Shown: one piece after another, positions 1 through 29,897 of the stretch
Layout of the letters: every line of letters begins with the position of its first letter
Numbering within the stretch: the first letter of the stretch is position 1
IMG/VR virus record: IMGVR_UViG_3300022220_000016
Location: 1-29,897 of that record
Source: a virus
DNA length: 29,897 nucleotides
Reading direction: 5' to 3' (one strand)
Notes under the pieces: generated by a model
The model's input: the letters and a program-made list of their open reading frames with translations, nothing else
The model's database searches: none
Told to the model about the DNA's origin: nothing
Made by a program: the position numbers and the translations under genes

Positions 1-205
1 CGTGCTTGTCCTTACACACCAAGAGGTTGAACGGGCGGCCGTAGTTGGTCGGGTAATATTCGATCGTGTGCTCTGGCCTAAGAGCTCGACGCATCATCTC
101 GACCACACAGGCCGAGCCGAAGCCGTCATCGTCGTCGTGGTAGATCATGACCTCTGGCAGCAAGGGCAACCGATCGTAGCGGCTATCTAGTCCATAAGCA
201 GGCAA
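1..205 (-). CDS. DHH-family phosphoesterase-like protein, N-terminal part (runs off left edge)
   Basis: Reading the minus strand, an open frame enters from the left edge and starts near 205. It contains MIYHDDDDGFGSA followed by IEYYPTNYGRPF. This matches the first metal-binding motif of DHH-type phosphoesterases (RecJ/NrnA/oligoribonuclease superfamily; hDxDGxxSA) and the Y-x-x-x-x-YG-x-P stretch found after it in phage and bacterial members. Such enzymes hydrolyse phosphodiester bonds in DNA, short RNAs or nucleotides; the substrate cannot be told from this fragment. Start choice: a TTG at 205-203 has GGAGAG a few bases upstream; an ATG at 148-146 begins directly at MIYHDDDD but has a poorly spaced ribosome site. 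A strong terminator for the upstream minus-strand genes lies just before it, so this gene probably needs readthrough or its own promoter. Only 48-68 residues are visible. Confidence 0.62.
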   Translation of the reverse strand, partial: MPAYGLDSRYDRLPLLPEVMIYHDDDDGFGSACVVEMMRRALRPEHTIEYYPTNYGRPFNLLVCKDKH

Positions 206-221
206 GGCTTCTCTCCAACGG

Positions 222-247
222 AAAAAGCCCCGGCGGGATGCCGGGGC
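222..247 (-). terminator. Rho-independent terminator (minus strand)
   Basis: Perfect 8-bp stem GCCCCGGC (227-234) / GCCGGGGC (240-247) with a 5-base loop, followed on the minus strand by a T-run (the A-run at 222-226 on the plus strand). It lies 34 bases past the stop of the 281-769 gene, so it ends the minus-strand transcript that starts near 1940 or 1510. Confidence 0.88.
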
Positions 248-280
248 GGGGTGACCCTAGTCAACTATGGTCGAGCGGGG

Positions 281-769
281 TCAAAAGGGGACGTGGTCAC
301 GGTGGTAAGGGTTCTGGCTATTCTCCCCCCAAGCACGGAGGCAACCTTTGTGCAGGTAGTCTCGGCCGATCTGATGGGCGAAGCCTGTGAACGGCGAACC
401 GCACTGCGAGCAGGCGCCGCCGGTAAGCTTGATCCGCTCGGGCTCAGGTTGCGGTGTCGGCCAACAAGCGAACTCGGCCTCGGCCGGCTCGTCGAACTCG
501 GCACGCTTCGCGATTGCCAGCTCGACCTCGTCGAGGGCCTTAAGCAACGCCGCTTGGCGCATGGCGTTGCCTTCGTCGAGGGCGGTGATGCGAACGAGCG
601 CCTCTTGGTGGCGGGTGTCGAGCTGAGCCGCGATATAAGCGCGCATAGACTCGTGACGTATGGTGTTGCGCTGGTCGAGGGCGTCGAGCTTCTCGTCGAG
701 TGCTCGGACCCTGGATAGGATCTCGTTCAACATCCCCATAACCTCGGGGTCGGTGTTGGCGTCGGGCAT
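281..769 (-). CDS. Coiled-coil protein with C-terminal zinc module
   Basis: 162 residues. Residues 8-95 are heptad-rich and alpha-helical (repeats such as VRALDEKLDALDQR and ITALDEGNAMRQAALLKALDEVE), suggesting a coiled coil. After an acidic and proline-rich linker comes a zinc-binding pattern C120-x2-C123-x16-H140-x2-C143 (CSQCG ... YLHKGC). The same module recurs in many genes of this window. The ATG at 769 is preceded by GGAG at a good distance. It is the last gene of the leftward unit, upstream of the terminator. I do not recognise a named family. A DNA- or protein-binding adaptor is possible, but this is inference from the architecture. Confidence 0.8.
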   Translation of the reverse strand: MPDANTDPEVMGMLNEILSRVRALDEKLDALDQRNTIRHESMRAYIAAQLDTRHQEALVRITALDEGNAMRQAALLKALDEVELAIAKRAEFDEPAEAEFACWPTPQPEPERIKLTGGACSQCGSPFTGFAHQIGRDYLHKGCLRAWGENSQNPYHRDHVPF

Positions 770-790
770 GGTGTGACTCCAAAGGTAAGG

Positions 791-808
791 GGGCGCCCGA
801 AGGCGCCC
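791..808 (-). other. Intergenic hairpin with CGAA loop
   Basis: GGGCGCC (791-797) and GGCGCCC (802-808) form a perfect 7-bp stem with a 4-base loop between two minus-strand genes. There is no T-run on either side, so it is more likely a pause or processing hairpin than an intrinsic terminator. Confidence 0.5.
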
Positions 809-817
809 GCGGTGTGG

Positions 818-1189
818 CTAGCTGTTGTTCCAATCCTCGTCGCCCGGGCCGAGGTCCCAAGACATCTTGATGGGCTCGCGCTCGGCGAACTGTTCGCGCT
901 GGACCTTGTTCGGGTCCTCGGTCAACAGGCGCGCTAGGGCGATCGAGTTGGTGTTGATCTCGCCGACGGTGAGGCGGTCGCTAAGCCACCGGTGCAGGGT
1001 CCGCACGAAGACTTTCGAGATCGCCTCGGCGTCGCTGTATGAGCGGCAGAAGCAAGCGAACGGGCCGTTGATGTCGCGGACCCAATACCCGCGATAGGGG
1101 GTCGTGCGACTTGAGAGCTCGACCCGGCGGTTGGCGATGCGAGACAGTGCGGCGCTGGCGAGGGGGTCGGACTTGGTGACGGTGATCAT
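818..1189 (-). CDS. Hypothetical phage protein, 123 residues
   Basis: I do not recognise this protein. The start at 1189 (MITVTKSDPLASAAL) is preferred over the longer frame from 1258, because the longer version would overlap the neighbouring gene ending at 1225 and its extra residues look like random reading of that gene. Visible features are a basic N-terminal half (RIANRRVELSSRTTPYRGYW), a FACFCRSY segment, then a helical DAEAISKVFVRTLHRWL stretch and an acidic C-terminus rich in D/E/W. No membrane segment or catalytic motif is seen. It sits in a leftward cluster of four small genes, which is typical of early or host-takeover genes. Confidence 0.72.
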   Translation of the reverse strand: MITVTKSDPLASAALSRIANRRVELSSRTTPYRGYWVRDINGPFACFCRSYSDAEAISKVFVRTLHRWLSDRLTVGEINTNSIALARLLTEDPNKVQREQFAEREPIKMSWDLGPGDEDWNNS

Positions 1190-1224
1190 GTGGGGCGCTC
1201 CGGTGAGAGGGTGGAGAGGCGGCG

Positions 1225-1479
1225 CTAGGCCGCCACCTCGGGGAACTCGATCAAGCACTTAGCAACAACCATCATGAAGGTGTCGCGGAGCTCTGCCGAC
1301 CGCATATCACACCGACCCTCGAAGGTCGTGCAGAAGAAGAAACCGCCGTCGGCGTTGTAGAAGATGTGCGCCGAGACCAAGCCGCCCCATTTGTCTTTGC
1401 GGTTATCGGTGACGTGGTAGGTGTTGACCGCGGTTTGTACGAGGGTGAAGCCTTGGTCGGTGTCGAGGGTCTTGGCCAT
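1225..1479 (-). CDS. Hypothetical phage protein, 84 residues
   Basis: Starts at ATG 1479 with GGGAGC upstream. The protein begins MAKTLDTDQGFTLVQTAVNTYHV, has an aromatic-rich centre (HIFYNADGGFFFCTTFEGRC) and a helical end. The alternation of short polar and aromatic stretches suggests a small beta-rich fold. No named family is recognised. A promoter candidate with an inverted repeat sits immediately upstream, so this may be the first gene of its own leftward unit. Confidence 0.75.
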   Translation of the reverse strand: MAKTLDTDQGFTLVQTAVNTYHVTDNRKDKWGGLVSAHIFYNADGGFFFCTTFEGRCDMRSAELRDTFMMVVAKCLIEFPEVAA

Positions 1480-1495
1480 CTGTTTAGCTCCCGTT

Positions 1496-1535
1496 GGTGT
1501 GGCGTCTCTATGTACCGAATATAGTACGCCACACC
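1496..1535 (-). promoter_or_regulatory. Leftward promoter with flanking 10-bp operator-like inverted repeat
   Basis: On the minus strand, TTGTGT (1546-1541), a 17-base spacer and TATATT (1523-1518) make a sigma70-like promoter for the gene starting at 1479. A perfect 10-bp inverted repeat, GGTGTGGCGT (1496-1505) and ACGCCACACC (1526-1535), brackets the -10 box with arm centres 30 bp apart. That is a plausible repressor site. The -35 match is weak, the -10 match good. Confidence 0.5.
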
Positions 1536-1554
1536 CCGGGACACAAGCCCTATT

Positions 1555-1908
1555 TCACACTTTTTCGAGTTCGTCGTGCATCACCTCGACGTCGAGCGCC
1601 ATCAAGATCGGCATGAGCGCAGATAGCGAGATCATCCAGCTATCGCCCCTTGCGAGGTTCGCCACCCAAACACGTTTGAAGCTCTGGTGAAGGCGCAATG
1701 CATCTTGCGGGCCGAGAGCGTCGGCGATAATCGCAAGTGCGAGCTGCGCCGATTGCGGCGACCTCGACCCCCATCCCATGGCGCCTGATGTGTGACCGCA
1801 GAGTGCAGTTACAGGGTCGAGGCGCAGCGGTTCGGCGTGCGCCTCGGGTTCGACAACCGTGACGTTGACGTTCCCGCCGTCATCAACCCATCCGTGGTAA
1901 GTCTTCAT
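1555..1908 (-). CDS. DUF6166-type protein
   Basis: 117 residues starting MKTYHGWVDDGG at ATG 1908. The body carries the pattern of the DUF6166 family found in phages and a few bacteria: LDP near residue 30, a loop with HTSGAMGWGSRSP, then PQSAQLALAIIADALG, a short helix ending LHQSFKRVWVANL, and a W near SWMIS. The function of that family is not known to me. A GGAACC ribosome site lies upstream. It is the first gene of the leftward unit and lies next to the divergent promoter region at 1930-1975, so it is probably expressed early. The family assignment is from motif recognition only. Confidence 0.75.
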   Translation of the reverse strand: MKTYHGWVDDGGNVNVTVVEPEAHAEPLRLDPVTALCGHTSGAMGWGSRSPQSAQLALAIIADALGPQDALRLHQSFKRVWVANLARGDSWMISLSALMPILMALDVEVMHDELEKV

Positions 1909-1929
1909 TTTGCCCGGTTCCTTATGTGA

Positions 1930-1975
1930 TTGACTCTGTCGTTCCCAATATGATACAGCTCTAGGACACCGTCAA
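1930..1975. promoter_or_regulatory. Overlapping divergent promoters
   Basis: Leftward: TTGACG on the minus strand (1975-1970), 17-base spacer, CATATT (1952-1947), serving the DUF6166 gene. Rightward: TTGACT (1930-1935), 16-base spacer, GATACA (1952-1957), serving the HTH-like gene. The two overlap over about 30 bp, so RNA polymerase can occupy only one at a time. The leftward one is the better match. Confidence 0.5.
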
Positions 1976-1999
1976 GACCTGATGAAGGGATGCCGAGCG

Positions 2000-2248
2000 A
2001 TGCCAAGAAAGCAATGGAAAATGAGCTTAGAGGAACGCCTCGACGTGCTTGTCGCCGAGGTCAGGACCGAAGCTTACAAGATCCCACCGACCGAGGTGGC
2101 CGAGCTGATGGAAACGTCACGGGCCAGGATTTGGGGCTTCACGACCAAGGACGCGAACGTCTCGGTTTCGTGGCTCAAGCGCATGTGTCGCGTGCTCGAT
2201 CAGGATGCAAAATTGCAGGCGCGGCGCACAAAAAAAGAGGCGGCGTAA
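2000..2248 (+). CDS. Small helix-turn-helix-like protein
   Basis: 82 residues from ATG 2000 (MPRKQWKMSLEERL), which has AAGGGA nine bases upstream; an in-frame ATG at 1982 lacks a ribosome site. Residues about 30-65 read as a helix-turn-helix: IPPTEVAELMETSRARIWGF, then SVSWLKRMCRVLDQD, which resembles XRE-type DNA-binding domains where the last helix packs against the recognition helix. The C-terminus is basic (RRTKKEAA). It is the first rightward gene, immediately after the divergent promoters, the usual place of a switch regulator. The role as a regulator is inference. Confidence 0.68.
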   Translation: MPRKQWKMSLEERLDVLVAEVRTEAYKIPPTEVAELMETSRARIWGFTTKDANVSVSWLKRMCRVLDQDAKLQARRTKKEAA

Positions 2249-2370
2249 ACCGCCCCAGTCAAAGCCTCTCTCGGAGGCCGAGCGGGCGGAAGTTACCACG
2301 CCTCGACGTGGCTGGAAGGGTTAGTTTTTTCGATGGTCGATGGAATAATTCGAGCTCCGATCTTGACCGC

Positions 2371-2380
2371 TTGACGTCAA
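2371..2380. promoter_or_regulatory. 10-bp perfect palindrome in leader of replication genes
   Basis: TTGACGTCAA lies in the 192-base gap (2249-2440) between the HTH-like gene and the next gene. A T-run at about 2324-2329 follows a weak 5-bp stem (CCACG/CGTGG) by about a dozen bases and is too far away for a convincing terminator. No clear promoter was found in the gap. Confidence 0.3.
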
Positions 2381-2440
2381 GGGCAGAGCATCGACCGAAC
2401 GCGCTGTAAAGGCGCACTTATCTCAAGCCGGGGCCGAGCC

Positions 2441-2617
2441 ATGACAGAATACCGAGAGCGCTTTGTGAGCTTGTCAGACGACCAGGTCGAGGTTGCTATT
2501 GCCGCCCGGTCGCCGGCGGCGGCACGCAATTGGCTTGTCGACCAGCACACCAAGGGCAACATCACCGACGATCAATGGCGGAAGTACGAGGTCCGCTGTA
2601 ACCCCGACGAGCGCTAG
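2441..2617 (+). CDS. Hypothetical 58-residue protein upstream of the replication initiator
   Basis: Short open frame MTEYRERFVSLSDDQ ... KYEVRCNPDER ending at TAG 2615-2617. It is charged, mostly helical, without cysteine clusters or membrane segments. The stop is nine bases before the GTG of the replication initiator, so the two are probably co-translated. It is kept because codon usage (GCC, GAC, ACC-rich third positions) and spacing match its neighbours. No family recognised. Confidence 0.6.
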   Translation: MTEYRERFVSLSDDQVEVAIAARSPAAARNWLVDQHTKGNITDDQWRKYEVRCNPDER

Positions 2618-2626
2618 GCGCCCCCT

Positions 2627-3391
2627 GTGGCGCCAAGGGGCAAGGCTTCTGCGCGCCGGTTCGCTCGTGTCCCGATAGCGGCAGCGAGCGACCAGGGCCT
2701 GTCGACGGCCGGCTATCGGCTGCTCGGGCTGCTTTGCGGCTACATCGATGATGATGACAGATGCTGGCCTAGCGTGCCGACGCTGGCCTCGAAGCTCGGC
2801 ATCGTCGACCGGGCGGTTCAGTTCAGCCTCAAAGAGTTGGTGGCCACTGGTTACATCAGGATCGAGCGACGGGCTGGCAAGCCGAATGTCTACCTGGTTC
2901 TATACCAAGGGGGTGAAACCAGGCTTCACCCCACGACCCCTGAAACCACACTTCACCCCTCAAGCCAAGGGGGTGAAACCACACTTCACCCCACCCCTGA
3001 AACCAGGCTTCACCCTAACTATACCACTGAACTACACAGTAAGAGTCCTACTAGGGAGTCGGAGTCGAACGCGCGGGCGCGCGGGCGCGCGTGCGAGCCG
3101 GTCTCAAATGGCGTCAACGGTGAGCCCTACGCCTTCGCCGGCACGGTGATCAAACTCAACCACACCGACTTCGAGCGATGGCGGAAAGCCTACACCGCGA
3201 TTGACATCACCGCCGAGTTGCAGTCGCTCGACGACTGGTTTGTCGAAAGGGGTGTCACCGAGAAGTGGTTCGTGAGAACGTCGGCCAACCTGCGGAAGGC
3301 GCACCAGAAAGCGCTGGCCGAGGGCCGAGAGGTTAAGCCGAAACGAAAGCGCCGACAGTTGGAGGACATACCAGAGATCGGCACCGGATAA
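2627..3391 (+). CDS. Winged-helix replication initiator
   Basis: 254 residues, GTG start. Residues about 26-92 form a winged helix-turn-helix of the HTH_36/DnaD-like phage and plasmid replication type: LSTAGYRLLGLL, CWPSVPTLASKLGIV, VQFSLKELVATGYI, then a wing (RIERRAGKPNVYLVL). Residues 95-130 are a repetitive linker, (G/P)ET(R/T)LHP four times, encoded by iteron-like DNA. The C-terminal part (AGTVIKLNHTDFERWRKAYTAI ... DWFVERG ... WFVRTSANLRKAHQKAL) matches the conserved tail of such phage initiators and may contact the helicase. The gene directly precedes a DnaB-like helicase, as with lambda O and P or P22 18/12. Expected role: bind the repeats inside its own gene, melt DNA and load the helicase. 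Assignment is firm as a class; the detailed mechanism is inferred. Confidence 0.82.
   Translation: MAPRGKASARRFARVPIAAASDQGLSTAGYRLLGLLCGYIDDDDRCWPSVPTLASKLGIVDRAVQFSLKELVATGYIRIERRAGKPNVYLVLYQGGETRLHPTTPETTLHPSSQGGETTLHPTPETRLHPNYTTELHSKSPTRESESNARARGRACEPVSNGVNGEPYAFAGTVIKLNHTDFERWRKAYTAIDITAELQSLDDWFVERGVTEKWFVRTSANLRKAHQKALAEGREVKPKRKRRQLEDIPEIGTG
2912..3014 (+). repeat. Four iteron-like repeats, candidate replication origin
   Basis: Four 19-bp units at 2912-2930, 2939-2957, 2972-2990 and 2996-3014. Units read (GG/CC)TGAAACCA(GG/CA)CTTCACC. Units 1 and 3 are themselves inverted repeats (GGTGAA ... TTCACC). Unit starts are 27, 33 and 24 bases apart, all multiples of three, so the repeat is also a peptide repeat. 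An AT-richer stretch (about 3015-3056, roughly 43% GC by hand count) follows, as expected for an unwinding element. Repeats are seen directly; origin function is inferred from location in the initiator gene. Confidence 0.65.
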
Positions 3392-3396
3392 GCAAA

Positions 3397-3427
3397 GGGC
3401 GCCAAGTCGTGGCAGATCTTGGCGCCC
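3397..3427 (+). other. Perfect 10-bp stem-loop between initiator and helicase genes
   Basis: GGGCGCCAAG (3397-3406) pairs with CTTGGCGCCC (3418-3427) across an 11-base loop. There is no T-run, so it is not a standard terminator. It lies 36 bases before the helicase start and could act as an attenuator, an mRNA-processing site or part of the origin. Confidence 0.55.
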
Positions 3428-3463
3428 CAGCTTCAAACCCCCGTCCGAAAGGGAGATAACGAA

Positions 3464-4798
3464 GTGAGTGTAGAGATTTTGAGCGGCGGCTTCAATGGTC
3501 CGCCTCATAACGTCGATGCAGAGACCGCGCTTCTAGGCGCCATCATGGTTGCGAACCGTAGCTATGAGCTGGTCAAGCATATCGTCCGCGCCGAACACTT
3601 CTATGAGCCGATCAATGGTCGCCTGTACCAGGCAATGGCGGACCTGATCGAGGCCGGGCGCATCGCCGACCACGTGACCATGAGGGGTGTCTACGATGCC
3701 GAGCCGGGGGTGAACTCCGGTGAGGGCCGTGCCTACATCGCCCGCCTTGGCCAAGTCGCGGTGAGCATCCTCGACGCCAAGAACTACGCCGTCGCCGTGC
3801 GGGACCTGTGCCACCGCCGCTTGATCGCCAAGGTCTGCATGGACACCTTGACCAGGACCGGCGACCTCGACCTCTCTGTCTCGCCTTCCTCGATCATCAC
3901 CGAGGTCGAGCGGGCCATGAAGGACATCAAGGCCGACCTGATCGACGACCTGATCTCTCCGGTGTCCGACGTCATGACCCGCCTCTCGAAGATCATCGAG
4001 GCGAAGATCGACCCGATACCGACCGGCCTTGCGAGGTTGGACAAGGCGCTTGATGGTGGTTGGCGGCCGGGGAGTCTGTACGCGATTGAGGCGCCTCATG
4101 GGTCATTCAAGAGCGGGACGCTTGGAACGTTCGCGCTTGAGATGATGCGACAGGGTACGCCGTTTCTATTCGTTACCCTGGAGATGGCCGACGCTCAAAT
4201 CTTAGCCAGGATGGTCTCGGCTGAAACGGGCTGCAATGCGCGCCAGCTCATGGACGTTGACCTGAGCGACGAGGGGTTGCGAAGGGTCGAGGGTTTCCGT
4301 GGTGCCTACGGTGATGCGCCAGCCTACTTCGCACACCGCCCGGCGATCAGCATCAACGCGCTGATCTCGCTGATCAGCATCGCGATCTCACGGTTCGGTA
4401 TCAAGGCCGTGTTCATCGACTATTGGCAGCGGATCAAGGGGCGCCATCGCGACCAGATAAAGTCCGAGTTCCTCGAAGAGGTCGCCTACTCGATTGCGGA
4501 CCTGTGCGAGATCGAGGGCATTGTCGCGATCATGGCGAGCCAGCTCAATCGAGAGATGCAGTCGTTCGGGAGTGGTGGGCTTGAGCGCGCCGCGGCCTGG
4601 ATAGGTCGGTTGCAGAAGATTGAGACGAGCGACCGGTTCGCGGGTGACATCGAGGCGATTTGGGCAGAGATCGCGAAGACCCGTTACTCGATGGTGTGCG
4701 ACATCGGCGACGCTAAGAACCCGGCTTGGCGCATCGACGGGCTTGGCCCCGTCCTGCGTGAGATGGGGGATTGGTCGAAGCGTACGATCGAATGGTGA
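3464..4798 (+). CDS. Replicative DNA helicase, DnaB-like, with altered P-loop
   Basis: 444 residues from GTG 3464 (ribosome site GGGAG eight bases upstream). Residues 14-120 are the DnaB N-terminal domain (VDAETALLGAIMVANRSYE ... FYEPINGRLYQAM). Residues 185-440 are the RecA-like motor: PTGLARLDKALDGGWRPG, a P-loop at 210-217 reading APHGSFKS, LFVTLEM at 236-241, Walker B VFIDYWQ around D319, and ASQLNRE near 359. It would unwind DNA at the fork after loading by the upstream initiator. The P-loop is odd: the usual GxxGxGK(T/S) has A at the first and F at the third glycine position, while the lysine and serine are kept. Length is normal for phage DnaB. ATPase activity should be confirmed; the rest of the fold is convincing. 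Confidence 0.86.
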   Translation: MSVEILSGGFNGPPHNVDAETALLGAIMVANRSYELVKHIVRAEHFYEPINGRLYQAMADLIEAGRIADHVTMRGVYDAEPGVNSGEGRAYIARLGQVAVSILDAKNYAVAVRDLCHRRLIAKVCMDTLTRTGDLDLSVSPSSIITEVERAMKDIKADLIDDLISPVSDVMTRLSKIIEAKIDPIPTGLARLDKALDGGWRPGSLYAIEAPHGSFKSGTLGTFALEMMRQGTPFLFVTLEMADAQILARMVSAETGCNARQLMDVDLSDEGLRRVEGFRGAYGDAPAYFAHRPAISINALISLISIAISRFGIKAVFIDYWQRIKGRHRDQIKSEFLEEVAYSIADLCEIEGIVAIMASQLNREMQSFGSGGLERAAAWIGRLQKIETSDRFAGDIEAIWAEIAKTRYSMVCDIGDAKNPAWRIDGLGPVLREMGDWSKRTIEW

Positions 4799-4861
4799 TG
4801 TTTTGTGGTGCGCGATGGTGCGCGCCGTAAACAACGGCGAACTACGGAAGGAACGATAGCT

Positions 4862-5884
4862 ATGGACGATCTAAGCTTTTCGCACCTACGAGGGATGAAC
4901 CGCCTTCGTTGCTATAGGTGGCATCCCGATCAAGGCGTCGATAGTTGGACCCTGAACGACTGGGCCACCGCTGTCGCCGGCGAGCTGGGCGAGGCCTGCA
5001 ACATCTGTAAGAAGATCAAGAGGGCCGAAGATGCTGTGGTGGGCAACAAAAAGGCCGATAGCGTCCTTAAGTTGAGGGCCAACCTAGCCGACGAGATGGC
5101 CGACACGGTGATCTACCTCGACCTCATGGCGGCCAAGGCTGGCGTCAACCTCGGCCAGGCCGTCACCTCGAAGTTCAACAGAAAGTCGAACGAGCTGGGC
5201 TTTCCTGAGAAGTTGAGACCAATCGCACTAACAGAGGTCGATGGGGTCCTCGCCGAGGTCGCTACCGAGAGGGAGTGGAGAGACGACAACCTCGAAGAAC
5301 CGCACTCGAAGCGTGATTGGTCGCGGTTGCTGTCCCGCCAGCTAGCGACGGTCGACATGGGTGGTAGATACCGCCATGGCCTGCTACGCCTCATTGCCCT
5401 AGCCGTGGCTGCGATTGAGCAGCTCGACAAAGGCTTGAGCGACGATTGCGACCCCAAGGACAACCCCGAGCTTGTCGAGGTCAACTGCGACCATTGCCAC
5501 GAGACCATCGAGGCCGGCGACGCCCGGCGTATATTCGTCGAGAACGTCAGCGCAGGGACCGACCACGTCTACCACGGGGGTTGTTGGATAGCGTCGCTAC
5601 GGGCCGAGAAGTCACAACCGGAGGCTCGAGCCGAGGGAAGTGATACCCGCGAGCCGGGTGGTCGTGACCCGAGCTGGTTACCGCCTCACCTCGAACCGTT
5701 TCCCAAGTCGGTCGAGAGGGAGCGCCTACGGCAATCGATGGACCCCCACCACGATCCATCAAAGCTCTCGATTTGCTTTAGGTGTCGAAAGCCGATCGTT
5801 GACGGTCGGTCTCACATCGTCGCCCTCGGTGCGAACTTTCACCATAACTGCCTATGGAACGCGATACACCAGGGCAGGTCATGA
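4862..5884 (+). CDS. MazG-like nucleotide pyrophosphohydrolase fused to two zinc modules
   Basis: 340 residues from ATG 4862 (GGAAGGAACG upstream). Residues 28-118 match the all-alpha NTP pyrophosphohydrolase (MazG-like) fold: WATAVAGELGEACN with E41-x2-E44, then LADEMADTVIYLDLMA with E78-x2-D81, giving the four acidic metal ligands, and a GVNLGQAVTSKFNRKSNE tail typical of the family. A second helical segment (about 135-190, REWRDDN ... RYRHGLLRLIALAVAAIEQL) is unassigned. Then come two zinc-type modules: C209-x2-C212 ... H238-x2-C241 and C305-x2-C308 ... H327-x2-C330. The MazG part would hydrolyse NTP or dNTP to NMP and PPi, balancing pools or limiting alarmones during replication. The last four bases overlap the next start (ATGA). 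MazG plus two zinc modules is an unusual fusion. Confidence 0.82.
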   Translation: MDDLSFSHLRGMNRLRCYRWHPDQGVDSWTLNDWATAVAGELGEACNICKKIKRAEDAVVGNKKADSVLKLRANLADEMADTVIYLDLMAAKAGVNLGQAVTSKFNRKSNELGFPEKLRPIALTEVDGVLAEVATEREWRDDNLEEPHSKRDWSRLLSRQLATVDMGGRYRHGLLRLIALAVAAIEQLDKGLSDDCDPKDNPELVEVNCDHCHETIEAGDARRIFVENVSAGTDHVYHGGCWIASLRAEKSQPEARAEGSDTREPGGRDPSWLPPHLEPFPKSVERERLRQSMDPHHDPSKLSICFRCRKPIVDGRSHIVALGANFHHNCLWNAIHQGRS

Positions 5885-6219
5885 CCGACCCGCCACCGCC
5901 GCCGGCGAAGGAGCTGCCGCGCTGTATCGTTTGCGATCAACCCATCTACTCGGGGACGGTCGCAGTAGCTTTCAAAGAGGGGGCATCACATGGCCGCTGC
6001 CGAAAGGACGCCCGAGTCGGAGTCCGCTGGCTCACCACCTTCAAAGAAGCCCAGATCGCCCGCGCTCCGGTGCGGCCGGTGCTCGAAGGTGTTGAGGGTG
6101 GGACCGAGGGAAGTGCAGGGGGTTTGGGTCGACGAGGGCGAGGACGCGGTAAGCGTTCTAGCGACGGGGCCGGCGCCGGGGACGGTGAAGGTTGGAGGCA
6201 GCAAAGCCTATCCCTATAG
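5881..6219 (+). CDS. Small zinc-module protein overlapping the next gene
   Basis: ATG 5881 overlaps the stop of the MazG gene (ATGA). After a proline run (PPPPPAKELP) it carries C15-x2-C18-x18-H37-x2-C40 (CIVCDQPI ... GASHGRC), the module common in this window, then RVGVRWLTTFKEAQIA. From about residue 65 the composition turns Gly/Arg/Ser-rich and looks like out-of-frame reading of the next gene, which overlaps it by 230 bases. Either the C-terminus is really dual-coding, or the two frames are joined by a frameshift. The N-terminal 55 residues are convincing; the rest is not. Confidence 0.55.
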   Translation: MTDPPPPPAKELPRCIVCDQPIYSGTVAVAFKEGASHGRCRKDARVGVRWLTTFKEAQIARAPVRPVLEGVEGGTEGSAGGLGRRGRGRGKRSSDGAGAGDGEGWRQQSLSL

Positions 6220-6484
6220 GCGATGGTTTCATCACGGCTGCCTCGACGAGCACCTCAAGATCTACTTCGCCAAGCCGCCGGACGTACCGAGGTGCCGGCG
6301 GCCGGGGTGTCCGAGCGAGGTGGCGCAGCCCGAGGGCGCGTTCTGCTTCGACCATTGGGCCGAGCTACCCGAAAGCTTCTTCGACGCGATCATGATAGCT
6401 TTCGAGGACCAAGACGCCGCCGCATGGAAGGCGGCCGTAAAAAGCGCGCTGGCGTGGTACGAAAACCGCGACGGCATCAAATGA
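5990..6484 (+). CDS. Protein with two zinc-binding clusters
   Basis: 164 residues from ATG 5990, which has a strong GAGGGGG ribosome site inside the preceding gene. A disordered, basic start is followed by C28-x2-C31 ... H81-x2-C84 (CGRC ... WFHHGC), a long variant of the window's recurring module, and by C102-x4-C107-x11-C119-x2-H122 (CRRPGC ... FCFDH), a C/H knuckle often seen in small phage proteins. The C-terminus is a helical acidic/aromatic segment (FFDAIMIAFEDQDAAAWKAA). A nucleic-acid or protein adaptor is likely, but no family is recognised. It lies between the MazG gene and the thermonuclease. Confidence 0.76.
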   Translation: MAAAERTPESESAGSPPSKKPRSPALRCGRCSKVLRVGPREVQGVWVDEGEDAVSVLATGPAPGTVKVGGSKAYPYRRWFHHGCLDEHLKIYFAKPPDVPRCRRPGCPSEVAQPEGAFCFDHWAELPESFFDAIMIAFEDQDAAAWKAAVKSALAWYENRDGIK

Positions 6485-6508
6485 CAGCAAACGACAGGAG
6501 ACCGAGCA

Positions 6509-7153
6509 ATGATGATCCCTGGAATACCACCCGATAGCATCTGGCGCGTCTTCAACAGGGTCATAGCCCCGGCGGTGATCATAGCCGTGTTCTTGCTTAC
6601 GGCCGCGCAACTGAGGTCATCCGAGAAGGACGAACCACAAACCGACCAGGCCGCGATCGAGCCGAGTGCGCCTCTCGGTCTACCGAGCCCAAACCTTACC
6701 GTCGAGCGCAAGATCTCGGCGCCGGCCGAGTACGTCACTGTGATCGATGGTGACACCTTGATCGTCGGCAGTGAGCGGGTCCGCTTGTTCGGGGTCGATG
6801 CGCCCGAGATTGAACAACTCTGCGCCACGAGTGACATTAGGGCGTACATGTGCGGCGAAGAAGCGCGGTCGGCCATGCAAGCCTTGGTCCATGGTCATAG
6901 GGTCAACTGCGCCGTGGTCGACACCGACCGATATGGCCGAGCGGTTGGCGTCTGTCGCATCGACGGCGGCGAGGACCTCGGCGCCCTTATGGTGTCGTTG
7001 GGTTTCGCTTTCGACTGGCCGACCTATTCCGGCGGCGCATATGAGCACTATCAAGCCCTTGCCAAGGAGAACAAGCAGGGTTTATGGAATGGGGTCGCAT
7101 TCCAATTCCCGTGGACCTTCCGCCAAGAGCTGAGGCGAAGCGCAGAGGGGTGA
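6509..7153 (+). CDS. Membrane-anchored thermonuclease (staphylococcal nuclease fold)
   Basis: 214 residues. Residues about 18-35 (VIAPAVIIAVFLLTAAQL) form a single membrane helix or uncleaved signal anchor, followed by an acidic and proline-rich linker to about 70. Residues 74-205 are the SNase OB-fold: VTVIDGDTLIV with D80 and D82, VRLFGVDAPE with R92 and E100, DRYGRAVG with R144, and GLW near 191. The residues equivalent to Arg35, Glu43 and Arg87 of the staphylococcal enzyme, and the calcium ligands, are all present, so activity is expected. It would cut DNA or RNA outside the cytoplasmic membrane if the helix inserts N-in. AGGAG ribosome site upstream; the stop overlaps the next GTG. Roles such as degrading incoming rival DNA or scavenging are inference. 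Confidence 0.86.
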   Translation: MMIPGIPPDSIWRVFNRVIAPAVIIAVFLLTAAQLRSSEKDEPQTDQAAIEPSAPLGLPSPNLTVERKISAPAEYVTVIDGDTLIVGSERVRLFGVDAPEIEQLCATSDIRAYMCGEEARSAMQALVHGHRVNCAVVDTDRYGRAVGVCRIDGGEDLGALMVSLGFAFDWPTYSGGAYEHYQALAKENKQGLWNGVAFQFPWTFRQELRRSAEG

Positions 7154-7398
7154 ACGTGAGCCACACCGACCCGAAGTCAACGCTGGATATGCCGCCCGAG
7201 CTGGCCCAAGCCTTCATGGCCAGTATGCTCGAAGGCGCGATCTTCAACTTCTACCGAGGACCGATGCCATCGATCGCTGGTCCGGTCGACGGCCCGCCGT
7301 TCCTCGTCTTGAGAAACACCCCAGGAAGGGACCGCTCGCTTGAGTCGGTCGCTCCGCATGGCGCCAGTGAGGGCCATGAGGTGGGCGGTCCCGTATGA
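7150..7398 (+). CDS. Hypothetical 82-residue protein
   Basis: GTG 7150 overlaps the thermonuclease stop (GTGA); a second GTG at 7156 is possible. The protein reads VNVSHTDPKSTLDMPPELAQ and then a helical AFMASMLEGAIFNFYRG, followed by a proline/glycine-rich tail. The stop overlaps the next ATG. No family recognised; retained for its tight coupling on both sides. Confidence 0.6.
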   Translation: MNVSHTDPKSTLDMPPELAQAFMASMLEGAIFNFYRGPMPSIAGPVDGPPFLVLRNTPGRDRSLESVAPHGASEGHEVGGPV

Positions 7399-7592
7399 AC
7401 CCATATCGTGTCCAGCTAAGGCGACAGCCAAGCGAATGCCACATCTTCGACCCCGACGGCAAGGAGATGACCAACGTAGTCGAGGTCTCGGCCTTGGTCA
7501 CGTCGGCCCAAAAAGTGGTCACGGTGAAGCTTCGCTTGGACGATGTCGACATCGAGATCGAGCCCGAGGTTATCGAACAAGTCGCCCCATAG
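7395..7592 (+). CDS. Small conserved-looking phage protein, beta-rich
   Basis: 65 residues (MNPYRVQLRRQPSECHIF ... EPEVIEQVAP), coupled to the preceding gene by ATGA. Alternating hydrophobic/polar strands (ALVTSAQKVVTVKLRLDDVDIEIEPEV) suggest a small beta-sandwich. Similar short proteins starting MNPY are, from memory, common in phage genomes without a known role. A hairpin follows directly after the stop. Confidence 0.65.
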   Translation: MNPYRVQLRRQPSECHIFDPDGKEMTNVVEVSALVTSAQKVVTVKLRLDDVDIEIEPEVIEQVAP

Positions 7593-7666
7593 TGGGCCGG
7601 GGTGGGCGCGAATAACCCACCCCACGAACACAGAGGCCGTCTTGGCACCATGCGGCGGTTTCTGGC

Positions 7667-7719
7667 TAGGGTGACGGGCTGGCGCCTTACCTGGACCAGG
7701 TAGCTGGCCAGTCACCCTA
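7667..7719 (+). repeat. 53-base nested stem-loop
   Basis: Outer 9-bp arms (TAGGGTGAC/GTCACCCTA), a 4-bp middle helix (TGGC/GCCA) and an inner 6-bp hairpin (TACCTG-GAC-CAGGTA) stack into one long imperfect hairpin. It is the strongest structure in the gene-free region. Pairings were found by eye; folding energy was not computed. Confidence 0.55.
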
Positions 7720-7883
7720 CATGTTGCGGCGGCCGCCCTTGGTGTGGCTCACGAAGCGAAGCCGCCGCGCTGGCCGGTCACGTGGATTCCTTTACGGGAC
7801 AGTTCGCGTGGCTACTGTAGCTAGCTAGGAATGGGCCGCTTAGCGGGGAGAGCTCGCGGGCGGCCCCTTCTGACTCAACCCTC

Positions 7884-7918
7884 TTGTGAAACCGTGCCGC
7901 GTTCTCTATATGGCACGG
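7884..7918 (+). promoter_or_regulatory. Promoter candidate with overlapping inverted repeat
   Basis: TTGTGA (7884-7889), 17-base spacer, TATATG (7907-7912) upstream of the lipoprotein gene at 7948. CCGTGCC (7892-7898) and GGCACGG (7912-7918) form a perfect 7-bp inverted repeat across the spacer and -10 box, placed where a repressor would block the polymerase. Confidence 0.42.
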
Positions 7919-7947
7919 CATCATCAACCCACATGAGGGCAAAGCAG

Positions 7948-8253
7948 ATGAACTCGCCAATCATCGTAGCAACAGCCTCGTTTCTCCTTCTCGCCGGGTG
8001 CGAAACACAAACGCTCGGGGAGCAACGCCAACAGGCGCTCGCCGGTGTCGCCGAGGGGGTCGCGCTGATTTATCCCGACCTCGCCGAGGTGAGTGCAGGA
8101 AACCAGCGAGCCCGCGCCGAGATCTGTATGCAAGACGCGATCAGGACGCCGGGTATCGAAGACCTGAACGAAACAAAGCAATTACAGCTCGTACTCGACT
8201 GCTACGAGGCGAACGGATGGATTGCCATCAGGCCGGCTGGCTCGGTCAAATGA
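7948..8253 (+). CDS. Small lipoprotein
   Basis: 101 residues from ATG 7948 (GAGGG seven bases upstream). The start MNSPIIVATASFLLLAGC is a type II signal peptide with lipobox LLAGC, so the mature protein would begin at the lipidated cysteine (residue 18) and sit in the inner or outer membrane. The mature part is helical and acidic, with further cysteines in ICMQDAIRT and VLDCYEANG that could form a disulfide. Unlike a typical Rz1 spanin it is not proline-rich or nested in another gene. A superinfection-exclusion or lysis role is possible, but the function is not known. It has its own promoter candidate. Confidence 0.78.
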   Translation: MNSPIIVATASFLLLAGCETQTLGEQRQQALAGVAEGVALIYPDLAEVSAGNQRARAEICMQDAIRTPGIEDLNETKQLQLVLDCYEANGWIAIRPAGSVK

Positions 8254-8510
8254 TCATCCCCTTCGGGCTCGAACCCAAGAACATCGCCAACATCAAGGCG
8301 GGTCGCCCCGCTACCTTTGACCTTGAGCAGATCGGCTTGCGCGGCCGCGTCGTCATCACCACCGGCGAGACCGACGCGGCGATCGTCGAAGAGATCACCA
8401 GGGTTGCCCGTGAAAGTGGGGCATTGATCCACACGACCGAACCGCCGAAGGGGGAGCTCAAAACTCGCCGGCGTCGCGACGTCAATGGGACTAAGCGCGG
8501 TAAGCGCTGA
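8250..8510 (+). CDS. Small phage protein, 86 residues
   Basis: ATG 8250 overlaps the lipoprotein stop (ATGA). The sequence MIIPFGLEPKNIANIKAGRP, then FDLEQIGLRGRVVITTGETDAAIVEEI, resembles a short phage protein of unknown function with the same FG ... NI..I..G.P and GETD/E layout that I recall from other phage genomes. The C-terminus is strongly basic (KTRRRRDVNGTKRGKR), suggesting nucleic-acid contact. Function unknown. Confidence 0.68.
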   Translation: MIIPFGLEPKNIANIKAGRPATFDLEQIGLRGRVVITTGETDAAIVEEITRVARESGALIHTTEPPKGELKTRRRRDVNGTKRGKR

Positions 8511-8530
8511 CGGCGGCGCACAAATAATCT

Positions 8531-8562
8531 AGGGTACCTGAGCCGGGCGATGCGAGGGTACC
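8531..8562 (+). repeat. Paired AGGGTACC motifs before a small gene
   Basis: AGGGTACC occurs at 8531-8538 and 8555-8562. The core GGTACC is a palindrome, so the two copies can also pair as a stem. The second copy adjoins the GAGGG ribosome site of the gene at 8563, so pairing could affect its translation. Confidence 0.35.
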
Positions 8563-8706
8563 ATGAAGCCAGAAGCGACCTTTACGCCCGACAACTGCAT
8601 AGCTTACCGCGACCTGTGCAAACTGTTCGGAATTTGGACCGCCTCGATCATCCAGCTTGACGTGTGGTTCCAAAAGATCCGACGGCGCATGGGTTCAGCC
8701 CAATAG
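8563..8706 (+). CDS. Hypothetical 47-residue protein
   Basis: ATG 8563 with GCGAGGG upstream. MKPEATFTPDNCIAYRDLCKLFGIW followed by a helical TASIIQLDVWFQKIRRRMG. The amphipathic C-terminal half ends in a basic patch. It lies ten bases before the beta-helix gene. Short but well-placed; no family recognised. Confidence 0.5.
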   Translation: MKPEATFTPDNCIAYRDLCKLFGIWTASIIQLDVWFQKIRRRMGSAQ

Positions 8707-8715
8707 CCCGAGGGA

Positions 8716-10062
8716 GTGTCGGAGGTGCCAGAGGTCCTAGCTAAGTCGATCGAGGGGATTGTCGCACGTGATGGCGTGATGGCGATCACATACACGCTAC
8801 CTGACATCAAGCCACCGCCGCCGCTCCCGTTCTTCTACGGCGCGGACCCGAAAGTCGAGACGCTAACCCTACCGCTCGACGGCTACCACTTGCCGCAACC
8901 GAGCGGGGTAAGGGTCAGGTTGGAGAACTTCGGCGGCGAGCGCCGATCGGACTTCGACAATGGCCCAGCACTCGATAGGGCTATGGAGAGGTTACGAACC
9001 TCGGGCGGTATCATCGACGTTTCTGGCGTCATGTACGGCATCAAGAATGTCCACCGCTTCCACAACGTCCACGGCGTTTCGATCGTCGGCAACGGTCCCG
9101 GGTCCGGCTTCTTTTCGATGCCCAACAGTTTCGATAGGGGGCGCGGTCGGTGGGGCTGCATAATCGAGTATTGGGGCGCAAGGGATTGCCAGTTTAGAGA
9201 CTTCGAGTTCGACCTGAACAACCAACCGATCGGGGGCCTGTACCATAAGGACGACGAGCGCACCGTGTTCGCTGGGGTATGGGTCCATGATGGCGGCGGT
9301 GGTCCTGATGCGTCGACAATGCCTCTTGCTATGATCAAGGGCTCGGGCCGGTCGAGTGGACTGATGATGGTTGGATGTCTCGTCGAGAGGTCGGCCGGCG
9401 ACGCCGGGCCGCAATCTGGTGTTCGTGGTTATTGGGGGCCGCACGACCGGCTCGACAACGCGCTGATTAGTAATTGCATCTTCCGTGGGTGCGGCCATAC
9501 CGGAATGGCGATCAATCCGCATGGCGCCGTCATCGTCGAGAACGTCACCAGCAAGGGTAACGCAGGCGCGGGCATGAAGACCGAAAAGCCCAATAACATG
9601 CCTGCGGCCGGTGTCATCCCGTGCAACATCGTTGCGAGCGATTGCGAGGGGAATGGGTTTTGGCCATGGCAAATCGAAATGGCAACTGCGGTCATGCGGT
9701 CGCGATCGGTCGGCGGCGCCTGGTCATCTCACGACGAGGGCTCGTTCGACAAAGAGGTTTCCGATTGCCTACTCTTGGAGTGTCCCGAGGCTGGCATCTG
9801 GCTACATCATCGCGACCCGGGGCAGGGAAAGCCAAACTGGCCGTTCGGTCGGTTCGTGTTCAGAAACAACACGATCACCGGCGACCTGCGGCGCGGCGCC
9901 ATCGTCTTTGGGGACAGGTTCACCAGGCCTCAAGACCACATCACGATCATCCGAAACAAGACCTCGGCCGGCGTCCCTGTGAAGACGACGAGGGAGATCG
10001 AGGAGCATTTCGGGACGACGATCGAGGACAACGGGCCGCAAGCCGAGGGTCCTAGAACCTGA
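8716..10062 (+). CDS. Right-handed beta-helix protein (pectate-lyase-like), possible depolymerase
   Basis: 448 residues; GTG 8716 or GTG 8725 as start. From about residue 77 it shows the pectin-lyase-like parallel beta-helix pattern: FDNGPALDRAMERLRTSGGIIDVSG at the cap, then rungs such as VHGVSIVGNGPGSGF, CQFRDFEFDLNN, ISNCIFRGCGHTGMAI, VIVENVTSKGNAGAG and FVFRNNTITGDLRRGAIVF. Phage proteins of this fold are usually tailspikes or capsule depolymerases that trim host surface polysaccharide, although some are epimerases or lyases. The N-terminus lacks an obvious virion-binding domain, and the gene lies far from the head genes, between a small-gene cluster and a DUF5681-type gene. The fold is well supported; substrate and virion location are not. 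Confidence 0.76.
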   Translation: MSEVPEVLAKSIEGIVARDGVMAITYTLPDIKPPPPLPFFYGADPKVETLTLPLDGYHLPQPSGVRVRLENFGGERRSDFDNGPALDRAMERLRTSGGIIDVSGVMYGIKNVHRFHNVHGVSIVGNGPGSGFFSMPNSFDRGRGRWGCIIEYWGARDCQFRDFEFDLNNQPIGGLYHKDDERTVFAGVWVHDGGGGPDASTMPLAMIKGSGRSSGLMMVGCLVERSAGDAGPQSGVRGYWGPHDRLDNALISNCIFRGCGHTGMAINPHGAVIVENVTSKGNAGAGMKTEKPNNMPAAGVIPCNIVASDCEGNGFWPWQIEMATAVMRSRSVGGAWSSHDEGSFDKEVSDCLLLECPEAGIWLHHRDPGQGKPNWPFGRFVFRNNTITGDLRRGAIVFGDRFTRPQDHITIIRNKTSAGVPVKTTREIEEHFGTTIEDNGPQAEGPRT

Positions 10063-10085
10063 TCGACGAGGATGTCGCTGGCACG

Positions 10086-10277
10086 ATGGCCGAAGCCCTT
10101 TGGCGGGGCCGACGCCGCATGGCGATCAAGGTGCAGTACACCGAGTTAGTGCGCCTGGTCGGTCCTGAGCTTGCTTTGCTGTTCATCCTCGACGAATGGT
10201 TACAGCAGGTCGACCGGCGCCTCTCGGCGATTGAGGAATGGTCAAAGCCCTATGACGACGGACACGGGCCGGGATAG
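10086..10277 (+). CDS. Hypothetical 63-residue protein
   Basis: ATG 10086 with GAGG upstream; an in-frame ATG at 10119 is an alternative. The middle (ELVRLVGPELALLFILDEWLQQVDRRLSAIEEW) is a long amphipathic helix, partly hydrophobic. It ends inside the DUF5681-type gene, overlapping by 26 bases. No family recognised. Confidence 0.5.
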   Translation: MAEALWRGRRRMAIKVQYTELVRLVGPELALLFILDEWLQQVDRRLSAIEEWSKPYDDGHGPG

Positions 10278-10629
10278 CAAAGGCAAGTTTGCGAGCGGAA
10301 ACCCCGGTCGACCCAAGGGCGCGGTCAACAAGACGACGGCCGACGTCAAGGCCTACCTCGCCCCCTACGTCGACGACGTGGTCGAGGGCATGTTGACGCT
10401 GGCGATCGGTGGCGAGCAGGATGTCAGGCTCGACCCCGAGGACCCCGACTCCAAATTGATCACCGTGCCGGTCCCGCCGTGCTCGGATATGAAAGTTCGG
10501 TTTTGGGCGCAGCAGGAGCTTCTTAACCGGGTCCTCGGCAAACCGACGGTTTCGGTCGACGTCGACGCGAGTAAGCTCTCGATCGCTGCGTTGATGAACC
10601 AGGAAGACGCGGAAGACGGGGACGGTTGA
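10252..10629 (+). CDS. DUF5681-type protein, candidate small terminase subunit
   Basis: 125 residues from ATG 10252. The start MTTDTGRDSKGKFASGNPGRP, then KGAVNKTTADVKAYLAP, is the hallmark of the DUF5681 family, which often lies next to phage packaging genes and resembles the DNA-binding N-terminus of small terminases. The remainder (VEGMLTLAIGGEQ ... MKVRFWAQQELLNRVLGKPTVSVDVD) is the usual helical tail ending in a GKPT segment. Expected role: recognise phage DNA and deliver it to a large terminase. Two large terminases lie 4 kb and 12 kb downstream, and it is not clear which, if either, is its partner. Family call firm by motif; role inferred. Confidence 0.76.
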   Translation: MTTDTGRDSKGKFASGNPGRPKGAVNKTTADVKAYLAPYVDDVVEGMLTLAIGGEQDVRLDPEDPDSKLITVPVPPCSDMKVRFWAQQELLNRVLGKPTVSVDVDASKLSIAALMNQEDAEDGDG

Positions 10630-10686
10630 GGGTGGCGCCGACCTCACACCGGGCCGGGAGGCCGGCACCTATTCGGCGGTACCACA

Positions 10687-10956
10687 CTAAACGGTTGTAA
10701 GACCACCCTCTCTTTTCGGTCTCTGCGTGCCCATCTCAACCTCGTGGTTGCGTCTCTGTTGGTGCGACAGCTTCGACCAAACGTTGACCCAACTGTGCAG
10801 GATGCCGACGCCTTGACCGTTGACGAACCAAAGCCGCACGGTTTCCTCGGACACACCTAAAAGCCGCGCCAGCCTTAGCTTATCCTGCCATGTCTGGTAG
10901 CTGATGTCGGCCCGACGCATGAGCCGGTCTAGCTCTGCGCCATTCGGTTTCGGCAT
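10687..10956 (-). CDS. Minus-strand HTH DNA-binding protein
   Basis: 89 residues from ATG 10956. The protein begins MPKPNGAELDRLMRRADISYQ and contains LRLARLLGVSEETVRLWFVNG, a good helix-turn-helix (LARLLGVSEETVRLW), then a tryptophan-containing helix and a basic tail (RRNHEVEMGTQRPKREGG). The open frame continues upstream to 11319, but that part mirrors the plus-strand gene and is not used. It is the only leftward gene in the central region, convergent with the DUF5681-type gene and divergent from the gene at 11060, the typical placing of a self-regulating repressor or switch protein. The regulatory role is inference. Confidence 0.7.
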   Translation of the reverse strand: MPKPNGAELDRLMRRADISYQTWQDKLRLARLLGVSEETVRLWFVNGQGVGILHSWVNVWSKLSHQQRRNHEVEMGTQRPKREGGLTTV

Positions 10957-11024
10957 TGGTCGGTCGCGGTGTCTGGCCAAGCCTTCAACCTTGCTAGCTG
11001 GGGGTGGTGCGTGGTAACAAAACC

Positions 11025-11039
11025 TTTGGGCCACCCAAA
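11025..11039. promoter_or_regulatory. Operator-like inverted repeat in a divergent region
   Basis: TTTGGG-CCA-CCCAAA lies in the 103-base gap (10957-11059) between the minus-strand HTH gene and the rightward gene at 11060. It is a candidate binding site for the HTH protein. No convincing promoter boxes were found beside it. Confidence 0.38.
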
Positions 11040-11059
11040 ACACAAGGGCACTCATAGCG

Positions 11060-11314
11060 ATGTTGATCACAAAAGAACAGGTAGCACGCATCGAGACGTA
11101 TGCCGCGCAGGCTAGCGCTTGCGGGCTCGGCCTCGAAGTCGAAATCGAGCAGGACAAGAACGAGGCAAGCGCGGGCACGATCACCGGCCTTTTCATCTCG
11201 GATGAAGACCACCCCGACGGCGAGGGCGTCGCGACTTGGGTTTTCGAGCGCATGATGGCGCTGACACCGAAGGGCACCCCGAAGCGCAAGGGGAAGTCCG
11301 ATGTCGAGTCTTGA
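11060..11314 (+). CDS. Hypothetical acidic 84-residue protein
   Basis: MLITKEQVARIETYAAQASACGLG, then EVEIEQDKNEASAGTITGLF and a basic tail (TPKGTPKRKGKSDVES). First gene of the rightward cluster after the divergent region; the ribosome site is weak. The alpha-beta alternation suggests a small globular protein. No family recognised. Its end overlaps the next gene by 14 bases. Confidence 0.62.
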   Translation: MLITKEQVARIETYAAQASACGLGLEVEIEQDKNEASAGTITGLFISDEDHPDGEGVATWVFERMMALTPKGTPKRKGKSDVES

Positions 11315-11597
11315 TCCACACGACGAGTATTTCTTCACCGCCTACAGGGCCGCTTACCCAAAGCACCGGGCCGAAACAATCATCTACCTGGCAAAGCACT
11401 CGGTTGCCGACGAGGTGTGGGAGAGGCTACCCAGTGTCGCCCGCTTCGAGGCCTGCCACAACGCAAGGCAAGTTCTGTGGGCGCTTCACCGCTGCAACAA
11501 CGACGAGGTCGACGACGCCACCCGGCAACGCTCGCGTCACTCGGCCGAGGCCGAGATCATCCGTGACCAGATCGAGCTGATCTTGGGGGTCGAGTGA
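11301..11597 (+). CDS. Hypothetical 98-residue protein
   Basis: ATG 11301 with AAGGGGAAG upstream. MSSLDPHDEYFFTAYRAAYP, then AETIIYLAKHSVADEVWERL and RQVLWALHRCNNDEVD; all-helical with many aromatic residues. It ends in an acidic/hydrophobic helix (IIRDQIELILGVE). The TGA overlaps the ATG of the next gene by one base. No family recognised. Confidence 0.66.
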   Translation: MSSLDPHDEYFFTAYRAAYPKHRAETIIYLAKHSVADEVWERLPSVARFEACHNARQVLWALHRCNNDEVDDATRQRSRHSAEAEIIRDQIELILGVE

Positions 11598-11818
11598 TGG
11601 CCAGACGCAACGACGTGCTCGTCGCCATGTGTCAGGGCTACTACAGCCACGGATGGGGCGGCTTCACCAAGGACACCCAAGCCACGGCGGTCGACGCCAT
11701 GGCCGGCGCGGTCGAGCGGTTGCGGGGGTTCTACCAACCCGGTGAGCGCAGCGAGGAGGCCGAGGACGACGCCGCGGTCATGCTCGCCAACCTCGACCAC
11801 ATCCTAGGCGAGGATTGA
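11597..11818 (+). CDS. Hypothetical 73-residue protein
   Basis: ATG 11597 shares a base with the previous stop (TGATG); a GTG one codon earlier is also in frame. MARRNDVLVAMCQGYYSHGWG then a helical DAMAGAVERLRGFYQPG and an acidic tail. No family recognised; strong coupling to neighbours supports it. Confidence 0.62.
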   Translation: MARRNDVLVAMCQGYYSHGWGGFTKDTQATAVDAMAGAVERLRGFYQPGERSEEAEDDAAVMLANLDHILGED

Positions 11819-11820
11819 CC

Positions 11821-12048
11821 ATGGTCTTCGTGATCATCAACCCCCGGCACTTCGGCGCTTGGGCTGCGCTAAAGCAGCTCCACCTTCGAGAGGTTCAGCT
11901 CGTTCAGGGCGCGCACGATCTTCGAGGTGTCTCAAGTCACGACAAGGTCGTGTCTGTCGGCTTGGCATTTACCGAGAAACAGAAACAGGCGCTCGATTGG
12001 TGTCAACAGGTCGGCGTCATCGTCGAGCAAGACGAGCCGGCCGGATGA
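11821..12048 (+). CDS. Hypothetical 75-residue protein
   Basis: ATG 11821 two bases after the previous stop; GAGG lies just upstream. MVFVIINPRHFGAWAALKQL, then HDKVVSVGLAFTEKQKQALD and VGVIVEQDEPAG. The alternating strand/helix pattern suggests a small alpha/beta fold. The stop overlaps the next ATG (ATGA). No family recognised. Confidence 0.62.
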   Translation: MVFVIINPRHFGAWAALKQLHLREVQLVQGAHDLRGVSSHDKVVSVGLAFTEKQKQALDWCQQVGVIVEQDEPAG

Positions 12049-12191
12049 CGCCCGGCGAGCTGATTGCCCAAGGTGGCAGGCGACAGGCGACCGCCGAGAG
12101 GTTGGTGGCTTGGCTCAGGATCGGGCAGGTCGTCGCCGTCACCCTCGCCGTGGTGGTCGCCGTGGTGGCGTTTGTGGAGCTGGGGCCGTGA
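12045..12191 (+). CDS. Single-pass membrane protein, 48 residues
   Basis: MTPGELIAQGGRRQATAERL leads into a C-terminal hydrophobic helix (VVAVTLAVVVAVVAFVEL). With basic residues ahead of the helix it would lie with the N-terminus inside. Coupled by ATGA upstream and GTGA downstream. A holin- or spanin-like role is possible because more one-helix proteins follow, but nothing identifies it. Confidence 0.6.
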   Translation: MTPGELIAQGGRRQATAERLVAWLRIGQVVAVTLAVVVAVVAFVELGP

Positions 12192-12556
12192 AGATGGGCG
12201 GGTCCAACAAGTTCTACATGACCGTCAAGGCCGAGCTGCAACAGGTGATCGAGATCGACCCGAAGCGGCTGGTCGGCTTGAGCGAGTCTCAAATATGGGG
12301 GCTGGTCGACCAGAAGATGCGGGCCGAGGCGCGGTTTCAGGTTGCCATGCCGGAGCAAGATCAATGGCGCCTCTTGGAGATGATCGAGGAGCTTGAGAAG
12401 GACGCGCCCGAGTGTGCGGTGTGCGGCGAGATCTTCTCCCTCGATGCCGACGTCGTGGTCGGTGACGGGGGCGGCAAGGCGCATCGGGTGTGCCACCTCG
12501 CCAAAAAACTCGAGACGAGGCTGGCGAAGCTTGAGGCGGAAGGGAAAGGCAAATGA
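12188..12556 (+). CDS. Zinc-module protein, 122 residues
   Basis: GTG 12188 overlaps the previous stop; ATG 12194 is a close alternative. The N-terminal 70 residues are helical (KAELQQVIEIDPKRLVGLSE, LLEMIEELEKD). Then follows C76-x2-C79-x19-H99-x2-C102 (CAVCGEIF ... KAHRVC), the recurring module of this window, and a coiled-coil end (LETRLAKLEAEGKGK). The layout, helix then zinc module, mirrors the 281-769 gene on the other strand. Function unknown. Confidence 0.72.
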   Translation: MKMGGSNKFYMTVKAELQQVIEIDPKRLVGLSESQIWGLVDQKMRAEARFQVAMPEQDQWRLLEMIEELEKDAPECAVCGEIFSLDADVVVGDGGGKAHRVCHLAKKLETRLAKLEAEGKGK

Positions 12557-12786
12557 AGCCCGTCCCGCCCAACGTTCGAGAGTGGGTTAGGTTTGTCGGC
12601 GCCTTATGCGGCCTCGTGTCGCTGACGATCATCTTCAATCTCGTCTGGAACCATCAAATCGGGTTGCGGCTTGAGAGTATCGACGCAGAGATCGTCGCGT
12701 CGCACAAGCGCGCCGTTGTCCATCTTCGTGAGATCGACGAGCTTGCTCAAAAAGTACAACGCCTTGAGAGGGAGATTTCAAAGTGA
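12553..12786 (+). CDS. Membrane protein with C-terminal coiled coil
   Basis: 77 residues. Helix at about 13-32 (FVGALCGLVSLTIIFNLVW), then a charged heptad region (LRLESIDAEIVASHKRAVV, LREIDELAQKVQRLEREI). The topology, one membrane helix plus a soluble coiled coil, is that of i-spanins (Rz-like) but also of many unrelated phage proteins. Overlaps both neighbours by four bases. Confidence 0.66.
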   Translation: MKPVPPNVREWVRFVGALCGLVSLTIIFNLVWNHQIGLRLESIDAEIVASHKRAVVHLREIDELAQKVQRLEREISK

Positions 12787-13046
12787 CCGTCATGGACATG
12801 TATGTTGCCATCGGTGGGACCGCCGACGCGTGGCCGCCCAAGTTGCACAACGCGATTGTCTGGATGTTAGTTGCCACGGTCGTCGCCTACTTCATCAAGC
12901 GCGTCGTCTTGGCGTGGCGTGAAGCTCGGGCTGGCTATTTGGCCAGAGGGGCCAAGCCACAGGTCAAGCGCGCCGCGCCTAAGATCTCGGCCAAGCTGAC
13001 GATGACCCGAGATGAAGCGATGATCTTGATGGGGCGGGTGAAATGA
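12783..13046 (+). CDS. Single-pass membrane protein, 87 residues
   Basis: GTG 12783 overlaps the previous stop; ATG 12792 is an alternative. Membrane helix at about 26-45 (IVWMLVATVVAYFIKRVVLAW), then a basic segment (KPQVKRAAPKISAKL) and a short end MTRDEAMILMG. That last piece loosely resembles the conserved start of DnaJ-like small domains (EA..iLG), but it is too short to call. Coupled to both neighbours. Confidence 0.62.
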   Translation: MTVMDMYVAIGGTADAWPPKLHNAIVWMLVATVVAYFIKRVVLAWREARAGYLARGAKPQVKRAAPKISAKLTMTRDEAMILMGRVK

Positions 13047-13606
13047 GCGAGGCCAAGGTTGTCGAGATCGGTTCGGCCGGTGAGACCAACTGTCCCCATT
13101 GCCCGCGTGTGGTCGACCTGTCCGAGGACTACGTCACCAAGGGCGGCGAGGTCATGCATCGGGAGTGCTGGAAAGCGAGCTTCAAGCGGAAGGGCCGAGC
13201 TGACCTGCGAGTGGTCGACGGTCCTGACGAGACGAAGCGCGTCGATGGGTTCTGGCGCAAGGCGGGGCACTTCGCCGTCACAGCTATAGGCGCGGTCGCG
13301 ATCGTCGTGGGGGTCAACCTCGTGTGGCCGATCGTGCCGAGCGGCAAGCTCGAACAGTTCGAAACGCTCGTGGTTGCGGCGTCGGTTCACAACGTCGAGC
13401 ACTACGAGGCGTTAGAGCGGGCCGAGGAGTATCTGAAGGGCTACCGCGCGAGAATGCAGGCCACGGAACGAGAGGCGACGGCTTTGGTCGAAGACCTTAA
13501 GGGTCGGCTGGCGGACGCCCGAACACTCTCCCCCGCGGCCATTTTACCGGGGGGTGGTGAGGATGAAACCGGGCAAACACGGAGGGAGCAACGACCCCTC
13601 CGATGA
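13043..13606 (+). CDS. Zinc-module membrane protein with coiled coil
   Basis: 187 residues. N-terminal zinc module C17-x2-C20-x18-H39-x2-C42 (CPHCPRVV ... VMHREC), a linker, one membrane helix at about 76-98 (HFAVTAIGAVAIVVGVNLVW), then a coiled coil (HYEALERAEEYLKGYRARMQ, REATALVEDLKGRLADA) and a Gly/Pro-rich tail. The module would lie in the cytoplasm and the coiled coil outside. This combination is unusual; an i-spanin-like or membrane-receptor-like role is only a guess. The end overlaps the next gene by 44 bases. Confidence 0.7.
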   Translation: MSEAKVVEIGSAGETNCPHCPRVVDLSEDYVTKGGEVMHRECWKASFKRKGRADLRVVDGPDETKRVDGFWRKAGHFAVTAIGAVAIVVGVNLVWPIVPSGKLEQFETLVVAASVHNVEHYEALERAEEYLKGYRARMQATEREATALVEDLKGRLADARTLSPAAILPGGGEDETGQTRREQRPLR

Positions 13607-14255
13607 CGACGCACCCTCGCTAGAACAGCGGCACGCCGCAGCTACCCGCGTTTACGCCCAAGAGGCCGCGCCACCCCCCGACGACGGCCCGCTCGCTGGC
13701 AACGTCGTTGCTATGCGCTCGCTCTACCAACAGCACGCGGGCGCCGCTCCGGTCCTCGACGAGACGGGTGGTTCAGAGTGGGCGCACCGCAACCGGCGCC
13801 GGCGGATCGTCCACTTCGAGGGGCGTCACAAGATCAGATTTGGCCGAGTGCGTTGGCGACAGGTCGTCGCGATCAAGCCGGGCCGGAAGAATTGGGTCGC
13901 GGTGACGATCGACCCCAAGACCGGCGAGTTTGATGCTTGGGTGACGTCATCGCCCGAGCTGGACCCGGCGAAACAGCTCGGCGAGCAGGGCGAGACGGTG
14001 ATTAGCACATCGTTTCAGGAGCGCAACGGCTGGTCGTGGTTGACGTTCTGGCGGTGGTTTTACGGCTACCGGATCAGGACCGACGTCGACCTCGCCAAGT
14101 TCATCACCGGCTATGACATCCCGAGAGCGAGGAAGCCCCACCAGCTCTACAGGTGGATGATGGGCGAGCAGCCCGAGGGGAAGCAGCGGTCGAAGTCCAA
14201 GGCCGTGTTTGCGGGCCTCAGAGGCTTCATCGCCGACATGATGGCTTGGCTGTAG
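13563..14255 (+). CDS. Hypothetical 230-residue protein upstream of the first terminase
   Basis: ATG 13563 is chosen because GGTGAGG sits directly before it; an in-frame GTG lies at 13554. The N-terminal 80 residues are low-complexity and acidic or proline-rich. The rest has a strand-rich core (RFGRVRWRQVVAIKPGRKNW, VAVTIDPKTGEFDAWVTSS) and a C-terminal part with aromatic and basic clusters (WSWLTFWRWFYGYRIRTDVD, PHQLYRWMMGEQPEGKQRSK). No family recognised. The gene ends one base before the next start, so it is part of the packaging-adjacent unit. Confidence 0.66.
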   Translation: MKPGKHGGSNDPSDDDAPSLEQRHAAATRVYAQEAAPPPDDGPLAGNVVAMRSLYQQHAGAAPVLDETGGSEWAHRNRRRRIVHFEGRHKIRFGRVRWRQVVAIKPGRKNWVAVTIDPKTGEFDAWVTSSPELDPAKQLGEQGETVISTSFQERNGWSWLTFWRWFYGYRIRTDVDLAKFITGYDIPRARKPHQLYRWMMGEQPEGKQRSKSKAVFAGLRGFIADMMAWL

Positions 14256-14256
14256 C

Positions 14257-14661
14257 GTGGCCCGCAAGACCTACCCGAGCGACGGTTCAAAGAAGCGCCG
14301 ACAGCTAGGTTTGCCGCCTCACTGGCGCTCGTCGAATATGTACCGCTACGCCGCGACCTCGGTGGTCGAGCTAGCCGCTCAGGGCAAGATCCAACCACAG
14401 GACGGCTTCTTGCGCCTCGCCGCTATCAAGATGGCTCACGATCTGTTTCTGTCCGAGGTCGAGCAGAACATCGACGAACATGGCGCGTTTGAAGCGGAAG
14501 ACGCGGACGCACCGCCAGAGTTCGACGACATCACCGAAGAAGACAGGGCCGCGGCATATGACGCGGTCCCCGAAGAAGGTCGGAGTGGTGACGCACAAGA
14601 GCCTGAAAAGTTTCGGCTTGTGATCGCACACCCCCAACGGAAGAAGACCGGGACCGGGTGA
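14257..14661 (+). CDS. Candidate small terminase-like or terminase-partner protein
   Basis: 134 residues from GTG 14257. Basic N-terminus (MARKTYPSDGSKKRRQLGLP), a helical core (YRYAATSVVELAAQGKIQP, GFLRLAAIKMAHDLFLSEVE) and an acidic then basic C-terminus. It stops three bases before the first large terminase, which is the standard position for a small terminase subunit. No small-terminase motif is evident, so the role rests on position and on the basic, helical build. Confidence in the coding region is good, in the role low. Confidence 0.62.
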   Translation: MARKTYPSDGSKKRRQLGLPPHWRSSNMYRYAATSVVELAAQGKIQPQDGFLRLAAIKMAHDLFLSEVEQNIDEHGAFEAEDADAPPEFDDITEEDRAAAYDAVPEEGRSGDAQEPEKFRLVIAHPQRKKTGTG

Positions 14662-14664
14662 GTT

Positions 14665-16119
14665 GTGTCGAGCGTACTCAAGCAAACCCGAGCCATTCTT
14701 GAGAAGCGCCGCCTAAAGCTGAGCGGGGCCAACGACAACAAGCCGACCGACTTACCCGAGAACGTTTTGGAGTTCGTCGGCGCGGGGATGCGCCAAGACC
14801 AGCTCGACATCCTCGACACGTTCAAGCGCTTCAACTTCGTTTGTATCCACCGGCGCATGGGTAAGAGCTACATGCTCGCCGGCTACATGCTCGACCGCGC
14901 CGTCGAGTGTACGCATCTTCGCGGCAATTATGGCTATTTCGCGGCCACTAGGGGTCAAACATTCCAAGCCGTGTGGCGCGACCTGTTGGCGTGGGCGCAG
15001 CGCTTGCCGGGGACCACCTACCGCGAGAAGACTCACGAGATCTTCGTGCGCAACCGGGGTGGCGGCATCTCCCGGATCGTGGTCGAGGGGCTCAACCACA
15101 CCCGCCAACGCTCGGCGGGATGGAACGGGGTGGTCGTCGACGAGGCGGCCGAGGTCATCGAGGCGAAGTGGAAGTCGGAGCTCTACCCGGCGCTATGGGA
15201 CAACTCGCGCAAGGGCTACGACCGCAAGGGGCGCGAAGATCGGTGGGCGGTCATCTGCGGCACGCCCCTCGGGCGCAATTGGTTCTATCGCCTATATCTG
15301 CGGGCGAAGATGTGGGCGATCGGAAAAGCGTTCAAGTCGATCGACCAGGTCACCGGCGAGGAGACGTTCGAGGAGCATGAGGGCTGGTCATGCACCTATC
15401 TGCCGGTCAACAAGACCAAGCTGCTCACGAAGAAAGAGCAGAAGATCATCGAGACGGACATTGGCCGCGAAGACTTCCTTCGCGAGTTCATGCTCGATTG
15501 GACCGCCTCGACCTCGGGCTCGCTGTTGGGTGACGAGCTGCGCGCCATGCGCGACGGTGGACAGGTCGGCGACTTCGAGTTCGTCCCCGGCTACCCGGTG
15601 CATACGACGTGGGACCTCGGGCTATCGCAGACGGTCATCTGGTTTTTCCAGATCATCGCCGACGAGGTCCGGTTCATCGACGCCTTCACCCACAGTCGAG
15701 AGGGTATCGAGTGGTATTTCGAGACCGTCCTACCGGCCAGAAAGGAGCGCTACGGCTACGAGTATGGGACGCACTACCTACCGCATGACGCGGTCCACTC
15801 GGAGCTTCTCACCGGCAACATACGCCTGATGTACATCCTTGGTGTCTTGGCGTCGGAGGATGGCCCCGGCGGGATTGCCAAGGTGGTCGAGCGCCACGAC
15901 CCGAGGGCCGAGGGCATGGACAGCGTTCGTTGGATGTTTCAGCGCTGCGTGATCAACGAAGCTCGGTGTGAGGAACAGCTCGACAACCTCGCCATGGTCC
16001 GCCGGCGCTACGACCCCAAGACCGAGACCCTGAACGACCTGGTCGGCGACAACAACGTTCATTCCCTCGACGCCTTCCGGCAAGCGTCCTACCAGATCAG
16101 ACTGGACCTAGCGGCATGA
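14665..16119 (+). CDS. Terminase large subunit (first copy)
   Basis: 484 residues, GTG start. ATPase half: RQDQLDILDTFKRFNFVCIH, Walker A RRMGKS (K67), the GNYGYFAATRGQT motif, Walker B VVVDE (156-160) and the coupling motif CGTPLGRN. Nuclease half (RNase H fold): TTWDLGLSQTVIWFFQ with D317, YLPHDAV with D375, and HSLDAF with D469, giving three acidic residues. It would pump DNA into proheads and cut it. It belongs to the broad RRxGKS/T terminase group, unlike the second copy at 22313. It is followed by a small membrane-helix protein rather than by a portal, so it lacks head genes next to it. The assignment is firm; which terminase packages this phage is open. Confidence 0.86.
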   Translation: MSSVLKQTRAILEKRRLKLSGANDNKPTDLPENVLEFVGAGMRQDQLDILDTFKRFNFVCIHRRMGKSYMLAGYMLDRAVECTHLRGNYGYFAATRGQTFQAVWRDLLAWAQRLPGTTYREKTHEIFVRNRGGGISRIVVEGLNHTRQRSAGWNGVVVDEAAEVIEAKWKSELYPALWDNSRKGYDRKGREDRWAVICGTPLGRNWFYRLYLRAKMWAIGKAFKSIDQVTGEETFEEHEGWSCTYLPVNKTKLLTKKEQKIIETDIGREDFLREFMLDWTASTSGSLLGDELRAMRDGGQVGDFEFVPGYPVHTTWDLGLSQTVIWFFQIIADEVRFIDAFTHSREGIEWYFETVLPARKERYGYEYGTHYLPHDAVHSELLTGNIRLMYILGVLASEDGPGGIAKVVERHDPRAEGMDSVRWMFQRCVINEARCEEQLDNLAMVRRRYDPKTETLNDLVGDNNVHSLDAFRQASYQIRLDLAA

Positions 16120-16562
16120 TCGAGTGGTTGTTTGTCGCCGCGGTGGCTGGCGGCGGCTACGTCATTCAAAAGAAGGTCGGCGCGGCTGTTCGCAAACAGG
16201 CTCGATCGAACAGTCGTAGGCGAGGGGCGAGGGAGCGGGGCAAGGGCAGGACGTGGCGGCGCCAGCAAGACATCGCCATGGCGACCGCGGCGCTACGTCG
16301 CAAGCTGGCCAAGCGGACCCGGGAGCGTGACCAAGCCAGGGGCGCGGCGAAAGAAAGCCAGTCGATCAGCGAGGCCGCGGTCAAAGCTCAAAAGGCTGCG
16401 AACGCCAAGATCGACCAAGCGCTGGTCGCCATCATCCTGCTTTGCAACAAGCAACAGCGACTGATCTTCTCGGTCAAAGAGATCCGAGCCCTTTGCAACA
16501 TGGTCCGGGGGTCGAGCATCGGATTCACGCCATGGAAGGGTAAGCGGCCGCCACGATATTAG
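16116..16562 (+). CDS. Basic membrane-anchored coiled-coil protein
   Basis: 148 residues, start overlapping the terminase stop by four bases (ATGA). N-terminal hydrophobic stretch (MIEWLFVAAVAGGGYVIQKK), then a very basic region (KQARSNSRRRGARERGKGRT), a charged coiled coil (ALRRKLAKRTRERDQARGAA, KAQKAANAKIDQALVAII) and a short end. The basic region could bind DNA or RNA. No family recognised. It closes the first packaging unit; a promoter follows. Confidence 0.66.
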   Translation: MIEWLFVAAVAGGGYVIQKKVGAAVRKQARSNSRRRGARERGKGRTWRRQQDIAMATAALRRKLAKRTRERDQARGAAKESQSISEAAVKAQKAANAKIDQALVAIILLCNKQQRLIFSVKEIRALCNMVRGSSIGFTPWKGKRPPRY

Positions 16563-16580
16563 AATTAGGTGACACGATTA

Positions 16581-16601
16581 AATCGGTGATTCGAATCGGT
16601 G
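16581..16601 (+). promoter_or_regulatory. Direct repeats with central palindrome upstream of promoter
   Basis: AATCGGTG occurs at 16581-16588 and 16594-16601, 13 bp apart, around the perfect palindrome GATTCGAATC (16588-16597). It lies about 30 bp upstream of the -35 box at 16632, the place of an activator or repressor site. Confidence 0.4.
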
Positions 16602-16631
16602 CGACGAATGCACTGTGGATGAAACAAAGGG

Positions 16632-16660
16632 TTGACGGGCGGAAGTGACCACCGTAAACT
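16632..16660 (+). promoter_or_regulatory. Sigma70-like promoter for the small-gene operon
   Basis: TTGACG (16632-16637), 17-base spacer, TAAACT (16655-16660). Transcription would start near 16667, just before the GGGAG ribosome site (16673-16677) of the gene at 16687. It is the best rightward promoter seen in the window. Confidence 0.6.
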
Positions 16661-16686
16661 CGAGGACGCATCGGGAGCCACACCAC

Positions 16687-16884
16687 ATGCTCGTTTCACC
16701 CCTCGACCTCACCACACCCAAACGCCGCCGTCGAGCCGTCCGCCGTGTCGGACGAAAGGCTTGGCGCGTGCTCCCGTGGCCGGCAAAGGTTGTGGCCTAT
16801 CTCGGAGGTCTCGTCGTCGGTCTGCTCGTCATCATCGGGCAGATCGGCGCCTTCATTTTCCGCAAGGGAGCAAGCAAGAAATGA
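16687..16884 (+). CDS. Small membrane protein, 65 residues
   Basis: ATG 16687 is preferred over an in-frame GTG at 16645, which would lie upstream of the predicted transcription start. Basic N-terminus (TPKRRRRAVRRVGRKAWRV), then a membrane helix (VVAYLGGLVVGLLVIIGQIG) with an inside N-terminus, ending in a basic tail. First gene of the operon; the stop overlaps the next ATG. No family recognised. Confidence 0.68.
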   Translation: MLVSPLDLTTPKRRRRAVRRVGRKAWRVLPWPAKVVAYLGGLVVGLLVIIGQIGAFIFRKGASKK

Positions 16885-17207
16885 CCAGCGCATTGGGTTG
16901 CCTGCACAGGGCGCGCAACTGGCTCAAAGATCCTGCCCATTGGTGCATAGGCGCCTTGGCTAGATCGGCCGCGGGCTACACCGTCGCGCCGGGCGACGAG
17001 AGATGTGTCGAAACCGACGCCGAGGGCGCGGTGATCAGGGCGGCCAAGGGCGCCGAGGAACTCGGGCTATGCCTCGACCTGATCAGACGGGCCGCCGCCG
17101 ACATGGGCTTCGATAGCGTCGGTCTCCTAAACGACGAGGGTGATCACGCCACCGTTCTTCGGCTGCTCGACAGGTCGATCGAGATGGCTCGCAAGGTGGC
17201 GGCATGA
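16881..17207 (+). CDS. DUF6197-type protein (first copy)
   Basis: 108 residues. The layout L..AR.WLKDPAHWCIGALAR, then a central helix, and LLNDEGDHATVLRLLDRSIE matches the DUF6197 family of phage and actinobacterial proteins, whose conserved end is WND....T...V...LDRAI..A; here the tryptophan of WND is replaced by leucine. A second member lies at 18032. Function of the family is unknown to me. Overlaps both neighbours by four bases. Confidence 0.7.
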   Translation: MTSALGCLHRARNWLKDPAHWCIGALARSAAGYTVAPGDERCVETDAEGAVIRAAKGAEELGLCLDLIRRAAADMGFDSVGLLNDEGDHATVLRLLDRSIEMARKVAA

Positions 17208-17644
17208 CCACGAAGCACAGCTTGAGCGAGCGCATAAGGCGCGATCACATAGCGATTCAATCGGCCGTCGAAGATGCGAGGGAGAGGGGTGACACCCGCT
17301 TCCTCAAACTTACCGGGGCCAGCGGCCGGCACCTCGCCATCACCCTCTTGATGGCCGACGCCGCGCTCGGGTTCGCGGTCGATGTGAAGCGGGCGAACAC
17401 GCCTAGGCTCGGCCCGGAGGTGTTCAAGCAACGCGGCATTGTCACGCCTCGCCCCATGGCCAACCCTGGAAATCCGCCGCGTGGCGGTTCGGGTGTGCCG
17501 AGGGGGCCGCTTGTCATGTTCCGGTGTGGCAACTGCTTTCATGAGATGGAACGTCCAGAGGGCGAGGTCTTCATTTGCCCGGAGTGCAAGAAGCGCGGCC
17601 CCTCGATCATGATGGGTCGAAAGACGACAAGAGAGGGCCTGTGA
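17204..17644 (+). CDS. Protein with C-terminal zinc ribbon (first of a pair)
   Basis: 146 residues. Helical N-terminal half (SERIRRDHIAIQSAVEDARE, LAITLLMADAALGFAVDVKR), a proline/glycine-rich linker, and a zinc ribbon FRCGNCFHEME ... FICPECKKRG with two C-x2-C pairs. This is a classic ribbon, distinct from the C-x2-C...H-x2-C module elsewhere. The neighbour at 17646 has the same layout, suggesting a duplication. Coupled to the DUF6197 gene before it by ATGA. Confidence 0.7.
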   Translation: MTTKHSLSERIRRDHIAIQSAVEDARERGDTRFLKLTGASGRHLAITLLMADAALGFAVDVKRANTPRLGPEVFKQRGIVTPRPMANPGNPPRGGSGVPRGPLVMFRCGNCFHEMERPEGEVFICPECKKRGPSIMMGRKTTREGL

Positions 17645-17645
17645 C

Positions 17646-18035
17646 GTGGGGACATTCACAACAGACGCCGACCCGACGCCGAGGGCTTTTGCGGCCAGGG
17701 CCAGCGCGGCGCTCGATGCTGCCGTCACCGGCTTGCTGGTCGCCGACAAATGGAACCCCAAAGACGAGAGCATGAAGGCCGCCGTGGTTGCCGAGCTGCG
17801 CGAGATCAGAAGCGCTGCGCTTCGCCTCGAAAGGGCGCTTCAGCGTGTCGTTCAGGTCGAGCCAGTGACAGGGCCACCAAAGAACGGCGAGCCGCCGAAC
17901 CAGGGGACGGCCGCCTACAACCCCATGCACGTCACCTACCAATGCCTCGGGTGCCGCCATCAGATCAGGCGCCCCGAGAGCTTCGCGATTGTTCGCTGCA
18001 AGGTGTGCAAGAACGAGATGGGTTTGATCCTATGA
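17646..18035 (+). CDS. Protein with C-terminal zinc ribbon (second of a pair)
   Basis: 129 residues from GTG 17646. The helical N-terminal half (FAARASAALDAAVTGLLVAD, AVVAELREIRSAALRLERAL) is followed by a short linker and a ribbon YQCLGCRHQIRRPESF, then VRCKVCKNEMG. Same architecture as the preceding gene but without close identity. The stop overlaps the ATG of the second DUF6197 gene. No family recognised. Confidence 0.68.
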   Translation: MGTFTTDADPTPRAFAARASAALDAAVTGLLVADKWNPKDESMKAAVVAELREIRSAALRLERALQRVVQVEPVTGPPKNGEPPNQGTAAYNPMHVTYQCLGCRHQIRRPESFAIVRCKVCKNEMGLIL

Positions 18036-18373
18036 AAGCTTCCGAACGTCTCGTCGCGGCGCGCAAGTTCCTCGACGATCCGCAGAGATGGACCACGGGG
18101 GTCTTCTGCCGCGATGCCTCGGGCGATCCTGTCCATTGGCACGAAGCCGATAGGGTGGCTTCGTGCTGCGTTTACGGCGCCCTTCTCGTCCAGCTCAACC
18201 AACTCGAAGAGGGCGTCGGGACGCCGGGCGATCACATCGAGGCATGCATGCTGATTTGTGATGCCATCCCCTGCGAAAGGGGTGAGGTGTTTAAGTGGAA
18301 CGACACCCACACCCACACCGAGGTACTCGCCATCATCGACAGGGCGATCGAGCTAGCAAGGAGTCGTGAGTGA
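18032..18373 (+). CDS. DUF6197-type protein (second copy)
   Basis: 113 residues. LVAARKFLDDPQRWTTGVFC opens as the family does, followed by a cysteine-containing middle helix (ASCCVYGALLVQLNQ) and the hallmark WNDTHTHTEVLAIIDRAIEL. This copy keeps the full WND motif that the first copy has changed. The paired order DUF6197, ribbon, ribbon, DUF6197 over 16881-18373 looks like duplication of a two-gene unit with inversion of order. Function unknown. Confidence 0.76.
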   Translation: MKASERLVAARKFLDDPQRWTTGVFCRDASGDPVHWHEADRVASCCVYGALLVQLNQLEEGVGTPGDHIEACMLICDAIPCERGEVFKWNDTHTHTEVLAIIDRAIELARSRE

Positions 18374-18801
18374 TGCCGCTACATCCCGACGTCATCAAAG
18401 ACGCTCTCAACTCGAAGGACCGCGTTCAACTCACCCAAGGCGCCGACGGCTACTGCCTCGCCGTCCCCGAGCTGGCGGCCGCTTGGTACTTCGACCGGCC
18501 ATGGCTGGCGATGCAGGCCTATGCCGCCATGAACAAGCTTCTCGTGTGGCGTGACACCGCGGGCGCCACCGTGGGGCCGGGCGAGTTCGAGATGCTCACT
18601 CGCTTCGTTATCGACGCCATGAAGACGCCGCTCACGGCCGGGTCACTTACCAAGATACTCGGCGGTCGAGGGGTCGAGGGGCACAGGCCGTTGTTCGTCG
18701 TCGAAGATCCACACAAACCCTTTGGCGTGCCGGCTAGGCCGGACATCTTCGGACCCGTCACCATTGATGAATGGGCCGATAAAGAGGAGAGCTCCAAGTG
18801 A
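18373..18801 (+). CDS. Hypothetical 142-residue protein
   Basis: ATG 18373 shares a base with the preceding stop (TGATG). Helix-rich N-terminal half (PELAAAWYFDRPWLAMQAYA), then FEMLTRFVIDAMKTPLTAGS and a C-terminal proline-rich part (VEDPHKPFGVPARPDIFGPV) ending acidic. No motif recognised. The stop overlaps the next GTG. Confidence 0.66.
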   Translation: MPLHPDVIKDALNSKDRVQLTQGADGYCLAVPELAAAWYFDRPWLAMQAYAAMNKLLVWRDTAGATVGPGEFEMLTRFVIDAMKTPLTAGSLTKILGGRGVEGHRPLFVVEDPHKPFGVPARPDIFGPVTIDEWADKEESSK

Positions 18802-19211
18802 GTACCGAGGTCAAAGAGCCCGAGGTCGCGGCGTGGGAGCGCCAGATCGACGACAACATCGCCCGCCGGTACCGAAGCTATCGGACATTCCACCCCGACC
18901 GGGTCAGGGGCTTCGGTTTCGAAGAGTGGTACCAGTCTATGGGCTATCGCGAAGACGAGGCGTCGATATGCGCCAGCCTGCTAGGCGTTACCCCGCGCTA
19001 TGTCCGAGATCTTCGCAAGGGCAGGTACACGCCGAGTGAGGCGTTGATCCATCAATGCCTGTCACATTCCCGAATGGTTCGGGCCTGTGGTCTGGCCGAG
19101 CTGGCACTTCGCAAGGTCGAGGGTCTCGGCGGTGACGTCGAGGCGGTGGTTGGAGCGCTCAACGAGGAGATTGGCATAAGGTCAACTTACGGCTGGATGG
19201 GGTCTTGGTAA
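18798..19211 (+). CDS. HTH-like protein, 137 residues
   Basis: GTG 18798. N-terminal part rich in charged and aromatic residues (RYRSYRTFHPDRVRGFGFEE), then a likely helix-turn-helix: EASICASLLGVTPRYVRDLR with KGRYTPSEALI after it, where LLGVTPRYVRDL fits the turn and recognition helix. The remaining half is helical. It could regulate the operon in which it sits. The HTH call is moderate; no named family recognised. Confidence 0.62.
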   Translation: MSTEVKEPEVAAWERQIDDNIARRYRSYRTFHPDRVRGFGFEEWYQSMGYREDEASICASLLGVTPRYVRDLRKGRYTPSEALIHQCLSHSRMVRACGLAELALRKVEGLGGDVEAVVGALNEEIGIRSTYGWMGSW

Positions 19212-19390
19212 TGGGCAAGAAGCGCAGGCGCGAGAAGCTCAAGACCTATTATTCACCGTCGTGGGTCGACCCCATGGGGAACAGGTTCATAGTCCTTGAC
19301 GCTTGGAATGCTTGCGAGAGCATGAAGGAGCGCCACCGTGCGGCCTTGCTGGCATTGGGCGCCAAGCCTGAACGCGAGCAGATGAATTGA
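19211..19390 (+). CDS. Basic 59-residue protein
   Basis: ATG 19211 overlaps the previous TAA (TAATG). MGKKRRREKLKTYYSPSWVD, then GNRFIVLDAWNACESMKERH and a polar end. The strongly basic start suggests nucleic-acid contact. No family recognised. Confidence 0.58.
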   Translation: MGKKRRREKLKTYYSPSWVDPMGNRFIVLDAWNACESMKERHRAALLALGAKPEREQMN

Positions 19391-19396
19391 TCGGGC

Positions 19397-19864
19397 ATGT
19401 TGAGCAGGGCCATAAGCGGCGCCCCATGGCCGGTCCTGCTCGTTCTGTGGGCGTTGGCGCTCGTCTGGCTGATCGTCTCGACCGCTTGGCGTCTCGGCGC
19501 TTGGATCGGCGGGAACTTCGTCGAGCATCCCGTCGATCTGGAGTTAGCGCAGGACTCCGACGCTTTCTACAGATCGCCATCTTGGAGGTCGATTGCCTGG
19601 TCGAGGCGCCTGATCAATCGGTTCCAGAATTGGGGTCGGCTCAAGTGCGAGTGCTGTGGGTGCCGGGGCGCCGACGAGTGGCACGTCGACCACGTCTACC
19701 CGAGATCGACGCACCCCGAGAAGGCACTCTCGTTGCCAGATACGCAGCTCTATTGCGCGGGGTGCAACATCGAGAAGGGTAACCGTTTCGTCGGCCGTGG
19801 ACCGCGTGAGAATTGGAAACCAAACCCGCGCCTGAAACGGCGCAAGCCAAGGGTGAAGGCATGA
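19397..19864 (+). CDS. Membrane-anchored HNH endonuclease
   Basis: 155 residues. An N-terminal hydrophobic segment (11-35, WPVLLVLWALALVWLIVSTA) reads as a membrane anchor. After a linker comes an HNH nuclease: C84/C87 region (KCECCGC), WHVDHVYPRS with H96 and catalytic-type H99, then C120-x2-C123 (YCAGCN) with N124 and EKGNR. Zinc cysteines and the DH pair are intact, so nicking or cutting activity is likely. HNH proteins next to phage terminases often aid packaging, but those are normally soluble. Here the anchor suggests action at the membrane. It sits inside the small-gene operon; the stop overlaps the next ATG. The C-terminus is basic. Confidence 0.8.
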   Translation: MLSRAISGAPWPVLLVLWALALVWLIVSTAWRLGAWIGGNFVEHPVDLELAQDSDAFYRSPSWRSIAWSRRLINRFQNWGRLKCECCGCRGADEWHVDHVYPRSTHPEKALSLPDTQLYCAGCNIEKGNRFVGRGPRENWKPNPRLKRRKPRVKA

Positions 19865-20124
19865 GCAAGGATACAGTCAAGATTACTTTCGACTACGAGA
19901 TCAGCTCGTCGATGAAGACCGAGGAGATGGAACCCGGTGACTTCGCCTATTGCAGCTCGAAGGAACACTTGGAGCTAGCATTGATCGCCGAGGGCGACGA
20001 GATGGCCGAGTTTAGCTGCCATGTCGGCGCGGTCGGTCTCGACGAGCTTTGGCGTCGGGTCGAGGACATCAGAAGGGGCGAAGTCGGTGCCGCGTTGCAT
20101 CGCCAATCGAAGGCTTCGGACTGA
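19861..20124 (+). CDS. Hypothetical acidic 87-residue protein
   Basis: MSKDTVKITFDYEISSSMKT opens with a beta-strand pattern, followed by an acidic stretch (EGDEMAEFSCHVGAVGLDEL) and a helix. ATG overlaps the HNH stop; the TGA shares its A with the ATG of the next gene. No family recognised. Confidence 0.62.
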   Translation: MSKDTVKITFDYEISSSMKTEEMEPGDFAYCSSKEHLELALIAEGDEMAEFSCHVGAVGLDELWRRVEDIRRGEVGAALHRQSKASD

Positions 20125-20363
20125 TGGCGCTTCACCCCTGCGGAGTGTGCGGCCGTCCGGTCCACGTCCAGATCATTCGGTTTCGGTCGCCCATGATCAA
20201 GCTGGTCAGCATTTGGGTCATGCACAAAGAGAAGCTGCCCAAGTGTTACGGCGCCGACGCCTTCGCCGTGAACTACGGGGTCAAACGGGGCGACGAGGGG
20301 CCATGCCCAAAGGAGCGGGCGGAAGCACTGGTCGCGGAATGGAACGGGGAGAATCCAGCATGA
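20124..20363 (+). CDS. Small cysteine-motif protein, 79 residues
   Basis: ATG 20124 overlaps the previous stop (TGATG). Starts MALHPCGVCGRPVHVQIIRF with a C-x2-C pair, later LPKCYGADAF and GPCPKERAEA, so four cysteines in total could bind zinc. C-terminal helix (ERAEALVAEWNGENP) resembles the end of Lar-like restriction-alleviation proteins (NR..A...WN), which are small two-CxxC zinc proteins. The match is partial: spacing differs and the family call is tentative. Confidence 0.6.
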   Translation: MALHPCGVCGRPVHVQIIRFRSPMIKLVSIWVMHKEKLPKCYGADAFAVNYGVKRGDEGPCPKERAEALVAEWNGENPA

Positions 20364-20554
20364 AACGGGAAAGGCGAGACCAGGGCATCACGACGAGGAT
20401 TAAGAGCTTAGACGAGCGCTTCGCAAGGGACCTCGACCGGGTCTTCGGTGCTGGGCCGACCCCAAAGCTCGGCCTCAAGACCCCGGACGGTGAGGCGCTC
20501 AAGATCGACGAGGAAAGCCTCACTGCTTTGCTCAAGCGCACAGGGGGCGAGTGA
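20360..20554 (+). CDS. Hypothetical 64-residue protein
   Basis: MKRERRDQGITTRIKSLDER, then FARDLDRVFGAGPTPKLGLK and an acidic helix ending LLKRTGGE. Basic first third, mixed charge after. Overlaps both neighbours (ATGA, TGATG). No family recognised. Confidence 0.58.
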   Translation: MKRERRDQGITTRIKSLDERFARDLDRVFGAGPTPKLGLKTPDGEALKIDEESLTALLKRTGGE

Positions 20555-20955
20555 TGATCGACCCTGTGAGATGGGGCAGGAAAGGGGGTGTCTTCAATTG
20601 GTGGGATGGCCGCGGAGCGCTCGACCATGAGAAGCCGTCCCCCAAGCTTGTCACGTTCGACGCTCGCGAGCTGGCGCTGGTTTACACGGGCCTTGCAAAC
20701 CTTGGGTTCACCGATGACGAGATCTCAATCCTGTTCGAGATCACGGCCTATGAGGAGCTCTCCAACAACAAAACCTTAGCTCTGGCGAAGGTCGCCGCGC
20801 TCCAAGTGGTCACCAAGAAGGTCGTGACCAAAGAGGACGCTCACCAGCTTATCGAGGCCTTGGACTGGATGCGCCAGCCATCGTTCGAGACGAACCTTGC
20901 CTATTGGCGCTTCATCAGCAAGATCCGCCTGTGGTGGCGGGAGCTGTGGTCGTGA
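20554..20955 (+). CDS. Hypothetical 133-residue protein
   Basis: ATG 20554. MIDPVRWGRKGGVFNWWDGR, then FDARELALVYTGLANLGFTD, helical centre (EELSNNKTLALAKVAALQVV) and a tryptophan-rich end (YWRFISKIRLWWRELWS). All-helical in appearance, soluble, no cysteine. No family recognised. The stop overlaps the next GTG. Confidence 0.64.
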   Translation: MIDPVRWGRKGGVFNWWDGRGALDHEKPSPKLVTFDARELALVYTGLANLGFTDDEISILFEITAYEELSNNKTLALAKVAALQVVTKKVVTKEDAHQLIEALDWMRQPSFETNLAYWRFISKIRLWWRELWS

Positions 20956-21203
20956 CACCGTGTTCGTGGTGCGGTGAGGATGTCAGGATTCACCGATGGC
21001 TCGAAACATGGCCAGGCAACACGACGGTTCGGGTCGGCGCGATCAGGCACGTCAGACAGCCAAACCCATGTCGGTCAACCATTGGCTTGGTCGTCTCTCA
21101 TATCGAGCCAGACATGTTTTTCTTTTCTGCCAAGGTCGCCGCGATGGTCATGGTTTGGCGTGTCCGCCATCGCCGCAAGTGGCTGCCGGAGGTTGTATCA
21201 TGA
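20952..21203 (+). CDS. Cysteine-motif protein with hydrophobic C-terminal segment, 83 residues
   Basis: GTG 20952 overlaps the previous stop. VTPCSWCGEDVRIHRW has a C-x2-C pair near the start, and RHVRQPNPC gives a further H and C, so a small zinc site is possible. A later stretch (MFFFSAKVAAMVMVWRV) is hydrophobic and may be a buried or membrane helix. The end is basic. No family recognised. Confidence 0.55.
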   Translation: MTPCSWCGEDVRIHRWLETWPGNTTVRVGAIRHVRQPNPCRSTIGLVVSHIEPDMFFFSAKVAAMVMVWRVRHRRKWLPEVVS

Positions 21204-21412
21204 GACTATGTCGAACCTGTTCTCGGGGTGTGACATTGAGGTCGACCAAGGCCGGTCACACCGTAAGGGTTGCCGTCAAGCACCGGACGACGAGCTATTG
21301 CAGCGGCACGATAGGCTTCGAGACGAACGTCGTGCTCGACGGTCGCAACGACGAGGCCGCGGTCAAGGATGCCGAGGCAAGCTTGATCCGCGAGTGGGAT
21401 ACTTGCCAATGA
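21200..21412 (+). CDS. Hypothetical 70-residue protein
   Basis: ATG 21200 overlaps the previous TGA. MRLCRTCSRGVTLRSTKAGH begins with a C-x2-C pair; TTSYCSGTIGFETNV and EWDTCQ add two more cysteines, so a zinc site is possible. Strand-rich. The stop overlaps the next ATG. No family recognised. Confidence 0.55.
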   Translation: MRLCRTCSRGVTLRSTKAGHTVRVAVKHRTTSYCSGTIGFETNVVLDGRNDEAAVKDAEASLIREWDTCQ

Positions 21413-21717
21413 AAGATGCTTATCAAAGTTGCTGTCTTTGCGGCCGTGACATCGAATGGCTCGAAGAAACCATCGGCGACAACATCCTCGCAGGCATTCC
21501 GATAAGGCACCGAGCTTGTGCCGAGCGCAACGCCTACCTCTTGAGCCCGCCCGACACTCACGGGACCCAAACCTTTCAATTCGAGCCGGGCCACGCGATC
21601 CCTTGCTTGGGCTGCTCCAAGAACATGACGACGGGGCAGAAGCTGTTGTGGCGGCACGGCAAGGGTCAGGGGATGCCCTACGCACACCATGGGTGCATTC
21701 GTGAGGATTGCCAATGA
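21409..21717 (+). CDS. Tandem zinc-module protein
   Basis: 102 residues carrying two copies of the window's recurring module: C8-x2-C11-x22-H34-x2-C37 (CCLCGRDI ... IPIRHRAC) and C66-x2-C69-x23-H93-x2-C96 (CLGCSKNM ... YAHHGC), with little else. It is thus the purest form of the module. It is coupled to both neighbours by ATGA overlaps. A compact double zinc-binding adaptor is the likely structure; partner unknown. Confidence 0.74.
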   Translation: MKDAYQSCCLCGRDIEWLEETIGDNILAGIPIRHRACAERNAYLLSPPDTHGTQTFQFEPGHAIPCLGCSKNMTTGQKLLWRHGKGQGMPYAHHGCIREDCQ

Positions 21718-22019
21718 ACGCCGTCTTCGGTTGCACGTTGGCTTGCGTCGTCGGGAGCTTCGGCGACAGGTGGTCGACGATCTCGATCAAGCCGACTGGC
21801 GGTCGCTTGGGCGGCGAGCTGTATGCCGAGAAGGGCGCGAGCGTCGAGGAGATAGCGCTCAAGGTCCTCGAACTCGTCGACGACAAGGGGGCCGGCGCAG
21901 TCGAGGTCAGCGGCGGCGGCCTGCGCTGGGGCGTCATCGACTTCATCAAAGAAATGATCAGGGAAGAAACGATCTACGCCGACGACGTCGAGATAATCGA
22001 CGCGGGTCACGCTGAGTAG
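21714..22019 (+). CDS. Hypothetical 101-residue protein
   Basis: MNAVFGCTLACVVGSFGDRW opens hydrophobic but is too short for a confident signal; then STISIKPTGGRLGGELYAEK, a helix (SVEEIALKVLELVDDKGAGA) and an alpha/beta end (GVIDFIKEMIREETIYADDV). Likely a small alpha/beta globular protein. Last gene of the coupled series. No family recognised. Confidence 0.62.
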   Translation: MNAVFGCTLACVVGSFGDRWSTISIKPTGGRLGGELYAEKGASVEEIALKVLELVDDKGAGAVEVSGGGLRWGVIDFIKEMIREETIYADDVEIIDAGHAE

Positions 22020-22047
22020 AGCGCATCAATCAGAGGGGTTTGGTTCA

Positions 22048-22254
22048 ATGGCAAATCTACACCTACCGGTCGACGAGACTACGATCCGCCGCCTCGACAG
22101 GGTTCGGGAGCGGCGGGGCTTCGAGACGATCACCGAAGCTGCGCTCGAACTCATGGCCACGGGGTTGGAATCCCATGAGCAGGCATATGGTTCGACCAAA
22201 CCTGTCCACGTCGGACAGGTCGGACGACAGAAGCCCGACCGACGCTCGGCTTGA
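22048..22254 (+). CDS. Ribbon-helix-helix-like protein
   Basis: 68 residues. ANLHLPVDETTIRRLDRVRE looks like the N-terminal strand (LHLPVDE) and first helix of a ribbon-helix-helix (Arc/CopG-like) DNA-binding fold, and FETITEAALELMATGLES fits its second helix. The tail is basic and polar. A 28-base gap separates it from the previous gene, and it precedes the second large terminase, so it might regulate late genes or serve as a packaging-linked DNA binder. The fold call is moderate. Confidence 0.6.
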   Translation: MANLHLPVDETTIRRLDRVRERRGFETITEAALELMATGLESHEQAYGSTKPVHVGQVGRQKPDRRSA

Positions 22255-22269
22255 CGGCCACTACAAGGG

Positions 22270-22309
22270 GGCGCTCTCATGCGGCAACGACACGCTAGCA
22301 TGAGGCGCC
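22270..22309 (+). promoter_or_regulatory. Hairpin covering the ribosome site of the second terminase
   Basis: GGCGCTCTCATG (22270-22281) pairs with CATGAGGCGCC (22299-22309) with a one-base bulge and a 17-base loop. The 3' arm contains the GAGG ribosome site for the TTG start at 22313, so folding would hide it. It may regulate expression of the terminase and head genes. Confidence 0.5.
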
Positions 22310-22312
22310 TCT

Positions 22313-23752
22313 TTGGATTCTCGGGAGCTGCGCGAGCAGTTTCGCACAAGGCCGCTCTGGTTCGTCGACGATATCCTCGGCTGCAACCTCTGGCCCGTGC
22401 AACAGAAGATCGTGACCAAGGTCGCGAAGTTCGACCATGTTTGCGTGCCGAGCTGCCATGCCTCGGGTAAGGACTACACCAGCGCTCGGGTGGTCCTCTG
22501 GTTCCTTCTCTCCCATCGCCCCTCGATCGTCATCACGACGGGACCGACCGACCGACAGGTTCGTGAAATCCTCTGGCGTGAGATCGCGGTCGCCCATAGG
22601 AGCTCGCGCTACAACCTCGGGGGCCGGCTACTCAAACAGAAGCTCGAACTCGGGGCCGACTGGTTCGCGCTCGGATTCACGTCGGCCGACACCGACGCCA
22701 CCGCCGGCCAGGGATTCCACTCGCACCACATCCTAACCATCATCGACGAGAGCGCCGGCGTGACCCGAGATACCCGGGACGCCATTCAAGGCAACCTCTC
22801 GGGCGGCTACACCACGAAGTTGTTGGAGATAGGCAACCCGACCGACCCGACCAGCCCCTTCGCCTCGGAGTGCGCCCGCTCGGGGACTCACACCTACGGC
22901 ATCGACGCCTTCAACACGCCAAACTTCATCGAGTTCGGCATCAAGCCAAAGGACATCGACAGCGGCGATTGGATCAAGAAGGTCGACGGGCGGCCTCTCC
23001 CGGCGCCCTATCTGATTTCGCCGGCCTGGGTTCATACGCAGGTTGACCGGCTCGGATGGGACGACCCTTTTGTCGTCGCTCGTGTCCGCGGTCGGTTCCC
23101 CGGCGCCGGTCCTGATAGCATCCTTACGCAGCAATGGATCGACGACGCGGCCGAGGCGACTTACCGGCCGCACAAGAACGACCCGATCGTTCTGGTGTGC
23201 GACGTCGCGCGCTTCGGCGATGACGAGACTGTCATCGGGTACCGCAAGGGCTACCGCTACCGCACGCTAGAGCGGGGCCGCGGCAACGACACCATGGACA
23301 CCGCCGGGCGTATCTTGAACTACCATCGGAAGATGAAGGCGGCGCAGATCAGGGTTGACGACGACGGCGTTGGTGGTGGTGTCACCGATCGCTTGCGCGA
23401 AGAGTTGGAGAAGACCGGCGAGGCCGACATCGTCTACCCGATGCGAGGCGGCGCCGCTCCGATGGACGAGAACCCGATCGACGGGCCGCGCTTTCTGAAC
23501 GCCCGCGCCGAATGGCACTGGCATATGAAGATGGAGTTCAAAGGTGGGCGGGTCGACATCGACGACAACGACCACGAGCTCAAAGCGCAGCTCGCACAGC
23601 TCAAGATCAAGCGGTGGGATGGTAGCGGTCGCATCGTCATCGAGGCGAAGGAGGACTTCAAGAAACGGGTAGGTCGATCGCCCGACGATAGCGACACGCT
23701 TCTGTACGCACTTGCGCCAGTTGACCTATATCCTGCTATACAGGTGTTCTAA
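22313..23752 (+). CDS. Terminase large subunit (second copy)
   Basis: 479 residues; TTG 22313 is the only well-placed start (GAGG seven bases upstream). ATPase half: WPVQQKIVTKVAKFDHVCVP, a P-loop SCHASGKD (47-54, K53), ITTGPTDRQVREILWREI, Walker B TIIDES (142-147), and GNPTDPTSPF as coupling motif. Nuclease half: VCDVARFGDDETVIGYRKG with D297, RVDDDGVGGGVTDRLREEL with D349, and SPDDSDTLLYAL with D461. This is the DVARFGDD class of large terminase, distinct from the first copy. It leads directly to the head genes, so it is the more likely packaging motor here. Aspartate replaces the usual S/T after the P-loop lysine, which is unexpected. Confidence 0.87.
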   Translation: MDSRELREQFRTRPLWFVDDILGCNLWPVQQKIVTKVAKFDHVCVPSCHASGKDYTSARVVLWFLLSHRPSIVITTGPTDRQVREILWREIAVAHRSSRYNLGGRLLKQKLELGADWFALGFTSADTDATAGQGFHSHHILTIIDESAGVTRDTRDAIQGNLSGGYTTKLLEIGNPTDPTSPFASECARSGTHTYGIDAFNTPNFIEFGIKPKDIDSGDWIKKVDGRPLPAPYLISPAWVHTQVDRLGWDDPFVVARVRGRFPGAGPDSILTQQWIDDAAEATYRPHKNDPIVLVCDVARFGDDETVIGYRKGYRYRTLERGRGNDTMDTAGRILNYHRKMKAAQIRVDDDGVGGGVTDRLREELEKTGEADIVYPMRGGAAPMDENPIDGPRFLNARAEWHWHMKMEFKGGRVDIDDNDHELKAQLAQLKIKRWDGSGRIVIEAKEDFKKRVGRSPDDSDTLLYALAPVDLYPAIQVF

Positions 23753-23800
23753 GCAATCCCGGGCAGCTACAACGGCCACCGTTCTAAGGGGCGCTGCCAC

Positions 23801-24904
23801 ATGGGCGAGATCGTCGCGAAGCTACCGGACCACCTCGGCGAGCTTCACCAACTTCGCAGTTGGACACCAAGCTTTCTAACCGCCGGACTGGCCAGCAAGA
23901 TCGGCGAAGTCGGCCAGCTCCCGAACCTCGATCGAGCGCTTCACGAGATCACGACCAGGGCGGTCGACACCACCGCCATTGCGACCTCGGGCAAGACGCC
24001 GGCGACGGTCTTCGGTGAGTTCATCAACACCGCGCAAGTGGGCTCGAACCACCTAGCCCTTGCGCAGAACGTTACCGCCGAGGCCGAGTCGGTCCAGCTC
24101 TCCCGGTTGATCCCCGACCAGGACCAGCTTCAAACCGGGGCCGACACCACGACCAATCTCACCGACACCGACGGCATCACTTTCGGCGGGACCACCGTCG
24201 CCCTGACAGAGTTGTATTGGTACGAGCGGGTGACGCTGAACTACCTCGAAGACAACATCGCCGGCGGTGACATCGAGGCCTCTGTCGGTCGAGCGGTTCT
24301 CGCTGGTTTTGCCGAGCAGCTCTCGAAGCTCGCGCTTGAGGGCGATAACTCGTTATCCGGCTTTATCAGTCGCATCGACGGATGGGTTCAGCACGCGACC
24401 GACGGAGGCTCGACCAGCTTCGCGGCCGCTGCGGCAGAGTTCGCCAACGCCACCTCGATCGGGCTGTTCCTCGACAAGCTGTGGGACAACATGGGCGCTC
24501 GGTACCGCAACCGAGGCGACATCGTCCACCTCGTCAACGCCGACGCCTTGAAGCGCTTCGAGATCGAGACCAGGGCCGCCGGCGGTGACAAGGTCGTGAC
24601 GACCAGGTCGGTCGGCCCCAACATCGTCGAGCGAGGGTTTCAGGGCGAGCGCATCGTCGGCGAGGAACGGCGCCACAGTGACGCCGACCAGAAGAACCGG
24701 GTGATGTGTACGCCGGCGGCCAACCTGGTCGTGGCCACGGGTCGAGACATGCGGGTCGATGCCAAGTTTCTGCCGAGGCTGCGCGCCATCGACTACGTCG
24801 TCACCACCCGTATCGGCTTTGGCGTGCGGGACTTCGCAGCGGTCAAGATGGGGATTCCGCCGGCGGCTATCTACGGTACCGGCGTCGTTGCGGACGGCCC
24901 CTAG
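23801..24904 (+). CDS. HK97-fold major capsid-like protein without scaffold domain (copy 1)
   Basis: 367 residues, ATG 23801 with AAGGGG upstream. It aligns by eye with the major capsid protein at 28123: DTTAIATSGKTP (56-67) with DTTAIASSGKLP; ELYWYERVTLNYLEDNIAGG with EVIWAEDITLSFLEDNIERA; and RDMRVDAKFLPRLRAIDYVV with RNMRVDSEFQPRKRAVEYTI. The N-terminus before DTTAIA is only 55 residues, against 160 in the other copy, so it lacks the coiled-coil scaffold (delta) region. It sits between the terminase and the portal, an uncommon place for a capsid gene. It may form part of the shell, for example as a minor or alternative subunit. Family firm through the paralogue; role open. Confidence 0.75.
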   Translation: MGEIVAKLPDHLGELHQLRSWTPSFLTAGLASKIGEVGQLPNLDRALHEITTRAVDTTAIATSGKTPATVFGEFINTAQVGSNHLALAQNVTAEAESVQLSRLIPDQDQLQTGADTTTNLTDTDGITFGGTTVALTELYWYERVTLNYLEDNIAGGDIEASVGRAVLAGFAEQLSKLALEGDNSLSGFISRIDGWVQHATDGGSTSFAAAAAEFANATSIGLFLDKLWDNMGARYRNRGDIVHLVNADALKRFEIETRAAGGDKVVTTRSVGPNIVERGFQGERIVGEERRHSDADQKNRVMCTPAANLVVATGRDMRVDAKFLPRLRAIDYVVTTRIGFGVRDFAAVKMGIPPAAIYGTGVVADGP

Positions 24905-24915
24905 GGGGCTCGCCA

Positions 24916-27354
24916 ATGTTTGGCCGCTTGCCGCAAGCTTGGGCGGTCCTGCGAGGTCAGAAGCTACCCGACCAGCGACCGACCTCGCACGGCATCATCC
25001 CTATGCAGCTCGGCGCCTATCAGATCGACAGGCGCCAGACAGCCGACGACCAGCTAAACGCCTATCGGGGGTGGGTGGCCGCGTGCGTCAACGTGCTCTC
25101 CTCGGGGGTCAGGCAACAGCCCTGGTTCCTGTGCAGGGACACCGGACCCGACCCCGAGGACATCGAGAAGCTCGAACTCGACCAGGTCCCCGAGGTCCTC
25201 AAGATGCCATCCCTGTTGATGGATCTTGGAACGCTGCTCGAACTCTCGGTCAAGCACCTCGACACGACTGGCTCGATGTTTTGGTACCTCGTGACCAGGA
25301 CCGAGGGCGACCCGACCAGTGAGGTCCTCGGTATTCAGCCGCTTTACCCTCAACAGGTCTTGCCGCACTACAACGACCGCCTACAGGTCTTCGACGCTTG
25401 GGAAGTGCGGATAGCGGGCCAGCCGCAAATGACGATCCCACACCAGGACGTCGTCTGGACCTATCGGCCTCACCCCTCGATCCCGTGGCTTGGCGCCTCG
25501 CCGATCGAGCAGGTCGCGTTGACGGTCGACCTCGACCTGTACGCCAAGGCCTACGGCGTCGCCATGATCGAGGGCGGCGGGATGCCTCCGGGCATCCTCT
25601 CGATGGAACAAAAGGTCACGCCAGAGCAGGCCGAGGCGGTCAAGGCTAGGTGGAAGAACCAGCGGGCCGACCCCGACGACATCGCGGTCATCGGCAACGG
25701 CGCCAGCTTCGAGCAGGTCGGCACGAGCCTAAAGGATCTTGCTTGGCTCGACCTTGCCCGCATGAACCGCGACGAGGTCCTCGCTATCTATCAGGTCCCC
25801 TCGGCCAAGCTCGGACTGATCGAGGACGTCAACCGAGCCAATGCCGTCGACGTGAACCGCGCCTTTGCTGCCGACGCCCTGCGCCCGCGCTTGCGCATGA
25901 TCGAAGACAGCATGAACCGCTACGTCTTGCCGCGCCTCGGCGTGGGTCCTGATGTCTTCTTTCGGTTCGAGAACCCGGTCGACCAGGACATGGCGCTTGC
26001 CGTGTCACGGGCCAACGCCGCCTATGATCGGGGCGCGATCACCGTCAACGAATACCGGAAGGAAACCAACCGCGACGAGATCGAAGGTGGTGACGTCTAC
26101 TCACCGAGCCGTGATCGGCCTATTCGTGCCGACCTTGCGCCGCGCGAGCCGGCGGCCGCGAGTGGTGGTTTCGGTGGCGGCGGTGGCGAGGACGCGAAGG
26201 GCGACGGCCAGATCCCCGAGGTCGAGAAGGACGATAGTGCCGAGGCTCGCGCACTGCCGGCGCCTGGTGAGCAAGAGATAATCGGTATCGACCTTGCCCG
26301 CGAAGGTAGCGACGTAACAGTCTATCACACGGAGCCGGTCGAGCTCGGGCTCGAAGGTCTCACCGGCGACGAGGTCATCTCGACACTGCAAGCCCGCTCC
26401 CTTCTCCCTGAGATCCTACCCCTATCAGATCGAGAAATGCGGGCCGTCGCCTCGACCTTCGAGAACATCCAGGATCGGATGGAACGGGATTGCTTGCGCA
26501 GGTTCCGCGCGCTGTTGGGCGCCGAACAGTCTCGGGTCGTCAAAGAGATCAGGTCCAGAAAGCGGGTGCCGAAGATCAGTTCGCGCGGCGTCTTTCACGC
26601 CGACTTCGAGGCCGATTGCTGGGAGTTCGCCGAGCTGGGGCTCGATGGTACCGAGCGGCTGATCTACGAGGACGTCATCGAGTTCGAGCAGACGGCGGCC
26701 GAGGTCGATCTACAGCGTGACTTGCTTTCGACGATCCACGCCGGCCAGACAAAGAGCTGGTCGAACGCTTGGAACAAGATGCTGCGCGACGGCTTCGTCA
26801 ACGGGTGGAACATCCTACGAGAGGAAGCCGGGCGCGACCTGGTCGACGTCGGCCCGGTCCTGGAGAAGCGACGCGCCTCGATCCTGCGCCAAGCCGAAAT
26901 CAGAGTCCGCCGTTTTCGCAAGACCACCCGGCGCCAGATTGCCAGGGGTATTCGGAACCTGATCAGGGCACGGAAGAAGGAAGGGCTCGACACCACGCCG
27001 GACGACGTCGCCGAGGAAGTCTCGCGCATCTATGACCAGGCCAAGTCAGGTAGAGCTCAAACCGTGTGCAGGACCGAGACGAGCTTCGCCCTGAACGATG
27101 GCAAGAACCGTCATATGAAGATGGCCGAGCGGCGCCTCGACGTGACGTTCATCAAGACGTGGAACGCCATCCTCGACGAGCACACCAGGCCGGGCCACAC
27201 CAGCGCGCATGGCCAGGAACGAGAGGTCAACGACGAGTTCGTCGTTTCGGGCGAGGCCTTGCGGCACCCGCTCGACCCGCGCGGGTCCGCGGGCAACATC
27301 ATCAATTGCCGCTGCACGATGAACGTCCAAATGAAGCAAAGGCGGAAGTCATGA
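24916..27354 (+). CDS. Portal protein fused to MuF-like minor head protein
   Basis: 812 residues from ATG 24916, just after the capsid-like gene. Residues 1-390 are an HK97-type portal: GAYQIDRRQTADDQLNAYRG, VAACVNVLSSGVRQQPW, VVWTYRPHPSIPWLGASPIE, PPGILSMEQKVTPEQ, LDLARMNRDEVLAIYQVPSA and the NEYRKE end at 378-383. A glycine-rich linker (about 408-425) follows, then IIGIDLAREGSDVTVYH from 455, and a long helical region. Residues from C718 (CRTETSFALNDGKNRHMKMA) to NIINCRCTM (C798, C800) are the Mu gpF-like minor head domain. The portal would form the dodecamer at the vertex; the fused part would enter the capsid or connect to it. Portal-MuF fusions are known but uncommon. The stop overlaps the protease start. 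Confidence 0.86.
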   Translation: MFGRLPQAWAVLRGQKLPDQRPTSHGIIPMQLGAYQIDRRQTADDQLNAYRGWVAACVNVLSSGVRQQPWFLCRDTGPDPEDIEKLELDQVPEVLKMPSLLMDLGTLLELSVKHLDTTGSMFWYLVTRTEGDPTSEVLGIQPLYPQQVLPHYNDRLQVFDAWEVRIAGQPQMTIPHQDVVWTYRPHPSIPWLGASPIEQVALTVDLDLYAKAYGVAMIEGGGMPPGILSMEQKVTPEQAEAVKARWKNQRADPDDIAVIGNGASFEQVGTSLKDLAWLDLARMNRDEVLAIYQVPSAKLGLIEDVNRANAVDVNRAFAADALRPRLRMIEDSMNRYVLPRLGVGPDVFFRFENPVDQDMALAVSRANAAYDRGAITVNEYRKETNRDEIEGGDVYSPSRDRPIRADLAPREPAAASGGFGGGGGEDAKGDGQIPEVEKDDSAEARALPAPGEQEIIGIDLAREGSDVTVYHTEPVELGLEGLTGDEVISTLQARSLLPEILPLSDREMRAVASTFENIQDRMERDCLRRFRALLGAEQSRVVKEIRSRKRVPKISSRGVFHADFEADCWEFAELGLDGTERLIYEDVIEFEQTAAEVDLQRDLLSTIHAGQTKSWSNAWNKMLRDGFVNGWNILREEAGRDLVDVGPVLEKRRASILRQAEIRVRRFRKTTRRQIARGIRNLIRARKKEGLDTTPDDVAEEVSRIYDQAKSGRAQTVCRTETSFALNDGKNRHMKMAERRLDVTFIKTWNAILDEHTRPGHTSAHGQEREVNDEFVVSGEALRHPLDPRGSAGNIINCRCTMNVQMKQRRKS

Positions 27355-28145
27355 CAGAAGCTCACAGCACCATCGTTAGAGCCGCCGGATGCGAGCTACT
27401 CCGAGCGGGTGGCAAGGGCGATTTGAAGCGGCGGGCGAAGTTCCGCCTCTCCGACGACAGCCTCGATCGGATGAACACCAGGATCGACCCGAGGGGTATC
27501 GACACGAAGGCGTTTGAATCAAACCCGGTCTTCCTGTGGGGTCACGGTGGCTATGGCAGCTTCACCGGCCCGCCGGACATCACCAACGTGATCGGCCGCG
27601 TACTCTCGACGCAAGTCACGAGCTTGACCCGAGACGCGAGCGACGCCTCGGCCTCTCTCGACATCGAGGTCGAGTTTGCACCTGGTTCAGTGAACGAGAA
27701 AGCCGAGCAGGCATTTCGGATGGTAAGCGAGGGGTTCCTTCGCGCCGTCTCGATCGGCCTATCGGTGCGCGACTTCCGCGTCGAGAAGGGCGAGGACGAC
27801 CGAAAGGGTAGCGTCGTCGTGTTCACCGAGACCGAGATGCTTGAGGCTTCGTTGGTTCCGATCCCGGCGAACCGAAACGCAACGGTTTTGACGAATGCCT
27901 TTCCCTCGATGTATGACTTAGGGCATGAGCCGTCGGACGTGGAACAGCGCGTTATTCGGTGGCTTGAGGTTTCCCGCTCGAACGGGTCTCCGCGGCAGCG
28001 CGTAGATATCGACCCCAAGGCGGTTGTTAAGACGGCCGTCGGCATGAGCCGACGACGCCGGGCAATGGCAACCACCGGCCAGCTCTTAAGAACGGAGCTG
28101 CGCGACTTATGGGGTCAAACAGATGCCGACCAAGAGAATCCGTGA
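27351..28145 (+). CDS. Prohead protease (HK97 type, peptidase S78)
   Basis: 264 residues from ATG 27351 (ATGA overlap with the portal). FRLSDDSLDRMNTRIDPRGI, then FESNPVFLWGHGG with H65, VIGRVLSTQVT, a core ending LRAVSIGLSVRDF with S134, and TEMLEASLVPIPANRNA. This is the phage HK97 prohead maturation protease fold with its catalytic His and Ser; the third residue (acid or His) was not pinned down. It would cleave the scaffold region of the major capsid protein encoded next. The C-terminal 80 residues are basic and may be removed or bind scaffold. The end overlaps the next gene by 23 bases. Confidence 0.86.
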   Translation: MTEAHSTIVRAAGCELLRAGGKGDLKRRAKFRLSDDSLDRMNTRIDPRGIDTKAFESNPVFLWGHGGYGSFTGPPDITNVIGRVLSTQVTSLTRDASDASASLDIEVEFAPGSVNEKAEQAFRMVSEGFLRAVSIGLSVRDFRVEKGEDDRKGSVVVFTETEMLEASLVPIPANRNATVLTNAFPSMYDLGHEPSDVEQRVIRWLEVSRSNGSPRQRVDIDPKAVVKTAVGMSRRRRAMATTGQLLRTELRDLWGQTDADQENP

Positions 28146-29550
28146 CGACGACGACGGCGCGATCAAGCACGAAGCCGCAGCGGAAGAGACCGAGTTCGAG
28201 ACACTATCGACCGCCGAGCGCTCCGAGATCGCAAAGGACATCTTCAGCCTCGCCGAGGGCAGCATCAAGCGCGCCGTCGACGAGGTTCACCGCCAGCTCG
28301 ACGAGAAGCTCGACGAGGGCCTGAACCCGGGCAGCGAGAAGGTCCAAGCGCTCGAACGCGCGCTCGACGAGAAGCAGGCCGAGCTCGACGCCGCCCTTGG
28401 CAAGATCAGCGATCAAATGCGGCTGCTCGAAGCCCACATGCGCGGTATCGGCCGTGTCACTGGCTCGACCCGAGTTACCGACGCGCCTGACCACGCCGAC
28501 TACAAGGGCACGTTCATGACGCCCGAGCGGCACAAGGCGATTATCGCGGAGTACTCCCGCGGTGACCCTGATCGCATTCCGGGTTACCAGGCTCGCGCCG
28601 CCGACACCACGGCGATCGCTTCCTCGGGCAAGCTCCCGATCGATGTGGCCGACGCCTTCATCGACCTGATCATTCAAGAGCAGGCGATGTTGTCCAAGGT
28701 GACGACCCGCCGGATGATCAGCCCCGAGGCTCGCCTCGACCAGTTGTTCGTCAACAAGCGCCAGATCGTCGCCGCGACCGAGAACACGGCGCCGACAGTA
28801 GCCAACGCCATCGGTTTCCGGGGGAGCACGCTTTCGACCAAGGAGGTCATTTGGGCCGAAGACATCACTCTCTCGTTCTTGGAAGACAACATCGAGAGAG
28901 CGAATGCCGAAAATCACATCGCCGGCGTCTTGGCGCGGCAGTTCGGAACCGACCTCAATGACCTCGGCTGGAATGGCGACACCGGCGGCGCCGGGAACTT
29001 CATTCCGATCGTCGATGGCTTTGCAAAGCTGATCAACACCGACCCGAGCGCTCCGACCCAGTCGGGCGCAGGATCGGCCGACACCGGCGACGGCGTCGAT
29101 CAGCCGACCGTGGTGACCACGCCGGGCGCACCGGCCGGGACCACCCCGGTCGCGGCGTTGTTCCGGTTGATCCACAAGGCCTTGCCCGAGCGGCACAAGG
29201 CGCGCAGCGACTACGGTTTCTTCGTGCCGACCGGTACCGCCGAGCTGTATGCCGACGAGGTCCAACAGCGTGAGACGGCGCTCGGCGACAATGTCCTGAT
29301 CAACGGGCTACCGTCGCTTCGCTACTTCGGCCGCTCGGTGTGGCCCGAGCCCCATCTTCCGCCTCGGGTCTTCTTGACGCCGGTCCAGCTCATGTTCTTC
29401 GGCATCCTTCGCAACATGCGGGTCGACAGTGAGTTCCAGCCCCGCAAGCGTGCCGTCGAGTACACCATCACCGCCCGGATCGGTTACCAGATTACCGGCT
29501 ACGAGACCTTCGTTCGGTTGTCTGCCGATCTGCCGGCCGGTTTCCTCTAG
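28123..29550 (+). CDS. HK97-fold major capsid protein with N-terminal scaffold domain (copy 2)
   Basis: 475 residues from ATG 28123. Residues about 26-110 form a charged coiled coil (TLSTAERSEIAKDIFSLAEG, EKVQALERALDEKQAELDAA) as in the HK97 delta domain that acts as built-in scaffold and is cut off by the protease encoded just upstream. A linker (111-160) probably holds the cleavage site. The mature part from about D161 (DTTAIASSGKLPIDVADAFI) has the capsid fold: an extended-loop-like part, the LEDNI helix, a Gly/Ala/Thr-rich insertion (SGAGSADTGDGVDQPTVVTT), and C-terminal strands (FFGILRNMRVDSEFQPRKRA). It follows the standard portal-protease-capsid order and is the main shell subunit. Strongly supported. 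Confidence 0.85.
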   Translation: MPTKRIRDDDDGAIKHEAAAEETEFETLSTAERSEIAKDIFSLAEGSIKRAVDEVHRQLDEKLDEGLNPGSEKVQALERALDEKQAELDAALGKISDQMRLLEAHMRGIGRVTGSTRVTDAPDHADYKGTFMTPERHKAIIAEYSRGDPDRIPGYQARAADTTAIASSGKLPIDVADAFIDLIIQEQAMLSKVTTRRMISPEARLDQLFVNKRQIVAATENTAPTVANAIGFRGSTLSTKEVIWAEDITLSFLEDNIERANAENHIAGVLARQFGTDLNDLGWNGDTGGAGNFIPIVDGFAKLINTDPSAPTQSGAGSADTGDGVDQPTVVTTPGAPAGTTPVAALFRLIHKALPERHKARSDYGFFVPTGTAELYADEVQQRETALGDNVLINGLPSLRYFGRSVWPEPHLPPRVFLTPVQLMFFGILRNMRVDSEFQPRKRAVEYTITARIGYQITGYETFVRLSADLPAGFL

Positions 29551-29574
29551 GCCGAAACTAGGAGGGCTCGCCTC

Positions 29575-29897
29575 ATGCAAGATGCTTCTGTCGAGATGGT
29601 CCGTGTCGAGGTCGTGGCGCGCATCCCGAAGGTCCATCGACGCTTGGGGCGAGCCGATCCGCCGCTTACCCGGTTGCGTCTTGGTGCGAGGGGTGAGGTC
29701 CCCGCGTGGATGCTTGAGACCTATCCCCTGGCACTTCGGCGCCTCGATCCGCAGCCCGGAAGTGAAAACCCAAGACTCGAGCTGGCGGAAGTGACAACCG
29801 GAAATGCCGGCACGGTCGAGGCGGCGATCGACAGCTCGGTCGCACCCAAGCCAGCACCCAAGCCCATCAGGCCACCGCGCAAGCGCAAGGCCGCATC
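29575..29897 (+). CDS. Downstream head gene, 3' truncated by window edge
   Basis: ATG 29575 with AGGAGGG upstream; 107 codons visible, no stop. MQDASVEMVRVEVVARIPKV, then RADPPLTRLRLGARGEVPAW, LETYPLALRRLDPQP, and a proline/lysine-rich basic end (APKPAPKPIRPPRKRKA). The position right after the major capsid suggests a decoration, connector or head-completion protein. No motif identifies it. Confidence 0.6.
   Translation, partial: MQDASVEMVRVEVVARIPKVHRRLGRADPPLTRLRLGARGEVPAWMLETYPLALRRLDPQPGSENPRLELAEVTTGNAGTVEAAIDSSVAPKPAPKPIRPPRKRKAA

Follow-up and report, generated by a model that had tools for sequence, protein, structure and literature searches.

A scaffold-less paralogue of the major capsid protein, predicted to adopt the HK97 fold, at the terminase–portal junction of a virus record

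The virus record IMGVR_UViG_3300022220_000016 (IMG/VR; 29,897 bases, analysed here over its whole length and called the window) carries an intact, scaffold-free second capsid gene of predicted HK97 fold at the junction between a large terminase gene and the portal gene, an arrangement that is real and rare. The encoded protein, MCP1, is a diverged paralogue of the major capsid protein MCP2, which is encoded downstream in the same head gene run and bears a fused N-terminal scaffold. The tentatively preferred explanation is that MCP1 arose by duplication of a major capsid protein (MCP), lost the scaffold and has become a specialised minor shell subunit co-assembling with MCP2, most likely at the vertices, and is thus convergent on the gp23/gp24 pair of phage T4; a position around the portal is the alternative site within the same reading.

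Organisation of the head gene cassette

The window is probably a genome fragment, with the head gene run at its right end, on the + strand. The run begins with the large terminase TerL2 (22313..23752; phrog_2, E 3.5e-27), followed after 48 bases by MCP1 (23801..24904; 367 amino acids), which ends 11 bases before a portal gene fused to a C-terminal Mu-F/head morphogenesis domain (24916..27354; PF04860, E 4.5e-47; PF04233, E 6.3e-13; phrog_2662, E 5e-79). The portal gene overlaps that of an S78-type prohead protease (27351..28145; PF04586, E 3.1e-6), whose relatives are 34–49 % identical and lie between portal and MCP, and the protease gene in turn overlaps MCP2 (28123..29550; 475 amino acids). 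A further ORF starts at 29575, after MCP2. The search for promoters and terminators around the cassette gave nothing above chance.

A second contig, IMGVR_UViG_3300022201_000007, is 100 % identical to the window across positions 11877–28976 (17.1 kb), a region that includes both terminases of the window, MCP1 and the portal. An assembly artefact or chimera is therefore unlikely, and MCP1, its junctions and the two terminases do not stem from a one-off assembly error of the record, with the qualification that the two contigs possibly derive from one sample.

Paralogy, predicted fold and the scaffold difference

The earlier note on this DNA had proposed from shared colinear blocks that the two proteins are paralogues, and BLASTP bears this out with an alignment that takes in those blocks (27 % identity over 328 amino acids, E 1e-23). 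Each protein matches phrog_1623 ('virion structural protein, head and packaging') as its sole PHROG family, with nearly the same profile coverage (MCP1, E 1.2e-26, positions 14–297 of 305; MCP2, E 1.1e-58, positions 13–298 of 305), and both thus belong to it. Neither protein matches the gp23/gp24 family in Pfam or PHROGs, nor the HK97-type capsid family in Pfam.

Structure prediction supports the proposed HK97 fold for both copies. AlphaFold2, run with an alignment of 31 family members, yielded a model of moderate confidence for MCP1 (pLDDT 73.6, pTM 0.68) and one with pLDDT 78.2 and pTM 0.60 for MCP2. Foldseek returned more than 300 PDB matches per model at E<=1e-3, headed by HK97-fold capsids (P2/P4 7jw1, phiRSA1 7oz4, GTA and HK97); the MCP1 model matched the P2/P4 capsid 7jw1 at E 2e-12 and the MCP2 model phiRSA1 7oz4 at E 3e-12. 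The possibility that MCP1 has some other fold, which had been named beforehand as grounds for abandoning the proposal, is rejected by the matches of its model.

The two copies differ chiefly ahead of the shared core. The common block begins at residue 53 in MCP1 and at residue 158 in MCP2, leaving 52 and 157 residues, respectively, in front of it, a difference of 105 residues. In the MCP2 model, long helices are confidently predicted at residues 10–27, 30–64 and 72–109, and they are absent from the MCP1 model. The claim that only the second copy bears an N-terminal scaffold of about 105 residues is confirmed by this offset together with the helices predicted for MCP2 alone. MCP2 therefore has the features of an MCP with a built-in helical scaffold (residues 1 to ~110), encoded downstream of an S78 protease that would be expected to cleave it, and MCP1 does not. 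Prediction confidence is low for the first 52 residues of MCP1, and their similarity to the N-terminus of MCP2 does not exceed that of shuffled sequences (1116 of 2000 shuffles score as high), so that they are not recognisable as a remnant of the MCP2 arm.

MCP2 as the ordinary capsid and MCP1 as the extra gene

MCP2 is an ordinary capsid gene, the relatives of which keep the cassette TerL, portal(+MuF), S78 protease and scaffold-MCP. A search with MCP2 matched 226 phage records, each at a single place; most of the matched proteins carry an annotation as major capsid or virion structural protein. Eight of the records were inspected, and in these the capsid gene follows the portal and protease genes. 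The MCPs of those phage records begin without a helical extension; a fused extension like that of MCP2 is found in closer relatives, which come from viral contigs and a Thermaceae MAG (L014–L020, L104–L116 and L123).

L115 (IMGVR_UViG_3300005095_000130) is the only relative that also has a terminase of the TerL2 family (29 % identical). Its genes run in the order TerL2-family terminase, portal-MuF, protease and scaffold-MCP, with no MCP1; the terminase gene ends at 6791 and the portal gene starts at 6788, an overlap of 4 bases. The terminase gene also adjoins the portal gene in L017 and L026, which have another terminase family. MCP1 is thus an extra gene at the TerL/portal junction of an otherwise known cassette, and the earlier view that a capsid copy ahead of the portal is abnormal holds, since the relatives have one MCP and a terminase gene adjoining the portal gene.

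No other second copy was found. The 11 fused-clade relatives whose sequence extends more than 1.1 kb beyond the upstream side of the portal gene (L017, L026, L107, L108, L110, L111, L113–L116 and L122) showed no second capsid. A profile that included MCP1 matched 115 of 198 loci, none of them twice, and among 67 whole records the family was present in 62 and duplicated in none, the apparent doubles being a single ORF broken into two pieces and a chance match of 34 columns. Profile searches of about 750 bacterial genomes of two classes gave single copies only. With MCP1 itself as the query, no phage record matched at E 1e-5 (weak matches appeared only at E up to 10), no plasmid matched, and the identical contig was the only match among viral contigs. 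The existence of an MCP1 family elsewhere is therefore rejected within the scope of these searches. The idea that MCP1 is the regular capsid of the TerL2 lineage was likewise discarded: 18 sampled TerL2 relatives carry portal, protease or capsid matches on the contig segment of their terminase, none of which is matched by MCP1. In five other TerL2 records, a capsid of the phrog_1623-type family is absent. A literature search for duplicated HK97-fold MCPs beyond T4-like phages returned nothing relevant, and published cases may still exist.

Origin of MCP1

In a maximum-likelihood tree of the capsid core (314 columns, without those of the scaffold), MCP1 groups with eight fused-scaffold MCPs (support 100/99) and is placed with MCP2 (89/89), to which its shortest path distance also leads. 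This position, within the fused-scaffold clade and nearest to MCP2, is most simply explained by descent from a scaffold-bearing capsid followed by loss of the scaffold. The end branch of MCP1 is 3.16 changes per column long, nine times the median of 0.35, and such a long divergence disfavours the earlier suggestion of a duplication in progress.

It is improbable, irrespective of any function, that MCP1 is instead a xenologue acquired from another fused-scaffold phage by module shuffling. Such an origin would suit a genome that shuffles head genes, as its two terminases of different lineages indicate, and the sister grouping with MCP2 reaches just 89/89 on a long branch; the data do not reject a topology in which the eight fused MCPs form a group that leaves MCP1 out (p-AU 0.21). 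However, no donor-like sequence appeared in the searches, the base composition of MCP1 matches that of its neighbours, and the shortest path leads to MCP2 and not to a foreign capsid.

Constraint and pattern of change

Several features argue for constraint on MCP1, as far as this can be judged from a single lineage without orthologues. Its 367 codons contain no stop after about three changes per site, its GC content at the three codon positions (0.64/0.47/0.83) is close to that of MCP2 (0.63/0.45/0.84), and of the 48 positions that are invariant across the fused clade it retains 27, at an overall identity of 25–27 %. The earlier note had reasoned that if no related phage kept the copy, it would be a decaying duplicate. 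The premise stands, as none was found in the searches, but decay does not follow from it, because MCP1 is intact and in frame and has kept most of the family-invariant residues. That MCP1 is a relic under relaxed constraint, contributing nothing to virions and simply not yet lost, is accordingly judged unlikely: the very long branch, the loss of 21 of the 48 clade-invariant residues (among them G312, which all 30 other family members have) and the absence of the gene from every relative searched would fit such a relic, but the open frame, the codon-position composition resembling that of functional neighbours, the retained invariant positions and the persistence of the gene in a compact head gene run on two contigs do not.

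The changes are unevenly distributed along MCP1. Residues 263–300 show the greatest loss of similarity to the other members of the fused clade (2.35 BLOSUM units, against 1.26 in the rest of the protein). When residues 241–300 are taken together, nine of 287 circular shifts were as extreme, a modest signal given that the region was chosen after the alignment had been seen. From the order of the predicted strands and helices, residues 263–300 putatively form the tip of the A domain at the capsomer centre. The regions in which raw identity lies closest to the clade level are the N-arm (0.31 in MCP1 vs 0.42 in the clade), the first part of the A domain (0.21 vs 0.27) and the C-terminal P-domain strands (0.33 vs 0.39).

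Proposed role of MCP1 and the two terminases

A minor or vertex subunit is favoured because MCP1 unites paralogy, scaffold loss and the strongest change at the putative capsomer centre, the same combination as in T4; the location of its gene inside the head gene run, tightly spaced between terL2 and the portal gene, also counts for a shell subunit. In the proposed mechanism, the scaffold-carrying MCP2 would drive prohead assembly on the portal, and MCP1, unable to nucleate a shell without a scaffold, would be built in through conserved inter-capsomer contacts at places where the lattice is exceptional, namely the pentameric vertices or the surroundings of the portal. The S78 protease would then cut off the MCP2 scaffold and the shell would mature. 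The data show the homology of the two proteins, their predicted fold, the scaffold difference, the place of the extra gene and its intact frame after long divergence; from these we infer the co-assembly of the two proteins, the vertex position and the dependence of MCP1 on MCP2. A dedicated vertex protein is not a requirement, since in many HK97-fold phages the vertices are filled by the same MCP.

The earlier note had left the role of the extra copy among a two-subunit shell, an alternative capsid size, a vertex-specific subunit and a duplication in progress. The balance of evidence tips towards a specialised minor or vertex subunit; sequence does not tell a two-subunit shell or an alternative capsid size apart from a vertex role. 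Because scaffolds set the size of the head in many phages, a subunit without one could alter it, and MCP1 might form or modify a different kind of capsid, with mixed hexamers or a head of a second size, whose geometry would switch with the proportion of subunits with and without the scaffold. The presence of two large terminases would be compatible with two packaging modes. On the other hand, the window yielded a single portal gene and a single protease gene, neither a second cargo genome nor a satellite is known, and the second terminase lies about 8 kb from MCP1 without head genes of its own, which makes an alternative capsid quite unlikely.

This second terminase, TerL1 (14665..16119, + strand; phrog_2, E 1.5e-26), belongs to another lineage, shows no direct similarity to TerL2 and has pelagiphage terminases as its nearest relatives (28 % identity, E 3e-34). 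It is located about 8 kb before MCP1, and the ORFs tested include no portal or capsid genes of its own. Its Walker A motif looks ordinary (RRMGKS). That of TerL2 reads SCHASGKD, while S or T follows GK in 83 of 86 aligned sequences; the three with D at this place are the window's sister contig and two relatives for which just one terminase was detected. These two relatives weaken the reading of TerL2 as a plainly dead ATPase; it also has the Walker B and nuclease aspartates.

It is unusual for one phage to be redundant in both motor and shell. A scheme in which a single-portal phage pairs two shell proteins and two terminase lineages to build or fill two kinds of head, with MCP1 setting the geometry and the motors either dividing ATPase and nuclease work or serving different DNA, is considered highly improbable.

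There is also a small probability that MCP1 serves interference: as a mimic of a capsid protein, it would poison the assembly of co-infecting phages or satellites, or regulate the MCP of its own phage, without being a stable part of the virion. A diverged capsid protein without a scaffold could be dominant negative, and confinement to one lineage would be in keeping with such a function; nevertheless, MCP1 is encoded within the phage's own head gene run, and the family residues that it retains fit co-assembly equally well.

Comparison with known systems

The cassette of the window is otherwise a familiar one. It shares with L115 the TerL2-family terminase, portal-MuF, S78 protease and scaffold-MCP in equal order, and differs in that the L115 terminase and portal genes overlap, with no MCP1 between them. 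MCP2 is an ordinary member of the phrog_1623 MCPs, which include those of Stanwilliamsviridae StarPlatinum/Gilson, Vibrio vB_ValS_PJ32, Stenotrophomonas DLP5 and Rhodobacter RcZahn. As in the window, the MCP gene of these phages follows the portal and protease genes, but they have one MCP without the helical extension, whereas the window has the extension on MCP2 and a second, extension-less copy. HK97 gp5 resembles MCP2 in that the scaffold, the N-terminal delta-domain in gp5, is built into the MCP and its removal by a prohead protease is expected; HK97 has one MCP, of a different sequence family from MCP1 and MCP2. A capsid-forming satellite (cf-PICI) would bring a second complete head set (portal, protease, MCP and TerL), but the only portal and protease genes among the tested ORFs of the window are those of the MCP2 cassette, and TerL1 stands about 8 kb from MCP1.

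The concept of two paralogous shell proteins is already known from T4. There, a duplication of gp23 probably gave rise to the vertex protein gp24, and the T4 protease cuts 65 N-terminal residues from gp23 and 10 from gp24 (PMC9958956). Some of the bypass mutations map to the A domain of gp23, where subunits of one capsomer meet (PMC9958956), and it is in this domain that the choice between hexamer and pentamer is tuned (PMC9958956, PMC3012670). Like gp23 and gp24, MCP2 and MCP1 are two paralogous (predicted) HK97-fold shell proteins in one phage, and MCP1 is the shorter of the pair ahead of the core, which may correspond to gp24 lacking most of the N-terminal propeptide. The differences are that MCP1 and MCP2 lie outside the gp23/gp24 sequence family, so that a gp24-like way of working would be convergence, that the scaffold is fused to the MCP, that the protease is S78-type, that the extra gene stands between terL and portal, and that the vertex location of MCP1 is putative.

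Why some phages build hexamers and pentamers from one protein and T4 from two is a classic question that is usually argued from T4 alone. The window appears to hold an independent occurrence of the same steps, in which an MCP is duplicated, drops its N-terminal scaffold and diverges, in a setting where the MCP carries its own scaffold and where L115 displays the matching cassette with no extra gene. Should MCP1 be present in virions, this phage would offer, beside T4, a second and small system in which to follow the evolution of vertex or minor subunits and to ask whether scaffold loss is the key step.

Large terminases and accessory genes

Two large terminases, TerL1 (14665–16119) and TerL2 (22313–23752), are encoded on this single phage fragment, both of which are full-length and which belong to different lineages. 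TerL1 stands alone, surrounded by small genes, and TerL2 heads the capsid cassette (the run of head genes). The Walker A motif of TerL2 reads PSCHASGKD (residues 44–57, window 22442–22483). In a survey of this motif, the position after GK was S or T in 83 of the 86 aligned sequences; the D that follows GK in TerL2 was also read, in the same alignment, in its relatives L129 and L172.

CxxC...H/C zinc-ribbon-like motifs are common to several small proteins within 4805–22019 (e.g. ORFs 4805–5884, 5990–6484, 11927–12556 and 13043–13606), a pattern that resembles the expansion of a single small family on either side of TerL1. Between the terminases lies an HNH endonuclease (19397–19864; PF01844, E 1.2e-6). 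Elsewhere, the window encodes a Staphylococcal-nuclease-like protein with a hydrophobic segment at its N-terminus (6509–7153; PF00565, E 1.4e-14) and a right-handed beta-helix protein (8716–10062) that may be a tailspike or depolymerase; its match to PF13229 (E 2e-5) falls short of the curated cut-off.

Head proteins

The scaffold-bearing capsid protein MCP2 contains a low-confidence insertion rich in glycine, alanine and threonine (residues about 309–341; 29047–29145), which is absent or much shorter in its closest relatives. The portal and the MuF head-morphogenesis domain are joined in a single protein of about 812 residues (24916–27354), and the same fusion is present in the related loci L017, L026, L115 and others.
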